Source: Bacteroidales bacterium (GTDB lineage: Bacteria > Bacteroidota > Bacteroidia > Bacteroidales > UBA932). Taken from it: a stretch of DNA of 64,000 nt. The DNA lies in the NCBI GenBank assembly GCA_017548445.1, contig JAFYZZ010000083.1:52825-116824 (forward strand). The letters run 5' to 3'. Positions 1-64,000 of the stretch are shown here, one piece after another. The first letter of the stretch is position 1; each line of letters begins with the position of its first letter. The notes under the pieces were generated by a model that was not told where the DNA came from, did no database searches, and saw only the letters and a list, made by a program, of their open reading frames with translations. Made by a program: the position numbers and the translations under genes.

Positions 1-369
1 GGAATTGTTCCATTTAATAACTTACCACAGACGTTAAAGGATTCTTGTCTGTTGGCATTGACTCGCCCCAACAACATTCAGGCGAAATATGGTTTTCCGA
101 CAAAATTGGGAGAGTATCTTCTTACAGAGAATCCTGTGGTTGTAACCGCAGTCGGGGATATACCGTTGTTCCTTGAAGATAACAAATCAGCTTATTTGGT
201 TGAGTCTGATGTACCAGAATTAATAGCAGATAAGATCATTTTCGCTTTGTCTCATCAAGAACTATCAAGGGAAATAGGTTTGAGGGGGAAAGAAGTTGCC
301 TTAAAGTCCTTTAATTCACAGATAGAAGCAGAGAAGATTATCAATGTGATTTTTAATAATACATATTAG
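1..369 (+). CDS. Glycosyltransferase family 4 (group 1), C-terminal part, truncated by window edge
   Basis: The frame is open from base 1 and ends with TAG at 367-369, so only the last 122 residues are seen and the real start lies to the left. The visible part fits the C-terminal GT-B half of GT4 enzymes: RPNNIQAKYGFPTKLGEYLL, then an acidic loop region (ESDVPELIADKI) and a closing helix. In this family that half binds the nucleotide sugar. It lies 1 base before the beta-helix gene in an AT-rich block, so it is probably a sugar transferase of the surface-polysaccharide locus. Donor and acceptor cannot be told. Confidence 0.8.
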   Translation, partial: GIVPFNNLPQTLKDSCLLALTRPNNIQAKYGFPTKLGEYLLTENPVVVTAVGDIPLFLEDNKSAYLVESDVPELIADKIIFALSHQELSREIGLRGKEVALKSFNSQIEAEKIINVIFNNTY

Positions 370-370
370 T

Positions 371-1585
371 ATGACAACAAAAGTGGTTCTCAACGTTGGA
401 GTTCTAATATACCTATCATTATTTTGTGGTGTCTCGAAAGGGCAAGACATTGCGCTTTCTCCAAATTCCAGGGTAAATGTAATCTCAGAATGGGATTTGC
501 GGGGCCAGACTCTTGAGATTCCCCAAGGTGTAACCCTATATTTTAAAGAAGGCACGATTAAAAATGGAATCTTAATAGGTAATGGGACACAAATTAAAGG
601 CAGGAATACTGCCATTTTTGAAAATGTTGTGATTCAAGGTGATTGGATTGTCCCTAGGATTACAACAAAGATGTTTGTGGATTTATCTGAAGATAATTCT
701 CTTCGAAATGTTTTTGCCTTAGCTAATCCTGACGTCAAGAATAGAATAGTTATAATAGGGGATTATAACTTTAATTTGACAAGTAATCGGGAAGTTGGCG
801 TTTCTATTCCATCAAACACCAAAGTGTCTCTAAAGGGAAAGTTATTACTGCGGGCGAACTCCTTAATAAGTAATTCTATTGTCTTTATAGGAGGGAAAAA
901 CATCGTTTTATCGGGAGGTGGATCAATCGTTGGAGATAGTGAGACTCATTTGGGAACCGAGGGGGAATGGGGAATGGGTCTTGAAGTGTATGCTGGAGAT
1001 AATGTAATTGTTAGAAATATAGAAATACGCAATTGCTGGGGGGATTGTGTTTATATTGGTCATCAGTCAAAAAATATTTCTCTAATAGAATGCTCATTAC
1101 GTGGGGGACGACGACAGGGGATCTCCATAACTTCAGCTGATAATGTTTTGATTGATAAATGTGAGATCAAGGATATTCGCGGCACTCATCCTCAGAATGG
1201 AATCGCGATAGAACCCAATTCTGGTTTATTTGTGCAGGATATCACAATCTCGAATGTCGTTCTTAATTCTTGTGGCGGATGCGGCATCGCTGTTTATGGA
1301 AAGGCAAGTAACGCGCATATCGGTTTGGTTAATATTATAAACTGCCAAATAGGAGAATGTGGTAATGCGTTGGCATTTCGAAGTGCAGATAGGGTCATCT
1401 TGAAAGGGTCGAGCATTTCTTCGGGAAAAGAGATACCTATTTTTGTTGAAGATGTCCAGGAAACAATAATAAAGAATAATCATATTTTTACTTTTGCGCT
1501 GAAGTGTTTTGAAACGAAGAGAGATTCAGTAGTCTTTGAGAATAATACAGTAATTAAACCCATCATTCCTTCAAGTGACTTATAA
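371..1585 (+). CDS. Secreted right-handed parallel beta-helix protein of the polysaccharide locus
   Basis: A 404-residue protein with an N-terminal signal peptide (hydrophobic LIYLSLFCGV, cleavage probably near KGQ). The rest is made of short repeating strands with Asn/Gly/Ile ladders (for example NVIVRNIEIRNCWGDCVYIG and NISLIECSLRGGRRQGISIT), typical of pectate-lyase-like or polygalacturonase-like beta helices (NosD/PbH1 repeats). Such folds cleave, epimerise or bind polysaccharides, or act as structural proteins. No catalytic triad can be assigned by eye. It sits between a glycosyltransferase and an acyltransferase, so a role in handling the exported polymer is an inference. AT-rich like its neighbours. 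Confidence 0.7.
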   Translation: MTTKVVLNVGVLIYLSLFCGVSKGQDIALSPNSRVNVISEWDLRGQTLEIPQGVTLYFKEGTIKNGILIGNGTQIKGRNTAIFENVVIQGDWIVPRITTKMFVDLSEDNSLRNVFALANPDVKNRIVIIGDYNFNLTSNREVGVSIPSNTKVSLKGKLLLRANSLISNSIVFIGGKNIVLSGGGSIVGDSETHLGTEGEWGMGLEVYAGDNVIVRNIEIRNCWGDCVYIGHQSKNISLIECSLRGGRRQGISITSADNVLIDKCEIKDIRGTHPQNGIAIEPNSGLFVQDITISNVVLNSCGGCGIAVYGKASNAHIGLVNIINCQIGECGNALAFRSADRVILKGSSISSGKEIPIFVEDVQETIIKNNHIFTFALKCFETKRDSVVFENNTVIKPIIPSSDL

Positions 1586-2096
1586 AGAGTATAAAGAGTG
1601 TAGACTTCTTGATTCAGCACGTTTTAGTGTCGAAAAGAAGCAGCCTTTTTTTTTGAAGAGGGGATTGGCAACATATTCTCTCATAAAAAGATTAAGACAG
1701 ATTCAATTTTTGCAGGGGAAAAAATACCTTGTACCACTTTATTTCTTATTAAGAATATATTATCATCATTTGTGTCTGAAATATGGTTGTGATATCCCTA
1801 GTCATCTTAATGTTTCTGGGGGGTTAAAGATTTTACATAGTTGGGGAGTAGTAATCAATTCAAAAGCAATTATTGGTAAAAATTGCACTATTATTTCTGG
1901 AGTTTTGATTGGTTCGAAAGACAATGGTGTCCCTGTCATAGGAGATAATGTTTACATTGGTGCTCATGCTATTATTATAGGCCGAATTCGGGTTGGGAAC
2001 AACGTTACAATAGGGGCTGGAAGTGTTGTCGTCAAGGACATTCCGGATAATAGTGTTGTCGCGGGTAATCCTGCACGAATTATAAATAAAAGATGA
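1575..2096 (+). CDS. Hexapeptide-repeat O-acyltransferase (CysE/LacA-type left-handed beta helix)
   Basis: A 173-residue protein starting at GTG 1575, which overlaps the end of the beta-helix gene by 11 bases and suggests translational coupling. The C-terminal 100 residues carry the left-handed hexapeptide pattern (NCTIISGVLIGSKDNG, VYIGAHAIIIGRIRVGNNVT, IGAGSVVVKDIPDNSVVAG, NPARII), the usual ending of serine acetyltransferase and sugar acetyltransferases. The basic, aromatic-rich N-terminus resembles short serine acetyltransferase-like proteins of capsule loci. Inside this cluster it most likely transfers an acetyl group from acetyl-CoA to a sugar rather than making O-acetylserine, but the acceptor is unknown. 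Confidence 0.75.
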   Translation: MTYKEYKECRLLDSARFSVEKKQPFFLKRGLATYSLIKRLRQIQFLQGKKYLVPLYFLLRIYYHHLCLKYGCDIPSHLNVSGGLKILHSWGVVINSKAIIGKNCTIISGVLIGSKDNGVPVIGDNVYIGAHAIIIGRIRVGNNVTIGAGSVVVKDIPDNSVVAGNPARIINKR

Positions 2097-2157
2097 GTGG
2101 TATTGCGATTGTCAATATTACGGTGTCGAGGATAAGGATGAAATAATCGAGGCTTAT

Positions 2158-3600
2158 ATGACATTTAATTCATTTGTCTTTTGGTTGGCTTTCCCGTGTA
2201 TCTTTTTGATTCACTGGCTTCTTCCTGATAAAATTTCGATAAGGAAGACAAAAACTGTTGATGAGCGTGTTATACGGCCAAGAAATGTTTTTCTCATTAT
2301 TGTTAGTTATCTGCTCTATGCCAATTGGAAACCGTCATTTCTGTTTATTCTGGTATTCATAACTCTATCGACCTTTTGGGGAGCGAAATATGTTGCTTCC
2401 TTTGATCGAAATCGAAAAAGAGCATTTGTTTGTGTTTGGTCGCTGATTATACTTTCCCCTTTGTTGGTTTTCAAGTATTACAATTTTATAAATGAAAGTG
2501 TATGGTCAATTCTTTCATCTCTAGGGGTACGATATGAATTGCATGGTCTCAATTGGGCTATTCCTATTGGGATATCGTTCTATTCATTCCAGGCGTTGGG
2601 CTATTTCCTTGATGTCTATTACGGACGAACAACCGTTGAACGATCTTTCATTGATTATGTTTTATTCATTTCTTTCTTTCCGCAGATTTTTTCCGGCCCT
2701 ATTAGCAAGGCAAAAGAATTGCTGCCTCAAATAAAGCAAGAGAGAAAATTTTATTATCAAGAAGGTGTTCAGGGTCTCAAGTTTATCCTATGGGGTATGT
2801 TCTTGAAGTTGGTGCTGGCCGATCGGTTGGGATTATACGTAGATAAGGTCATTTCTGATTATGAAATGTATTCCGGGGGGACTTGCATTCTTGCTGCTGT
2901 TTTCTACTCCATACAGATATATGGCGATTTTGCTGGATATTCTTATATGGCTGTCGGTGTTTCTAAGACACTTGGTTTTAACTTGGTTAATAACTTTATG
3001 CGTCCATATTTCTCTGTGAGTATTACTGACTTTTGGAGAAGATGGCACATCTCCCTTTCCAGATGGCTCAAAGACTATATCTACATCCCTTTGGGCGGAA
3101 GCCGATGTTCAAAATTGAAGAATTTCTGGAATATTTTTATAACTTTTTTGGTCAGCGGAATATGGCATGGTGCGAATTGGACTTATATTGTTTGGGGAAT
3201 CATCCACGGCGTTGCCCAGATTATTGAGAAAGCTTTAGGATTGAATAAGGTAGAATCTAAAGGAGTTATTCGACTGATTCGAATTGTAGGAACCTTTATT
3301 GTGGTCACATCAGCGTGGGTTTTCTTCCGTATGCCAACGATTGGAGATGCATTTCATTTTATTAGGCATTCGTTTTCTGAATTGAGCCTCCCGTCTGTTT
3401 TATCTGTCACCAATTTCGCCATTTATTTAATAGCTATTGCTATTGTGGTGTTTAAGGAGACCCGGGAAGAATTCTTTTCGATGAGAGGAAGGTTTTTCAA
3501 CCTTAAACTCGTTCGATGGATGGAATATGTAGTGGCTTTTTGCTTGATTCTTTTATGCGGAGCCTTAGATAGCGGTTCTTTCATTTACGGCAGTTTCTGA
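2158..3600 (+). CDS. MBOAT family membrane-bound O-acyltransferase (AlgI/PatA-like)
   Basis: A 480-residue multi-span membrane protein. It carries the MBOAT core: DFWRRWHISLSRWLKDYIYI, PLGGSR, and later SGIWHGANWTYIVWGIIHG, whose WHG histidine is the catalytic His of the family. The length is typical of AlgI-like proteins. MBOAT enzymes of this class move acyl groups, usually acetyl, across the membrane to exported polysaccharides. It is followed after one base by an SGNH-like protein, an arrangement known from alginate and peptidoglycan O-acetylation systems where MBOAT and a GDSL/SGNH partner act together. A polymer-acetylating role is therefore likely; the sugar is unknown. Confidence 0.88.
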   Translation: MTFNSFVFWLAFPCIFLIHWLLPDKISIRKTKTVDERVIRPRNVFLIIVSYLLYANWKPSFLFILVFITLSTFWGAKYVASFDRNRKRAFVCVWSLIILSPLLVFKYYNFINESVWSILSSLGVRYELHGLNWAIPIGISFYSFQALGYFLDVYYGRTTVERSFIDYVLFISFFPQIFSGPISKAKELLPQIKQERKFYYQEGVQGLKFILWGMFLKLVLADRLGLYVDKVISDYEMYSGGTCILAAVFYSIQIYGDFAGYSYMAVGVSKTLGFNLVNNFMRPYFSVSITDFWRRWHISLSRWLKDYIYIPLGGSRCSKLKNFWNIFITFLVSGIWHGANWTYIVWGIIHGVAQIIEKALGLNKVESKGVIRLIRIVGTFIVVTSAWVFFRMPTIGDAFHFIRHSFSELSLPSVLSVTNFAIYLIAIAIVVFKETREEFFSMRGRFFNLKLVRWMEYVVAFCLILLCGALDSGSFIYGSF

Positions 3601-3601
3601 T

Positions 3602-4513
3602 ATGAGAAAATTCATTGTTCATATTATATTTTTCTTTCTTCTCGTTTCGATAGTAGATATTGTTGCGGGACAAGTTTTTTGGTACTTGCAGTCTAAAGTA
3701 GCGAATGGACGCACTGGCGCAGAGTATCATCTTTGTAAGGAATCTTACGAAGATATTCTTGTAATGGGCTCTTCCCGGGCTTCACATCACTATGTTCCAA
3801 GTGTTTTTTCCGATAGTCTGGGTATGAGTTGTTTCATTGCAGGACAAGACGGAAATGGAATCATTCTTCAGTATGGTCGATGGAAGATGATTTCTGAACG
3901 CTATTCGCCTAAGTTGATTATCTATGATGTTTCTGTTGATTTTGATTTGCGGGAGAACGATAATTTCCGGTATATTGATAGATTAAAGCCATATTCTCGA
4001 GATGTTGCCGTATGGGACTATTTGCGCAAATTATTCCCATTGGAGGGAGTAAAATTATTCTCGCAGTTGTATCGTTACAATTACAAATTTCTCGAAATAG
4101 TTTCTGATTGTCGGTTAAAAAATAAGAGTGATCAAAACGGATATATTCCTTTGTTCGGATCGATTCGAGACGAGATTGTTCGACGAGACGTTCCAGCGGA
4201 AGCGGCTTCTTTTCCTATTGATTCAGTGAAACTCTCTTTCTTGGTTAAATTAGTTGAAGAAGTTCGAGATCAAGGCGGGAAGATGGTTTTTGTTGTTTCT
4301 CCGTATTGGAAATCGATTCGCTATGACTACTCTTCTCTCCAGGCTCTTGCTATGGGATTGGATGTCCCGCTATTCGATTATTCATACACTTCGGGTTTTA
4401 GTGATAATCGGGATTTATTTGAGGATTCCTCTCATTTAAATGACTTAGGGGCGACGTTGTTTTCTCAAGATCTTGTCAAAAAAATCAAGGCGTTTCTTGA
4501 ATGCGGCCTATAA
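3602..4513 (+). CDS. SGNH-hydrolase-like membrane-anchored partner of the MBOAT acyltransferase
   Basis: A 303-residue protein with one N-terminal hydrophobic segment (FIVHIIFFFLLVSIVDIV) that should anchor it facing the periplasm. Two SGNH landmarks are visible: a block-I-like VMGSSRASHH around residue 56 and a block-V-like DSSHLNDLGA near the C-terminus, giving the Ser and Asp/His positions. The start is one base after the MBOAT stop. DltD, AlgX/AlgJ and PatB play the equivalent part beside MBOAT proteins in other systems, passing the acetyl group to the polymer. No characterised orthologue is recognised, so the role rests on context and the two motifs. Confidence 0.65.
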   Translation: MRKFIVHIIFFFLLVSIVDIVAGQVFWYLQSKVANGRTGAEYHLCKESYEDILVMGSSRASHHYVPSVFSDSLGMSCFIAGQDGNGIILQYGRWKMISERYSPKLIIYDVSVDFDLRENDNFRYIDRLKPYSRDVAVWDYLRKLFPLEGVKLFSQLYRYNYKFLEIVSDCRLKNKSDQNGYIPLFGSIRDEIVRRDVPAEAASFPIDSVKLSFLVKLVEEVRDQGGKMVFVVSPYWKSIRYDYSSLQALAMGLDVPLFDYSYTSGFSDNRDLFEDSSHLNDLGATLFSQDLVKKIKAFLECGL

Positions 4514-4677
4514 TCATTTTTATTCTGGTTTCTTGATGGGAACGTCGTTTCTTATTGTGTTGAGAGTTTTCTCCCTTTTCGGTTATTTTTCTTACTATGT
4601 AGAGCTTTAAAATGTATGGCGCGCGGGTTTTTTATGTTTTGAATACCCAACAGCCTTTGTGAAAGTAGTTTTAGGTG

Positions 4678-5757
4678 ATGAAAAATGTAAAATTGTTCGT
4701 TTCTTGTTGCACCTTGAATCACGGAGGCGCAGAACGGGTTTTATCCATATTGTCTTCATCTCTTGCAGATTCTTTTGCTCAAGTCAGTTTTTTGATGTGG
4801 GTTGATGCGCCTGTTTTTTACCAAATTGATACGAGGGTTCGATTGATTAATATAACAAAACAGGCTGGGTCATCGCGCTTCTTGCCAAGGATGAGGTGGT
4901 TTCGACGTTTTATTATTCAAGAACGGCCGAATTTGATACTTTCTTTTCTCGCTCCCTTCAATATGCTGGTCTTGGCTTCTTTACTCGGAATCAGAACCAA
5001 AGTGATCGTGGCGGAACGGAATGACCCTCATTTTTTGAGAGGTGGTCGATTGATGGAAAAGGCCCGCGATGCATTATATGGAAGAGCGGAGTGCATACTT
5101 GCCCAGACCGATAACATCAAATCGTATTTCAAAGGTAAGTTGAATGAGAAAACGGTTGTAATATATAATCCGGTTTTGATAAACCCCTCGCTAGTGGGAA
5201 GTGGTTTGCTCGTGCAAAAACAAAAACGGATTGTTTCCGTGGCAAGGTTGGAAAAACAGAAGAGGCACGATGTGCTCATTCGAGCATTTGCGCGTTTTTA
5301 TTTACGACATCAGGATTATTCTTTGACTATTTATGGAGACGGACCTTTACGCGAGAATCTGGCGGCCTTGGTCCACTCTTTGGGAATGGAAGGAAAAGTG
5401 TCCCTCCCCGGCGTGAGTAAGACTGTTATGGAAGAAATCCGGGATGCCGAATTATTTGTACTGGCCTCAACTCACGAGGGGATGTCTAATGCTATGCTTG
5501 AAGCTATGTGTATAGGCCTTCCTTGTTTGTGTACAAGAGTATCGGGGGCTGTCGACTTAATAGAAGACGGGAAGAATGGTATGCTCGTTGACGTGAATGA
5601 TGAAAATGGTTTGGTGGAGAAAATGACTTTTATTATCGAACACCCGGAGATAAGGCAGACCATAGGATTAGAGGCGGTTAAAGTATATGAAAAACTTAGA
5701 GCGGATATAATCTCGAAACAGTGGATAGATGTCCTTGATTCATTCATTGATGTTTAA
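4678..5757 (+). CDS. Glycosyltransferase family 4 (group 1)
   Basis: About 359 residues with the GT-B architecture. N-terminal NHGGAERVLS is the conserved Gly-rich acceptor-side motif. The C-terminal half has VARLEKQKRHDVLIRAF, YGDGPLRENL and STHEGMSNAMLEAMCIGLP, the EX7E-type nucleotide-sugar site of retaining GT4 enzymes. An in-frame GTG at 4675 directly precedes the chosen ATG. It adds one sugar during repeat-unit assembly at the cytoplasmic membrane. The 164 bases upstream (4514-4677) carry no recognisable gene, and no clear TAnnTTTG promoter was found there. Confidence 0.88.
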   Translation: MKNVKLFVSCCTLNHGGAERVLSILSSSLADSFAQVSFLMWVDAPVFYQIDTRVRLINITKQAGSSRFLPRMRWFRRFIIQERPNLILSFLAPFNMLVLASLLGIRTKVIVAERNDPHFLRGGRLMEKARDALYGRAECILAQTDNIKSYFKGKLNEKTVVIYNPVLINPSLVGSGLLVQKQKRIVSVARLEKQKRHDVLIRAFARFYLRHQDYSLTIYGDGPLRENLAALVHSLGMEGKVSLPGVSKTVMEEIRDAELFVLASTHEGMSNAMLEAMCIGLPCLCTRVSGAVDLIEDGKNGMLVDVNDENGLVEKMTFIIEHPEIRQTIGLEAVKVYEKLRADIISKQWIDVLDSFIDV

Positions 5758-5837
5758 GTTTCTCTTCAAAATAGTTCTCGCTATGCATATTAAATAGTTA
5801 ATTAATCTGTTATTGTTAAACGAATCTATTCTTTTTT

Positions 5838-6812
5838 ATGATATACAAACAGTTATTATTCCCAACCGAATCGGTTTTCCTTGTTACAGGCGGAGCTGGT
5901 TTCATCGGTTCCAACTTATGTGAAGCGTTATTGAAACTAGGTCACAAGGTTCGTTGTCTTGATGATCTGAGTACTGGCAAGCAGGCTAATGTGGACCTTT
6001 TCATAGGCAGCCCAAACTATAAATTCATCAAAGGGGACATCAAAGACCAGGAAGTTTGTATAAAGGCTAGTAAAGGAGTTGACTATATCTTGCACCAGGC
6101 GGCGTGGGGTAGTGTCCCGCGCTCGATCGAGATGCCGCTTTTCTACTGCGCCAACAATATCCAAGGCACCGTGAATATGATGGAAGCAGCGCGGCAGAAC
6201 AAAGTGAAGACCTTCGTGTATGCCTCTTCCAGTTCCGTCTACGGCGACGAAGAGCACCTCCCCAAGAAGGAAGGCATCGAAGGCAACCTGCTCAGCCCAT
6301 ACGCCTTAACCAAACGGGCTGATGAAGAATGGGCAAAGCAATATTCAAAGCATTACGGCCTGAAAACAATCGGCCTAAGATATTTCAACGTCTTCGGCTG
6401 CCGCCAGGATCCGTATGGGGCATATGCCGCCGTCATCCCCAAGTTCATCAAGCAGCTACTGAACGACGAACGCCCGACCATCAACGGCGACGGCCGGCAG
6501 AGCCGCGACTTCACTTACATCGAGAATGTGATCGAAGCCAACCTCAAAGCCTGCTTGGCCCCCGACGAGGCCAGTGGCGAGGCTTTCAACATAGCCTACG
6601 GTGGCCGCGAGTACCTGATCGACATCTACTATGCCCTCACCAAAGCCCTGGGCAAAGACATCGAACCGTACTTCGGCCCCGACCGCAAAGGCGACATCAA
6701 GCACAGCAATGCCGACATCAGCAAGGCGCGGCGACTGCTGGGTTACGACCCGCAGTACGATTTCGAGCGCGGACTGAATGAGGCAATCGAATGGTATAAA
6801 TCCAATCTATAA
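5838..6812 (+). CDS. NAD-dependent UDP-N-acetylhexosamine C4-epimerase (WbpP/TviC-like SDR)
   Basis: A 324-residue extended SDR: TGGAGFIGSNL at the Rossmann loop, SSSSVYGDEEHLPKKE for the active-site Ser, and SPYALTKRADEEW for the catalytic Tyr-x3-Lys. Length and sequence style fit the WbpP/TviC group, which interconverts UDP-GlcNAc and UDP-GalNAc. The next gene, 15 bases downstream, is the matching 6-dehydrogenase, as in Vi-antigen and P. aeruginosa O6 loci. The first roughly 250 bases are AT-rich while the rest is GC-rich, a possible recombination joint inside the gene. A neutral UDP-glucose epimerase cannot be fully excluded. Confidence 0.85.
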   Translation: MIYKQLLFPTESVFLVTGGAGFIGSNLCEALLKLGHKVRCLDDLSTGKQANVDLFIGSPNYKFIKGDIKDQEVCIKASKGVDYILHQAAWGSVPRSIEMPLFYCANNIQGTVNMMEAARQNKVKTFVYASSSSVYGDEEHLPKKEGIEGNLLSPYALTKRADEEWAKQYSKHYGLKTIGLRYFNVFGCRQDPYGAYAAVIPKFIKQLLNDERPTINGDGRQSRDFTYIENVIEANLKACLAPDEASGEAFNIAYGGREYLIDIYYALTKALGKDIEPYFGPDRKGDIKHSNADISKARRLLGYDPQYDFERGLNEAIEWYKSNL

Positions 6813-6827
6813 ACAATTCCCCATCAT

Positions 6828-8096
6828 ATGAAAGCAACCAAAATTTGTGTCATTGGCTTAGGCTACGTTGGCCTACCTTTGGCTCGACTGTTCTCCACCA
6901 AGTACCCGACCGTCGGTTTTGATATGAACCAAAAGCGCGTGGACGCCCTGATGGCTGGCCACGACGCGACATTAGAAGTGGCGGATGACCTCCTGCATGA
7001 CGCTATCCATAATCACGGCTTTAAATGCACAACTGTGCTCAACGACATCAGGGACTGTAATTTTTACATCGTTGCGGTCCCTACGCCTGTGGACGCAGAC
7101 AATAACCCTGACCTTCGGCCCCTTTACGGAGCCAGCACCACCGTGGGTAAGGTCATTAGCAAAGGCGATGTCGTCGTATATGAAAGCACAGTCTATCCTG
7201 GAGTCACCGAGGACGAATGCATCCCGGTCGTAGAGAGGGTTTCTGGTCTCAAGATGAACGTTGATTTCTACGGCGGCTATAGCCCAGAGCGCATCAACCC
7301 TGGCGACAAACTGCACACCGTCGAAAAAATCAAAAAAGTCACGTCTGGCTCTACCCCCGAGATAGGGAAATACATCAACGAAGTTTACGCCAGCGTTATT
7401 ACCGCCGGCACCCACCTCGCCCCCTCTATCAAGGTCGCTGAAGCCGCCAAGGTCATTGAGAACTCCCAGCGCGACATCAACATTGCCTTCGTGAACGAAC
7501 TGAGCAAGATCTTCCACAAAATGGGTATTGATACGCTTGACGTCCTGGAGGCAGCTGGCACGAAGTGGAATTTCCTTCCTTTCCGACCGGGACTCGTGGG
7601 CGGCCACTGCATCGGCGTTGACCCTTACTATCTTGCCCAATGCGCCCAGCGCCACGGTTACAATCCGGAGATCATCCTTGCCGGAAGGCGGATGAATGAT
7701 GGGATGGGGGAGTATGTCGCTACTGAAACCATCAAGTTGATGCTAAAAAAGGGTATCCAGGTTCTTCATTCGGATATTCTCATTCTAGGTTTCACTTTTA
7801 AGGAGAATTGCCCGGATGTCCGCAACACTAAAGTTATTGACATATACAGAGCCCTTAAAGAGTACAATCTCAACATTACGGTTTTTGATCCGTGGGCGAA
7901 TCCTACCATCGTCGAGCACGAGTATGGTATTAAAGTCGTAAATGAGCTTCCTAGTGTGCAATATGATGCAGCCATTGCCGCTGTTGCGCACCAGAAATTT
8001 GATGGCCTGGATGTGCTTTCCTTATTGAAAGAAAAGCACGTAATCTTTGATGTCAAATGTACTTTGGACAGAACCTTGATCGATGGTAGATTGTAA
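6828..8096 (+). CDS. UDP-N-acetyl-D-hexosamine 6-dehydrogenase (WbpO/TviB-like nucleotide-sugar dehydrogenase)
   Basis: A 422-residue enzyme with the three UDP-Glc/GDP-Man dehydrogenase parts: N-terminal NAD domain ([16 protein letters not shown]), central domain, and C-terminal UDP-binding domain. The catalytic-cysteine motif [15 protein letters not shown] and the [17 protein letters not shown] segment are clear. It oxidises C6 in two NAD-dependent steps to a uronic acid. The adjacent C4-epimerase points to UDP-GalNAcA (or UDP-GlcNAcA). Codon use turns AT-richer after about 7700, continuing into the next gene. The 3' end overlaps the next start by 14 bases. Confidence 0.9.
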
Positions 8097-9204
8097 TAGC
8101 ATATCAAAAACGGTCCTAGTTCTCACAAATAGCATAGGCGGTCTCTATAGTTTTCGGAAGGAGGTGATGAAGGCCATCCTTGATGCCGGATATGGAGTGA
8201 CTATATCTTGTCCGGAGATGATGCCTCAGGCTGAATATTTTAAGGAGATAGGGTGTCCGGTTGTTATTCTCGCTTATGATCGAAGAGGTGTGAATCCTTT
8301 TGCTGACTTTAAACTGATGTTAGAATACAAAAGGATGATGAGACGGATGGAACCTACCGTTGTGCTTACGTATACGATTAAACCCAATATTTATGGTGGT
8401 ATAGCCGCCAGGCTCGCTGGTATACCTCAACTGGCAAATATCACCGGACTTGGTGATGCTGTTGAGAATGGGGGCCGGATGCAGAGATTGACAGTTGCTC
8501 TTTATAAATTGGGCTTGAGCAAAACGCGCAAAGTTTTTTTTCAGAATGCAAGCAATAGGGAGTTTTGCATCAGTCGTGGGATTGCTTCGCCCAATTCTAC
8601 CCTCTTGCCTGGATCGGGGGTGAATCTACAGCACCATACCTATCAACCCTTCCCGATTGACGAAGGAATGGTTCGCTTCCTGTTCATTGGACGTTTATTG
8701 AAAGACAAAGGGATAGAGGAGTATTTTGAAACGGCAAAGGCAGTTAGGGACAAATATCCTAATACTGAATTCCAGATTCTCGGCATGGTTGAAGGCCCGT
8801 ATCAACAGAGTTTGGACGAAATGGTTCGCTCTGGATATATCAAGCATTTGGGCTCTACGACAGATGTGAGGCCTTTTATTGGAGCGGTTGAGTGTACTAT
8901 TATGCCTTCCTATCATGAGGGAATGTCAAACGTTAATTTGGAGAGTGCTGCTAATGGTCGTCCTGTTATTACAACGGACGTGCCGGGATGCCGCGAAACG
9001 GTGGATGACGGAGTGACGGGTATTTTAGTGAATGCGCGCGATACACAGTCTCTTATTTCGGGCGTCGAACAGTTCTTGAGCCTGTCTTATGAGCAGAAGA
9101 GGCAGATGGGTATCGCGGCTAGAGAGAAAGTGGAACGAGAGTTTGACCGGCAAAAGGTTATTGATGCGTATCTTAATGAGATTAATCTTTTATCTGATGT
9201 ATAA
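8083..9204 (+). CDS. Glycosyltransferase family 4 (PglA/WfgS-like)
   Basis: A 373-residue GT4 enzyme. Visible landmarks are [18 protein letters not shown] at the N-terminus, [36 protein letters not shown], and [19 protein letters not shown] with the EX7E-type glutamates. The sequence style is close to transferases that put the second sugar on an undecaprenyl-PP-linked N-acetylated sugar in PglC-type pathways. It overlaps the dehydrogenase gene by 14 bases and the next, phosphoglycosyl transferase, gene by 8 bases, so the three are probably co-translated. This makes it a good candidate for the second step of repeat-unit assembly; sugar specificity is inferred only. Confidence 0.88.
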
Positions 9205-9805
9205 ACATTGTTTTAAAAGGATAATTGATTGGTCCGTTTCTCTGATTGCCTTGTTGCTGATAGGGTGGATTCTTGGCATAATAGCCATTTGGCTTCATTT
9301 TGCAAATAAAGGAGCTGGGGCTTTTTTCTTTCAAGAGCGCCCTGGTAAAGATGCCAAGATTTTCAAGGTTATTAAGTTCAAGACGATGACGGACGAGCAT
9401 GATGCGTATGGTAAATTGTTGCCGGACGAACAGAGGCTGACAAAGGTGGGCCGGTTTATACGAAGCACTAGCATTGACGAACTTCCACAGTTGATCAATG
9501 TGCTGAAAGGGGATATGGCTCTCGTTGGTCCCAGACCGCTCCTCCCCCAGTATTTACCGCTCTATAGCTCGGAGCAGATGCGCCGTCATGAGGTTCGTCC
9601 GGGGATTACAGGCTGGGCACAGTGCCATGGTCGCAACGCCATCAGTTGGACGGAAAAATTTAAACTGGATGTATGGTATGTGGACCACTGCACTATTTGG
9701 ACGGATATTCAAGTTGTCTGGTTGACGGTTATCAAAGTGTTGAAACGTGCCGACATTAACGAAGTAGGATATGCTACCATGGAAGCATTCAATGGATTTA
9801 ATTAA
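9197..9805 (+). CDS. Initiating phosphoglycosyl transferase (PglC/WcfS-like bacterial sugar transferase)
   Basis: About 202 residues from ATG 9197. An upstream in-frame extension to 9089 would lie wholly inside the previous gene and is not supported. One N-terminal hydrophobic re-entrant helix (IDWSVSLIALLLIGWILG) is followed by the polyprenyl sugar-1-phosphate transferase core: FKVIKFKTM, STSIDELPQLINVLKGDMAL with the catalytic Asp-Glu pair, VGPRPLL, and RPGITGWAQ. This small monotopic form moves a sugar-1-phosphate from UDP to undecaprenyl phosphate and starts repeat-unit synthesis. In Bacteroides PSA the equivalent WcfS works with a DegT aminotransferase; a DegT gene lies at 17120. Confidence 0.92.
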   Translation: MYKHCFKRIIDWSVSLIALLLIGWILGIIAIWLHFANKGAGAFFFQERPGKDAKIFKVIKFKTMTDEHDAYGKLLPDEQRLTKVGRFIRSTSIDELPQLINVLKGDMALVGPRPLLPQYLPLYSSEQMRRHEVRPGITGWAQCHGRNAISWTEKFKLDVWYVDHCTIWTDIQVVWLTVIKVLKRADINEVGYATMEAFNGFN

Positions 9806-9816
9806 CTTATGTATTT

Positions 9817-10587
9817 ATGATAGGCTTTGCGAGAAAAGTGAAAAAGACCCCTATCGGGAAGTTGAATCTATTTTCAGTTGGGCAAGCAGGATTTATCATT
9901 AAGAGTAAGAGTGGTAAATTATTAGGGATAGATTTATATCTTTCTGATTTTTCAGAACGGGATGAAGGACATATCGGATTCAAGAGAATGCTCCCAAAGA
10001 TTTTGGGTACAAAGGAAGTAGTTTTTGATTATCTTATTGCTACGCATGAGCATTCTGACCATTATGATTATGATTCTATGAAAGATCTGATGGAGAATGG
10101 TCATACGGAACTATTTGCAAGCGTGGATTGTGAACGGCTTTCGGTCTTATTGGGAATAGATTCAAATAGAGTTAGGTACGTTAAGCCTGGAGACAGTTTT
10201 TATAGAGATGGCTTTAGTTTTTTCTTTATCAATTGTGACCATGGTATTGGCGCTCCTGATGCGGTTGGTATTATTGTGGAGGTTGATGGTAAAAGAATTG
10301 TCGAAGTTGGCGACACTTGTTTGCGTTTAGATAGGAAAGAAGAATATCTCTCAAGAGGATCCATTGATGTATTAATAGCTCCGATTAATGGGGCTTATGG
10401 TAACCTGAATGAGGATGATTGCGCTAAATTGAGCGAACTTTTGAGCCCAAAACTAACAATTCCTTGTCATTATGGTATGTTCGCTTCTCACTTTGGACTT
10501 CCTGGTTTATTCATGAAGCATATGAAGTCTTATTGTCCCAATAATGCTTACTTGATTATGACTCAAGGAGAATCAATAGAATTATGA
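9817..10587 (+). CDS. MBL-fold metallo-hydrolase (UlaG-like) of the polysaccharide locus
   Basis: A 256-residue metallo-beta-lactamase-fold protein. The metal motif THEHSDHYDYD (HxHxDH) is intact, with later His/Asp ligands plausible at NCDHGIGAPDA, EVGDTCLR and IPCHYGMFASH. The layout is like UlaG, an ascorbate-6-phosphate lactonase. There is no signal peptide, so it is cytoplasmic. It heads three closely spaced genes (gaps of 19 and 8 bases) with an ATP-grasp ligase and an SDR oxidoreductase. The three probably modify or build an unusual substituent. The true substrate is unknown. AT-rich. Confidence 0.75.
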   Translation: MIGFARKVKKTPIGKLNLFSVGQAGFIIKSKSGKLLGIDLYLSDFSERDEGHIGFKRMLPKILGTKEVVFDYLIATHEHSDHYDYDSMKDLMENGHTELFASVDCERLSVLLGIDSNRVRYVKPGDSFYRDGFSFFFINCDHGIGAPDAVGIIVEVDGKRIVEVGDTCLRLDRKEEYLSRGSIDVLIAPINGAYGNLNEDDCAKLSELLSPKLTIPCHYGMFASHFGLPGLFMKHMKSYCPNNAYLIMTQGESIEL

Positions 10588-10606
10588 CAATACAAAATAA
10601 AACATT

Positions 10607-11896
10607 ATGACTAAAGAATTTGACGGCAAGAAATTGCTGATAATGGGAGGAAATCCGGAAACGACTCCGTTAGTGATGTTGGCAAATGAGATGGGTATAA
10701 AGACAATCGTAACAAGTGCCCGGTCTACAGATGATGCAAAAAAGTATGCTTGGAAAAGCTTTGATGTCGACGGCATGGATGTGCCGGGCGTTGTGGCATT
10801 GGCTAGAGAGCAGCAAGTAGATGGCGTACTTGTTGGAGTCGCGGATATCTTAGTGCCTTCATATTGTAAGGTATGTGATGCACTTGGATTCCCTTGTTAT
10901 GCTTCTCAACAAGTTGTTGATGTCTTTTCGTTTAAAGATGTTTTTAAGTCAACTTGTGAAAGTTTTGGTATACACGGAATACCTGAGTACTATCTTGATG
11001 CGGACCTTAAGAAGAGTGATATGGCGAAGATCCAATATCCCGTAATGGTGAAACCGGTGGATAATGGAGGTGGAGTCGGTATGACTCTTTGTTATAATGA
11101 GAAGGAGTTAATACCGGCAGTAAAGAAGGCCCTGGATGCATCAAACAAAAAACGCTTTATTGTTGAACGCTATATGCAGTGCGAGGATGTTGGTATCTAT
11201 TACACTTTTAAGGATGGTTATTGCAGTGTTTCTTGTGTCTTTGATCGTCATACTTCATCTGAGCAAAAAGGTTTTAGTCGCGTAAACCTTGGCAGTATTT
11301 ATCCTTCCAAACATTTTGATGATTATTTCAGTCGGATGCATCCTAATGCAGTCAGAATGTTTGAGAGCATTGGCGTGAAGAATGGCGTCTTGTTGATATC
11401 GGGTTTCTATGAGGATGGCGAGTTCTATGTGTATGATCCTGGATATCGGCTCCAAGGAGAGGCGCCACATTTGTTAATGAAAGCTATTCATGGATTTGAT
11501 CAGAGAGAAATGTTGATTCGCTTTGCATTAACTGGTTCAGAAGGTGATATCGACTTGAGAAAAGAAGATGATCCAAAGCTAAGAGGGAAATGGGCAGCTA
11601 CTCTTTGGTTCTTACTAAAAGCTGGAACTATCAGTAAGATTGAAGGATTGGTGGAGGCTGAAAACGATATTAGGATTGTTGCAAATGTTCAGCGTTTACA
11701 CGAGGGCGATTGCGTTCATCCAGAATGGGTCGGGACAGAAAGACAAGTACTTACCCGACTTTATGTTGTTTGCGATACGAAAGAGCAACTGGCAGAAGCA
11801 CTTCAAGAATATCAAGGTAAGGTTAAAGCATATGATGAAAACGGACACAATATGCTTTTGAATGGATTTGATGTTAGAGAAGCACTGAATTATTAG
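10607..11896 (+). CDS. ATP-grasp carboxylate-amine/thiol ligase-like protein
   Basis: A 429-residue protein with ATP-grasp layout: an N-terminal PurK/CarB-like Rossmann domain (KLLIMGGNPETTPLVMLANE), a central ATP-grasp fold (YPVMVKPVDNGGGVGMTLCY for the glycine-rich loop, RFIVERYMQCEDVGIYYTF for the adenine-contact region, FYVYDPGYRLQGEAP for metal-binding residues), and a C-terminal extension of about 100 residues. Family members join a carboxylate, activated as acyl phosphate, to an amine or other nucleophile. Since the locus makes a uronic acid, amide formation on it is one possibility, but that is inference. It lies between the MBL hydrolase and the SDR. Confidence 0.75.
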   Translation: MTKEFDGKKLLIMGGNPETTPLVMLANEMGIKTIVTSARSTDDAKKYAWKSFDVDGMDVPGVVALAREQQVDGVLVGVADILVPSYCKVCDALGFPCYASQQVVDVFSFKDVFKSTCESFGIHGIPEYYLDADLKKSDMAKIQYPVMVKPVDNGGGVGMTLCYNEKELIPAVKKALDASNKKRFIVERYMQCEDVGIYYTFKDGYCSVSCVFDRHTSSEQKGFSRVNLGSIYPSKHFDDYFSRMHPNAVRMFESIGVKNGVLLISGFYEDGEFYVYDPGYRLQGEAPHLLMKAIHGFDQREMLIRFALTGSEGDIDLRKEDDPKLRGKWAATLWFLLKAGTISKIEGLVEAENDIRIVANVQRLHEGDCVHPEWVGTERQVLTRLYVVCDTKEQLAEALQEYQGKVKAYDENGHNMLLNGFDVREALNY

Positions 11897-11904
11897 TTTG
11901 AGTT

Positions 11905-12681
11905 ATGGCAGAGAAAAAACTTGAAGGAAAGGTTATCGTTATATCTGGTGGCACAAAAGGGGTTGGGCGAGCAGCTGCAGAAGAATTCTCTCGACAGGGT
12001 GCTACTGTGGTGATAGGAGGTCGGGACGAAGAGTCTGCTAGGAAGTCAATCAGGCTAATGAAAACATACGGGACCGATGGGCTGTTTGTCCATACGGATG
12101 TCGAAAACGTCGAGGACTGTAAGAAACTGTTTGATAACGCTTATGAAGCATTCGGTAGAATTAATGGTTTTTTTAATTATGCTGGAGTAACGTATTTTTC
12201 GCCTTTAGACCAATGTGACGAGTGGACATTCAATAAAATAATGAATATTAATTTTAGAGCCGCTTTTTTTTGCGCCCAGCAGGCTATTAAGTATTTCCGA
12301 CTAAACGGAGAAGAAGGTGGATCAATCGTGTTCACTGGGTCGCCTCATGCCTGGAGTGGAGAAATCGACAGGGCTGCTTATGCTTGTTCGAAAGGAGTGC
12401 TGCTTACATTAAGCGAGCATATTGCACATCATTATTCAAAAGAGCATATCAGATCGAATTATTTGACTCTTGGGTGGACTCCTACAGAAGGAGAGGTGGA
12501 GCTTCGTAAAAATGCTGGGATGTCAGAAGCGGAACTGCGTAAATATGCGGCTACCTTCATCCCTGCAGGTAGGATGTCCGAAAAATCAGATTATCTCGAT
12601 GCTTTGGTTTATTTGATGTCAGATGGCTCAAAAATGACCACGGGGAGTAATTTCCGTATTACCGGTGGATTATATATGTAA
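11905..12681 (+). CDS. SDR-family oxidoreductase (FabG-like) of the polysaccharide locus
   Basis: A 258-residue classical SDR: VISGGTKGVGRAAAEE gives the TGxxxGxG cofactor loop, FNYAGVTYF the NAG-type motif, VFTGSPHAWSG the active-site Ser and AAYACSKGVL the Tyr-x3-Lys. It ends with the usual GGLYM-type C-terminus. It reduces or oxidises a small substrate with NAD(P)H. Its gene follows the ATP-grasp gene by 8 bases and is the last of the trio; 194 bases without a gene follow. FabG-type fatty-acid synthesis is unlikely here because no acyl carrier genes are nearby. Confidence 0.8.
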   Translation: MAEKKLEGKVIVISGGTKGVGRAAAEEFSRQGATVVIGGRDEESARKSIRLMKTYGTDGLFVHTDVENVEDCKKLFDNAYEAFGRINGFFNYAGVTYFSPLDQCDEWTFNKIMNINFRAAFFCAQQAIKYFRLNGEEGGSIVFTGSPHAWSGEIDRAAYACSKGVLLTLSEHIAHHYSKEHIRSNYLTLGWTPTEGEVELRKNAGMSEAELRKYAATFIPAGRMSEKSDYLDALVYLMSDGSKMTTGSNFRITGGLYM

Positions 12682-12784
12682 TAATCCGTGTTTAAATCTA
12701 ATTTAGGAGGTGTAAGTTTTCGGCGGCATATTGTCTTATGTCGCTAAGTAAATACTTTGAATTGTTTTTAGTTTGGCATGGGAC

Positions 12785-12792
12785 TAGTTTTG
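12785..12792 (+). promoter_or_regulatory. Possible Bacteroidetes -7 element (TAGTTTTG) before capE
   Basis: In the 194-base gap between the SDR gene and capE, TAGTTTTG fits TAnnTTTG. An ATTG at 12761-12764, 20 bases upstream, could stand in for the -33 TTTG. It would start the capEFG block with an 80-base leader. The gap is AT-rich, so chance matches are likely. Confidence 0.3.
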
Positions 12793-12875
12793 GGGCGTAT
12801 ACTTTGCTTAATAGTTTGAAAACAGGATTGTTTACGCTGGTATAGGATTATTGTTAAATATATATGTAAAAAGAA

Positions 12876-13967
12876 ATGAGCATATTTGAAGGTAAATCTT
12901 TATTGATTACGGGTGGAACGGGTAGTTTTGGAAATGCGGTTTTAAGGCGCTTTTTGGAGAGTGATATTAAAGAGATTCGCATTTTGAGTCGCGATGAAAA
13001 GAAGCAGGATGACATGCGTCATTATCTTCAGGCACAGCGTCCCGATGTCTGTAATAAAGTTAAATTCTACATCGGTAATGTCCGCGATAGGGAATCAGTT
13101 GACATTGCGATGCGAGGAGTCGATTATGTCTTTAGCGCAGCGGCATTGAAACAAGTCCCGAGTTGCGAATTCTTCCCAATGGAAGCTGTGCGGACCAATG
13201 TGGAGGGCACTAACAATGTTTTGCTCTCGGCCATTGACAATGGCGTGAAAAATGTCGTGGTGCTTAGTACTGACAAAGCTGCCTATCCGATAAATGCAAT
13301 GGGGATTTCCAAGGCGATGATGGAGAAAGTGGCAATTGCTCAGGGGCGTGCGTTGGGCGAAGGCGCAACCACGACCATATGCTGTACCCGTTATGGTAAT
13401 GTGATGGCCAGTCGTGGCTCTGTGATTCCTCTATGGGTAGAGCAGATGATGCAGGGTAAGCCAATAACTATCACAGACCCGAATATGACACGCTTTATGA
13501 TGACCCTTGACGATGCGGTTAATCTCGTGGTCTATGCTTTTACCCATGGTCACAATGGTGACCTGTTCGTTCAAAAGGCTCCAGCTGCTACGCTAAGTAC
13601 TTTAGCCCAGGCGCTAAAGGAGATTTATTCAACAATAGATTCTAAATATGGCGAGACGGAGGTGAAGGTGATAGGAACGCGTCACGGTGAGAAACTTTAC
13701 GAGACACTGGTGACCCGCGAAGAAATGGCGCGCGCGATTGATATGGGCGATTATTGGCGGATTCCGTGCGATACTCGTGATTTGAATTATGACAAGTTCT
13801 TCACGGAAGGTAACGAAGATGTGTCGAAAAATGAGGATTACCATAGCCACAATACCCGGAGGCTCGACGTCGAAGGAATGAGGGAGCTTCTCTTAAAATT
13901 GCGCTTTATCCGTGAAGACCTTGGGCTTGAGCCTAGAGCCAAGTCGAGAGAAATCCGAAGTGAGTAA
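12876..13967 (+). CDS. capE: UDP-N-acetylglucosamine 4,6-dehydratase/5-epimerase (CapE/WbjB)
   Basis: A 363-residue soluble SDR: TGGTGSFGNAVLRRFL at the cofactor loop, and STDKAAYPINAMGISKAMME with the Met/Lys arrangement typical of inverting 4,6-dehydratases (FlaA1, PseB, CapE). It turns UDP-GlcNAc into the 4-keto-6-deoxy-L-talo intermediate that opens UDP-L-FucNAc synthesis. The assignment is strong because CapF and CapG follow in order, 4 bases away and then overlapping. The AT-rich start grades into a GC-rich capF, a likely exchange joint. It differs from the membrane-bound dehydratase at 50374. Confidence 0.9.
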   Translation: MSIFEGKSLLITGGTGSFGNAVLRRFLESDIKEIRILSRDEKKQDDMRHYLQAQRPDVCNKVKFYIGNVRDRESVDIAMRGVDYVFSAAALKQVPSCEFFPMEAVRTNVEGTNNVLLSAIDNGVKNVVVLSTDKAAYPINAMGISKAMMEKVAIAQGRALGEGATTTICCTRYGNVMASRGSVIPLWVEQMMQGKPITITDPNMTRFMMTLDDAVNLVVYAFTHGHNGDLFVQKAPAATLSTLAQALKEIYSTIDSKYGETEVKVIGTRHGEKLYETLVTREEMARAIDMGDYWRIPCDTRDLNYDKFFTEGNEDVSKNEDYHSHNTRRLDVEGMRELLLKLRFIREDLGLEPRAKSREIRSE

Positions 13968-13971
13968 AGAT

Positions 13972-15174
13972 ATGAAGATTCTGGTTACCGGCGCCAAAGG
14001 TTTTTTTGGCCGCAATCTGTGCTCCCAGTTGAACAACATCAAGAACGGCAAGGCTCGTAACTATGGCGTGACCATAGAAGAAGTCTACGAATATGACATT
14101 GATTCCTCGCCGGAAGAGTTGAATGCTGCTTGCGCGCAAGCAGACTTCGTTTTCAACCTCGCAGGCGTCAACCGGCCCAAGGATACTGCGGAGTTTATGT
14201 CTGGCAACTTCGGCTTTGCGAGCACCCTGCTCGACACCCTCCGTAAGCACGGCAACCGGTGCCCCTTGATGCTCAGCAGCAGCCAGCAGGCCAGCCTAGC
14301 AGGCCGCTTCGGGAACTCCGAGTATGGTCGCAGCAAGAAAGCGGGGGAAGACCTTTTTCTCAAATACGGTGAAGATACGGGTGCTCGCGTGCTGGTTTAC
14401 CGCTTCCCGAATCTTTTCGGTAAATGGTGCCGCCCCAACTACAACAGCGCCGTTGCAACCTTCTGCAACGCCATCGCTAATGATCTCCCCTACAAGGTCA
14501 ATGACCCCTCTGTCGAACTCGAACTCCTATACATCGACGACCTTGTTGACGAGATGATTGAAGCTCTTAAGGGAAACGAGCACCGCTGCGACTTCGACGG
14601 CCTCGGTGTCTTCCCGATCAAGGACGGCAAATACTGCTATGTTCCCACGACACACCGTGCGACTCTCGGCGAAATCGTGGACCTGCTCCAATCATTCGCT
14701 GGCCAACCCAAAACCTTGATGCTTCCGGAGATCCCGTCAGGCAGCTTTGCCAAGAAGTTGTACTCTACCTACTTAAGCTATCTCCCCAAAGAAAAGGTCG
14801 CCTTCCCGCTGAAGATGAACGTGGATCCGCGCGGCTCCTTCACCGAACTGCTCAAAACCGCGAGCCACGGCCAGTTCAGCGTAAATGTCTCCAAGCCCGG
14901 CATCACCAAAGGCCAGCACTGGCACAACACCAAATGGGAGTTCTTCATCGTAGTCAGCGGACACGCCCTCATCCAGGAACGCAAGATCGGCACGGACGAA
15001 GTCCTCAACTTCGAGGTCTCCGGAGACAACATTCAAGCCGTCCATATGCTCCCCGGCTACACCCACAATATCATCAATCTGTCCGACACCGCACCCCTGG
15101 TCACGCTGATGTGGGCCAACGAACTCTTTGACCCTAACAAACCTGACACATATTATGAACCAGTTCAAGAATAA
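13972..15174 (+). CDS. capF: Bifunctional UDP-2-acetamido-2,6-dideoxy-hexulose reductase/epimerase (CapF/WbjC)
   Basis: A 400-residue protein from ATG 13972; an in-frame start at 13912 would run into capE and is not preferred. The N-terminal part is an SDR (ILVTGAKGFFGRNLCSQL; SEYGRSKKAGEDLF). The C-terminal roughly 115 residues form a cupin with GQHWHNTKWEFFIVVSGHAL, the zinc site seen in CapF of S. aureus, where the cupin does C3 epimerisation and the SDR reduces C4. Together they yield UDP-N-acetyl-L-talosamine-type intermediate. It sits between capE and capG as in S. aureus type 5/8 capsule loci. GC-rich throughout. Confidence 0.92.
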   Translation: MKILVTGAKGFFGRNLCSQLNNIKNGKARNYGVTIEEVYEYDIDSSPEELNAACAQADFVFNLAGVNRPKDTAEFMSGNFGFASTLLDTLRKHGNRCPLMLSSSQQASLAGRFGNSEYGRSKKAGEDLFLKYGEDTGARVLVYRFPNLFGKWCRPNYNSAVATFCNAIANDLPYKVNDPSVELELLYIDDLVDEMIEALKGNEHRCDFDGLGVFPIKDGKYCYVPTTHRATLGEIVDLLQSFAGQPKTLMLPEIPSGSFAKKLYSTYLSYLPKEKVAFPLKMNVDPRGSFTELLKTASHGQFSVNVSKPGITKGQHWHNTKWEFFIVVSGHALIQERKIGTDEVLNFEVSGDNIQAVHMLPGYTHNIINLSDTAPLVTLMWANELFDPNKPDTYYEPVQE

Positions 15175-16312
15175 TGGCAAACTCAAGCTCCTCATCATCG
15201 TCGGCACCCGCCCGGAGATTATCCGTTTGGCGGCGGTCATCAACAAATGCAGGAAGTACTTCGACTGCCTGTTGGCACACACCGGGCAGAATTATGATTA
15301 CAACCTCAACGGAGTTTTCTTCAAGGATCTGAAACTCGCTGCGCCTGATGTCTATCTGGATGCCGTTGGGAAAGACTTGGGGGAGACGATGGGTAATATC
15401 ATTGCTAAGAGTTACCAGTTGATGGTCGAGGTCAAGCCCGACGCCGTACTGGTCCTGGGTGATACCAACTCCTGTCTGTCCGTCATTGGCGCCAAGCGCC
15501 TGCACATCCCCATCTTCCATATGGAGGCAGGTAACCGCTGCAAGGATGAATGCCTGCCCGAGGAAACCAATCGCCGCATCGTCGATATCATCAGTGATGT
15601 GAATATGGCTTATTCGGAGCACGCCCGTCGCTATCTCGCTGAATGCGGCCTTCCCAAGGAGCGTACCTATGTGACTGGTAGTCCGATGGCAGAGGTGCTT
15701 CGCCTGAACCTTGCCGAGATCGAGGCTTCTGACATCCACGCCCGTCTTGGCCTGGAGAAAGGCAAATACATCCTGCTTTCTGCTCACCGCGAGGAGAATA
15801 TTGACACGGAGAAGAACTTCTTCTCGCTCTTTAATGGCATTAATGCTATGGCGGAGAAGTATGATCTTCCTATTCTCTATAGTTGCCATCCTAGAAGTCG
15901 TAAGCGCTTGGAGGCCAGTGGCTTCCAGCTTGACAGGCGTGTTATCCGGCATGAGCCTTTAGGCTTTCATGACTACAATTGCCTCCAAATGAACGCTTTC
16001 GCTGTGGTCTCTGACAGCGGGACCCTGCCAGAAGAAAGCAGTTTCTTCACGAGTATCGGCAAGCCATTCCCGGCTATCTGCATTCGAACCTCAACTGAGC
16101 GACCTGAAGCTCTGGATAAGGCTTGTTTCTTTATCGCCGGGATTGACGAAAAGTCTTTGCTTCAAGCAGTGGATACGGCTGTCTCTATGAATGTCGCCGG
16201 AGATCATGGAATTCCCGTTCCGGATTATTTAGATGAAATAGTATCCACGAAGGTCATTAAGATTATTCAATCTTATACTGGGATCGTGAATAAGATGGTT
16301 TGGAGAAAATAG
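15155..16312 (+). CDS. capG: UDP-N-acetyl-L-fucosamine synthase, C2-epimerase (CapG/WbjD, WecB family)
   Basis: About 385 residues from ATG 15155, overlapping the capF end by 20 bases. WecB-type epimerase landmarks are IIVGTRPEIIRLAAVI, LGDTNSCLSVIGAK, FHMEAGNRCKDECLPEETNR, LLSAHREENIDT and VVSDSGTLPEESSF. It inverts C2 to give UDP-L-FucNAc, finishing the pathway begun by capE and capF. Generic UDP-GlcNAc 2-epimerase (ManNAc) activity is the alternative, but gene order favours CapG. Composition becomes AT-richer in the last third. Confidence 0.9.
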   Translation: MNQFKNNGKLKLLIIVGTRPEIIRLAAVINKCRKYFDCLLAHTGQNYDYNLNGVFFKDLKLAAPDVYLDAVGKDLGETMGNIIAKSYQLMVEVKPDAVLVLGDTNSCLSVIGAKRLHIPIFHMEAGNRCKDECLPEETNRRIVDIISDVNMAYSEHARRYLAECGLPKERTYVTGSPMAEVLRLNLAEIEASDIHARLGLEKGKYILLSAHREENIDTEKNFFSLFNGINAMAEKYDLPILYSCHPRSRKRLEASGFQLDRRVIRHEPLGFHDYNCLQMNAFAVVSDSGTLPEESSFFTSIGKPFPAICIRTSTERPEALDKACFFIAGIDEKSLLQAVDTAVSMNVAGDHGIPVPDYLDEIVSTKVIKIIQSYTGIVNKMVWRK

Positions 16313-16322
16313 TATTTACACG

Positions 16323-17108
16323 GTGCCCCTTTTGAGATTATTACATAAACATCTGTTCACTGTTCTTGTCCTTGCTCTATTTCTTAATGGTTTTGAAAGC
16401 AGAGGACAGTTTATGGATGGAGCGTCTGGTTTACTTCTGATGCCCTCTGCGGAGATGAATCAGTCCGGGACTTTAATGATTACAAATAACTTTATGAATG
16501 CCCATACGCTTCCGTCAGATACTTGGGGGTATAATTCTTTTGGTTATGGGTTCGATATCACTTTATGGCAGCGATTGGAGGTTTATTATACATGCATTCT
16601 TTTAGTCGGAAAGCGTAAGCCGAATCCGACAGAGAGGGATTTGATAATGTTCAATCAAGACCGGCATTTAGGTGTTAAAATGCTCTTGCTGAAAGGGGGA
16701 GATTTTGGGGTAGAATGGCTCCCGAAACTAGCGGTTGGAATAAATGATTTTGACAAGGGGATGTTTACGGCTAGGGGTCAAGGTAATGGCTTCTTCACTC
16801 GGTTTTACGCTGTTGCCTCAGAATCGTTTCTAACCGTTACTGGCCCTGTCGGTGCTCATCTTGGATATCAATTTAACAATTGGACGTATTATTCTCTAAG
16901 CGGCCCAATTGCCGCGATTGATTGGGAACCAGTCTGGCTGCAAAACGAAGATTTGATCTCGACAAAGTTAATAGTTGAATACGATGCACGGACGCTTAAT
17001 ATCGGCGTGGTTGCATCCATCTGGCAAGATCGATTTGAGGCGATGATGGAACTGCAGGCTTTTAGATGGTTTTCCGCAGGAATTAGATATAAATTGGTTT
17101 TAAGATAA
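16323..17108 (+). CDS. Short YjbH-like outer-membrane beta-barrel protein
   Basis: A 261-residue protein from GTG 16323, with a signal peptide (LFTVLVLALFLNGF) and a segment QFMDGASGLLLMPSAEMNQS that is the typical opening of YjbH/GfcD-type outer-membrane proteins of exopolysaccharide loci. Alternating aromatic/polar strands end in a C-terminal YKLVLR. Classical YjbH is about 700 residues with GfcB and GfcC partners; here only a short single barrel stands alone, with no partner in view. It may help secretion or surface display of the polymer. AT-rich between GC-rich capG and the aminotransferase gene. Confidence 0.55.
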   Translation: MPLLRLLHKHLFTVLVLALFLNGFESRGQFMDGASGLLLMPSAEMNQSGTLMITNNFMNAHTLPSDTWGYNSFGYGFDITLWQRLEVYYTCILLVGKRKPNPTERDLIMFNQDRHLGVKMLLLKGGDFGVEWLPKLAVGINDFDKGMFTARGQGNGFFTRFYAVASESFLTVTGPVGAHLGYQFNNWTYYSLSGPIAAIDWEPVWLQNEDLISTKLIVEYDARTLNIGVVASIWQDRFEAMMELQAFRWFSAGIRYKLVLR

Positions 17109-17119
17109 GTTTAAGTTTA

Positions 17120-18376
17120 ATGATAATGAGCAGGCGTATCTATCTCTGTCTTGCCCATATGAGCGAGGCGGGAATTGAGCAAAAGTATATCCAGGAGGCA
17201 TTTGATACGAACTGGGTAGTGCCCCTGGGCCCGAACGTGAATGGGTTTGAGGCAGACTTGGAGGCGTTCGTGGGGCAGGATAAGCGAGTCGTGGCCCTTT
17301 CGTCCGGCACGGCGGCAGTGCACCTGGGCTTGATCGCGTGTGGCGTAGGGCCGGGCGATGAGGTGCTGGTGCAGTCGTTCACCTTCTGCGCAAGTTCTCA
17401 CCCGATTACGTACCTCGGCGCGACGCCGGTGTTCGTGGACAGCGAGCGGGACACCTGGAATATGGATCCCGACCTGCTGGAGGAGGCCATCAGGGACCGT
17501 ATCGCCAAGACGGGCAAGACCCCGAAGGCCATCGTGCCGGTGGCGCTTTACGGGATGCCGTACCGCATCGACAGGATTATGGCCATTGCCGACAAGTTCG
17601 GGATTCCGGTGGTCGAGGATGCGGCGGAAGGCTTCGGCTCCCGGTTTAACGGGCAGGTGCTGGGGACCTTCGGCAAGTACGGCGTGCTGTCGTTCAACGG
17701 CAACAAGATGATCACGACTTCCGGCGGCGGTGCGCTGATTACGCCGGACGAGGATGCGTGGCGCGAGATTATGATGTACGCGACGCAGTTCCGGGAGAGC
17801 TACCCGTACTACCAGCACGAAAGGATTGGTTACAACTACCGGATGTCCAATATTTGCGCGGGCATCGGCCGCGGGCAGATGACGGTGGCGAACGACCACA
17901 TCGCCCATCACAAGCACGTACAGGCGTTATATGAGGAACTGCTGGCGGGCGTGCCCGGTGTAGCGGTCCATCGCCAGCCTGCCGGTGGGGAGTATGATTC
18001 CAACTATTGGCTCTGCACGATCACGCTGGATCCCGCCCTTCGTATAAAGGGTCAGGAGAGTGCATACAAGACTATCGTGAAGGGGGCCGTAGGCGGCGCT
18101 GCCGGCGTGATCCACGCGGCTTCCTCTGCCGTGACCGACTGCCAGCCGAACGATAATGTCGAGGCGTTGCGGGTGTTTATGGACGCTGCCGGAGTCGAAG
18201 CGCGTCCCGTCTGGAAGCCGATGCACAAGCAGCCGGTGTACCGCGGCGCCCCCGCGTATGTGAACGGCGTGTCCGAGGCGGTGTTTAAGGTTGGGATGTG
18301 CTTGCCTGCCGGGCCGTATGTGTCCGGTGATGACGTGCGGTTCATTGTCGAAACCATCAAGGACGCGATTGTCTAG
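17120..18376 (+). CDS. DegT/DnrJ/EryC1/StrS aminotransferase (PglE/WcfR-like)
   Basis: A 418-residue PLP-dependent sugar aminotransferase; ATG 17126 is an alternative start. LSSGTAAVHLGL is the PLP-phosphate loop, VPVALYGMPY and VVEDAAEGFGSRF hold the Asp that contacts the pyridine nitrogen, and SFNGNKMITTSGGGALIT holds the Schiff-base lysine. Family members aminate 4-keto-6-deoxy-UDP sugars using glutamate. A suitable substrate could come from the WbpM-type dehydratase at 50374, giving an initiating 4-amino sugar for the PglC-like transferase, as WcfR/WcfS do in B. fragilis PSA; that link is inferred. GC-rich, and followed by a terminator that closes the locus. Confidence 0.88.
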   Translation: MIMSRRIYLCLAHMSEAGIEQKYIQEAFDTNWVVPLGPNVNGFEADLEAFVGQDKRVVALSSGTAAVHLGLIACGVGPGDEVLVQSFTFCASSHPITYLGATPVFVDSERDTWNMDPDLLEEAIRDRIAKTGKTPKAIVPVALYGMPYRIDRIMAIADKFGIPVVEDAAEGFGSRFNGQVLGTFGKYGVLSFNGNKMITTSGGGALITPDEDAWREIMMYATQFRESYPYYQHERIGYNYRMSNICAGIGRGQMTVANDHIAHHKHVQALYEELLAGVPGVAVHRQPAGGEYDSNYWLCTITLDPALRIKGQESAYKTIVKGAVGGAAGVIHAASSAVTDCQPNDNVEALRVFMDAAGVEARPVWKPMHKQPVYRGAPAYVNGVSEAVFKVGMCLPAGPYVSGDDVRFIVETIKDAIV

Positions 18377-18406
18377 GTTCCCGTTTTAGTTGCTTATAGA
18401 CAAATT

Positions 18407-18446
18407 AACCCCGAAAGTTTCTTGAGCTTTCGGGGTTTGTTGTTTT
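18407..18446 (+). terminator. Rho-independent terminator closing the polysaccharide operon
   Basis: CCCCGAAAG (18409-18417) pairs perfectly with CTTTCGGGG (18427-18435) around a 9-base loop, extended by AA/TT, and a T-rich run TTTGTTGTTTTT follows. It lies 30 bases after the aminotransferase stop and before the superoxide dismutase promoter. Confidence 0.9.
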
Positions 18447-18462
18447 TCCTTGCGAAAAGCGC

Positions 18463-18470
18463 TACATTTG
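18463..18470 (+). promoter_or_regulatory. -7 element TACATTTG of the superoxide dismutase promoter
   Basis: TACATTTG matches the Bacteroidetes TAnnTTTG consensus. It lies 26 bases before the ATG at 18497 and just after the terminator. The nearest upstream TTTG (18436-18439) is 23 bases away, slightly longer than usual. Confidence 0.6.
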
Positions 18471-18496
18471 TCCGAGAATAAAACCCAGACCGCATT

Positions 18497-19078
18497 ATGT
18501 TTTCGCTTATCGACCTCCCCTATACCCCCGATGCGCTGGAGCCCGTGATCAGCGCCAGGACGCTCAGTTTCCATCACGGGAAGCATCTGCAGGGGTATGT
18601 GAATAACTTGAACGCGCTGCTGCCGGGGAGCCCGTTCGAGGGCCTGCCGCTGGAGGAGATCGTCCGCCGTGCGGACGGCGCGGTGTTCAACAACGCCGGG
18701 CAGATCCTGAACCATAACCTGTATTTCACGCAGTTCCACAAGCCGGCGGAACGGCAGACCCCGCAAGGCCCCCTCGCCGCTCAGATTGAGAAACAGTTCG
18801 GCTCCTTCGAAACATTCCAGACAGAGTTCGTCGCCAAGGGAGTGAGCCTCTTCGGGAGCGGTTGGGTATGGCTGTCCACCCGTCCTGATAAAACATTGGA
18901 AATCACCCAGGAGTCCGGCGCCGGCAACCCGGTCACGAAGGGCCTGAAGCCCCTGCTGACCTTTGACGTTTGGGAGCACGCCTACTACCTGGACTGGCAA
19001 AACCGCCGCCCGGATCATCTCAAGGCCCTCTGGCCCCTGGTCGACTGGGCGGTCGTTGAAAAACGCTACGAAGAATAA
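18497..19078 (+). CDS. sodB: Fe/Mn superoxide dismutase
   Basis: A 193-residue protein of standard length. All four metal ligands are in place: the His in SFHHGKHLQGY, the His in QILNHNLYFTQF, and the Asp and His in FDVWEHAYYLDWQNRRPDH. It converts superoxide to peroxide and oxygen in the cytoplasm. Fe versus Mn (or cambialistic) use cannot be told safely. manC starts one base after its stop, so it may be co-transcribed with the GDP-mannose genes, an unusual neighbour set. The promoter-like element at 18463 would serve the group. Confidence 0.95.
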   Translation: MFSLIDLPYTPDALEPVISARTLSFHHGKHLQGYVNNLNALLPGSPFEGLPLEEIVRRADGAVFNNAGQILNHNLYFTQFHKPAERQTPQGPLAAQIEKQFGSFETFQTEFVAKGVSLFGSGWVWLSTRPDKTLEITQESGAGNPVTKGLKPLLTFDVWEHAYYLDWQNRRPDHLKALWPLVDWAVVEKRYEE

Positions 19079-19079
19079 A

Positions 19080-20390
19080 ATGCATATCATCCTTCTTTCC
19101 GGCGGCTCGGGCAAGCGCCTGTGGCCCTTGTCCAACGAGGTCCGCTCAAAGCAGTTCATCCCCATCTTCAAGCGGGAGGACGGGTCGTACGAGTCGATGG
19201 TGCAGCGGGTGTTCCGCCAGCTGAAGGCGGTGGACCCGGACGCGAGCGTTACCATCGCGACCTCGAAGAGCCAGGTGTCTGCCATTCACAACCAGCTGGG
19301 CGACGCGGTGGGCGTGAGCATCGAGCCCTGCCGCCGCGACACCTTCCCGGCCATCGCCCTGTCGGCGGTCTATCTGCACGACGTGCAGGGAGTCGGAGAG
19401 GATGAGGCGGTGGTGGTCTGCCCGGTGGACCCGTATGTCAACGACGACTACTTCGAGGCGCTGCGGCGCCTGTCCGACCTCGCGCAGGCAGACACGGCGG
19501 ACCTCTTGCTGATGGGCATCGAACCCACCTACCCGAGCGAGAAATACGGCTACATCATCCCGCGCACCCAGGCGGAAGTCAGCCCGGTGGAGACTTTCAA
19601 GGAGAAACCGTCGGAGGCCGTGGCGATGAAGTATATCGAGCAGGGAGCCCTGTGGAACGGGGGTGTGTTCGCCTTCAAACTGAGCTATGTCCTGAAGCGG
19701 GCGCACGAACTCATCGATTTCACGGGTTATGAAGACTTGTTCGGTAAGTATGCCACTTTGACGAAGATCAGTTTCGACTATGCGGTGGTGGAGCACGAAC
19801 GCGACATCGCCGTGATGCGTTTCGCCGGGATGTGGAAGGACCTCGGCACCTGGAACACCCTCACCGAAGCGATGTCCGAGCCCGCGATGGGCAATGCCAT
19901 CCTGGGCGAGGGCTGCGAGGGGGTGAACATTATCAACGAGCTGAACATTCCCGTGCTGTGTATGGGCCTGAAAGACGTCATTGTGGCGGCGGCGCCGGAC
20001 GGAATCCTGGTCACGGATAAGGAGGCCTCCGCCCACATCAAGCCTTACGTGGACGGCATCGAGCAGCGGGTTATGTTTGCCCAGAAGTCCTGGGGTAGCT
20101 ATCAGGTGTTGGACGTGCAGCCGGAAGGAATGACGGTCAAGGTGACCCTGAAGCCGGGGCAGCGGATGAGCTATCACCGGCACGCGGAGCGCGATGAGGT
20201 GTGGACGGTGGTATCCGGGGAGGGGGAAACGCTGATCGACGGGATGACACAGATGGTGCGCCCAGGCGACGTGGTCACCATCCTCGCGGGTTGCAAGCAC
20301 CGTGTTCGGGCGTTGAGCGAGCTGACCATCATCGAGGTGCAGCTTGGGCGCAACATCAGCGTACACGACAAGAAGAAGTTTGCTGAATGA
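19080..20390 (+). CDS. manC: Mannose-1-phosphate guanylyltransferase with C-terminal cupin (type II PMI/GMP, ManC)
   Basis: A 436-residue enzyme from ATG 19080. The N-terminal nucleotidyltransferase motif LLSGGSGKRLWPLSNEVRSK and the EKYGYI/KEKPSEAV segments bind GTP and mannose-1-P. The C-terminal domain (SWGSYQVLDV, LKPGQRMSYHRHAERDEVWT, HRV) is the type II phosphomannose isomerase cupin. It can make GDP-mannose from Man-1-P and possibly isomerise Fru-6-P. Its end overlaps manA by 4 bases (ATGA). GDP-mannose feeds surface polysaccharide and GDP-fucose synthesis. Phosphomannomutase is not in the window. Confidence 0.93.
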   Translation: MHIILLSGGSGKRLWPLSNEVRSKQFIPIFKREDGSYESMVQRVFRQLKAVDPDASVTIATSKSQVSAIHNQLGDAVGVSIEPCRRDTFPAIALSAVYLHDVQGVGEDEAVVVCPVDPYVNDDYFEALRRLSDLAQADTADLLLMGIEPTYPSEKYGYIIPRTQAEVSPVETFKEKPSEAVAMKYIEQGALWNGGVFAFKLSYVLKRAHELIDFTGYEDLFGKYATLTKISFDYAVVEHERDIAVMRFAGMWKDLGTWNTLTEAMSEPAMGNAILGEGCEGVNIINELNIPVLCMGLKDVIVAAAPDGILVTDKEASAHIKPYVDGIEQRVMFAQKSWGSYQVLDVQPEGMTVKVTLKPGQRMSYHRHAERDEVWTVVSGEGETLIDGMTQMVRPGDVVTILAGCKHRVRALSELTIIEVQLGRNISVHDKKKFAE

Positions 20391-21355
20391 GAACCTTCCT
20401 GCTGAAGCCTGCGGGCAAGGACTATATCTGGGGCGGTTCGCGTCTTAAGGAGCATTTCCATAAGGAGATATTCCATACGCCGCTGGCCGAGACCTGGGAG
20501 TGCTCCGTACATCCGGACGGTTTTTCGTATGCCGTGACCGGCGAGATGCCCGGCCATTCATTGCCGGAGGTGCTCGCCGCGCATCCGGAATACCTGGGAA
20601 CTTCGCCTTCCGTACAGGGTGGCGGGCTGCATATCCTCGTGAAACTGATCGACGCGCGGGAGAACCTCTCCGTACAGGTGCATCCGGACGACGCCTATGC
20701 ATTCGCGAACGAGGGCGGCCAGGAGGGCAAGACGGAAATGTGGTACGTGTTGGAGGCGGAGCCGGGGGCGCAGCTGGTGTTCGGCCTGAACCGGATGATG
20801 ACGCCGGAAAGCCTTCGTGCCAGCCTGGAGAAGGGGACCGTGGAGTCCTGCCTGCACTGGGTGCCCGTGCGGAAGAACGATGTCTTTTTCATCCCTGCAG
20901 GGACCATCCACGCCATCGGCAAGGGGGTACTGGTGGCCGAGATCCAGCAGAGCTCGAACCTGACCTACCGCCTGTATGATTATGGCCGGTTGGGCCGGGA
21001 CGGACGGCCGCGAGCCCTTCACGTAGACAAGGCGCTCGCCGTGGCCGACCTGAGCGGAGCGCAGAACCCGCGCCAACCGATGCGCGTGCTTCGCTATCGG
21101 CGGGGTTTCGCCGAGGAGTCGCTCTGCAAGAGCCCGTTCTTCGAGGTGGACCGCTGCCTGCTGAACGGCGAAGGCGTGGTGTTGGCGCCGCTGCCCGAAT
21201 CATATCGGGTATTGCTGTGCCTGGAAGGCGCCGGCTGCCTGTATGAGGGGGACGACCCCCTGCATTTCCATAAGGGCGACACGCTGTTCATCCCCGCCAC
21301 CGCCACGGAACTGGAGATTTCCGGCGGTGCGGAGTTCCTGCTGGTGAGGGGTTGA
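20387..21355 (+). CDS. manA: Mannose-6-phosphate isomerase, class I (ManA)
   Basis: A 322-residue cupin-type isomerase. Zinc-site motifs are present: LSVQVHPDDAYA with its His, KTEMWYVLEAEPGAQL with its Glu, and FFIPAGTIHAIGKGVLVAEI with the second His. It interconverts fructose-6-P and mannose-6-P. The start overlaps the manC stop as ATGA, so the two are translationally coupled. The presence of both a class I enzyme and a type II cupin in ManC gives two possible isomerase activities in one operon. It runs into xerD convergently with only 3 bases between, and no terminator hairpin is seen there. Confidence 0.92.
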   Translation: MRTFLLKPAGKDYIWGGSRLKEHFHKEIFHTPLAETWECSVHPDGFSYAVTGEMPGHSLPEVLAAHPEYLGTSPSVQGGGLHILVKLIDARENLSVQVHPDDAYAFANEGGQEGKTEMWYVLEAEPGAQLVFGLNRMMTPESLRASLEKGTVESCLHWVPVRKNDVFFIPAGTIHAIGKGVLVAEIQQSSNLTYRLYDYGRLGRDGRPRALHVDKALAVADLSGAQNPRQPMRVLRYRRGFAEESLCKSPFFEVDRCLLNGEGVVLAPLPESYRVLLCLEGAGCLYEGDDPLHFHKGDTLFIPATATELEISGGAEFLLVRG

Positions 21356-21358
21356 TCC

Positions 21359-22237
21359 TCAGCCTTTCCGGCGGGGATGGTGCGAGAGGACTTCCGCCTG
21401 CCAGGTGGCGGTGTCGATGTGGGTGTAGATTTCCGTGGTAAGGATGGATTCGTGCCCCAGCATTTCCTGGACCACGCGCAGGTCTGCGCCGTTCTCGATC
21501 AGGTGCGTGGCGAATGAGTGACGGAAGGTGTGTGGGGAGATGTCTTTGTTCACGCCTGCGAGGAGCGCCTGTTTCCTGACCAGATTGAAGATGGCCACCC
21601 GGCTGAGCGGGCGGCCGTTTTTGTTTAGGAAAGCGACGTCGTCGAAGGCGGGCTCCGCGGCTTGCGGACGCGCATCAAGATAGTTCGCGAAGGCCTCTGC
21701 CGCCATTTCGCCCAATGGGACGAGACGCTCCTTGTTGCCTTTTCCCACCACGCGCACGAAGCCTTCTTTCCGGTAGACGTGTGAGATCAGCAGCCCGCAG
21801 GCTTCCGACACGCGCAGCCCGCAGCCGTAGAGGATCTCCAGGATGGCGCGGTCACGCAGGGCCGTCCAGTCGCCGCCGGCGGTGTTAACCGAATCCAGAA
21901 TGGCCGTCACTTCCTCTACTGATAATACCTCCGGGAGATAACGTCCCAGTTTTGGCGCCTCGATCAGCTCGCAAGGGTTGTCGGGGCGCTCTCCTTCCAG
22001 GACCAGCCAGTCGAAGAAGGAACGGAGCGAACTCAGCAGGCGGGCCTGGCTGCGCTTGGAGACCGTCAGCGAGGCCAGATAACGCTCCACGTCGCCGGAG
22101 CGGACAGCGCGGGGCTCCAGTTCCGCCGCTGTAAGGAACTCCTCCACGTCCCGTCCGTAGGCCGCCACCGTGTTCGGCGACAGGCCGCGCTCCATCCGGA
22201 GATAGTAGCGGTAGTCGCGGAGGATGCGGTCCATCAT
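21359..22237 (-). CDS. xerD: Site-specific tyrosine recombinase XerD
   Basis: A 292-residue recombinase of normal Xer length. The N-terminal SAM-like core-binding domain ([18 protein letters not shown]) is followed by the catalytic domain: the Arg in [13 protein letters not shown], the Lys in [38 protein letters not shown] with the nucleophilic Tyr. It resolves chromosome dimers at dif with XerC. It could be the XerC paralogue instead, but sequence style favours XerD. The start overlaps the tdk stop by 4 bases. It is a housekeeping form, with no integron or phage signs nearby. Confidence 0.88.
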
Positions 22238-22809
22238 TCCGTCTCCGCGGCCCGGGCCTTATTGTAGCAATCGCGGCAGAGGGGCTCGTAGATATCCTTC
22301 TCGCCCAGCACCACGAGGTCGCGGCTCTTGCTGAGGCGGTGGGAGTGGTTGGCGAGGTTGCCGCATTTCACGCAGATGGCGTGCACCTTCTGCACGTCCT
22401 CGGCCACGGCCATCAGCTGCGGCATCGGGCCGAAGGGTTTCCCGAGGTAGTCCGTGTCCAGCCCGGCCACGATCACGCGCACGCCCCGGTTGGCCAACTG
22501 CTGGCACACGTCCACCAGGCTCGCGTCGAAGAACTGCGCCTCGTCGATGCCCACGACCTCCACGTCCGGGCCGATTTTCAGCATCTCGGCCGGGTCTGCG
22601 ATAGGGTAGGAGGTGATCTTGTGGAAATCGTGCGAGACCACCTCGACGTCGGAGTAACGGTTGTCCACGGCGGGCTTGAAAATGGCGATGACCTGGTTGG
22701 CGAACTGCGCGCGCTTCAGGCGGCGGATGAGCTCTTCGGTCTTGCCGGAGAACATCGAGCCGCATACGACCTCGATGCAGCCTGATTTTTTATGATTCTC
22801 GGAAAACAT
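22234..22809 (-). CDS. tdk: Thymidine kinase (type II)
   Basis: A 191-residue enzyme. Walker A is [29 protein letters not shown] is the Walker B/catalytic region, and the C-terminal zinc ribbon shows [13 protein letters not shown] and [10 protein letters not shown]. It phosphorylates thymidine with ATP for DNA precursor salvage, which fits with the nucleic-acid-scavenging genes further along the window. It is expressed leftwards with xerD from a promoter-like element at 22836-22843 that faces the rsmI promoter. Confidence 0.95.
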
Positions 22810-22813
22810 TGCT

Positions 22814-22821
22814 TAAATTTG
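22814..22821 (+). promoter_or_regulatory. -7 element TAAATTTG for rsmI
   Basis: TAAATTTG fits TAnnTTTG and would start rightward transcription about 35 to 40 bases before the rsmI ATG at 22865. No perfect TTTG -33 is seen. Confidence 0.5.
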
Positions 22822-22835
22822 TGGTTGCTGTCCTA

Positions 22836-22843
22836 CAAAGATA
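22836..22843 (-). promoter_or_regulatory. -7 element TATCTTTG for tdk-xerD
   Basis: On the - strand this reads TATCTTTG, a full TAnnTTTG match, 26 bases before the tdk start. The opposite-strand rsmI element lies 14 bases further left, so the two start points almost coincide and the promoters must share DNA. Confidence 0.6.
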
Positions 22844-22864
22844 GCAATTAATTGCCGGAAGAAG

Positions 22865-23599
22865 ATGGGCGCCGCAGGAAAATTGTACATCGTCCCGACC
22901 CCGGTCGGGAACCTCGAGGATATGAGCTTCAGGGCCGTGAGGGTGCTGAAGGAGGCCGACCTCATCCTGGCCGAAGACACCCGCACGAGCGCCGTCCTGA
23001 TGCAGCATTTTGACATTCACGGCAAGTTGCTTTCCCACCATAAATTCAACGAGCATCAGACCGTGCAGATGATCCGCGACCGCATCCTCGCCGGGGCGTC
23101 GGTGGCGCTGGTCAGCGACGCCGGCACGCCCGGCATCTCCGACCCGGGTTTCCTGCTGGCGCGCACCTGCGCTGCGGAAGGCATCGAGGTCCAGACGCTT
23201 CCGGGCGCCACGGCCTGCATTCCGGCCATCGTCTCGTCCGGCCTTCCCTGCGACCGTTTCTGCTTCGAGGGCTTCCTGCCTATGAAAAAGGGTCGGAAGA
23301 CACGGCTGTCAGAGTTGGCCGCCGAGCCGCGGACGATGGTCTTCTACGAGTCTCCCCGGCGTCTGGTGGGGACGCTGGAAGACTTCGCCGAGGCGTTCGG
23401 CGCGGATCGTCCGTGCTCCGTGGCGCGGGAGATATCCAAAGTGCACGAAGAGCACGTCCGCGGCACGTTGGGCGAGGTGCTGGAGCATTTCCGGGCGGTG
23501 GAGCCCAAGGGCGAGATCGTCGTGGTGGTGGGCGGCCTGCGGGACGACGGGCCCCGTGAACACCGCAATAAATACAAGGACCCGCCCGACGATGCCTGA
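22865..23599 (+). CDS. rsmI: 16S rRNA (cytidine1402-2'-O)-methyltransferase RsmI
   Basis: A 244-residue SAM-dependent tetrapyrrole-methylase-fold enzyme. KLYIVPTPVGNLEDMSFRAV, ILAEDTRTSAVLMQHF, VALVSDAGTPGISDPGF and TMVFYESPRRL are the conserved RsmI blocks. It methylates C1402 in the ribosomal P site together with RsmH. Length is slightly below the E. coli enzyme, lacking part of the C-terminal domain. The ComEA-like gene follows after 36 bases. Confidence 0.93.
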   Translation: MGAAGKLYIVPTPVGNLEDMSFRAVRVLKEADLILAEDTRTSAVLMQHFDIHGKLLSHHKFNEHQTVQMIRDRILAGASVALVSDAGTPGISDPGFLLARTCAAEGIEVQTLPGATACIPAIVSSGLPCDRFCFEGFLPMKKGRKTRLSELAAEPRTMVFYESPRRLVGTLEDFAEAFGADRPCSVAREISKVHEEHVRGTLGEVLEHFRAVEPKGEIVVVVGGLRDDGPREHRNKYKDPPDDA

Positions 23600-23635
23600 T
23601 TCCTGTTAAACACTTGAACTTCAATCATTCTGACT

Positions 23636-24472
23636 ATGAAAAACTCTTCCGCTTCTTTCAAGGTGGGCGCCATCGCCCTCGCTTTCCTCATCATCGGCTA
23701 CCAGGCCGCCCTAGTCGTCAGCCGCGCTTCCCGCCTCCGCATCGAGGCCAATCGCGACCGGCCGGATACGGTGTATATTGTCTCCGGCGAGCTCCCGATC
23801 GCCCATTCGGAGACCCTGCGGCGGAATGCGCCGCATTCGGAGTATGTGCAGGCGTACCGGCGGCAGACCCGCCGGGTGGAGAGCTTCCGCTTCAATCCGA
23901 ACACCGTCTCGGTCGAAGACCTCATCCGCCTGGGATTCAGCGAGAAACAGGCGCAGGCCATCGACAATTACCGCCAGAAAGGGGGCCGCTTCCGCCGGAA
24001 GTCGGACTTCGCGAAATCCTTCGTGGTCGCCGACTCCGTGTACCGGCGGCTGGAGCCCTACATTAACATCCCCCGTCTGGACCTGAACGCCGCCGACTCG
24101 GCCGCGCTGGACGCCCTGCCCGGCATCGGGCCGTACTACGCCGCCAGGATTGTCAGTTACCGCGCCGAACTGGGCGGGTATTCCTATCCCGAGCAGCTGA
24201 TGGACATCTACCGCTTCGACCGGGAGAAATACGACGGGCTGAAGGATCTCGTTTTCTGCTCGCATCCCACGCCTTTCGGGCTGTGGTCCCTGCCGGCCGA
24301 TTCGTTGCGCTGGCACCCCTACATCCGTTCCTGGCAGGCGGCCCGGTCCATCGTCCTGTTCCGCGACAACACCCCGCGCGAAGACTGGACCGTCGAAGCG
24401 CTTGGCGCGGCGGGCATCCTGCCGGAGGAGGACGCCCGCCGCCTTGCCCGCTGCGTCATAGCAGCGCCGTAA
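23636..24472 (+). CDS. Membrane-anchored helix-hairpin-helix (ComEA-like) protein
   Basis: A 278-residue protein with one N-terminal membrane segment (VGAIALAFLIIGYQAALVV) and at least two helix-hairpin-helix units: FNPNTVSVEDLIRLGFSEKQ and LDLNAADSAALDALPGIGPY, the second a clear ComEA-type DNA-binding motif. The C-terminal part adds a third weaker HhH-like region. ComEA binds incoming double-stranded DNA during uptake. Bacteroidetes proteins of this kind are widespread and largely unstudied. A DNA-uptake role is consistent with, but not shown by, the nuclease/TonB cluster 6 kb downstream. Confidence 0.75.
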   Translation: MKNSSASFKVGAIALAFLIIGYQAALVVSRASRLRIEANRDRPDTVYIVSGELPIAHSETLRRNAPHSEYVQAYRRQTRRVESFRFNPNTVSVEDLIRLGFSEKQAQAIDNYRQKGGRFRRKSDFAKSFVVADSVYRRLEPYINIPRLDLNAADSAALDALPGIGPYYAARIVSYRAELGGYSYPEQLMDIYRFDREKYDGLKDLVFCSHPTPFGLWSLPADSLRWHPYIRSWQAARSIVLFRDNTPREDWTVEALGAAGILPEEDARRLARCVIAAP

Positions 24473-24483
24473 AAGGTTAAAAA

Positions 24484-24957
24484 TCAGTCCTCGGGGGTCG
24501 GCCGGGTGATGCGCTCGATGAGCGGCTTGACGGGTTCGTAGTCATAGCCGCGGGAGAGGGCGAAACGGATGAGTTTCAAGCGGCCCTGGGGGTCGTCGGC
24601 AAGGGCCTTCCACTTGGTTTCCAGGACTTTCTCCAGCCGGGCCGAGGCGCAGTCCGGATCGATTTCTCCCAGCGCTTCGGCGATGACTTCGCGTGGAATC
24701 TGCCGGGCGAGCAGGGCTGAGCGGATTTTCACGGGGCCCCAGCCCGAAAGCCCGGACTTCTCCCGGGCGAAGGCCGCGGCGTAGCGGCGGTCGTCCACGA
24801 AGCCCTCGCTCACGAGGGCGGACACGACCGCCTCCGCTCCCGCGGCGTCGAACTCCAGCCGCTGGAGCGCCTTGCGGCGGATGTCCGCGGTGCAGTATTC
24901 TCTCCGGGCGCACTGCGCGGACAGGAAATCGAAGACCTGTTTCTCCTTTTCTTCCAT
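24484..24957 (-). CDS. recX: Regulatory protein RecX
   Basis: A 157-residue protein made of RecX three-helix repeats: YCTADIRRKALQRL, AAAFAREKSGLSGWGPVKIR, RFALSRGYDYEPVKPLI. RecX inhibits RecA filament growth; recA itself lies 3.6 kb away at 28569. The gene is 2 bases behind the patatin/BamA gene on the same strand and converges on the ComEA-like gene with an 11-base gap. Confidence 0.85.
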   Translation of the reverse strand: MEEKEKQVFDFLSAQCARREYCTADIRRKALQRLEFDAAGAEAVVSALVSEGFVDDRRYAAAFAREKSGLSGWGPVKIRSALLARQIPREVIAEALGEIDPDCASARLEKVLETKWKALADDPQGRLKLIRFALSRGYDYEPVKPLIERITRPTPED

Positions 24958-24959
24958 CG

Positions 24960-27446
24960 TCAGAAATCGAATCCCAGCGAAATGTGCGCCCCCCAGTGGA
25001 AGGCGTTGGACCAGTGGACACCGAGGCGGATCGGCCCCACGATGGTGTCGTAGGCGGCTTCCGCCCCGAAGGCGAAGACGTCGGGCAGCGGGTTCTTCAA
25101 CAGGTCGAGGACTTCGTCGTCGGTAAGGATCACGCCGCCGAGGGCCGAGAAATAAAGGTTCCTGAGCGGGTTGAAGCGCAGTTCGGTCACGGCGTTGATG
25201 ACGAGGTCGCCCAGCATATAGACGTGGTCGAAGCCGAAGAAGGGCATCTGGTCTTCGACATAGCGTCCGGCCAGGCGCCCGCCGGCGAAGTTGGTATGGA
25301 TGAGGCCGTCGTGGGCTTTCTCGCCGAAGTGCGTGATGCCGCGCAGGCGGACGTCGGGCAGGAAAGTGGCCCCGGAGCCGACCGGAATGGCCGCCTTGAA
25401 GTCCAGCCGCGACGTCAGGACGGGCGTAAAGGCGGGCTGGCTGGGGCTGATGAAATCATAGTCCGCCCGGGCGTCGAGATAGATGCCCCGTTTTGGGAAA
25501 TAAGGCACGTCGAAGGTGTAGAGCCCGGTCTGCATATAGGTGCCGAAGTAATTGTCGCTCAGGGTGGCGCCGGCATCGGCCATCTGCTGGGCGAAAATCG
25601 TGTTCGGGTTGAGGCGGTAGCCTTTGTGGGTGAAACCGGCCCGCAGGTCGAGCCGGGTCCAGTTCATCCCGGAGATGTAGAAGTCTTCCCGGAGGGTCGA
25701 GTAGGCCACATCATATTTGAGTTCGTTGCTGCGGGTGCCCAGGTTGCCGCGGTAACGGGCGCCGGTGACGGTCAGGTTGAGGGTCGGCAGGTCCCTCAGG
25801 TCGAGGGCATAGTGCACGATACCCTTCGAATTCTGTCCGAGCCGGACGGTGAAGTCCAGCTTGGAACCGGCGAGCCGCCGCGTGCCCAGCCCGACTGCGA
25901 AGATCAGTGCGGCTCCCTCCTCGCTGTCGGCGCGCAGGCCCACGCCAAAGTGGTTCACCGGGGCAGGGTTGCAATGGAATACGAGCCGATAGGGTGCCTG
26001 GTTTCCATAGAGCGAGTAGGTCACGGACTCGAATGCGCCGGTGGCCAGCACGCGGCACATTGCCTCGTCGATGGTCTTCTTGTCCAGCGGCTGCCGGATA
26101 TCCAGCGCCGTCAGGCGGGCCAGACGTTGGGACTCCTTGTCGGTCACGCCCTCATAGGAGATGGCGGACAGCTGCACGGGCGTGCGGGAGATGTCCACCG
26201 CCGCGGGGAAGGGTTTCGGGGAGGAATCCGTGCCGGTTTTCTCGCGGATGGAGACCAGGGCGTCGTGCTGCTCCTCGGCGGCCCGGTAACCCCGGACAAG
26301 CATCGAGTCAATGGCTGTCGCGTTGAAACTCAACATATTGAATCCGCTCAAGTCCGGCTTGATAAAGGCGTCCGTCTTGCCCACGTTCTTGGTAAAGGAG
26401 TCCTTGCCCAGCATCGTGATGAACTGGCCGAGGATGTCGCCCAGGTTGTTGACCTCGAAGTAGTCCGGCTCGGCGTCCGAAAGCTCGATGCCGATCAGGT
26501 AGTCCGCCCCGACGGCCTTGGCGACGTCGGTGGGGAAATTGTTGCGCGTACCGCCGTCCACCAGAACCATCCGGCCGGTACGCACGGGATCGAACAGCCC
26601 GGGGATGGACATCGTGGAGCGCATCGCCGTCGTGATGGATCCGCTGCCCCAGTACTTGGCCCGCGAGCTGACCACGTCGCCCGCCACGCAGATGAAGGGG
26701 GTGGGGAGATCCCGGAAGGAGATGTCGTCCTGGTAGCCCACGGACATACTGGACAGCAGGTTGTTGACATTGAATCCGTAGGCATAGCCGGAGGGGAGGG
26801 AACTGACCAGCGAGGCGGGCGTCTGCGGGTCGGCGGGGAGCTGCTGCTGCAGCCGCATCCGCTCCCGGTTGCCGTGCATAGCGAAGTCCACCTGGGACGT
26901 GTCCCGCCTCGCCCGGGCACCGTGCCTTCCCGGCGTCGAGAAGGGAACGGTCAGGAGATAGGTTGCCTTGTCTTTCTTGGATTCAAAGGGAATGTACTTC
27001 GCCGGAATCCGGTCGGTGAGCATCGTGTTCCAGTCCTGGCTGCGGAAGAGTTGTTCCAGGTCGTCGGCGGTATAACCCATTGCATAGATGCCGCCCACAA
27101 GCCCGCCGATACTCGTCCCGCAGATGAAATCGACGGGGATGCCCAGTTCTTCGATGTATTTCAGCGCGCCCACTTCGGCCGCACCCTTGGCGCCGCCGCC
27201 GGACAGCACCAATCCTACCGTGGGCCGCTTCTGGGTGTTGCGCACCTCGTTGAGCCGCTGGCGGATCTGCCGGATGGCCTCGGCGTCGCCGCGCGGGTCG
27301 ACGCTGTCGGTGGACAGCCCGTTGGGGTAGGTCTGCGCCTTCAGCGGGAAAACGGTGGACAGGGCGACCGCTATAGCGAATGCTGCCCGGCGAGCATCCC
27401 GCAGGCGGCCAGGATGTCTTCGCCCCTGGAAGAACGGATAGTGCAT
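24960..27446 (-). CDS. Patatin-like phospholipase with C-terminal BamA-type barrel (PlpD-like)
   Basis: About 828 residues from ATG 27446; this start places the first 76 bases inside the rlmN 3' end, in another frame. A signal peptide follows a basic stretch (FAIAVALSTVFPLKAQ). The patatin domain is intact: GLVLSGGGAKGAAEVGALKY for the oxyanion loop, CGTSIGGLVGGIYAMGY with the nucleophilic Ser (GXSXG), and LVDGGTRNNFP with the catalytic Asp. A POTRA-like part (ISYEGVTDKESQRLARLTAL) precedes a roughly 330-residue surface-antigen beta barrel ending in LGFDF. It is expected to sit in the outer membrane and expose or release a lipase. Confidence 0.88.
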   Translation of the reverse strand: MHYPFFQGRRHPGRLRDARRAAFAIAVALSTVFPLKAQTYPNGLSTDSVDPRGDAEAIRQIRQRLNEVRNTQKRPTVGLVLSGGGAKGAAEVGALKYIEELGIPVDFICGTSIGGLVGGIYAMGYTADDLEQLFRSQDWNTMLTDRIPAKYIPFESKKDKATYLLTVPFSTPGRHGARARRDTSQVDFAMHGNRERMRLQQQLPADPQTPASLVSSLPSGYAYGFNVNNLLSSMSVGYQDDISFRDLPTPFICVAGDVVSSRAKYWGSGSITTAMRSTMSIPGLFDPVRTGRMVLVDGGTRNNFPTDVAKAVGADYLIGIELSDAEPDYFEVNNLGDILGQFITMLGKDSFTKNVGKTDAFIKPDLSGFNMLSFNATAIDSMLVRGYRAAEEQHDALVSIREKTGTDSSPKPFPAAVDISRTPVQLSAISYEGVTDKESQRLARLTALDIRQPLDKKTIDEAMCRVLATGAFESVTYSLYGNQAPYRLVFHCNPAPVNHFGVGLRADSEEGAALIFAVGLGTRRLAGSKLDFTVRLGQNSKGIVHYALDLRDLPTLNLTVTGARYRGNLGTRSNELKYDVAYSTLREDFYISGMNWTRLDLRAGFTHKGYRLNPNTIFAQQMADAGATLSDNYFGTYMQTGLYTFDVPYFPKRGIYLDARADYDFISPSQPAFTPVLTSRLDFKAAIPVGSGATFLPDVRLRGITHFGEKAHDGLIHTNFAGGRLAGRYVEDQMPFFGFDHVYMLGDLVINAVTELRFNPLRNLYFSALGGVILTDDEVLDLLKNPLPDVFAFGAEAAYDTIVGPIRLGVHWSNAFHWGAHISLGFDF

Positions 27447-28408
27447 AGGATCTTGTGGTTGTTCAGCCGGTCCCGGAAGGCTTCCATCGCTTGGTCGGAG
27501 GCGCACCCGTACGGGAAATCGGGAATCTCGTGGAACCGGATGAGGTTGACGCGGCACTCCAGGCCGCGGAGCAGGCGGATCAGGGCGTCGGCGTGGCGCT
27601 TGTCGTCGTTGAAGCCTGCGAACATCGTATACTCGAAACTCACGCGGCGCTGGCCGGTGAAATCATACTGCCGCACGAGCGCGACCACGTCCCGGATGTC
27701 CCAGGCCTTCTGGGCCGGCATCACGGACAGGCGCTCGTCGGGGAAGGGATTGTGGAGACTGACGGCCAGGTGGCATTTCTGCCCGTCGAGGAAGCGCTTC
27801 AGCGCCGGCAGCACGCCAATGGTGCTGAGGGTGATGCGTTTGGGGCTCCAGGCGAAGCCCCAGGGCGCCGTGAGGACCTTGATCGCGCGGCTGACTGCCT
27901 CGTAATTGTCCAGCGGTTCGCCCATACCCATAAACACGGCGTTGGAGAGGGAATCCGCCTCGTCGATGCTGATGAACTGGTTGAGGATGTCCGCGGCGTC
28001 CAGCTGTCCGTGGAAGCCCTGCCGGCCTGTCATACAGAACCTGCAGCCCATCTTGCAGCCGGCCTGGGAACTGACGCACAGCGTCTTGCGGTCCTCGTCG
28101 GGAATCATCACCGCTTCCACCGCGGACACTTCCGTGCCGCCGGCCATCGGGCAGGCTACCTGGAAAAGATACTTCTTCGTGCCGTCGGAGGAGACGGCTG
28201 TGCCTATGGGTTCGGAGATGCCAAGGTCATAGCGCTCCGCGAGCGTCTCCCGGGCCGCCTTGGAGATGTTGGCCATCCGCTCCCAGGAGCGGACGCGCTT
28301 GGAATAAAGCCAGTCGGCGAGCTGCACGCCCACGAAAGGCTTGAGGCCGCAGGCTTGTGCCGCGGCTTTCAATTCGTTGAGCGTCATCCCCAGCAATTTC
28401 GCTTTCAT
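27371..28408 (-). CDS. rlmN: Dual-specificity RNA methyltransferase RlmN
   Basis: A 345-residue radical SAM enzyme. The iron-sulfur motif CKMGCRFC is in SSQAGCKMGCRFCMTGRQGF, followed by DILNQF and NAVFMGMGEPLDNYE. The second catalytic cysteine is in the C-terminal ILAACGMLAGQ. It methylates C2 of A2503 in 23S rRNA and A37 of some tRNAs. Its end overlaps the start of the patatin gene. The -7 element at 28413-28420 lies only 4 bases from the ATG, so the transcript is probably leaderless or nearly so. Confidence 0.95.
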   Translation of the reverse strand: MKAKLLGMTLNELKAAAQACGLKPFVGVQLADWLYSKRVRSWERMANISKAARETLAERYDLGISEPIGTAVSSDGTKKYLFQVACPMAGGTEVSAVEAVMIPDEDRKTLCVSSQAGCKMGCRFCMTGRQGFHGQLDAADILNQFISIDEADSLSNAVFMGMGEPLDNYEAVSRAIKVLTAPWGFAWSPKRITLSTIGVLPALKRFLDGQKCHLAVSLHNPFPDERLSVMPAQKAWDIRDVVALVRQYDFTGQRRVSFEYTMFAGFNDDKRHADALIRLLRGLECRVNLIRFHEIPDFPYGCASDQAMEAFRDRLNNHKILCTIRSSRGEDILAACGMLAGQHSL

Positions 28409-28412
28409 ACCA

Positions 28413-28420
28413 CAAAATTA
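28413..28420 (-). promoter_or_regulatory. -7 element TAATTTTG for rlmN
   Basis: Reads TAATTTTG on the - strand, matching TAnnTTTG, 4 bases before the rlmN ATG (28408). The expected start point would fall at or beside the A of the ATG. Confidence 0.5.
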
Positions 28421-28492
28421 AGCAAAAAAAAGGTGTTGAAAAAATGTGGAAAATGATTCCGTTATTCTTTTCTTTGAAAAGGAATAATTGTT

Positions 28493-28500
28493 TATATTTG
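28493..28500 (+). promoter_or_regulatory. -7 element TATATTTG for recA
   Basis: TATATTTG matches TAnnTTTG; TTTG at 28473-28476 is a possible -33 with a rather short 16-base spacing. The leader to the recA ATG would be about 60 bases. No LexA-type palindrome was recognised. Confidence 0.6.
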
Positions 28501-28568
28501 CTTTCCCCAAGACTACCCTGGGGAACACTAAACTACAAAAACTGTAAAACTCAAAAACGCAAAGCATT

Positions 28569-30757
<2,189 letters not shown>

Positions 30758-30784
30758 TGATTATAGCAAGAAACTAATATACCA

Positions 30785-32758
30785 ATGAGATTCACTAGAT
30801 TTATCGCGGCCTTCGCGGCCGTGCTTGCCCTGTTTTCAGGCTGCCGGCAGGATGAAGATTACGTGCTGCCGAGCCTGGAGGTAGGCACCGGAACCGTCGA
30901 GTTCAACTCCGGTTCGCAGATGACGGTCGAACTGGTGGCCACCCGCGACTGGATGGTCAAGAGCGTGCCCGAATGGGCCGCCGTCGATCCGGACCACGGC
31001 AGCGCCTCGTCCGCGCCGCAGCGCGTGACCATCTCGGTGCTCCCCAATGAGTCCTACGACCGCAAGGGCACCGTCGTGTTCTCCATTGGCCTGAAGCCCG
31101 ATTCTCCCGTCGAGTTGTTCCAGCCCGGTGCGAAGGGGCCGAAGTCCGAGGGTACCGGTACGCTGGAGGATCCCTACACCGTCTCCGGCGTGCTGGCCTA
31201 CATCGGCACCCTGGGCGCCGACGTGGAGAGCCCGCAGGACGTGTACGTCAAGGGTAATATCTCATCCATCAGCGAGGCCTACTCCGCACAGTACGGCAAC
31301 GCCTCCTTCGTGATCAAGGATCCCGACGGCGACCAGACCTTCACGGTGTACCGCGCCAAGTACCTGGGCAACCGGGGCTGGAAGAACGGCGACACCCAGA
31401 TTGCCGAGGGCGACGAAGTGATTGTCTGCGGCCGCGTGGTGAATTTCAAGGGCAACACGCCCGAGACCGCGGCCAACAAGGCCTTCCTGTACTCGCTGAA
31501 CGGCGTTTCCGAGGGCGGCAGTTCCGGCGGTGGCGGCGGGGAGGGAACTCCTTCCGGCACCGGCACGGCCTCGGATCCGTACAATGTCGCGGGTGCCCGT
31601 GCGGCCGTGGCGGACCTGACCTGGACGAGCAACGACGACTACCAGACCACGGACAACGTCTATGTGAAGGGTATTATCAGCAAGATCGCCGACAAGGGCA
31701 CCTTCGGGGAGTCCGGTACCTATGGCAACGCCTCCTTCTACATCAAGGACGATGGCGCCGATGCCGAATTCTACGCTTTCCGCATCCTGTACCTGGGCAA
31801 CAAGAAATACACTTCCGGCACGGACATCAAGGTGGGCGACGAGGTGGTGATCTGCGGCCAGTTGATGAACTATCGCGGCAACACGCCCGAGACGGTGGCC
31901 GGCAAGGCGTACCTGTATTCGCTCAACGGCAATTCCGAAGGTGGTTCCGGCGGTGGTAACGAAGGCGGCGGCCAGGGAGGCGGCACCGGCGAGGTGAAAA
32001 CTGTCAGCGTAGCCGATTTCATCGCGGCGGAGCCTTCCGAAACTCAAAAGTATCAGTTGACCGGCAAGGTGTCGGGCACCATCAACACGCAGTACGGCAA
32101 CTTCGACCTGGTGGACGATTCAGGGACCGTCTATGTCTATGGCCTGACCAAGACAGAACTCGGCTATGGCAAGAAGAATGACCAGAGTTTTGCCAGCCTG
32201 GGCATCAAGGAAGGCGACACGGTCACGCTAATCGGCTACCGTGGCGAGTATCAGGGAAAGATCGAGGTGGTGTACGCCTATTATGTCAGCCACACTTCCG
32301 GTTCCGGTGGAAATGAAGGTGGCGGCAATGAAGGCGGCAGCGAAGGCGGCGGCCAGCAGGGCAACGGCAGCGGCACGCTGAATGACCCGTACAATGCGGC
32401 CGGCGCCGCGGCGGCCGTGGAAAACCTGACCTGGACGAGCAACACCGAGTACCAGACAACGGATGAGGTTTATGTGAAGGGCAAGATCTGCAAGATTGCC
32501 AACAAGGGCACTTTTGGAGAATCCGGCGACTACGGTAATGCTTCTTTCTATATTTCCGACGACGGTAAGGAAAGCGGCACGCAGTTCTACATCTTCCGTA
32601 CCTTGTATCTGGGCAACAAGAAATACGAATCCGGCACGGACATCAAGGTCGGAGACGAGGTTGTCGTCAAGGGCAAACTGATGAATTACAAGGGAAACAC
32701 TCCGGAGACGGAGGGTAACAAGAGCTACATTTATTCCTTGAACGGCAAGACCGAGTAA
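30785..32758 (+). CDS. Surface lipoprotein with BACON-like domain and four OB-fold-type modules
   Basis: A 657-residue predicted lipoprotein (LALFSGC, lipid Cys20). Modules: a BACON-like beta domain at about 31-112 (ATRDWMVKSVPEW); DUF6359-type OB-like repeats at about 124-242, 259-382 and 528-657 (each with DP(Y), VYVKG, YGNASF, YLGN, NTPET, YSLNG); and a different OB-type module at about 404-503 (YGNFDLVDDSGTVYVYGL). Gly/Ser/Glu linkers join them. BACON and OB folds on Bacteroidetes lipoproteins usually bind ligands; the neighbouring secreted nucleases suggest nucleic acids, which is inference. No catalytic motif is seen. It is the first gene of the proposed cluster. Confidence 0.75.
   Translation: MRFTRFIAAFAAVLALFSGCRQDEDYVLPSLEVGTGTVEFNSGSQMTVELVATRDWMVKSVPEWAAVDPDHGSASSAPQRVTISVLPNESYDRKGTVVFSIGLKPDSPVELFQPGAKGPKSEGTGTLEDPYTVSGVLAYIGTLGADVESPQDVYVKGNISSISEAYSAQYGNASFVIKDPDGDQTFTVYRAKYLGNRGWKNGDTQIAEGDEVIVCGRVVNFKGNTPETAANKAFLYSLNGVSEGGSSGGGGGEGTPSGTGTASDPYNVAGARAAVADLTWTSNDDYQTTDNVYVKGIISKIADKGTFGESGTYGNASFYIKDDGADAEFYAFRILYLGNKKYTSGTDIKVGDEVVICGQLMNYRGNTPETVAGKAYLYSLNGNSEGGSGGGNEGGGQGGGTGEVKTVSVADFIAAEPSETQKYQLTGKVSGTINTQYGNFDLVDDSGTVYVYGLTKTELGYGKKNDQSFASLGIKEGDTVTLIGYRGEYQGKIEVVYAYYVSHTSGSGGNEGGGNEGGSEGGGQQGNGSGTLNDPYNAAGAAAAVENLTWTSNTEYQTTDEVYVKGKICKIANKGTFGESGDYGNASFYISDDGKESGTQFYIFRTLYLGNKKYESGTDIKVGDEVVVKGKLMNYKGNTPETEGNKSYIYSLNGKTE
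31154..32755 (+). repeat. Intragenic repeated OB-like modules
   Basis: Three copies of a roughly 120-codon unit at about 31154-31510, 31559-31930 and 32366-32755. The second and third are close at both protein and DNA level (shared LTWTSN, YQTTD, KGTFGESG, GNASFYI). The glycine-rich linkers between units are themselves repetitive, which favours unit gain and loss by recombination. Confidence 0.75.
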
Positions 32759-32761
32759 GCG

Positions 32762-33964
32762 ATGAAACGTCTTCTGTTACTTCTTTTGTCGGCGGCGGTC
32801 CTGTTCGCCTGTACGGACGGACTGGAAGAAGGCCGGCGCAAAGCTTCGCTCGAGGCGTCCCAGGCGGCGCTCGATGCGGGGGGCGGCGCCGTCTTCGTCC
32901 GTGTCAGGGCGGAAGGAGACTGGTCGCTGCACCTGATGGAGGGAGGCGAGTGGGCGACGCTCGGCACCAATTCCGGCAGGGGAGACCGTAACAACATCCT
33001 GCTCAGTTTCGACAGGAATCCGGAGGAAGCCCCCCGTCGGCTGACGATGGAACTGCGCTGCGGGAAGGAATCCGCTTTCCTCGCGCTCAGCCAGGCGGCC
33101 GGCTCGCCGGATGTCCCGGACACTCCGGATACCCCGGACCCGCCGACGCCGACTCCTCCGGCCACTTACGGAACCCCGACGGCGGCCCCGCACTGGCTGG
33201 AACTTCCCGCTACGGATGCCTCCGATGGCCTGTCGTTCTTCTCGCACGACTGTACCATCAGCGGCAAGAAGATGCGCAACTACGCCTACTATTGGGACTT
33301 CGACGCGCGCGTGTCGCACTGGGTGGCCTATCCGCTCTGCAGCGTGTATATGGGCAGCTCCGGCCGCAGCGAGGCCTGGGGTTACGATCCCCTGATGCCC
33401 GCTTCCCTGCAGCAGGACGTGTCCGGTGGCTATCAGGGCAGCGGACGCTATGACCGCGGCCACCAGATTCCTTCGGCCGACCGTACGGCGAACTACAGCC
33501 TGAATTCGACCACCTTCTACGGCGTGAATATGACCCCGCAGAACAATACGCTGAATACCGGCATCTGGGCGACGCTTGAAGGCAAGGTCCGTGACTGGGC
33601 GAACCAGTCCGACACCCTGTACGTCCTGACCGGCTGCGTGGTGGAAGGCTCCACCGCCTATGCGCTCGATCGTTCGGGCCACCACGTCACCGTGCCCGTG
33701 GCCTACTTCAAGGCGCTGCTCCGTTACCAGAAGAACTCCACCATCGGTCACGCAGGCTATATGGCGGCGGGATTCTGGTACGATCACGCCGCGTACAGCA
33801 CCGGCGGCAAGAGCTTCGGCAAGGGCCAGTCTATGTCGCTGGACGAGCTGGAGGCGAAACTGGGCTATAAGCTCTTCGTGAACCTGCCTGAGGTAGCCGG
33901 GGCGGAGAATGCCGCGGCAATCAAATCGGAGAAACCTGCCGACGTCAGTTGGTGGTGGAAATAA
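32762..33964 (+). CDS. Secreted NUC1-type DNA/RNA non-specific endonuclease lipoprotein
   Basis: A 400-residue lipoprotein (SAAVLFAC, Cys17). A BACON-like domain (about 25-115) and a Pro/Asp/Thr-rich spacer (DTPDTPDPPTPTPP) lead to the beta-beta-alpha metal nuclease. YDRGHQIPSADR at about 230-241 is the catalytic DRGH motif, and VNMTPQNNTLNTGIWATLE supplies the metal-binding Asn and following conserved residues. Serratia-type nucleases cut single- and double-stranded DNA and RNA into short oligonucleotides. Anchoring at the surface beside OB-fold lipoproteins and a TonB receptor suggests feeding on extracellular nucleic acid. A 3-base gap separates it from the previous gene. Confidence 0.9.
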   Translation: MKRLLLLLLSAAVLFACTDGLEEGRRKASLEASQAALDAGGGAVFVRVRAEGDWSLHLMEGGEWATLGTNSGRGDRNNILLSFDRNPEEAPRRLTMELRCGKESAFLALSQAAGSPDVPDTPDTPDPPTPTPPATYGTPTAAPHWLELPATDASDGLSFFSHDCTISGKKMRNYAYYWDFDARVSHWVAYPLCSVYMGSSGRSEAWGYDPLMPASLQQDVSGGYQGSGRYDRGHQIPSADRTANYSLNSTTFYGVNMTPQNNTLNTGIWATLEGKVRDWANQSDTLYVLTGCVVEGSTAYALDRSGHHVTVPVAYFKALLRYQKNSTIGHAGYMAAGFWYDHAAYSTGGKSFGKGQSMSLDELEAKLGYKLFVNLPEVAGAENAAAIKSEKPADVSWWWK

Positions 33965-33975
33965 AATGATGGAAT

Positions 33976-35061
33976 ATGAGAAAGATCAGCATATATATCC
34001 TGGCCCTGGCGCTGCTGCTTCCTGCAAACGCGCTGGCGCAGCGCAACCGCAGTTACGTAATCGGGTTCTACAACCTGGAGAACCTCTTCGACACCTATCA
34101 CGACGAGGGGAAGAACGACTACGAGTACCTTCCCGACGGTGCCAACCAGTGGACGGAGGTGAAGTATGAGAAGAAGCTGCACAATATGGCTTCCGTCATC
34201 AAGGCGATCCACGACGACAACAAGGTCTGGCACGCGGTGCTGGGCGTGAGCGAGATCGAGAACCGCCACGTCCTCGAGGACCTGGTGTCGATGCCTGAGA
34301 TCGCCGATGCCGACTTCCAGATCGTCCATTACGACGGTCCGGACCGCCGCGGCGTGGACGTGGCGCTGCTATACCGGCCCTCGGTGTTCCGGGTGCTGGA
34401 GAGCAGGTCCATCCCGTTCACCTTCGAGGGCAGCGAGATCGAGTTCGAGATGAGCCCCGAAGAGCAGGCGGACTTCCGCACCCGCGACATCCTGATGGTT
34501 CGCGGCCTGCTGGGCGGCGAGATGTTCGCCTTCTTCGTGGCGCACCTCCCGTCCCGCAACGGCGGCAAGGGCGGCGACCTCCGCTCCCGCGGCGCCGAGA
34601 TTATGTACCGGGAGTCGATGCGCCTGATGGAGCAGTACCCGGAGATCAAGATCGTCGCGATGGGCGATATGAACGACAACCCCTCCGACCCCAGTATGGC
34701 CTACTATATGCGCGGCAAGGAGAAGATCGAGGAAGTGGGGGAGAAGGACTTCTTCTCTCCGTTCCTGTCGATGCTCAAGGCGGGCTACGGCTCGCTGGCC
34801 TACCAGGGCGAGTGGAACATCTACGACATCCTCGTGGTCAACGCCAACCTGGCCCACCCCGAGCCGGGCACCCTGGGCATCATCCCCATCGTGAAGAACC
34901 GTTTCTACGGCCGCGTCTTCCACAAGCCGTTTATGACGCAGCAGGAAGGCCAGTACAAGGGCACGCCCTTCCGCACCTACTCCAGCGGCGCCTTCATCGG
35001 CGGCTACAGTGACCACTATCCCACCTACATCGTTGTCAGCAACAAAAACGTCACGAGATGA
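33976..35061 (+). CDS. Secreted endonuclease/exonuclease/phosphatase (EEP) family protein
   Basis: A 361-residue protein with a signal peptide (YILALALLLPANALAQ). EEP landmarks appear in order: GFYNLENLFDTYHDEG (metal Asn/Glu), GVSEIENRHVLEDL, RRGVDVALLY, HLPSRNGGKGGDLRSRGAE (catalytic His), GDMNDNPSDPS, and GGYSDHYPTY near the end with the SDH motif. All catalytic positions are present, so activity is likely. Substrates in this superfamily include DNA, RNA and phosphoesters. Placed 12 bases after the NUC1 nuclease gene and overlapping the TonB receptor gene by 4 bases, it may trim fragments or free phosphate at the surface or in the periplasm. Confidence 0.9.
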   Translation: MRKISIYILALALLLPANALAQRNRSYVIGFYNLENLFDTYHDEGKNDYEYLPDGANQWTEVKYEKKLHNMASVIKAIHDDNKVWHAVLGVSEIENRHVLEDLVSMPEIADADFQIVHYDGPDRRGVDVALLYRPSVFRVLESRSIPFTFEGSEIEFEMSPEEQADFRTRDILMVRGLLGGEMFAFFVAHLPSRNGGKGGDLRSRGAEIMYRESMRLMEQYPEIKIVAMGDMNDNPSDPSMAYYMRGKEKIEEVGEKDFFSPFLSMLKAGYGSLAYQGEWNIYDILVVNANLAHPEPGTLGIIPIVKNRFYGRVFHKPFMTQQEGQYKGTPFRTYSSGAFIGGYSDHYPTYIVVSNKNVTR

Positions 35062-37991
35062 AACCTGGAATCAAAGCGCTTTTCTGCACCCTTCTCTTCT
35101 TCCCGTGCCTCCTGTCCGCCCAGGATCTGCCTGAACGCGGCCTGACGGGCACGGTGGTCAGCCGTACGGACCGGCAGCCGGTCCCGGGTGCAACCGTCGT
35201 CCTGTATCAGGGCGCGGCGGAGGTGGCATCGGCCGTGGCGGATGAAAACGGACGTTTCCGCCTCATCGGGCTGGACCTGGGCGACTACGACCTGGTGGTC
35301 AACGCCGCCCAGTACCTCGAGACCCGTATGGGCGTGGCGGTCACCGACGCCGTCAGGAACCTCTTCAACATTTCTCTCAGCCAGTCGCGTCCCGAGTTCT
35401 ATGAGGATATGGTGGACGAGTTCGATATGGACGACAGCGGCTACAGCGACAATCCCACGGTCCTGTTCGACCAGAACGACGTGTTCAGCAGCGTGGCGGG
35501 CTACAACTTCAGCGCCGTACGCTTCAACCTGCGCGGCTATTCTTCCGAATCGCAGGACGTCTACCTGGCGGGCGTGAAACTGAACGACGCCGTGACGGGT
35601 TATTCCCCGTTCTCGCTGTGGAGCGGCCTGAACGAGGCCACGCGCAGCAAGACCTCCGTCACCGGCTCGGAAGTGTCGGATTACGGTATAGGCGGCTACA
35701 ACGGCCTGACCAACATCTACGCCGATGCCCCCAACATCCGCACCGGCCTGCGGGGCAGCGTGCTCACCAACAGTTCGCTGTACCGCCTCCGCCTGATGCT
35801 CACCTACGGATCGGGTATGCTGGACAGCGGATGGTCCTGGGCCGTCTCCGCCTCCGCCCGCCTGGGCGGCAACGACTGGATCGACGGCGTGTACTACCGT
35901 TCCTTCGCCTACTATGCCGGCGTGGCCAAGGCCTGGCGAAACCACAAGCTGGCGTTGACGATTATGGGCACCCCGGGCAGCCGCGGCGCCCAGAACGCCT
36001 CCACCCAGGAGGTCTATGACCTGGTGGGCGACAATATGTACAACTCCAACTGGGGTTACCAGGGCGGCCGGCTGCGCAACTCGCGCGTGCGCAACACCCA
36101 CGAACCCATCGCTTTCCTGAAATACGACTACAACCCTTCCGACGCCTTCAGCGCTTCCGCCACCCTGTTGTTCCGCTTCGGCTACAACGGCTACACGGCG
36201 CTGGACTGGTACGACGCGCAGGACCCCCGCCCGGACTACTACCGCAACCTTCCCAGCTATTTCTGGATGGAGAACGAGGACTACGGGCGCAGCAGTCTGT
36301 ACAAGTATGCCGCGGCCAAGGAGGCCTGGACGCATCCGCAGACCTTCTCGGACATCACGCACATCAACTGGGACCGCCTGTACGACGTGAACCGCAACAA
36401 CATCGAGGGCGGCGGTGCGCGCTCCAAGTACATCCAGGAAGAGCGCCACGTGGACCAGCGCGACCTGAACTTCGCGGCCCGCTTCAAATGGCATCCCACC
36501 CGCGTGCTCACGCTTACGGGCGGCCTGAACGGGCGCATCGACCGCGCGGAGTATTATAAAAAGGTATATGACCTGCTGGGCGGCGAGTACTATGTGGACA
36601 CCGACTCCTTCGCGGAGCGCGAGTTCGCTTCCGTGGAGGCCAAGACCCAGAACGACCTGGACTACTACCTGGAGCACGGTTCCGCCCGTGTCCTGCGCAA
36701 GGGAGACAAGTTCGGCTACGACTACTACGCGCAGGTCCGCAAGGGCGAGGGCTGGCTGAACGGCCGTTTCGCCTTTGGCAACTTCAGCGCCAACATCGGC
36801 GGCGCCCTGGGCTACACCGCCTTCTGGCGGGAAGGTCTGGTGCGCAAGGGCCTCTTCCCGGGGCTCCGACCGGACGGCGGCGACTATGTGATCGGCGGGG
36901 TGAATCTCAGCCGCGACGCGGCCGGCAACCTGCTGCCGTCTTCGTATGGCAAGTCTTCCGTGAACGGCTTCGTCACGTATTCCGGCAAGCTCGGGCTGAA
37001 CTGGGTGATCGGCGGCAAGATGCGCTTCTACGCCAACGCGGCCGCGTTCAACGAGGCGCCCAACTTCGCCACGGCCTATCTCTCGCCGCGCACCCGCGAC
37101 TCGGTGGTGGACGACCTCAAGCCGGTCAAGACCTACACGGCCGACGTGAACTGGCAGTACTCCGGCGGCGGCTACAACGTCCGCATCACGGGCTACTATA
37201 CCAAGATCAACGACCAGACCGACGTGATGAGCGCCTACGACGACCTGCAGAACGCCTTCTCGAACTTCGCCCTGAGCGGCATCGACGAGCAGCACTACGG
37301 CGTCGAACTGGGCTTCAAGGTCCCCACGCCCATCCCCGACTTTTCCCTCCAGGGCGTGGTGAGCGCCGGACGCTATGAGTACACGTCCAACCCCACGATG
37401 GTGCAGACGGTGGACAACAGCGCGCAGCCCGTGCAGTACGGCACCGGCACCACGGTGCTGATTCCGTACTGGAAGAGCCACCCGGTGTTCAAGCGCGACG
37501 GCAACGGCCAGATTACCAGTGAGATCGACCGCTTCCAGCAGCACTACGTGCCCGGCACGCCGATGCTGGCCACCAGCATCGGTTTCGCCTACAACCACAA
37601 TTACTGGTTCATCGACGGCGACTTCGAGTACTTCGCCGAGTCCTACCTGAGTATGAACCCGCTCTACCGCACCGACTTCGCCACGGCGGGCCCCGACAGC
37701 TACGTGACCCCGGCCGAGGTGGAGTATATGGCCTCGCAGGAGCGCTTCAAGCCATTCTACCTGCTGAACCTGAGCATCGGCAAGAGCTGGTACATCGACC
37801 GCAAGTACCAGATCGGCTTCTCGCTGAACGCCAAGAACCTGCTGAACCGCAAGGACGTGAAGACCGGCGGTTACGAACAGACCCGCATCGTGGACAACAC
37901 CACCAGCGGCGAGCGCTACTACCGCTTTGATTCGAAGTACTTCTATATGAGCGGTTTCAATTATATGTTGAACGTCTATTTCAGATTCTAG
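35058..37991 (+). CDS. TonB-dependent outer-membrane receptor with N-terminal carboxypeptidase-regulatory-like domain
   Basis: A 977-residue protein with a signal peptide ending LLSAQ. Residues about 30-105 form the CarboxypepD_reg-like fold (GTVVSRTDRQPVPGATVVLY), followed by a plug with VRFNLRGYSSESQDVYLAGV and a long 22-strand-type barrel rich in aromatic/alternating strands ending in LNVYFRF. No SusD gene accompanies it, so it is not a SusC/SusD pair; Bacteroidetes receptors next to DUF5689 and EEP genes form their own group. It should import a bound ligand using TonB energy; oligonucleotides, nucleosides or phosphate-rich fragments are plausible. Confidence 0.88.
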   Translation: MKPGIKALFCTLLFFPCLLSAQDLPERGLTGTVVSRTDRQPVPGATVVLYQGAAEVASAVADENGRFRLIGLDLGDYDLVVNAAQYLETRMGVAVTDAVRNLFNISLSQSRPEFYEDMVDEFDMDDSGYSDNPTVLFDQNDVFSSVAGYNFSAVRFNLRGYSSESQDVYLAGVKLNDAVTGYSPFSLWSGLNEATRSKTSVTGSEVSDYGIGGYNGLTNIYADAPNIRTGLRGSVLTNSSLYRLRLMLTYGSGMLDSGWSWAVSASARLGGNDWIDGVYYRSFAYYAGVAKAWRNHKLALTIMGTPGSRGAQNASTQEVYDLVGDNMYNSNWGYQGGRLRNSRVRNTHEPIAFLKYDYNPSDAFSASATLLFRFGYNGYTALDWYDAQDPRPDYYRNLPSYFWMENEDYGRSSLYKYAAAKEAWTHPQTFSDITHINWDRLYDVNRNNIEGGGARSKYIQEERHVDQRDLNFAARFKWHPTRVLTLTGGLNGRIDRAEYYKKVYDLLGGEYYVDTDSFAEREFASVEAKTQNDLDYYLEHGSARVLRKGDKFGYDYYAQVRKGEGWLNGRFAFGNFSANIGGALGYTAFWREGLVRKGLFPGLRPDGGDYVIGGVNLSRDAAGNLLPSSYGKSSVNGFVTYSGKLGLNWVIGGKMRFYANAAAFNEAPNFATAYLSPRTRDSVVDDLKPVKTYTADVNWQYSGGGYNVRITGYYTKINDQTDVMSAYDDLQNAFSNFALSGIDEQHYGVELGFKVPTPIPDFSLQGVVSAGRYEYTSNPTMVQTVDNSAQPVQYGTGTTVLIPYWKSHPVFKRDGNGQITSEIDRFQQHYVPGTPMLATSIGFAYNHNYWFIDGDFEYFAESYLSMNPLYRTDFATAGPDSYVTPAEVEYMASQERFKPFYLLNLSIGKSWYIDRKYQIGFSLNAKNLLNRKDVKTGGYEQTRIVDNTTSGERYYRFDSKYFYMSGFNYMLNVYFRF

Positions 37992-37997
37992 GGCCTT

Positions 37998-39071
37998 ATG
38001 AAGAAGATATCCTCCTTTGCTTTGATTCTCGCCCTGCTGCTCTCTTCCTGCGAGGAATGGCAGCCGGTGACGACGCTCACATATCCCGACCCCGAGGAGC
38101 GCGAGCCTCTGCTGATCGACGTCAACACCACCATCGCGCAGCTCAAGCAGATGTACCTGGACAACGGCAGCAGCGGCCTGGAAATCACCGGCCACGTATG
38201 CATCGGCGGCCAGGTGGTCTCGAGCGACCGCAGCGGCAACATCTACCGCGACCTGTACATCCAGGACGAGACCGGTGCCATCTGCGTCAAGGTGGGCAAG
38301 TCCTCCCTCTATAGCGACTACCACCCCGGCCAGTGGGTGTACGTGGACTGCGCCGGCCTGCGGCTGGGCGCGTATAACGGAATGCCCCAGCTGGGTATCG
38401 AGGACGAGTCCGGCAAGAACGACACCGCATACATCGACGCCCAGTACCTGATCGACACGCATATCTTCCGCGGCCGCATCGCGGCGATGCCCGAGCCGCG
38501 CGTCGTGACCTCGGCCGAACTGGAGCAGGCCCTCAAGGACGGCGGCTTCAAGAGCGACCTCTGGGGCCGTTACGTCAAGCTCAAGCACCTGACCTACGGC
38601 GCCGCCACCACCTACAGTTCGGACAGTTACAAGCGCATCTTCGCCATCCTCTACATCGACGACAGCTCCGAGAACCGCGTGTTCCTGAGCGACAGGACCT
38701 ATGGCGTGACCACCTGGGCGATGACCAAGGCCAAGCTCCTGGAGAACATCGACGCCGGCAAGTTCGCGGGCGTGAGCACCCAGGGCGGACGCAAGGTGGA
38801 AGGCGAACTGCTCGAGCAGCTGCGCGCCAACGCCTCGCCGGTCACGATGAGCCAGTACTTCTCGCTGGGCGGCACGCCCGTGCAGATCCGCACCAGCGGC
38901 TATTCCAAGTTCGCCGATTCCGAGATCCCTTCATCCGTGATCGGCGACCCGTCTTCCAGCTCGGCCGACGGCCGGGCCATCGACGTCACCGGCCTGCTGT
39001 CCATCTACAACGGGGCGGCGCAGTTCACCCTGATCGACCTCGACGGCGTCCGCCTGTCCTCGACCAACTGA
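37998..39071 (+). CDS. DUF5689-type lipoprotein with OB-like fold
   Basis: A 357-residue lipoprotein (LILALLLSSC, Cys18). It opens with a Pro/Glu-rich tether and TTIAQLKQMYLDNGSSGLEI, TGHVCIGGQVVSSDRSGNIY, YIQDETGAICVKVG, a pattern I associate with DUF5689, an OB-like family that regularly follows TonB receptors in Bacteroidetes. A second OB-like half ends with FTLIDLDGVRLSS. It probably acts as the surface ligand-binding partner of the receptor 6 bases upstream, in the place SusD would take. Function of the family is not established. Confidence 0.75.
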   Translation: MKKISSFALILALLLSSCEEWQPVTTLTYPDPEEREPLLIDVNTTIAQLKQMYLDNGSSGLEITGHVCIGGQVVSSDRSGNIYRDLYIQDETGAICVKVGKSSLYSDYHPGQWVYVDCAGLRLGAYNGMPQLGIEDESGKNDTAYIDAQYLIDTHIFRGRIAAMPEPRVVTSAELEQALKDGGFKSDLWGRYVKLKHLTYGAATTYSSDSYKRIFAILYIDDSSENRVFLSDRTYGVTTWAMTKAKLLENIDAGKFAGVSTQGGRKVEGELLEQLRANASPVTMSQYFSLGGTPVQIRTSGYSKFADSEIPSSVIGDPSSSSADGRAIDVTGLLSIYNGAAQFTLIDLDGVRLSSTN

Positions 39072-39081
39072 TGCCCCGCCT

Positions 39082-40308
39082 ATGAGAAAGATCCGATACG
39101 TTCTGTTGACGGCCCTGCTGCTGCTTCCCGCGCTCCTTTCCGCGCAGGAGGTGCTGCAGCGGGACTCCGTCAAGGTGTACTTCCACCAGGGCAGGTCCCA
39201 GTTCGATCCGCTGTTCCAGGAAAATGTCTGGCGCCTGTCGGAACTGTCCAACCGGGTGAAGCAGCTTCAGCGCGATTCCCTCTGCCGCATCGAGCGGGTG
39301 GAGGTCATCGGCAGCGCGTCGCCCGAAGGCTCCGACGAGGTGAACAGGCGACTGACGCGCGACCGGGCATACAGCATCCTCGACTACCTGCGCCCGCACC
39401 TGCAGTTCGACGAGAAGAACTTCGAGGTGGTCTTCAACCAGCTGGACTGGGACTACCTGGGTTCGCTCGTAGAGGCTGACGCCGGCGTGCCCTCCCGTGG
39501 CGAGGTGCTCCGCCTGATCGGGGAGCGCGACCTGGCCGGCCTGAAGAAGGACCAGGCTGCGTGGAACTATATGCTGAAGAACCTCTTCCCCGAAATGCGC
39601 GCCACCATCGTGGCGTTCGAGTATTTGGCGCTGGAGTCGGAACTCAGGAAGCTGGAGCCCCCCGTCGTGGTGGTGGAGGAACCCGAGCCCGCCCCTCAGG
39701 TCGATACCGTACGGCCGGTGCGCAACTACACCCCGCCGCCCCTGCCCGATGACGACGACTTCCCGCTGGACCTTTCCGACGGGGAACCTGGCCCGAGCAT
39801 CTACCTCAAGACCAATCTGTTGCTCTGGCCCCTGCTGGACGCCAACCTGGGCGTGGAGTTCGAGATCGGCGAGCATATGTCCTTCAGCCTCCCGGTCATC
39901 TACAGCGCGCTCAACTGGTTCACCGAGAACACCAAGTTCCGCAGCCTGGGCACGCAGCCCGAACTGCGCTTCTGGCTGTTCGACGACTTCCACGGTCCGT
40001 TCCTGGCCCTGCACGGCACGCTGGGCTACTACAACGTGGCGCTTCCCTCGTGGCAATACCGCATCCAGGACCGCGACGGCCGCACGCCGGCCTACGGCGG
40101 CGGTCTCAACGCCGGATGGAAATTCCGGCTGGACCGCAACCGAGCCGACCGCTGGGGCCTCGAGATCAGCCTCGGCTACGGCTATCTGCATCTTGACTTC
40201 GACCGTTTCGAGAACTACGACAACGGTCCTTACGCGAGCTCGGGCATCGAGGATTACCTCGGCCCCGACCACGCTTCCGTGGCATTGACTTACCGATTTG
40301 GACGATGA
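39082..40308 (+). CDS. DUF3575-type protein: OmpA-like domain plus outer-membrane barrel (fimbrial locus type)
   Basis: A 408-residue protein with a signal peptide (TALLLLPALLSAQ). Residues about 28-130 resemble an OmpA/peptidoglycan-binding fold (IERVEVIGSASPEGSDEVNR, LTRDRAYSILDYL). A Pro/Glu spacer (PPVVVVEEPEPAP) leads to a C-terminal beta barrel (SIYLKTNLLLWPLLDANLGV to ALTYRFGR) like DUF3575. Such proteins are encoded beside FimA/Mfa1-type fimbrillins in Bacteroidales. It may anchor or assemble the two fimbrillin-like lipoproteins that follow. The stop overlaps the next start by 4 bases. Confidence 0.75.
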   Translation: MRKIRYVLLTALLLLPALLSAQEVLQRDSVKVYFHQGRSQFDPLFQENVWRLSELSNRVKQLQRDSLCRIERVEVIGSASPEGSDEVNRRLTRDRAYSILDYLRPHLQFDEKNFEVVFNQLDWDYLGSLVEADAGVPSRGEVLRLIGERDLAGLKKDQAAWNYMLKNLFPEMRATIVAFEYLALESELRKLEPPVVVVEEPEPAPQVDTVRPVRNYTPPPLPDDDDFPLDLSDGEPGPSIYLKTNLLLWPLLDANLGVEFEIGEHMSFSLPVIYSALNWFTENTKFRSLGTQPELRFWLFDDFHGPFLALHGTLGYYNVALPSWQYRIQDRDGRTPAYGGGLNAGWKFRLDRNRADRWGLEISLGYGYLHLDFDRFENYDNGPYASSGIEDYLGPDHASVALTYRFGR

Positions 40309-41276
40309 TGACACGTGTACTGAAAATACTGCTCCTGTTGCTGGGCGGCCTGTTCCTGTCCGGGCTGTGCGGCTGCTCGCCGCACGAATTCCCGGACGAC
40401 TGGGGCAACGGCTGCCGTGTCAGGCTGGTCTTCGACGAGACCCTGCCGCAGTACCAGGTGCTCCATCCGGCCACGAAGGGGGAGGGCTATGCGGCGCGGA
40501 AGGTGCGCTACACGGCGAAGCTCTTCCGTTTCAAGGAGGCGTCCGCATACGGCCTGAACCCGGACTACAGCTTCTCCTTCACGCGGACGGAACTCGACGA
40601 CCTGGACACGACCATCGTGCTCCCGAGGATGGAAGGAAGGTTCAAACTGGCGGTCTGGGCGGATTTCGTGGACGAGGAGGATTCCCTGTCCTGGAAGCCC
40701 GACGACTTCGAACGCATCGTCCTGGCCAAGGACTACCGCCTGGGCGAGCGGGAGCGCGACGCCTTCTGCGGCACGCTCGACATCGACCCCGGCGAAGTCA
40801 AGAGAAATGACGAGCCCTTGACTATGACCCTCCGCCGCCCCGTAGCGCAGATCCGTTTCTACCTTTCGAATGCGGATGAATTCCTCGCCGAGCAGAACAC
40901 CGACCTGGGCGGCCTGTATGTCACTTTCCGCTATACGGCCCCCATTCCCGACACCTACGACCTCCTGCGGGGTCACAGTTCGGGTGCCCGCTCCGGCGTG
41001 CGCCTCTCGCTGTACCCGGAGATCGACCCGTTCTCCGGCGAACTCGTCTTCTTCTCGGACTTCATCCTGGCCGAAGAGGAGCCGACCAGCGTCAGCGTGT
41101 ACTTCGCCGTGCGTGACGACGACGGCGAGCCGTACTTCACCTTCCGCGGCGACGTCCCCATCCTGCGGGCCCACCGCACGGACGTCTGCTTCGGTCCGCA
41201 GGACGACGACGGCTCCGGCGGCGGCGTCGGTATCGACCCCGGTTTCGACGGCAGTTACAACATATCCATCGATTAG
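40305..41276 (+). CDS. FimB/Mfa2-like fimbrillin-family lipoprotein
   Basis: A 323-residue lipoprotein; the signal peptide contains two candidate lipid cysteines (LSGLCGC, Cys22/Cys24). The body fits the anchor/minor fimbrial subunit pattern: an N-terminal beta domain with LPQYQVLHPATKGE, the central RPVAQIRFYLSNADEF segment found in fimbrillin-like proteins, and a C-terminal domain ending in GFDGSYNISID. FimB/Mfa2 proteins hold type V pili to the outer membrane and set their length. The next gene encodes a longer fimbrillin-like protein with related sequence (RPFAQINVLLADEF), so this is its likely anchor. Confidence 0.75.
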   Translation: MMTRVLKILLLLLGGLFLSGLCGCSPHEFPDDWGNGCRVRLVFDETLPQYQVLHPATKGEGYAARKVRYTAKLFRFKEASAYGLNPDYSFSFTRTELDDLDTTIVLPRMEGRFKLAVWADFVDEEDSLSWKPDDFERIVLAKDYRLGERERDAFCGTLDIDPGEVKRNDEPLTMTLRRPVAQIRFYLSNADEFLAEQNTDLGGLYVTFRYTAPIPDTYDLLRGHSSGARSGVRLSLYPEIDPFSGELVFFSDFILAEEEPTSVSVYFAVRDDDGEPYFTFRGDVPILRAHRTDVCFGPQDDDGSGGGVGIDPGFDGSYNISID

Positions 41277-41324
41277 ATACGATTCAACATATAGTTTATT
41301 CATTTACTCACATTTTTCACATCT

Positions 41325-44105
41325 ATGAAAAAGATCCTTTATTCTTTGCTGACGCTCGCGGCCGCGCTGACCGTGGCGTCCTGCCAGAAGGAACCGGCCA
41401 ACCCGGATCCTATCTTTGGCGGCAAGACCGTCGAGACGACTTTCACCGTCGCGCTGGACGAGCTTCCGACCAAGACCTATGCCGACGGTGCCACCGCCGA
41501 CAAGCTCTTCGTGCTGGTGTATGGGGCCGACGGTCTGGTGGAGAGCCAGTCTCTGACCACCTCTACCGACGCCATCCAGATCACCGGCCTGAAGGCCTCC
41601 TACAAAGTCAAGTTCGTGAAGGGACAGACCTACGACATCGTGTTCTGGGCCCAGGCCGAGGATGCTCCTTTCTCCCTCGATGCGGACACCGGCAAGCTGA
41701 CCATTGAGACCACGGGCCCTGCCAACGACGAGACCCGCGACGCTTTCTGGTATGTCGAGAGGGGCTATGTCGCCAACGCGAACGATGCGGCGACGGTTAC
41801 GCTGAAGCGTCCCTTCGCCCAGATCAACGTCCTCTTGGCCGACGAGTTCGAGGAGGGGACCCTCTCCGAGATGACCGTTGCGGGCGCGCCCAACGTGCTC
41901 GACCTGCTTACCGGAGAGGCTTCCGGCGAGGAAGACTACAGTTTCACCGAAGCGGGACTGGAAGATGCCACGTTCAACAAGAAGTATGCTTCCGGAAAGA
42001 ATTACGCCTATGCCGGGATGAACTATGTGCTCGCCCCGAAGGATGAGACCCTTTCCACGGAGGTCACTTTCAAGGTTACCTGCATCAGCGAAGCGCTCGG
42101 CACCATCGAGATCGATAAGGCTGTCTCCGGCGTGCCTGTGAAGCGCAATTACCGCACGAACATCACCTACAGCCCCACGACGAGCAAGGACTACAATGTC
42201 ATCATCGCTCCGGGTATGGATGGCAGCCACGACGACATCAGCGCCGATGCCGAGGCGAATGCTTTCACGGTTCAGGTCGGCGGCAGCGAATTCGCCAACA
42301 ATGCGACCCTCACGATGGCTCCCAATGAGACTGTCAATGTGACGATTACGGACGCCAATGGCCATACGCCCGATAGCGCCGAGTCCACTGATGAGACTGT
42401 CGTGACGGTCGAGGAGGCCCAGGGTGGCTATGAAATGTCTGCCCTTAAGAAGGGTTCTGCGGACATCAATTTCCACATCGACGGTTACACCAAGCAGGAC
42501 GTGCAGGGTGCAGATTTCACCATCAAGGTGAATGTCCCCGGCGATCCCGTTCTTGAGAGCATTGCCGTCGATACTAAGAATGCCACGACGACCTTCGCCC
42601 TGAACGGCACCTTCACTTCCGAGGGCATCGTCGTCACGGCCACGTATGACGAGGGCGATCCCAAGGATGTGACTGCGTCCGCCACCGTTACCGCTCCGGA
42701 TATGTCCACTGCGGGCGAGAAGACGGTCACCGTCTCTTACACTGAGGGCGGCGTTACGAAGGAGGCGACATATACCATTACGGTTGAAGGCGAGACGCCG
42801 CCGGTGGCCGCCACCCTGACGGGCATCACGGTCGACGCTTCTGCTGCCACGACGACCTTCACCGTGGGCGACACCTTCACCTCCGAGGGCATCAAGGTTA
42901 CGGCAACTTATAGCGACGAGAGTACCAAGGATGTGACTGCGGCTGCCACCGTTACCGCTCCGGATATGACCACTGCGGGCGAGAATAAGGAGGTTACCGT
43001 CTCCTACACCGAAGGCGACATCACGAAGACCGCCACGTACACCATTATGGTGAATGAAGGCGAAACGCCGCCGTCTGGTGCTATAGTTGCTACTGTTGCT
43101 GAGTTCTTGGCCGCTGAAGAGTCAGAGACTCAAACCTATCAGTTGACGGGCGTGATTACGAACATTTCGAGTAATGTATATGGTAATCTGGACCTTAAAG
43201 ATGAAACAGGGACTGTTTATGTCTATGGCGTGTTCCCTGAACAATGCGAGTATGGAGCTACCAATCCTAAGAGTTTTGGTGATCTTGGTCTAAAGGTTGG
43301 AGATGAACTGACCCTTATTGGATATCGGGGCTCTCATAATAATAGTCCCCAGGCAGTTTATTCATATTATGTAAGCCATAAGACCGCAGCTACTATTTCG
43401 TTAGCTGCTACGGAAACCGAATTGCCTGTCGGAGGAACATTTAACTTAAATGTTCAAACTAATGGAGGACAGATTACGTATAAATCTAGTGATGAGGCCG
43501 TTGCAAGCGTAACTACTGGAGGTGTTATTACTGGTGTCGCAGTGGGCACGGCGACAATTACCGTTAGTGTAGCTGCTTCCGGAAATCTAATTGGTAATAC
43601 TGCGACTTGTACGGTTACAGTTAACCCTGCAGGTTCAACAGTTGTGTGGGTCAAAAAGAATCTTTCTGACCTTAAAGATGGGGATATCTTTGTCCTAACT
43701 AGTGTAAAAACAGGGGAGGAGTTTTATGCTATGACTAATAATAATGGCACTTCTTCTGCTCCTGGTGCAGTGGCCGTAACAGTTGCTTCTGATAAACTGT
43801 CCGATACTCCTGAAACTAAACTTCAGTGGATTGCTGGTGTGTCAAGTGATGGAATAGTTTTTTATACTAGTAGCGAAAAAACGGCATGGCTTTATTGTAC
43901 TAATGCCAATAATGGTTTGAGGGTAGGTACAAATGCTAATAAAGCTTTTGAAATCGATTCTGAGAGCGGGTATTTAAAACATGTTGCTGAAACTCGTTTC
44001 GTTGGTGTGTATAATAACTCCGACTGGAGAAGTTATGCGACTGTTAACAATAATATCAAAGACCAAACCTTTAATGTCTTTGTGAAAACGACCACCACTG
44101 ATTGA
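41325..44105 (+). CDS. Multidomain fimbrillin-like lipoprotein with Ig-like and OB modules; ends at an in-frame TGA before a nuclease
   Basis: A 926-residue lipoprotein (TVASC, Cys20). Residues about 30-300 are fimbrillin-like (RPFAQINVLLADEF; GVPVKRNYRTNITY). Then come a beta segment, two nearly identical bacterial Ig-like (Big_3-type) repeats at about 407-489 and 496-578, an OB-type module at about 587-686 related to that of the 30785 protein, a Big_2-type domain at about 690-768 and a C-terminal domain. From about base 43080 (codon 586) the DNA becomes AT-rich although the frame continues. The TGA at 44103 is followed in the same frame by a Ser/Thr/Gly linker, a FN3-like region and a nuclease, so the original gene may have been longer. 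Confidence 0.78.
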   Translation: MKKILYSLLTLAAALTVASCQKEPANPDPIFGGKTVETTFTVALDELPTKTYADGATADKLFVLVYGADGLVESQSLTTSTDAIQITGLKASYKVKFVKGQTYDIVFWAQAEDAPFSLDADTGKLTIETTGPANDETRDAFWYVERGYVANANDAATVTLKRPFAQINVLLADEFEEGTLSEMTVAGAPNVLDLLTGEASGEEDYSFTEAGLEDATFNKKYASGKNYAYAGMNYVLAPKDETLSTEVTFKVTCISEALGTIEIDKAVSGVPVKRNYRTNITYSPTTSKDYNVIIAPGMDGSHDDISADAEANAFTVQVGGSEFANNATLTMAPNETVNVTITDANGHTPDSAESTDETVVTVEEAQGGYEMSALKKGSADINFHIDGYTKQDVQGADFTIKVNVPGDPVLESIAVDTKNATTTFALNGTFTSEGIVVTATYDEGDPKDVTASATVTAPDMSTAGEKTVTVSYTEGGVTKEATYTITVEGETPPVAATLTGITVDASAATTTFTVGDTFTSEGIKVTATYSDESTKDVTAAATVTAPDMTTAGENKEVTVSYTEGDITKTATYTIMVNEGETPPSGAIVATVAEFLAAEESETQTYQLTGVITNISSNVYGNLDLKDETGTVYVYGVFPEQCEYGATNPKSFGDLGLKVGDELTLIGYRGSHNNSPQAVYSYYVSHKTAATISLAATETELPVGGTFNLNVQTNGGQITYKSSDEAVASVTTGGVITGVAVGTATITVSVAASGNLIGNTATCTVTVNPAGSTVVWVKKNLSDLKDGDIFVLTSVKTGEEFYAMTNNNGTSSAPGAVAVTVASDKLSDTPETKLQWIAGVSSDGIVFYTSSEKTAWLYCTNANNGLRVGTNANKAFEIDSESGYLKHVAETRFVGVYNNSDWRSYATVNNNIKDQTFNVFVKTTTTD
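42543..43058 (+). repeat. Tandem Ig-like (Big_3-type) coding repeat
   Basis: Two adjacent units of about 83 codons (42543-42791 and 42810-43058) sharing TFTSEGI, VTATY, KDVTA, ATVTAPDM, TAGE and VTVSYTEG, with long identical DNA stretches. A recent duplication within the gene is likely. Confidence 0.75.
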
Positions 44106-44156
44106 AGTCCCGGGACCGGAGGCACTGCGACGGTTACGACCGGCTCTGCTTCTTCG

Positions 44157-45251
44157 TTGACCATAAGCAGTGCAACCCTCTCCGGCTCCGTTTCCGGCAT
44201 AACGTCCGGTTGGACGGTCAGTGAATGCGGATTCAAGTGGGGTACTGCCTCCGGCTCTTTGACGAGCACCCTGAAGGCCTCCCTCTCCAACAACGGTTGG
44301 GGAGGGACCCTGACGGGGCTCAGTAAGGGTTCGACTTACTACTATTGCGCCTATGTCGTTCTGAAAAACGGCAACGACAGCAAGACGGTCAGTGGCTCAG
44401 TGGAGCAATTCTCCACGTTGTCGCAATCCGAGGCCATTGTGGTAGGAGACGTTTCCTGGCTTGAACTCCCGTCCTTGTCGGTATCCGGCAATCAGTTGAT
44501 CCGTACGCTCTACGGCAGTAATGGAGAAAGGAACTATAGCTATCTTTACGACAAGACCTATTATGCCTCGCTCTGGGAAGCATACCCGCTTAAATTAGCC
44601 CACACAAAGGGCAGCAAAAGCAGTAGCTGGTCATTCAATCCCGATGAGGACATCGATGAGGCATATCAGGTTGATGTCGTCAGCAATAGTTATGGTACCC
44701 AGTATGGCAACAAAGCATATAGCCGCGGCCATCAGGTGCCCAATGCTGACCGCAAGTCGGACAGTAAGATGAATTCGCAGACATATTATGTCACCAACCA
44801 GACGCCGCAGTTGCAGAATAAATTCAACGGCTCCATCTGGGGTAACCTCGAGACCGCTGTGCGCGGTTTGTTGGACAGTGACTCTGATATCGTCTATGTG
44901 GTCACGGGACCTGTCTATAAGACAAAAGGTGGCAGCGAGACAATCAACTACTTGACAGCGAAATCAGACGTTACTCCGTCAAAGGTGCCTATCCCGAACT
45001 ATTACTGGAAAGTCCTTCTGAAAGTCAAGACGGATTCCTCCGGCAATGTGACTTCGGCATCGGCTATCGGTTTCTGGTTCAAGCACAAGGATTATGGTGA
45101 TGACAGCGACTCGACTGACTATGCCGACTATGCTGTTTCCGTGGCCGAGATTGAACGCAAGACTGGATTCGATTTCTTCTCCAATCTCCCCGACTCGATT
45201 GAAAGCACAGCCGAGGCCAACACATCCTGGGATAAGTTCAAGAAGTTCTGA
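44157..45251 (+). CDS. NUC1-type DNA/RNA non-specific endonuclease, probable separated 3' part of the preceding gene
   Basis: A 364-residue frame that can only begin at TTG 44157; it has no signal peptide and no ATG until deep in the nuclease domain. It is in the same frame as the 926-residue gene upstream, and the 51 bases between them are open after the TGA. Residues 1-88 form an FN3-like domain (WTVSECGFKWGTASGS; STYYYCAYVVLKNG). The nuclease core has YSRGHQVPNADR at about 188-199 (canonical DRGH has Asp where this has Ser; Arg-Gly-His kept) and VTNQTPQLQNKFNGSIWGNL for the metal Asn. It likely depended on the upstream part for export. Confidence 0.7.
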   Translation: MTISSATLSGSVSGITSGWTVSECGFKWGTASGSLTSTLKASLSNNGWGGTLTGLSKGSTYYYCAYVVLKNGNDSKTVSGSVEQFSTLSQSEAIVVGDVSWLELPSLSVSGNQLIRTLYGSNGERNYSYLYDKTYYASLWEAYPLKLAHTKGSKSSSWSFNPDEDIDEAYQVDVVSNSYGTQYGNKAYSRGHQVPNADRKSDSKMNSQTYYVTNQTPQLQNKFNGSIWGNLETAVRGLLDSDSDIVYVVTGPVYKTKGGSETINYLTAKSDVTPSKVPIPNYYWKVLLKVKTDSSGNVTSASAIGFWFKHKDYGDDSDSTDYADYAVSVAEIERKTGFDFFSNLPDSIESTAEANTSWDKFKKF

Positions 45252-45294
45252 TAACAGTCTTCGGACACAATGACTTAAAGACCGGAAAAGCACC

Positions 45295-45328
45295 GAGGGT
45301 GACCATCAAGCGATGGCCACCCTCTTTG
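45295..45328 (+). terminator. Rho-independent terminator after the nuclease gene
   Basis: GAGGGTGACCATC (45295-45307) pairs with GATGGCCACCCTC (45312-45324) with a single A-C mismatch and a 4-base loop, followed by TTTGTTTG. It closes the nucleic-acid/fimbrial cluster 43 bases after the nuclease stop. Confidence 0.85.
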
Positions 45329-45442
45329 TTTGATCCAACCCTTCTCCCCGCGGCAGCCGGAGGGGTGCTTGTGCGTAAGCCTGCGCACGTTGGCCCCGCG
45401 CAGTCGGGGGCCGTGCGTGGGGTGCGGAGGGAACGGCTGCCG

Positions 45443-45463
45443 CACCCCTGCCGCCTCCGGCGA
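45443..45463. repeat. 21-bp direct repeat, left copy
   Basis: CACCCCTGCCGCCTCCGGCG plus A, identical to 46746-46766. The gene-free stretch 45329-45509 around it is GC-rich and full of short inverted repeats (for example GGCCCC with GGGGGCC near 45392-45412, and an imperfect inverted copy, GCCGGAGGGGTG, near 45358-45369). Confidence 0.8.
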
Positions 45464-45509
45464 TTACAAATCGCGCTCGAGGGTCTCGTCCTCGTGCAAC
45501 ACCATTGCT

Positions 45510-46577
45510 TTATTTAACCATCTCTCCCTGCTGGATCCGAAAAACTTCTTTCTGCCTTTCAATTTCTTGTCGGAGTTCTGCATCGGAAGGCAGAAAGGTG
45601 AGGTATTTGGCAGCAAATAGCTGAGGGTTCTCTCGAAGAACGGAATACCTCGCTATGTCTTTGCTTGTCTCCGTACACAAGATAAGTCCGATGGTCGGAT
45701 TGTCTCCCTCCGTCCTTTTAAGCTCGTCATACATCCGCACATACATATCCATCTGCCCAACATCTTGATGACTTATCTTGGTAGTCTTAAGATCGACAAG
45801 CAGAAACGCCTTCAAAAGGTAGTTGTAGAAAACAAGGTCAATGAAGAAATCACCAATATCTGTGGAAATGTGTTGTTGTCGGGCAACGAATGCATATCCT
45901 TTACCCAGTTCTAGAAGGAATCGCTGGATATGTGTCAGAATGGCACCCTCTAAACTTGATTCAGTAAAATCAATGTTGCTGGGCAGGCCCAGAAATTCGG
46001 CCACCACAGGGTTCTTGATAAACTCATATCTGTCTGCCTGAAGTGTCGCTGTTTTATCTTTCATCTCCTGTTTGACCTGTTCTTTATGTTGGGACTGCAG
46101 GAGGCGATAGTAATACTGAGATCCGATGTTCCGTTCAAGGGTGCGTACGCTCCAGGACTCGGCGGAGGCTTCGTTCAAATACCACTCCCGAGCATTTTCA
46201 TCAACTACGGAAAGTAGCGTCCGAAAATGAGACCAGGTCAGATTTCTCATACGTGTGTGCCAAATCTCATAATCCGGGAACAGAATATAGAATAGCCGGA
46301 AGTTGCGCAAATTCCTTTCTGTGAATCCTTTACCAAATTCTTCCGTTAAAGTTTTGGAAAGCGTTTGCAAGAGTTGTGTGCCATATTTCGCGCGTAATTC
46401 GCCACGCTGTTCCTCTTCAACGATTCGTTGGCCGATGCGCCAATAAGTTTCGACTATTGTGGAATTGACTGCAGCAGATGCGGATTGCCGACCAGATCGT
46501 ACGATGTTCAATACATCATCGATGAGTTGCTTCTCTGATAGAGATGTATCGGAAATCATAGTACGCATCGTTTTCAT
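45510..46577 (-). CDS. DUF1016/YhcG-family PDDEXK nuclease
   Basis: A 355-residue protein. The N-terminal DUF1016 helical region is clear (VETYWRIGQRIVEEEQRG; YGTQLLQTLSKTLTEEFGKG; FTERNLRNFRLFY). The C-terminal PD-(D/E)xK fold shows DIGDFFIDLVFYNYLLKAF and LLVDLKTTKISHQDVGQMDM with the Asp and D-x-K residues. YhcG proteins are found in mobile and defence-related islands, but their role is unsettled. Here it stands alone, moderately AT-rich, with no restriction or defence partner, between two copies of a 21-bp repeat. No promoter motif was found upstream. Confidence 0.88.
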   Translation of the reverse strand: MKTMRTMISDTSLSEKQLIDDVLNIVRSGRQSASAAVNSTIVETYWRIGQRIVEEEQRGELRAKYGTQLLQTLSKTLTEEFGKGFTERNLRNFRLFYILFPDYEIWHTRMRNLTWSHFRTLLSVVDENAREWYLNEASAESWSVRTLERNIGSQYYYRLLQSQHKEQVKQEMKDKTATLQADRYEFIKNPVVAEFLGLPSNIDFTESSLEGAILTHIQRFLLELGKGYAFVARQQHISTDIGDFFIDLVFYNYLLKAFLLVDLKTTKISHQDVGQMDMYVRMYDELKRTEGDNPTIGLILCTETSKDIARYSVLRENPQLFAAKYLTFLPSDAELRQEIERQKEVFRIQQGEMVK

Positions 46578-46632
46578 AGTTCAAATCAAATGATATCACC
46601 GCGAATATAGCAAAACACCCGACACGGAGCGA

Positions 46633-46682
46633 AAAGAATCATAAAAATGGGACGAACGCCCTTCAGTTTTTTATGATTCTTT
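46633..46682. repeat. Perfect 15-bp inverted repeat (hairpin)
   Basis: AAAGAATCATAAAAA (46633-46647) and TTTTTATGATTCTTT (46668-46682) are exact reverse complements around 20 bases that contain a small GGG/CCC stem. It lies between pdxA and the DUF1016 gene, both leftward, so it could end pdxA transcription, or it could be the trace of an inserted element. Confidence 0.7.
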
Positions 46683-46745
46683 ATAGTTTGGGGTGATTTT
46701 TATGGTAATAGAGGGCTCTCGCGGTAAACTTTTCCCAGGACGACA

Positions 46746-46766
46746 CACCCCTGCCGCCTCCGGCGA
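46746..46766. repeat. 21-bp direct repeat, right copy
   Basis: Same 21 bases and same orientation as 45443-45463. The two copies bracket the DUF1016 gene at 1.3 kb spacing. Flanking bases differ, so the repeat is not longer than 21 bp. Confidence 0.8.
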
Positions 46767-46787
46767 AAAGGCAACGGGAAACGCCGC

Positions 46788-47876
46788 TCAGGCGATCTGC
46801 GGCTTTCCGTTCGGGTGCGGCTTCTCGTGGCCGAGGGAGTACTCGGGCATCTTGTCTTCCTGCAACTCCTCCCACTGTCGGCGGTTCCGCCAGATGTCGA
46901 TGGCGGTGAAGATGGCGGCGCGCATCGAGCGCGGGTCCGCCTGGTCGCGGCCGGCCATCTCGAAGGCGGTGCCGTGGTCGGGCGAGGTGCGCACGATGGG
47001 CAGTCCGGCCGTGAAGTTCACGCCGTCCTCGAAAGAGAGGGCCTTGAACGGAGCCAGCCCCTGGTCGTGATACATTGCCAGGGTGGCGTCGAAATCCTCG
47101 AAATGGTTCAGGCCGAAGAAGCCGTCCGGCGAGAAGGGCCCGAAGGCGAGGATGCCTTCGTCGGTGGCCCGCTTGATGGCCGGGATGATGATGTCCTGTT
47201 CCTCGGTGCCGAGCAGGCCGCCGTCGCCGCTGTGCGGGTTGAGGCTGAGCACGGCGATGCGCGGCTGGTCCACCACGAAGTCCTGCTTGAGGGACTCGTT
47301 GATCAGGCGTAACTTGCTGAGAATCCGCTCCTGGGTAATCTGCGCGGCCACGTCCTTGAGGGGGATGTGCCCCGTGACGACGGCCAGCCTCAGGCGGTGG
47401 CTGACCATAAACATCAGGGCGTCGCTGGCCCCGAAAGCGTTCTGGATGTATTCCGTATGGCCGGGGAAACCGAATCCCTCGTTCGACATAGCCTTCTTGT
47501 TGATGGGGCCCGTGACGAGCACGTCGATGAAACCCTGCCGGAGTTCCTCGACGGCCCGCTCGAGCGACTTGATGGCGGCTCCGGCCGACTCGGCCGTGGC
47601 CTGGCCGGGCTCGGCGTAGGCGCTGTCCGGCAGACAGTTCACGATGTTGATGCGGCGGGGATGCGCCTCAGCGGCGGAAGCGATGGCGTTGGTGTCCATC
47701 TGCTCCACCTCGGGGATGGTCTTACGGTAGAAGCCGAAGAGCTTGGAGGAACCGTAGATGACCGGGGTGAACTGTTCCAGGATGCGCGGGTCGGCGAGAG
47801 CTTTGATGATGACCTCGTAACCGATGCCGTTGGAGTCGCCCTGGGTGATGCCTACTATGATTTTTCCGTTCTGCAT
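46788..47876 (-). CDS. pdxA: 4-hydroxythreonine-4-phosphate dehydrogenase PdxA
   Basis: A 362-residue enzyme. It opens with IIVGITQGDSNGIGYEVIIK, has VTGPINKKAMSNEGFGFPGH with substrate-contact residues, GHIPLKDVAAQIT, and YHDQGLAPFKALSFEDGVNFT with the metal His. It oxidises 4-phosphohydroxy-L-threonine in the DXP-independent branch of pyridoxal 5'-phosphate synthesis, with PdxJ. The gene follows rnhA by 6 bases and is probably co-transcribed with it from the promoter at 48363. Confidence 0.95.
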   Translation of the reverse strand: MQNGKIIVGITQGDSNGIGYEVIIKALADPRILEQFTPVIYGSSKLFGFYRKTIPEVEQMDTNAIASAAEAHPRRINIVNCLPDSAYAEPGQATAESAGAAIKSLERAVEELRQGFIDVLVTGPINKKAMSNEGFGFPGHTEYIQNAFGASDALMFMVSHRLRLAVVTGHIPLKDVAAQITQERILSKLRLINESLKQDFVVDQPRIAVLSLNPHSGDGGLLGTEEQDIIIPAIKRATDEGILAFGPFSPDGFFGLNHFEDFDATLAMYHDQGLAPFKALSFEDGVNFTAGLPIVRTSPDHGTAFEMAGRDQADPRSMRAAIFTAIDIWRNRRQWEELQEDKMPEYSLGHEKPHPNGKPQIA

Positions 47877-47882
47877 ATCGTA

Positions 47883-48356
47883 TTATTTTTGATCCCCGTC
47901 CAAGCCGGGGATGACATTGTCATTTTCCATATACCCTGTGTCCGCCGGCAGGCCGGGGCGGGAGTACGCCTCGACGGCGAGGCGGTCGCAGCGCTCGTTC
48001 TCGGGATGTCCCGCGTGCCCGCGGATCCAGATGAACGTGAGCCGGAACCGGGCCGCGAGCGCGTCGAACTGCGCCCACAGGTCGTGGTTCTTCTTGCGCT
48101 TCCAGCCGTGCGTGACGGTGTTCACCACATAGGTGGAATCGCTGAAAACCTGCACCTCGGCGCCCTCCCAGCGGATGGCCTCCAGCCCCTTGATCACGGC
48201 CAGGAGCTCCATCCGGTTGTTGGTGGTGCGGGCGAAACCGCCCGAGAGTTCCTTCCGTATATCCCCGCAGCGCAGCACGACGCCCCAGCCGCCGGGGCCG
48301 GGATTGCCGCTGGACGCGCCGTCGGTGTAGAGATATATGGGTGGCCTCGTTGGCAT
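47883..48356 (-). CDS. rnhA: Ribonuclease HI
   Basis: A 157-residue enzyme from ATG 48356; another ATG at 48365 lies within the promoter-like element and is less likely. IYLYTDGASSGNPGPGGWGV carries the first catalytic Asp, NRMELLAVIKGLEAI the Glu, VFSDSTYVVNTVTHGW the second Asp, and WIRGHAGHPENERCDRLAVE the His and last Asp. It removes RNA from RNA-DNA hybrids. It faces rmlB with a very short shared promoter region and is followed by pdxA. Confidence 0.94.
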   Translation of the reverse strand: MPTRPPIYLYTDGASSGNPGPGGWGVVLRCGDIRKELSGGFARTTNNRMELLAVIKGLEAIRWEGAEVQVFSDSTYVVNTVTHGWKRKKNHDLWAQFDALAARFRLTFIWIRGHAGHPENERCDRLAVEAYSRPGLPADTGYMENDNVIPGLDGDQK

Positions 48357-48362
48357 TGTGTG

Positions 48363-48370
48363 CAAAATTA
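48363..48370 (-). promoter_or_regulatory. -7 element TAATTTTG for rnhA-pdxA
   Basis: Reads TAATTTTG on the - strand. It overlaps the ATG at 48365 and therefore supports the ATG at 48356 as start, with a leader of only a few bases. Confidence 0.5.
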
Positions 48371-48372
48371 AC

Positions 48373-48380
48373 TATTTTTG
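48373..48380 (+). promoter_or_regulatory. -7 element TATTTTTG for rmlB
   Basis: TATTTTTG fits TAnnTTTG, 25 bases before the rmlB ATG; GTTG at 48349-48352 is 20 bases upstream as a possible -33. It sits 2 bases from the opposite-strand rnhA element. Confidence 0.5.
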
Positions 48381-48405
48381 TGAACTAATCGAATAATAAC
48401 CGAAT

Positions 48406-49539
48406 ATGAATTTCGAAAGAACCCTGATCATCACGGGCGGCGCCGGTTTCATAGGCAGCCACGTGGTACGTCTTTTTGTAAACAAGTACCCGCAATACAG
48501 GATTATCAATCTGGACAAACTCACGTACGCCGGCAACTTGGCGAACCTCAAGGACATCGAGGACAGGCCGAACTACCGTTTCGTGCGGATGGACATCTGC
48601 GATTTCGAGGGGGTGCTGAAGCTGATGCAGGAGGAGCGGGTGGACGGTATCATCCACCTGGCGGCCGAGAGCCACGTGGACCGCAGCATCAAGGATCCGT
48701 TCACCTTCGCGCGGACCAACGTGATGGGCACGCTGAGCCTGCTGCAGGCCGCTAAGATCGCGTGGGACGGCAACTACGAAGGGAAACGCTTCTACCATAT
48801 TTCGACGGACGAGGTGTACGGGGCGCTGGAGATGACGCATCCGGAGGGGATCGAGCCGCCGTTCAGCACGAAGGCGAGCAGCGGCGAGCATCATCTGGCC
48901 TACGGCGAGAAGTTCTTTACGGAGGAGTTGAAATACCAGCCGCACAGTCCGTACAGTGCCGCCAAGGCCTCCAGCGACCATTTCGTCCGGGCTTTCCACG
49001 ACACGTACGGTCTTCCCACCGTCGTGACGAACTGCTCGAACAACTACGGCCCGTACCAGTTCCCGGAGAAGCTTATCCCGCTGTTTATCAACAACATCCG
49101 CCATCGCAAGCCACTGCCCGTCTATGGAAAGGGCGAGAACGTGCGCGACTGGCTGTACGTGGAGGACCACGCGCGGGCCATCGACACCATCTTCCACAGG
49201 GGAAGGATTGCCGAAACCTACAATATCGGCGGATTCAACGAGTGGAAGAACATCGACCTCATCAAGGTGCTCATCCGCACCACCGACCGTCTGCAGGGCC
49301 GCCCGGAGGGGGCGGATATGGACCTGATTACCTATGTGACCGACCGCGCGGGGCACGACCTGCGGTATGCCATCGACTCCACCAAGCTTCAAAAAGAGCT
49401 TGGTTGGGAGCCGAGCTTGCAGTTCGAGGAGGGCATCGAGAAGACGGTGCGCTGGTACCTGGACAACCAGGACTGGCTGGACAACGTCACCAGCGGAGAC
49501 TATCAGAAATATTACGAGCAGATGTACGCCGGCCGATGA
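48406..49539 (+). CDS. rmlB: dTDP-glucose 4,6-dehydratase
   Basis: A 377-residue extended SDR. TGGAGFIGSHVVRLF binds NAD, HLAAESHVDRSIKDPFTF is the RmlB signature, STDEVYGALE gives the Thr/Asp/Glu catalytic set, and SPYSAAKASSDHFVRAF the Tyr-x3-Lys. It makes dTDP-4-keto-6-deoxyglucose for dTDP-rhamnose or related sugars. RmlA, RmlC and RmlD are not in the window. Its TGA overlaps the ATG of the PAP2 gene. Confidence 0.93.
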   Translation: MNFERTLIITGGAGFIGSHVVRLFVNKYPQYRIINLDKLTYAGNLANLKDIEDRPNYRFVRMDICDFEGVLKLMQEERVDGIIHLAAESHVDRSIKDPFTFARTNVMGTLSLLQAAKIAWDGNYEGKRFYHISTDEVYGALEMTHPEGIEPPFSTKASSGEHHLAYGEKFFTEELKYQPHSPYSAAKASSDHFVRAFHDTYGLPTVVTNCSNNYGPYQFPEKLIPLFINNIRHRKPLPVYGKGENVRDWLYVEDHARAIDTIFHRGRIAETYNIGGFNEWKNIDLIKVLIRTTDRLQGRPEGADMDLITYVTDRAGHDLRYAIDSTKLQKELGWEPSLQFEEGIEKTVRWYLDNQDWLDNVTSGDYQKYYEQMYAGR

Positions 49540-50312
49540 GGCGTCTGTCCTGCATATTGCTGACGCTGGGCGTGCTGCTTGCCCCGCAACTTCGGGCGCA
49601 GGTGGCCGTCCGCGTGGACACCTCGGCTTTCCGTACCCCTTCGTTCCGCGCCACGGAACTGATCGCCCCCGGGGCTCTGATCGCCACGGGCATAGGGATT
49701 CATTGTTTCGGGCACGACGCCATCGACGTACCCGTAAATCGCTGGTTCCAGGAAGAATGGCGCGCAGGCCGCCCGGAGCGGACTTTCGACAATTACATCC
49801 AGTATGTGCCCATCATAATGGACTTGGGCTTGGGCGTGGCAGGCGTGCCCGCTGAAAACGGCTTGGTGGACCGGCTGATCGAGGGGTCGCTGGCCTGTAT
49901 CACGCTGGGCATCGTTTCCTGGACCTGCAAGGCCGTGATCGACTCGCCGCGTCCCAACGGGGTGGACAGCCGTTCCTTCCCTTCAGGGCATACGGACTGG
50001 GTGTTCGTGGGCGCGGAACTGGTGCGGATGGAATACGGCTGGGGCTGGGGTGCCGGGGCCTACGCCATCGCCACCACGGTGGCGGTGATGCGCAACTACA
50101 ACAACTGGCACTGGATGAGCGACTGCCTGTTCGGGGCGGGTCTGGGCATCCTGACAGCTCACGCGGGCCGCTGGCTGCTGGAACCCACCAAGCGCCTGCT
50201 CCACATCCCGGAGATAACCCTTGGCGTGGACCGGCCGCTGCAGGCCACCCTCGTGCCTACGGTAGACCCGTGGAGCGGAGCGGTTTGCACGACACTGGCA
50301 TTGCGGTTCTGA
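49536..50312 (+). CDS. PAP2-family membrane phosphatase with signal peptide
   Basis: A 258-residue protein from ATG 49536. The N-terminus is a signal peptide (ILLTLGVLLAPQLRAQ). PAP2 motifs are complete: KAVIDSPRPNG (KxxxxxxRP), RSFPSGHTDWVFVGAELVR (PSGH) and the third motif in MRNYNNWHWMSDCLFGAGLG with the catalytic His and Asp. It may dephosphorylate undecaprenyl pyrophosphate, a lipid A phosphate or other periplasmic lipid phosphates. A C-terminal strand-rich tail ends in TLALRF. It is translationally coupled to rmlB. Confidence 0.88.
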   Translation: MRRLSCILLTLGVLLAPQLRAQVAVRVDTSAFRTPSFRATELIAPGALIATGIGIHCFGHDAIDVPVNRWFQEEWRAGRPERTFDNYIQYVPIIMDLGLGVAGVPAENGLVDRLIEGSLACITLGIVSWTCKAVIDSPRPNGVDSRSFPSGHTDWVFVGAELVRMEYGWGWGAGAYAIATTVAVMRNYNNWHWMSDCLFGAGLGILTAHAGRWLLEPTKRLLHIPEITLGVDRPLQATLVPTVDPWSGAVCTTLALRF

Positions 50313-50322
50313 GTTTTATTCG

Positions 50323-50330
50323 TATATTTG
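50323..50330 (+). promoter_or_regulatory. -7 element TATATTTG for the WbpM-type gene
   Basis: TATATTTG matches TAnnTTTG; ATTG at 50300-50303 is 19 bases upstream, a good -33 spacing. The leader to ATG 50374 is about 40 bases. Confidence 0.6.
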
Positions 50331-50373
50331 CATATTAATTTGGCAAGATATTAACACCATAGTCTGGATTTAT

Positions 50374-52290
50374 ATGCTGGGCCTGGGGAAGAATCTGGAT
50401 AAATACAGCGTCAAGTTCCTGCGCAGGAGGAATGTCTTCCTGATGGACTTGGTGATTTCTTTTGTGGTCTCCGTGGCCGTGGCGGTCATCGCGTTCCTGT
50501 TGGACGAGGACGTGGTGCTTTCCCGGACTTTCAATCTCTGCTGGGGGATTTCGGCCATTCTGGGGTCGGCCCTGATGTTCCTGCTGCTTAGGACCTACGT
50601 GATCATCATCCGCCATTTCTCCTTCAAGGATACCCTGGTTTACGGCCTGGCTTCTTTCGGCAAGGTGTGCGTGATGGCCGTCATACTGCTTATTTTCGGC
50701 TATATGGGGCCGGTGGTGGTCGTGATGCTCGTCGTGGATGCCGTATTCTCCGTAATGGCCCTCTGCGCGGTGCGCGTGGCGATGATTTACGTCTATGATG
50801 CGTACAAGACGAAGGTGCGCGACCTCCAGAAGCGGGCTCGCGTGCTGGTGTACGGCTATAATGACAAGTCGGTCGCCACGGTGACGCGCCTGCGCGGCTC
50901 GAAGCACTATGAGGTGGTGGGACTGATTGCGCTCGATCCGCAGCTCAGCAATGCGATGATCGCGGACCAGAAGGTCTATTATTTCGAGAAGCCCGAGGAT
51001 TTTGATTTGGCCGTGCGCAACCTTTCCCTGCAGGGCGTCATCTTTACCGCGGAGCGCGATGTGGTGGTGGAGCAGGACCGGCTGGTCCGTTACTGTTCCG
51101 ACCAGGGCCTGAAGGTGCTCATCGCTCCGGCCGTGGACGAAATCACGGAGGGGACGGAGACTTTCAGGATACGCAAGATCAAAATCGAGGATTTGCTGGG
51201 ACGCGATGAGATCCAGATTTCGTTGGATGCCATCCGGCAGAATTTCAAGGATAAGGTGGTGCTGGTAACGGGCGCCGCCGGGTCTATCGGGGCCGAGCTT
51301 TGCCGCCAGCTCGCCGGTTTCGGTGTCAGGAGGCTCATCCTTTTCGACAACGCCGAGACTCCTATGCACAACCTCCGTCTCGAATTGGAAGAGCATTTCC
51401 CGAAACTGAATTTCGTCCCGGTCATCGGTGATGTGCGGCAGACAGCCCGTCTGGAATACGCTTTCCGGACCTGGCATCCCCAGGTGGTCTTCCACGCCGC
51501 AGCCTACAAGCACGTGCCCCTGATGGAAGAGAACCCTTGCGAGGCGGTGCTCGTGAACGTGGTGGGCAGCCGTAACGTGGCCGACAAGTGCATTGAATAC
51601 GGCGTGGACAAGATGGTTATGATTTCGACCGACAAGGCCGTGAATCCGACCAACATTATGGGCTGCACCAAGCGTCTGGCGGAGATCTATGTCCAGAGCC
51701 TGGGCAAGGCGATCGCTTCGGGTAAGGTGAGGGGCCGGACCCAGTTCGTGACCACCCGTTTCGGTAACGTGCTGGGATCCAACGGTTCGGTAATCCCGCG
51801 TTTCCGCGAACAGATCGAGCGGGGCGGTCCCGTGACGGTGACCGACAAGGAAATCACCCGTTATTTTATGACGATTCCCGAAGCCTGCCGCCTGGTGATG
51901 GAGGCCGCCACACTTCCTACGGAGAACCGCATCTGCGTCTTCGATATGGGTAAACCCGTCAAGATCGACCAGCTGGCCCGCCGGATGATCGAGCTGGCCG
52001 GTTTCGTGCCGGACAAGGATATCGAGATCGTCTATACCGGTCTTCGTCCCGGCGAGAAGCTGTACGAGGAGGTGCTCTCCAACAAGGAAAACACCGATGC
52101 TACCACCCACGACCGCATCCGCATCGCCCGCGTACGGGAGTACGACTATGCCGATGCCGTCAAGGCTGTCGATGAACTCGAGGCGCTCAGCCGCGAGGTG
52201 CGCATTCCCGAGATGGTGAAGCTGATGAAGGAAATCGTTCCCGAATACATCTCGAACAATTCCCGCTTCGAAGAGTACGACAAGAAGTGA
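50374..52290 (+). CDS. Membrane-bound UDP-N-acetyl-hexosamine 4,6-dehydratase (WbpM/CapD/PglF type)
   Basis: A 638-residue protein. Four N-terminal membrane segments (about 23-130) lead to a CoA-binding/Rossmann-like domain (RARVLVYGYNDKSVATVT) and a C-terminal SDR: VLVTGAAGSIGAELCRQL, AAYKHVPLMEENP, STDKAVNPTNIMGCTKRLAE with the Met/Lys site, and TTRFGNVLGSNGSVIPRF. It makes UDP-4-keto-6-deoxy-GlcNAc, a precursor for bacillosamine, QuiNAc or AAT-Gal type sugars. It could supply the DegT aminotransferase at 17120, though they are 32 kb apart. It stands alone with its own promoter. Confidence 0.92.
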   Translation: MLGLGKNLDKYSVKFLRRRNVFLMDLVISFVVSVAVAVIAFLLDEDVVLSRTFNLCWGISAILGSALMFLLLRTYVIIIRHFSFKDTLVYGLASFGKVCVMAVILLIFGYMGPVVVVMLVVDAVFSVMALCAVRVAMIYVYDAYKTKVRDLQKRARVLVYGYNDKSVATVTRLRGSKHYEVVGLIALDPQLSNAMIADQKVYYFEKPEDFDLAVRNLSLQGVIFTAERDVVVEQDRLVRYCSDQGLKVLIAPAVDEITEGTETFRIRKIKIEDLLGRDEIQISLDAIRQNFKDKVVLVTGAAGSIGAELCRQLAGFGVRRLILFDNAETPMHNLRLELEEHFPKLNFVPVIGDVRQTARLEYAFRTWHPQVVFHAAAYKHVPLMEENPCEAVLVNVVGSRNVADKCIEYGVDKMVMISTDKAVNPTNIMGCTKRLAEIYVQSLGKAIASGKVRGRTQFVTTRFGNVLGSNGSVIPRFREQIERGGPVTVTDKEITRYFMTIPEACRLVMEAATLPTENRICVFDMGKPVKIDQLARRMIELAGFVPDKDIEIVYTGLRPGEKLYEEVLSNKENTDATTHDRIRIARVREYDYADAVKAVDELEALSREVRIPEMVKLMKEIVPEYISNNSRFEEYDKK

Positions 52291-52293
52291 TTC

Positions 52294-55194
52294 TTACCGG
52301 CGGACAGCCGGTTTTTTCCCGTTATACAGGTAATCGAGCGCTTCCCGCAGGAACCATTCCCGGTCGGCGGCTCGGGTGAGCGTTTCCAGCGGTACGCCCA
52401 GGCTGACCGTGCGGAAGCCTTCGCCCTGGTTGTATACAGCGGCGGTAAGACCCGATCCCGGGTAGCGCAACCAGGTTTTGGCGCCCTTGCCGGCCGGCTT
52501 CAGGGCGTCGGGACACTCGACGCAGTAGATGTCGGGATTCATCTCGTTGCTGAAGGGCATATCAGCGACGCGGCCCGTGTTGGTGCCGAATGGGTTGGCA
52601 AGGGTGCAGCCCAGCACTTCTTCCGCAAAGGCCGTCGCCGCGGCGTCTTCAGAAGCGTCGCTGAGGATGTTGGCACCGCTGACGAGCAGGTTCCCGCCCG
52701 TCTGCACCACTTTGCGCAGGGCTGCCGTGAGCGCGTCGCTCCACACGGGGAAGCGGTCGGGGAGTGCGCCCCGGCCCGTGGGCGTGTGTCCCTGCTTTCC
52801 GCAGATGAGGTCCACCGCATACACGGGGGAGTCCAGTTCGCAGAAGGCTTCGCGCGACATCGAATAGAAAGGATAGCCGATCCGCAACAGGGTGGCGCCG
52901 TGCCGGTAGGGGAAGTCGAAGGTGTTGCCTGCAACGACCTGTGCGGCGCGGTCGTCGTAGGAGGCGCCGAAGCCCGGATAGGCGTTGTCCTCGAAAAGGG
53001 CGGAGCGGCGGAATTCATAATTCTCGCCGATGTAGCCGATGTCCCGGATGTAGGGGACGCCCGTGTCCAGGCGGCTCTCGAAGCCGGCGTAGCCCGGGCT
53101 CTCCACCCACGCGGGTGCCGATATCCGGTCGAAGTCGTTGACGATCAGCACCGGGGCGCGCTGGGTGCCGCGGGGGATGCCCACGGACAGGATTTCCGAC
53201 GGGAAACTCCGCCCGCCGGCGTTCCAGGCGACGACCTTGTAGCTGTACACGTGCCCGTGCTCGATGGGGAGTGCGAGCGTGGTTCCGGTGGTCTCGACAC
53301 CGCCGTCGAAGGCACCGTCGTCGATGCGGGTGTAGACGGTGTAGCCTTCGCTCACGGCCGTGGGTTCCTTGGCGTCTTCGGTCGGCCGCCAGGCCAGGCG
53401 TACGCTGTCCGTGCCCGCCAGGCAAGCCGAGAAGGCCTGCGGCGCCAAGGGCTGGACCACGTAGGAGCAATGGTAGAATTCGCTGAGTGCCTTCAGGACG
53501 CCCTTGTACACGGCCCGGCAGACGGTGAAGCGGAAGGCCGGGTCCAGGCCGTATTTCATATCGGCGAAGTTCTGGTGGCTGAGCAGTTCCAGGATCATCG
53601 CGGGTACGCCAGCCGTGCGGGGTTCGCTGTAGCTGCGGTCCCACAGGCCGCGCCGGGTCCATTTGGGGTCGAAGTCTAGGCGGAGGTCCTGCACCACCTG
53701 GCTCTGCACGTAATCGCAGAGGGTGCGGCTCACGATGCGGTCCCGCCCGTCCTCGAACTCCCGCTTGCCGTCGTTGCGAAGGGTGTAGATGGCCAGGGTG
53801 CCGATGGTGCTGTCGTTCGGTGTCACGCCGGCGTCGGTGTGGAAGGCGAGGGCGAGGTCTATGGGGATGCCTTTCTCCTCCTTCATCATCTCGGTCCAGG
53901 CGCCGCGGGCGGCGTAGTCGCAGGTATAGTCGGTTTCCCAGCCCCGGGTGAGGGTGGAATCCACGCCGGCCCACTGCATCCAGTAGTGGGCGCCCTCGGC
54001 GAAAGCCGGCATCCCGGAGGTCTTGCCGCCCCGCTCGAGCTTGCCCATTCCGCCGCCGAACCTGACGGCGTCGGCGGTCACGACCTGCCCTTCGGGGCCG
54101 CGGTTGTCCAGGGTCACGGAGCCCTCGTCTCCCTCGGCGAACTCGAAGGTGCCCAGGTAGATCCAGGTGCCGCCGCCGCGCCGCTGGTTCACGGTGAACT
54201 CCGTCTGCCCGCCCAGGTGACGGACCGTGTAATGCGCGGCCCGCGTGCTTTTCTGGAGCGTCTTATAGGAGATGTACACGGCATATTCGCCCCGCTGCTC
54301 GAAGATGGGCGTCCAGATGACGCTGGCGGTGGGGCTGTCCGGATTACAGGCAGCCTGGCGGGCGCTGCCTGCGCGGAAGGGGTTGTCGGAGAAGGTATAG
54401 GTGGCCTTGATGTCGGCGAATCCTTCGCCGGCGTCGCTCCAGGCGCCCCTTTCATTATAGCGTCCGCGCCGGCGGACGGTGCCTTCGCGCGGCCCCTCGA
54501 AACTGCGGTCGTTGTCGGAGATGATTTCGCGCCATTGGATATCCCGTTCGCGCGGCGTCATCACATAAGCGCCGGCGTTCTCCAGCATCGGAATCAGCAG
54601 GGGCAAAACGAAACTGGGCGTGAACATATCCTCAACGGTGCGGTGCAAGGTGGCCCGCTGCCAGCTCCACTGGTCCTGCTGCTCGTCGTAATAGCGTCCG
54701 TGGCTCTGCCACAGTGCGATGTAGCGGTCCGAAAGGCCCTTGGGGTAGGTCCGGGCACCCACCTGCTCGATGAAGCGGGCGTGCGCCTGCCGCGGGTCCG
54801 TGGTCTTGAAGGCGTAGTTGGAGGGTTTGCCGTTGGTGCGGAGGGTCGGGGTCTCGAGTTCCTCGAGTTCGTAGCGGTTGGTGATGACCTTGCCGGGCGT
54901 GTAGTCCTTGGTCACCTTCTCGAATTCCTTGGTCAGCTGGCCGCGGAACCACTCGATGTCCGCGGCGTGCCAGGAATAGTAGGAGAGGTCGGCGTTGAAG
55001 GTCAGGTCGAGCTTATTGCCCGCCGCTTCCACCTTGCTCACCGACAGGCGGTGCTTCACCGAAGTCCGGCGCTGCAGGCGGGCGGAGAGGCTGTCGCACA
55101 CCACGCGGAAGTCGCGGGCGCGGGGGATGGTCTGGCCGGCAAGCGGCAGCGTGAGGACGAGCGAGAGCAGCAGGACGGGCAGTCGGCGGGTCAT
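52294..55194 (-). CDS. Secreted amidase-like protein with golvesin-like and FN3 domains
   Basis: About 966 residues from ATG 55194; a much longer frame on this strand reads into the VanZ and ABC genes and is not real. Signal peptide LLLSLVLTLPLAGQ. An amidase-3-like catalytic region is split: WQSHGRYYDE near 164 and LAFHTDAGVTPNDS near 452 each hold a candidate zinc His, with a golvesin C-terminal-like beta domain inserted at about 270-380. An FN3-like domain (about 600-690) and a C-terminal alpha/beta domain follow. Similar Bacteroidetes proteins are often labelled xanthan lyase, which I would not adopt. A peptidoglycan amidase role is likely. Confidence 0.75.
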   Translation of the reverse strand: MTRRLPVLLLSLVLTLPLAGQTIPRARDFRVVCDSLSARLQRRTSVKHRLSVSKVEAAGNKLDLTFNADLSYYSWHAADIEWFRGQLTKEFEKVTKDYTPGKVITNRYELEELETPTLRTNGKPSNYAFKTTDPRQAHARFIEQVGARTYPKGLSDRYIALWQSHGRYYDEQQDQWSWQRATLHRTVEDMFTPSFVLPLLIPMLENAGAYVMTPRERDIQWREIISDNDRSFEGPREGTVRRRGRYNERGAWSDAGEGFADIKATYTFSDNPFRAGSARQAACNPDSPTASVIWTPIFEQRGEYAVYISYKTLQKSTRAAHYTVRHLGGQTEFTVNQRRGGGTWIYLGTFEFAEGDEGSVTLDNRGPEGQVVTADAVRFGGGMGKLERGGKTSGMPAFAEGAHYWMQWAGVDSTLTRGWETDYTCDYAARGAWTEMMKEEKGIPIDLALAFHTDAGVTPNDSTIGTLAIYTLRNDGKREFEDGRDRIVSRTLCDYVQSQVVQDLRLDFDPKWTRRGLWDRSYSEPRTAGVPAMILELLSHQNFADMKYGLDPAFRFTVCRAVYKGVLKALSEFYHCSYVVQPLAPQAFSACLAGTDSVRLAWRPTEDAKEPTAVSEGYTVYTRIDDGAFDGGVETTGTTLALPIEHGHVYSYKVVAWNAGGRSFPSEILSVGIPRGTQRAPVLIVNDFDRISAPAWVESPGYAGFESRLDTGVPYIRDIGYIGENYEFRRSALFEDNAYPGFGASYDDRAAQVVAGNTFDFPYRHGATLLRIGYPFYSMSREAFCELDSPVYAVDLICGKQGHTPTGRGALPDRFPVWSDALTAALRKVVQTGGNLLVSGANILSDASEDAAATAFAEEVLGCTLANPFGTNTGRVADMPFSNEMNPDIYCVECPDALKPAGKGAKTWLRYPGSGLTAAVYNQGEGFRTVSLGVPLETLTRAADREWFLREALDYLYNGKKPAVRR

Positions 55195-55604
55195 TCTTTT
55201 TCTTTCTTCATTTTTGCGACGTCGATCACGAATACCAGGACGGAGGCGATTCCCACGGCGATGCAGTCCGCGCCGAAATCGTGGAGGTCCTTGGTGCGGT
55301 AGGGAAGGGTCTCCTGGATCACCTCGGTGAGTCCGGCGAAGGCGCAGCCAATGGCGCAGATGCTTACCAGGGCCGCCAGCGCCTGCCAGGGCGTCCTGGT
55401 AAGGCGGTCGTAGGCGAAGAAGGCCAGGATGGGGAAGGGGAAGAACATACAGAAGTGTATCACCTTGTCGATCGGAAGGCCGAGGAACGTCTTGGGGACG
55501 TCCGGCAACTGGTGGAAATTGGCGAAGCACAGGAACCCCACGGCAGCGACGTAGATGATCATAATGATCTGGAAGATCCTGGCTCGTATGCGGTTCTGCT
55601 TCAT
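55191..55604 (-). CDS. VanZ-like membrane protein
   Basis: A 137-residue protein with four hydrophobic segments. The VanZ pattern is visible: LPIDKVIHFCMFFPFPILAF and AFAGLTEVIQETLPYRTKDL followed by HDFGADCIAVGIA. VanZ family proteins occur in many envelope contexts, and their biochemical role is unclear; teicoplanin resistance is known for one member only. It lies between the ABC exporter and the amidase gene, with a 3-base gap and a 4-base overlap, so the three form an envelope operon. Confidence 0.85.
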   Translation of the reverse strand: MKQNRIRARIFQIIMIIYVAAVGFLCFANFHQLPDVPKTFLGLPIDKVIHFCMFFPFPILAFFAYDRLTRTPWQALAALVSICAIGCAFAGLTEVIQETLPYRTKDLHDFGADCIAVGIASVLVFVIDVAKMKKEKE

Positions 55605-55607
55605 AGG

Positions 55608-57437
<1,830 letters not shown>

Positions 57438-57444
57438 CAATCTA

Positions 57445-57452
57445 CAAATATA
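57445..57452 (-). promoter_or_regulatory. -7 element TATATTTG for the ABC/VanZ/amidase operon
   Basis: Reads TATATTTG on the - strand, 7 bases before the ATG at 57437, so the leader would be very short. Confidence 0.55.
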
Positions 57453-57469
57453 AGAATAATCTCCAAAAG

Positions 57470-58336
57470 CTAAAACAGGGTTCGCAGCCAGCGGGAGATC
57501 AGCTGGATCCTGCGGTCCAGGAGGCCGTAGTCCAGGGTGTCCGGCGTGTCGGCGGCCTTGTTGGTGTTCATCGTAATGCCGGAGGTGAACATCACGGCGG
57601 GAATGCCCGCCTCGAGGAACCAGCGCTGGTCGCTGACCTGCCTGTAGAAGACGTTGGTAAAGGCGGCGCTGCCGTAATAGTCGAAACTTACGCCGATATC
57701 GTAGCGGGAACTGAAGGACACGAGGTTGAACCAGTAGTCGTCTGCGCCCAGGGCGATCAAGTAGTCGGGATCCTCTTTCCGGACGGGGGCGAGGGAAGAC
57801 CCCAGGATGTCGAGGTTGACCATCAAAGATATGGGATACTGTCTGCGGAAGCGTTCCAGCCAGGCGCGCGAGCCCGAAAGGTTGGTGTTGTGGCCGTCGA
57901 AGGCCACGAACACCAGGCCGGTCACGCCCTGGGCGCGGGCCGGCAGTTCACGGGCGAGCGCAAGCAGGGCCGCCAGCCCGGACGCGTTGGCGTCGGCGCC
58001 GGGGTACAGGGTGCCGTCCAGGACGCCCAGGCCGTCCAGGTAGGCGCTCACGACGATGTATTGCTGGAAGGAACCCGGCGTTACCGCCACGACGTTGTGG
58101 CCGACCTTCCCGTCTTCCCGGAAACTTTGGACCGTCGTCTCCAGTCCGGCGTCGCGCAGCTGGCGGACCAGGTAGAAGATGACCCCCTGCGCGCCCGGCG
58201 TTCCCAGGCCGCGGCCCGCCCGGAGGGAGTCGGCGAAGAACTCTACCTCTTCACGCAGGTCGTCGGGGCGCTCCCGACCCGGCGAGGGGAGGGACAGCGA
58301 CAGGGCGGCGAGCAGAAAAAACAGGAGGCGCTTCAA
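57470..58336 (-). CDS. M28-family peptidase homologue with degenerate metal site
   Basis: A 288-residue protein with a signal peptide (LLFFLLAALSLSLPSPG). The M28 alpha/beta fold is recognisable: VVSAYLDGLG, YPGADANASGLAALLALARE, LVFVAFDGHNTNLSGSRAWL, MVNLDILGSS and FTSGITMNTNKAADTPDTLD. However the first metal His (usual AHxD) is Tyr99, the catalytic Glu-Glu pair before GS is Gly148-His149, and the final His (usual YHTxxDT) is missing, while Asp115 and Asp176 remain. It is therefore probably not an active aminopeptidase; it may bind peptides or have changed chemistry. Confidence 0.75.
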   Translation of the reverse strand: MKRLLFFLLAALSLSLPSPGRERPDDLREEVEFFADSLRAGRGLGTPGAQGVIFYLVRQLRDAGLETTVQSFREDGKVGHNVVAVTPGSFQQYIVVSAYLDGLGVLDGTLYPGADANASGLAALLALARELPARAQGVTGLVFVAFDGHNTNLSGSRAWLERFRRQYPISLMVNLDILGSSLAPVRKEDPDYLIALGADDYWFNLVSFSSRYDIGVSFDYYGSAAFTNVFYRQVSDQRWFLEAGIPAVMFTSGITMNTNKAADTPDTLDYGLLDRRIQLISRWLRTLF

Positions 58337-58355
58337 TTCGGGTCCGATAATTGTT

Positions 58356-58363
58356 TATCTTTG
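58356..58363 (+). promoter_or_regulatory. -7 element TATCTTTG for the TPR gene
   Basis: TATCTTTG fits TAnnTTTG, 8 bases before the ATG at 58372, again predicting a very short leader. No clear TTTG is seen at -33. Confidence 0.5.
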
Positions 58364-58371
58364 CAAAAATA

Positions 58372-60354
58372 ATGAAAAAGTTTCTCCTGACCATCGTTTC
58401 GCTGCTGCTCGCTGCGAATATCGTTTCCGCCCAGTACGACAAGGACGTCTTTATGTGGCGGGGGCGGCAGGCGCTGTCGGACGGAAAGTACGCCCAGGCC
58501 ATCGAGAACTTCAACGTGCTCGCCCGCCTGGATTCCACGGACTACTGGAGTTTCTTCTTCCGCGGCATCGCCAAGTACAATCTGGGCGACCTCCGGGGGG
58601 CGCAGACGGATTTCAATACCTCCGTCCGGCTGAATCCCGTTTTCACCAACGGTTTCCACTACCGCGCCATCACCGAGAGCCGTTTCGGCGATTACGACGC
58701 GGCTTTCCGCGACTTCGACCGCGCCCTGGAGCTGCGTCCCGGCCAGACGGGCATCTATTTCTCCCGCGGCGTGGCCAGTTTCCTCGCCCAGAAGTTCGAG
58801 GACGCCGTGAAGGATTTCGACTATTACATCAAGAAGGAACCGCGGGATCCGGCGGCCTACCTGAACAGGGGCGCCAGCTATCTGTTCCTGGCCGATACGA
58901 CGCGTGCCCTGGAGGACTACAACCGGGCCATCGGCATCGACCGCTTCGAGCCGGAGGGCTTCATCCGGCGAGCCCGCGTATATGCTTCGCAGAAGCGCTA
59001 CGACGAGGCCGTGAAGGACCTGGACCGCGCCATCGAACTGGACTCCACCAGCACCTTCGCCTACTTTAACCGGGCGCTGCTGCAATACGAGCTCAAGCAC
59101 TATAACGAGGCGATGGCGGACCTGAACACCGTGCTCGAATACGAGCCCGGCAACGCCCTCACCCTGTACAACCGGAGTCTCATCTACGCCCAGGTGGGCG
59201 CTTTCGAGCAGGCGCTCGAGGATATGGACCGGGTGATCAACATCAACCCGGGCAATGTCCTCGCGCACTACAACCGGGCGGCCATTTTCGTAGAGATGGG
59301 CCGCTGGATCGATGCGCTGGAGGACTACAACAAGTCCATCGAACTCTATCCGGATTTCGCCAAGGCCTACCTGAACCGGTCGTACGTGGAGAATATGCTG
59401 GGCCGGATGCGCGAGTCGCGGGCGGATTACCAGACCGCCCAGCAGAAGGTGCGCGAGTACCGCGCCCGCAGCGGCGAGGCCTCCTTCGCCGACACCACGC
59501 GCCAGTACAGCTCCCTGCTTGCGCTGGACGCCGACTTCGCCAAGAAAGACTTCGACAATGAGCTGCTGCAGCACCGCGACATCGACATCCGCCTGCGGCC
59601 GCTGTACCGCTTCAGCCTGGCCGCCGCGAAGGAAGACCGCAGCGTGGCCCTCTCGCACCAGTACGAGAACGTGCTGATCGACCGTTTCATCGACGCGGCC
59701 CCCACGCCCATCACCCTCGGCAATGCGCCTTCCACGGGCACGGACGCCTTCCTGTTCACGGCCAATGCCGAGGAATACTTCGTGAAGGGTCTGCAGGAGC
59801 TGCAGCGCAAGCAGTTCAATTCCGCCCTGAGCTGGTTCGACAAGGCCGTGGAGGCGGCGGAAGACGACGTCTCGCGCGACCGTTACGCCCGTTATTACAA
59901 GGCTTTCTATCTGATGAATCGGGGCGTGCTGAAGGCGGAGATGATCGATTTCATCGCTTCGCTCGAGGGCAACGTGCAGACGCTCTCGATGGACACCGAC
60001 GGCACCACGCGTGCCCGGGTGAGCGACCGCGTGGCGCGTACCTACGACTATTCCGAGGCCATCGCGGACATCCGCGAGGCCCTCTCCATCCTGCCGGACA
60101 TCCCGTACCTGTACTTCGACCTGGGCAATCTGGAATGCCTGTCGTCGCGTTTCGTGGAGGCGCTGGAGAACTACGATATGGCCATCAAGCTGCACCCCAG
60201 TATGGGCGACGCGTACTTCAACCGCGGGCTGGTACTCATCTACTTGAAAGACAAGGAGAAAGGCTGCATCGACCTGTCGCGTGCCGGTGAACTCGGCGTG
60301 GCGGACTCTTACAGCGTGATTTCCAAATATTGCTCGGAGGATGAAAACAATTAG
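58372..60354 (+). CDS. Secreted tetratricopeptide-repeat protein
   Basis: About 660 residues from ATG 58372, with a signal peptide (LLTIVSLLLAANIVSAQ). At least nine TPR units follow, such as YAQAIENFNVLARLDSTDYW, EDAVKDFDYYIKKEPRDPAA, YDEAVKDLDRAIELDSTSTF, YNEAMADLNTVLEYEPGNAL and FEQALEDMDRVININPGNVL. A middle segment without TPRs (about 350-470) precedes two more repeats at the end (FVEALENYDMAIKLHPSMGD). TPR arrays act as protein-binding scaffolds, here in the periplasm or outer membrane. The partner is unknown. It overlaps the MBL hydrolase gene by 14 bases. Confidence 0.85.
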   Translation: MKKFLLTIVSLLLAANIVSAQYDKDVFMWRGRQALSDGKYAQAIENFNVLARLDSTDYWSFFFRGIAKYNLGDLRGAQTDFNTSVRLNPVFTNGFHYRAITESRFGDYDAAFRDFDRALELRPGQTGIYFSRGVASFLAQKFEDAVKDFDYYIKKEPRDPAAYLNRGASYLFLADTTRALEDYNRAIGIDRFEPEGFIRRARVYASQKRYDEAVKDLDRAIELDSTSTFAYFNRALLQYELKHYNEAMADLNTVLEYEPGNALTLYNRSLIYAQVGAFEQALEDMDRVININPGNVLAHYNRAAIFVEMGRWIDALEDYNKSIELYPDFAKAYLNRSYVENMLGRMRESRADYQTAQQKVREYRARSGEASFADTTRQYSSLLALDADFAKKDFDNELLQHRDIDIRLRPLYRFSLAAAKEDRSVALSHQYENVLIDRFIDAAPTPITLGNAPSTGTDAFLFTANAEEYFVKGLQELQRKQFNSALSWFDKAVEAAEDDVSRDRYARYYKAFYLMNRGVLKAEMIDFIASLEGNVQTLSMDTDGTTRARVSDRVARTYDYSEAIADIREALSILPDIPYLYFDLGNLECLSSRFVEALENYDMAIKLHPSMGDAYFNRGLVLIYLKDKEKGCIDLSRAGELGVADSYSVISKYCSEDENN

Positions 60355-61183
60355 GTTCAAGTCCTTCTCCTCCGGCAGCTGCGGCAACTGTTATTTCCTG
60401 GGCATATTCGACGAAGCGGGTTCCTGCGAATGCGGGGTGCTGGTGGACGCCGGCTTCAGCCCGCGCCGTCTCAAGAAGGAACTGGAACGCGAGGGACTCT
60501 GCTTCGACGACTTCGCCGGGCTGCTCGTCACCCACGACCACAACGACCACATCCGCTCGCTGGGCTCCTACTGCAAGCGCCTGCGCAAGCCGGTCTGGAC
60601 GCCGCCCGAACTCGCCGGCGCCCTGTCTCACCATTTCCTGACCGGTGAGCATTACGGCCCCTGCCGCCGCGCGCTGTCTCCCGGCTGGAATGAAATCGTT
60701 CCCGGACGCATCCGGGCGCAGTATTTCGAGGTCCCCCACGACGCCTCGTTCACCTATGGCTACGCCCTCTTGCTGGACGGGTATAAGTTTGTGATTATGA
60801 CCGATATCGGCGCGATGGTCCCGCAGGCGCTCTCGTTCGCCCGCCAGGCCGATACCGTGGTCATCGAGTCCAATTACGACCTGGAGATGCTTCGCCACGG
60901 CCCCTATCCGAAGGTTCTGCAGGACCGCATCTGCGGGGGGCACGGCCACCTGTCCAACCACGAGTGTGCCGAGGCCATCCGGGACTTCGTCCACCCCGGG
61001 CTGAAGAACATCTTCCTGTGCCACCTCAGCGAACACAACAACACTCCGGACCTCGCATACCGGACGTCCGCGGACATCCTTTCGGAACTGTACTGCGTCC
61101 CCGGCGCCTCTCTGGCGGAAGAGAGAATACCCCGACTCTGCCCGCTTCCCCGGATGACCCCGTCCCCGTTGTTCGTGCTCTGA
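60341..61183 (+). CDS. YycJ/WalJ-like MBL-fold hydrolase
   Basis: A 280-residue cytoplasmic metallo-beta-lactamase-fold protein. FKSFSSGSCGNCYFLG is the typical YycJ opening, LLVTHDHNDHIRSLGSY is the HxHxDH metal motif, FEVPHDASFTYGYAL gives the next His, and FLCHLSEHNNTPDLA a C-terminal His. YycJ proteins are 5'-3' exonuclease-like enzymes linked to mismatch repair and cell-wall signalling in Firmicutes; the Bacteroidetes form is less studied. The C-terminal 20 residues are unusually proline-rich. Confidence 0.88.
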   Translation: MKTIRFKSFSSGSCGNCYFLGIFDEAGSCECGVLVDAGFSPRRLKKELEREGLCFDDFAGLLVTHDHNDHIRSLGSYCKRLRKPVWTPPELAGALSHHFLTGEHYGPCRRALSPGWNEIVPGRIRAQYFEVPHDASFTYGYALLLDGYKFVIMTDIGAMVPQALSFARQADTVVIESNYDLEMLRHGPYPKVLQDRICGGHGHLSNHECAEAIRDFVHPGLKNIFLCHLSEHNNTPDLAYRTSADILSELYCVPGASLAEERIPRLCPLPRMTPSPLFVL

Positions 61184-61191
61184 AAAAGTGT

Positions 61192-61199
61192 TATCTTTG
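61192..61199 (+). promoter_or_regulatory. -7 element TATCTTTG for pgi
   Basis: TATCTTTG matches TAnnTTTG, 37 bases before the pgi ATG; GTTG at 61168-61171 is 20 bases upstream. Confidence 0.6.
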
Positions 61200-61236
61200 T
61201 AAGATTTCAGAAACAAAGTCAAAAAACAATACGATT

Positions 61237-62565
61237 ATGGTCAAGGTCAATGTTGGAGGCTGCAGTTCCTTTGTCGACGATGCAGCGTATCAGAAGTATG
61301 TGGTAAAGGCGCTCGCGGCGTTCGATACGCTTCGCGATGAGAACGGCGCGGGCAACGATTTCTTGGGCTGGAAGTCCCTCCCGGTCTCGATTCCCGAGTC
61401 GCTGGTCGCTTCTTGTGAGGCCATCCGGGACGAGTGGGCCGCCAAGGGCGTGGACCTCGTGGTCGTCATCGGCATCGGCGGCAGCTATCTGGGCGCGCGC
61501 TGCGCTATCGAGGCCCTTTCGCACGGCTTCGTGCGCAAGGAGGGCGTGCCGCAGATCGCCTTTGCGGGCAACAACCTCTCCGAGGACTACCTCGCCGAGC
61601 TGATGGACCTGGCCGGGATGCGGAACACCGCCTGCGTGGTGATTTCCAAGTCCGGCACCACCACCGAGCCGGCCGTGGCCTTCCGGATCGTGAAGGAGTA
61701 TATCGAGAAGACCTACGGCAAGGCCGAAGCTGCTTCCCGTATCGTGGCCATTACCGACGCGAAGAAGGGCGCTCTTAAGACCCTCGCCACCCAGGAAGGC
61801 TACAGGACCTATGTGGTTCCCGACAACGTGGGCGGGCGCTACAGCGTCCTGACCCCGGTGGGGCTGCTGCCGATCGTGCTGGCCGGCTTCGACGTCCGCG
61901 CGATGCTCCGGGGCGCCGCCGCCGAGCGCGAGGCGCTGATGGTGAAGTCGGCGGACAACCCGGCCGTGCAGTACGCCGCGATGCGCAACCTGCTCTACAC
62001 GGAACTGGGCAAGAAGGTCGAGATCCTCGTGACCTTCAACCCGAAGTTCCAGTATCTGGGCGAGTGGTGGAAGCAGCTCTACGGCGAGTCCGAGGGCAAG
62101 GAAGGCAAGGGTATCTATCCGGCCTCCGTGGTATGCACCACCGACCTCCATTCGATGGGCCAGTTCATCCAGGAGGGCGACCGCGTGCTGTTCGAGACCA
62201 CCGTGACGGTGGAGAACGCTTCGCGCGAGGTGGTGATCGGCACCGACGAGCAGAACCTCGACCAGCTCAACTACCTGGCCGGACGGCGCGTGGAGCATTG
62301 CAACAAGATGGCCCAGCTGGGCACCAAGCTGGCCCACATCGACGGCGGCGTGCCGCAGATGGAGATCATCGTGGAGCGCATCGACGAGGCAAGCCTGGGC
62401 GCCCTGTTCTATTTCTTCGAGTTCGCCTGCGGCGTCAGCGCCTACACCCTCGGCATCAACCCGTTCAACCAGCCGGGCGTGGAGGCGTACAAGAAGAATA
62501 TGTTCGCCCTGCTGCGCAAGCCGGGTTACGAGGCTCAGACCGAAGAGATCCTCAAGCGAATCTAG
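61237..62565 (+). CDS. pgi: Glucose-6-phosphate isomerase
   Basis: About 442 residues from ATG 61237; an upstream in-frame extension lies within the MBL gene and is not supported. This is the short bacterial type (about 450 residues). VVVIGIGGSYLGARCAIEAL, VVISKSGTTTEPAVAFRIV (phosphate loop) and VPDNVGGRYSVLTPVGLLPI are clear, with QLNYLAGRRVEHCNKMA and FNQPGVEAYKKNMF near the end. It interconverts glucose-6-P and fructose-6-P, feeding both glycolysis and the mannose and amino-sugar pathways seen in the window. Confidence 0.96.
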   Translation: MVKVNVGGCSSFVDDAAYQKYVVKALAAFDTLRDENGAGNDFLGWKSLPVSIPESLVASCEAIRDEWAAKGVDLVVVIGIGGSYLGARCAIEALSHGFVRKEGVPQIAFAGNNLSEDYLAELMDLAGMRNTACVVISKSGTTTEPAVAFRIVKEYIEKTYGKAEAASRIVAITDAKKGALKTLATQEGYRTYVVPDNVGGRYSVLTPVGLLPIVLAGFDVRAMLRGAAAEREALMVKSADNPAVQYAAMRNLLYTELGKKVEILVTFNPKFQYLGEWWKQLYGESEGKEGKGIYPASVVCTTDLHSMGQFIQEGDRVLFETTVTVENASREVVIGTDEQNLDQLNYLAGRRVEHCNKMAQLGTKLAHIDGGVPQMEIIVERIDEASLGALFYFFEFACGVSAYTLGINPFNQPGVEAYKKNMFALLRKPGYEAQTEEILKRI

Positions 62566-62567
62566 AC

Positions 62568-63620
62568 TCAGAATTCATAATTCGTGGGGGCCTTGAGTCC
62601 GGGTATGCCATAATACGCGGACACGAGGTCCCCTTTGATGTATAGTTTCTCGCCGAGCAGCTCCGGGTGGTCCTGCAGGTTCAGGGCGTCCCGGATGGCG
62701 CCGGACTTGAGTTCGACCGACAGCAGGTGCTCCTTGTCCGTCGAGGTGGCGCGGCTGCCCAGGACGAGGTTGGTGTTCTTGCTGAACGGGGGTTCGAAAG
62801 CGAATTTCGCCGTGTTCGTGGCGATGCCTGCGATATAGCCGCACACCCATACTCCCTTTTCTCCCGCGTGGGCGCGGGCCGTCTCGACGTCGTAGGCGTC
62901 TTCGATGCCGCCTCCGCCCTGGCCGCCCAGGATGAAGTGCTCCGACAGCCATTCACGCGCGGTGTCCACCTGGATTTCGATGCCTCCCGACTTGGTGTCC
63001 ACGATGGCGCTCAGCAGTACCGACAGGACCTGGCGTTCTTCCAGCGAGCGGCTGAACAGGGTCTGGACGTAGCCGTTGTCATCGAGGCTCACGGTCACCT
63101 TGCCCGGCAGGAAATACGCCGTCCGCTTCTCGCTGTAGGGGTGCTCCAGCAGCCCCTCGAAGGACTTCAGATAGAGCGTCCCAGCCGGAAAGGCGTCGCT
63201 GAAGGAGTCGTCTACGCGCAGGCGCAGACCGCTGTTCAGTTGCGAACATACGAGGATGGCGGACACGCTGCCGCCCGCCGGGACGGATACGATCTGGGTG
63301 TCGCCCCACTGGGGTGCGTCGTAGGCGGGTTCGTAGAATTCTTGCGAGACGGCGCTGATGCTGTAGCTGCCGGTGGGTACGGAGAGTTCGTCGGGCGAAC
63401 TGGAGAAAGGCCCGTCATAGAAGACGTTCCCGGAGGCGTCCTTGACCGTGAGAAGGAAGTCGCCGACGTCCTGCGCCCCGGAACGGGTGGGGGTGGGGCG
63501 GGTGTCTTGCAGGGAGATGAGCAGGGTGCCGGTCTGCGTCCGGCGGAAGATGTCCTGGCAGGAACTGAACAGGACCGGAAGGGCGGCGAGGGCCGCCAGG
63601 ATTCGGAAAGTTTTTTTCAT
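62568..63620 (-). CDS. DUF4493-like lipoprotein with C-terminal DUF6359-type OB-like module
   Basis: A 350-residue lipoprotein (LAALPVLFSSC, Cys21). The N-terminal part (GTLLISLQDTRPTPTRSG; YDGPFSSSPDELSVPTGSYS; ISAVSQEFYEPAYDAPQWGD) is the pattern of Bacteroidetes DUF4493 proteins, related to pilin-like beta folds. After a Gly-rich linker (GGQGGGGIEDAYDV) the last 110 residues (GVWVCGYIAGIATNTAKFAF to LYIKGDLVSAYYGIPGLK) look like the OB-type modules repeated in the 30785 protein. It is probably a surface ligand-binding protein. It converges on pgi with a 2-base gap. Confidence 0.7.
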   Translation of the reverse strand: MKKTFRILAALAALPVLFSSCQDIFRRTQTGTLLISLQDTRPTPTRSGAQDVGDFLLTVKDASGNVFYDGPFSSSPDELSVPTGSYSISAVSQEFYEPAYDAPQWGDTQIVSVPAGGSVSAILVCSQLNSGLRLRVDDSFSDAFPAGTLYLKSFEGLLEHPYSEKRTAYFLPGKVTVSLDDNGYVQTLFSRSLEERQVLSVLLSAIVDTKSGGIEIQVDTAREWLSEHFILGGQGGGGIEDAYDVETARAHAGEKGVWVCGYIAGIATNTAKFAFEPPFSKNTNLVLGSRATSTDKEHLLSVELKSGAIRDALNLQDHPELLGEKLYIKGDLVSAYYGIPGLKAPTNYEF

Positions 63621-64000
63621 AGTGCATCGTGTATTGGTTCGGCCCGCAATATGCGTATTATTCCATTACACCCCGATAAAAAACAGCAAAACCGTCATAA
63701 GAAAAACATAATATCTCTTTTTTATCAACTCCTATCTGCTCTGCTCCGCGTCAGCGGCAGCTCGCCTCTGGAAGGTTCCGTTCGCTTCGCTCACTTCATC
63801 CCTCCCAACGTATCCTGCGTCCTCGCTATGCGAGAACTTGTCTCCGTCGGGCCCCTCCCTCTAACGATCCGAGGGTGGATACGCCTTCCTGAGGCGACTG
63901 CCGCCTGCCGCCGGAGCCGCAAGTCGTTTCGCGTCGCGTCGCAAAAAATCACGGGGCAGTCGGAGCGTAGCGACGCAGGGGGTCTGGGGGGAACGCCCCC
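63621..64000. other. Gene-free end region rich in short palindromes
   Basis: No convincing gene on either strand. Bases 63621-63720 are AT-rich and should hold the promoter of the 63620 lipoprotein gene, though no clear TAnnTTTG was found. From about 63745 the sequence becomes GC-rich with many small hairpins: CTCGC-TAT-GCGAG near 63823-63835, CGCCT-TCCTG-AGGCG near 63881-63895, and CGACT...AGTCG near 63897-63929. It resembles the GC-rich segments around the DUF1016 gene and may be a dispersed intergenic repeat. Confidence 0.5.

Follow-up and report, generated by a model that had tools for sequence, protein, structure and literature searches.

The interval from position 30785 to 45251 of the 64,000-nucleotide stretch of DNA that we analysed (the window) consists of two modules, a core and a fimbrial module, and is not one nine-gene operon. 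The original prediction had described nine consecutive genes on one strand; the open reading frames (ORFs) do lie on the + strand at the coordinates below, with genes 1-8 separated by gaps of 3 to 48 bases or joined by 4-base overlaps, but the ninth is not an independent gene. The domain names it had given were borne out by a Pfam scan of genes 1-9, except that of the four OB-type modules assigned to gene 1, visible by eye as four repeats, only two stretches exceeded the Pfam cut-off. Rfam gathering and tRNA scans of the window were both empty.

30785..32758, + strand: gene 1, lipoprotein with Pfam matches to BACON (PF13004, 27.5 bits) and OB (PF01336, 44.7 bits; PF13742, 43 bits)
32762..33964, + strand: gene 2, NUC1 nuclease lipoprotein with its own signal peptide (PF01223, 117.3 bits; BACON sub-threshold)
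33976..35061, + strand: gene 3, secreted EEP-family nuclease/phosphatase (PF19580, 299.4 bits)
35058..37991, + strand: gene 4, TonB-type outer-membrane receptor with PF13620/PF13715 plug extension (TonB barrel just under cut-off)
37998..39071, + strand: gene 5, DUF5689 lipoprotein (PF18942, 132.7 bits) with predicted OB fold(s)
39082..40308, + strand: gene 6, DUF3575 protein (114.6 bits; OmpA-like part sub-threshold)
40305..41276, + strand: gene 7, DUF6562 lipoprotein (112 bits), FimB/Mfa2-like according to the original prediction
41325..44105, + strand: gene 8, fimbrillin-type lipoprotein with Ig-like (Big_3, Big_2) and OB-like modules; the short form ends at TGA
44103..44105, + strand: in-frame TGA, proposed readthrough stop; the next base is A
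44106..45251, + strand: nuclease extension (earlier gene 9) with linker, FN3-like module and NUC1 domain; 381 codons (PF01223, 139.1 bits)

The core module (genes 1-5, 30785-39071) keeps the same gene order around the receptor in most of 80 relatives. A receptor relative was encoded in 481 of 522 pattern matches of the genome collection, and our conservation counts refer to the best 80 of these loci. The best 120 homologues of gene 4 are 60-90% identical across 96-100% of the query. A relative of gene 5 adjoins the receptor in all 80 loci, relatives of genes 2 and 3 occur in 77 each (L004 and L068 fail for gene 3 only through an overlap rule, the gene being present in the locus listing), and a relative of gene 1 lies upstream of the receptor in 68, or in 66 of the 70 loci with at least 3.5 kb upstream. 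Pfam and NCBIfam scans found no SusD-family lipoprotein beside the receptor among genes 1-9, and PDB sequence searches with the receptor and the DUF5689 protein returned nothing relevant. The structure model of gene 5 (pLDDT 82.4) gave Foldseek and VIA matches to OB folds resembling nucleic-acid binders; the match of gene 5 to NF052645, named for a Riemerella locus, stayed under the cut-off (2.5e-13 over 97 residues).

The conservation of this OB-NUC1-EEP-receptor-DUF5689 order does not extend to the fimbrial module (39082-45251): genes 6 and 7 directly follow the core in only 4 of the 80 loci (71 of which had at least 4 kb beyond the core), and also in genome G766. The claim that the fimbrial proteins belong with the core as one system is not supported by this count. 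Seven contigs list gene 8 as a protein of 926 aa (P0121), and its counterpart in locus L002 appears in NCBI as an 872-aa fimbrial subunit. No fimbrillin Pfam match was found in gene 8; its N-terminal third has structural matches to Bacteroides putative adhesins and to Mfa2 (5nfi), from a weak model (pLDDT 60.8). The gene 8 product may assemble into pili.

Judged from the sequence, a single reading frame runs through genes 8 and 9, interrupted by one conserved TGA, and this is the most unusual feature of the interval. Gene 9 had been listed from a TTG at 44157, 51 bases past the stop, to 45251, but the open frame starts at 44106, and the extension lacks a signal peptide, its first ATG coming no earlier than codon index 221. 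TGA is found at the corresponding junction in L002, L003, L004, L200 (genome G766) and L202 (genome G696). Because TGA is a common stop in the window’s own cluster (7 of 11 listed stops), its presence alone is less telling there; in the core genes of the 80 loci it is the rarest stop (48 of 323).

The same stop type marks the same domain border in 40 genomes, the window’s included. We collected 44 distinct in-frame TGA-nuclease junctions from the window and 39 related genomes, a number that is not a prevalence, as the filter required an in-frame TGA and drew on best-match lists and hand-picked regions. These loci encode rumen Bacteroidales surface proteins that end at UGA, with a nuclease domain following in frame, so a ribosome ignoring the UGA would yield a nuclease-tailed surface protein. 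Upstream open frames span 380-1478 codons where fetched, and extensions 263-537 codons. The upstream proteins differ widely from junction to junction, and in 19 of the 20 loci fetched in full the upstream ORF is a lipoprotein with a signal peptide. The 164 unique NUC ORFs in the loci include TGA-preceded ones without a signal of their own; the 10 that lie behind a long upstream frame closed by an in-frame TAA or TAG all carry their own hydrophobic signal, by calls that combined a rule with inspection by eye, which added 17 ORFs with their own signal. The best 12-residue hydrophobic count ranged from 3 to 6 for extensions and from 7 to 12 for upstream ORFs. A raw stop scan was noisy (94 TGA, 43 TAG and 41 TAA pass without an early ATG), and its counts are not used as evidence because they are mostly antisense open frames of GC-rich DNA.

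The tails are under purifying selection, with dN/dS of 0.16-0.50 in 12 of the 14 closest pairs (the 12 with finite values), and the RGH and NxxPQ motifs are intact in 41 of 44 extensions. The +4 base is A at 30 junctions, G at 10 and C at 4; T is absent (0/44), in contrast to ordinary TGA stops (24/58; Fisher p 1.2e-7). A +4U reduces readthrough, according to PMC5289835, but the junctions show no excess of C, the classic leaky +4 base. Where the third codon past the stop encodes Ser it is always TCC (33/33), versus 25% of extension Ser codons (556/2227). Sense-codon counterparts also exist: at the site of the TGA in L083, a fused gene of G766 carries GGG, and 22 of 120 listed proteins are one ORF whose alignment begins 22 or more residues ahead of the stop and runs to the nuclease end.

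A hairpin follows the TGA at 30 of 44 junctions; the remaining 14, including the window’s own (z of +0.31 relative to dinucleotide shuffles and of -0.28 relative to synonymous ones), fail the hairpin test. In most related junctions this GC-rich hairpin lies 7 nt past the UGA, the usual distance of recoding stimulators. In an alignment of 29 rows, 98.9% of cells are paired, a percentage that is partly selected since the rows were chosen by rule and by eye (a TCC rule plus L192 and L205, with L004, L127, L174 and L210 dropped by eye and identical rows merged). The two-sided changes, seen in 3 of 6 pairs, were not so selected; covariation was 0.294, a value reached in 0 of 500 shuffles, compared with 0.071 after shuffling, and RNAalifold predicts the same helix. 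A model from 16 of the 25 junctions then known, picked by eye, gave 25 matches in 299 genomes, 21 of them in-frame TGA-nuclease junctions, including 5 outside the training set; an order-wide search with the hairpin model gave 0/393, in a sample that held no positive control.

We suggest that genes 8 and 9 are probably one gene with a leaky UGA, and that readthrough adds NUC1 tails to surface lipoproteins beside a nucleic-acid import core. Most ribosomes would stop at the UGA (44103-44105) and release the fimbrillin-type surface lipoprotein. A minority would read the UGA as sense and translate onward in frame, across a linker rich in Gly/Ser or Pro, the FN3-like module and NUC1, so that a small share of surface subunits would bear a nuclease tail; at most related junctions the hairpin would raise this leak. 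The occurrence of readthrough, its level and the decoding tRNA are what we infer from the frame, the TGA, the absent start and signal, the conservation, the selection and the hairpin covariation. The tailed fimbrillin could then cleave captured nucleic acid (DNA or RNA) close to the surface, while the neighbouring core operon would bind, cut and import nucleic acid.

Sequencing or assembly error was rejected, as the junction recurs in many independent assemblies. The TGA, linker and nuclease might instead form a 3′ cassette open to exchange, either like a shufflon or as an orphan C-terminal tip, that stays silent until recombination removes the stop. Such switching would fit the shared gene 8 end of the window and L002 (82% over 89 bases), which is followed by different nuclease types, the wide variation of upstream proteins, the lower GC from 43 kb onward (0.41-0.53, down from about 0.60), and the fused forms. 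We nonetheless consider it improbable, as 44 junctions preserve the frame over exactly one stop codon, with only 3 exceptions of TGA or shift type among intact NUC ORFs without a signal, no recombinase was seen beside the window junction, and the tails are under purifying selection. Among the exceptions to the in-frame layout, L086/L094 and L191 follow a TGA without sharing the frame of a long upstream ORF, and L152 carries a one-base shift; L155 is a false match. The cassette may have spread by exchange even if exchange does not switch its expression. The frame-disrupted L148 and L154 look decayed and, with the fused homologues, would suit an earlier fimbrillin-nuclease gene broken by nonsense mutation, but we give this explanation very little weight because stop type and domain border agree in 40 genomes, motifs are largely intact, dN/dS lies below 0.5 and the hairpin covaries.

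Translation of the nuclease alone, by reinitiation or internal initiation, is very improbable. The listed ORF can begin at its TTG, but none of the 44 extensions has an ATG among its first 23 codons and only 5 have one within the first 40, GTG and TTG positions are not shared by the window, L002, L003 and L004, and a separately made nuclease would remain cytoplasmic, as the extension has no signal peptide; we rejected a separate nuclease gene on these grounds. In general, bacterial selenocysteine insertion pairs a UGA with a hairpin downstream of it; a selenocysteine reading is almost certainly wrong here, as is reassignment of the codon. SelB (TIGR00475) and tRNA-Sec (RF01852) each exceeded the cut-off in 0 of 21 genomes (many of them draft MAGs, the window’s genome excluded), compared with 2 and 5 of 14 controls, and TGA is the ordinary stop of recA, trpS and several other genes in the window; both were rejected.

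Beyond leaky decoding at this locus, we tentatively entertain a family-wide device, possible but short of probable, in which hairpin-assisted UGA readthrough would equip a constant minor fraction of varied surface lipoproteins and fimbriae with nuclease tails. Surface enzyme dosage would be controlled by recoding, perhaps adjusted through the amount of release factor 2 or through a near-cognate tRNA at times of nucleic-acid harvest, and in the window’s lineage coupled to a dedicated uptake operon. To our knowledge, readthrough other than selenocysteine insertion is rarely documented in bacterial chromosomes, and the open-access papers covered by our search (subscription papers and preprints lay outside its scope) held no account of such readthrough in Bacteroidales. 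If true, this would offer a tractable bacterial model that spans a family and combines a covarying RNA element and sense-codon counterparts with an enzymatic payload; it would link fimbriae to nuclease display and show that gene callers truncate such proteins, as in the L002-type gene 8.

For the core, the predicted binding, cutting and import of nucleic acid is likely and remains the best reading, given the conserved order, the DUF5689 OB models and a transformation pair in Riemerella; only its fimbrial tie is unsupported. The substrate and the purpose (food, phosphate or transformation) are putative. We know of no outer-membrane DNA pore in Bacteroidales, and the conserved core is a testable candidate for nucleic-acid uptake in this order. 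In Riemerella anatipestifer, the DUF5689 lipoprotein RA0C_RS04920 and the adjacent PF13620 outer-membrane protein RA0C_RS04915 are essential for natural transformation, according to PMC8459023, and TonB mutation lowers transformation, although the authors link tonBB to iron (PMC8383284). These observations would fit a core that takes up intact DNA for transformation, its nucleases processing DNA at the surface, instead of feeding, as would recA, two genes upstream of the cluster here, and recA/trpS ahead of the cluster in 4 of 80 loci. We regard this as rather unlikely, because two nucleases in the core suggest degradation, only the closest relatives share the link to recA, and homologues of the Riemerella receptor are reported in Flavobacteriaceae only (PMC8459023). 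M949_1556, tried as a bridge to the transformation pair, was set aside: the passages on it concern antigenicity and pathogenicity, and we do not equate it with RA0C_RS04920.

The nucleic-acid import reading sets the core beside several known systems. Like the Riemerella pair, genes 5 and 4 are a DUF5689 lipoprotein adjoining a PF13620 outer-membrane barrel without SusD (80/80 loci), but the core here adds OB, NUC1 and EEP genes, and gene 4 is likened to RA0C_RS04915 by domain and adjacency, not orthology. SusC/SusD polysaccharide utilisation loci also combine a TonB-type receptor with surface lipoproteins in an operon, whereas the Pfam scan found neither SusD nor a glycan enzyme among genes 1-9. 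The nuclease extension shares family and RGH and NxxPQ motifs with secreted NUC1 (PF01223) DNA/RNA non-specific endonucleases, but sits behind an in-frame UGA without a signal peptide of its own. Gene 8 resembles type V (FimA/Mfa) fimbriae of Bacteroidetes in its modelled N-terminal fold, and differs in its long Ig/OB stalk and proposed optional nuclease tail. For CS3 pili of enterotoxigenic E. coli, a 1989 report by Jalajakumari, cited in PMC1914089, is said to describe “bypassing an amber codon”; there too stop-codon bypass was proposed inside a pilus gene cluster, but the codon was UAG and the cluster a single one, whereas the junctions here have UGA, recur at many loci, lead into a nuclease tail and frequently carry a hairpin. 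The proposed leak is also reminiscent of the phage Q-beta coat, in which a leaky UGA gives a minor, C-terminally extended surface subunit; that system is viral and its tail is not an enzyme, whereas here chromosomal surface lipoproteins would carry a nuclease.

The window's predicted nucleic-acid locus follows recA and trpS, and Pfam bears out the domains named in the original prediction. ORFs lie on the + strand where nine genes had been proposed, but the ninth continues the frame of gene 8, a fimbrillin-type lipoprotein, beyond its TGA stop and lacks a signal peptide.

Features of the cluster and its surroundings (window positions)
28569-29597: recA, upstream of the cluster
29597-30757: trpS, upstream of the cluster
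30785-44105, + strand: eight ORFs, neighbours either 3 to 48 bases apart or overlapping by 4 bases
44103-44105: TGA stop of gene 8
44106-45251: same frame, open (nuclease extension)
44157-45251, + strand: ninth ORF, as in the ORF listing
24960-27557, - strand: patatin phospholipase with Omp85-family barrel
45510-46577, - strand: YhcG/DUF1016 PDDEXK protein that strongly matches PDC-S02, a candidate defence family of PADLOC
62568-63620, - strand: DUF4493 and DUF6359 protein, similar in kind to the cluster's surface lipoproteins
5838-6812, 12876-13967, 20387-21355 and 50374-52290: sugar-nucleotide/polysaccharide biosynthesis genes

The extension has no ATG before codon index 221. From 43 kb onward the window's GC drops from about 0.60 to 0.41-0.53; the dip at 43000-46500 (0.41-0.56) spans the end of gene 8, the extension and yhcG, which adjoins the split gene, and its composition suggests recent exchange.

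We scanned an alignment of the receptor, gene 4, against the genome collection; of the 522 pattern matches, 481 are relatives, and we examined the best 80 loci, all Bacteroidales-type MAG records, many rumen. The expected conservation of core gene order was found: among these best 80 of 481, DUF5689 directly follows the receptor in 80, and upstream lie NUC1 in 77 (absent from L004, and from L034 and L080, whose contigs begin there), EEP in 77 (a counting rule wrongly excluded L068 and L004) and the OB lipoprotein in 68. Of the 70 loci with 3.5 kb or more of upstream sequence, 66 have the OB lipoprotein. The fimbrial genes had been proposed to form one unit with this core, which the loci do not support: genes 6/7 (DUF3575/DUF6562) follow it in 4/80 loci, L001-L004, which are also the four with recA/trpS before the cluster. 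Judged by gene order, the core is a conserved operon and the fimbrial module a local neighbour, because core genes recur across the 80 loci and genes 6/7 in four. The window holds the split gene beside this conserved operon, whose role is probably nucleic-acid import.

The split itself recurs. In L002, L003 and L004 the fimbrillin and nuclease ORFs share one frame, separated by exactly one TGA (the L001 contig stops within gene 8); related genome G766 has the core followed by the same arrangement, and in G696 the split locus precedes an rfbB-like gene as in the window, with synteny judged by eye. In L125 (G004) another DUF3575/DUF6562 pair comes after a second unit of OB/fimbrillin ORF, TGA and nuclease, and L112 and L115 (G267, G270) carry back-to-back nuclease genes on opposite strands, one fused without a stop and one behind TGA.

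NUC searches matched 233 of 299 family genomes and, at 1e-50, 90 of 101 genus genomes; the best 30 loci from each, with regions picked by us, gave 164 unique NUC ORFs. A signal was detected in 89, while 45 have none and lie behind an in-frame TGA that is itself preceded by 100 or more open codons; the others follow TAA (9) or TAG (1), are of other kinds (11) or sit at contig edges (9). The automatic rule missed a hydrophobic signal in all ten ORFs behind TAA or TAG and in seven of the 11, leaving four without: L083 (in frame, yet the contig begins 23 codons away), L094 (the locus also labelled L086, its upstream ORF in a different frame), L191, and L152 (a one-base shift, its own frame preceded by TAA). 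Removing one duplicate from the 45 TGA cases leaves 44 distinct junctions from 39 genomes and the window. As TGA in 44/44 is built into the collection filter, the informative control is the absence of signal-less tails behind other stops: among the 164 ORFs, none that is intact and lacks a signal lies behind an in-frame TAA or TAG.

The extensions appear to be used. In 19/20 loci fetched in full the upstream ORF is a signal-peptide lipoprotein of 553-1447 residues (the eight scanned have Big_3, BACON, fn3 or InlB-type repeats, or no Pfam hit), and no signal peptide was found in the extensions. RGH and NxxPQ motifs are retained in 41/44. Of the 14 closest pairs, 12 give a finite dN/dS, ranging over 0.16-0.50. 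At position +4 the 44 junctions have A in 30, G in 10, C in 4 and T in 0, versus T after 24/58 ordinary TGA stops (Fisher p 1.2e-7). TGA accounts for 48/323 core-gene stops in the best 80 loci and 7/11 in the window's own cluster.

Most junctions (30 of 44) have a predicted RNA hairpin after the TGA. Model R1, built from alignment A3 of 16 junctions picked by eye, gave 25 matches in 20/299 genomes: the 16 training junctions, five new in-frame TGA-nuclease junctions (L134, L141, L145, L149, L153), three frame-disrupted (L148, L152, L154) and one false (L155). The L152 shift (G294:C9) falls at a seven-G run in the hairpin and could reflect slippage or phase variation. In an alignment of 29 distinct rows, pairing holds in 98.9% of cells, and two-sided changes affect three of the six pairs (pair 15-25 occurs as AU, CG, GC, GU and UA). 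Covariation is 0.294, compared with 0.071 for shuffled data and no more than 0.059 on sliding, and RNAalifold recovers the same helix. Where the third codon after the stop encodes Ser, it is TCC in 33/33 (25% expected by usage). Synonymous shuffles fold worse, with mean z -1.90 for 30 hairpin-type junctions and -0.71 for 14 others, among them the window's (-0.28, and +0.31 against dinucleotide shuffles).

Sense-codon counterparts also exist. G766 encodes an 876-residue fimbrillin-nuclease in one ORF, and alignment of its codons GAA GTC TTC TGC GGG ACA TCC GGG with GAC GTA TAT TAC TGA ACG TCC GGG of L083 therefore places GGG (Gly) at the stop position. With the stop-bridged window protein as query, 22 of the 120 proteins listed from 257 matches are single ORFs whose alignment begins 22 or more residues ahead of the stop and runs through the nuclease end; the gene 8 protein itself (926 residues) occurs in 7 contigs.

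Two other readings of the TGA were rejected. Insertion of selenocysteine would call for its machinery, and SelB and tRNA-Sec were over the cut-off in 0/21 genomes, with positive controls. Reassignment of UGA conflicts with recA, trpS and others, which end in TGA, so TGA works as a stop here. On comparative evidence, programmed UGA readthrough, which would yield nuclease-tailed surface lipoproteins, is the best explanation of these junction sequences and in our view quite probable. For this setting, payload and scale we found no description in the open-access literature searched; the kind of mechanism is already known.
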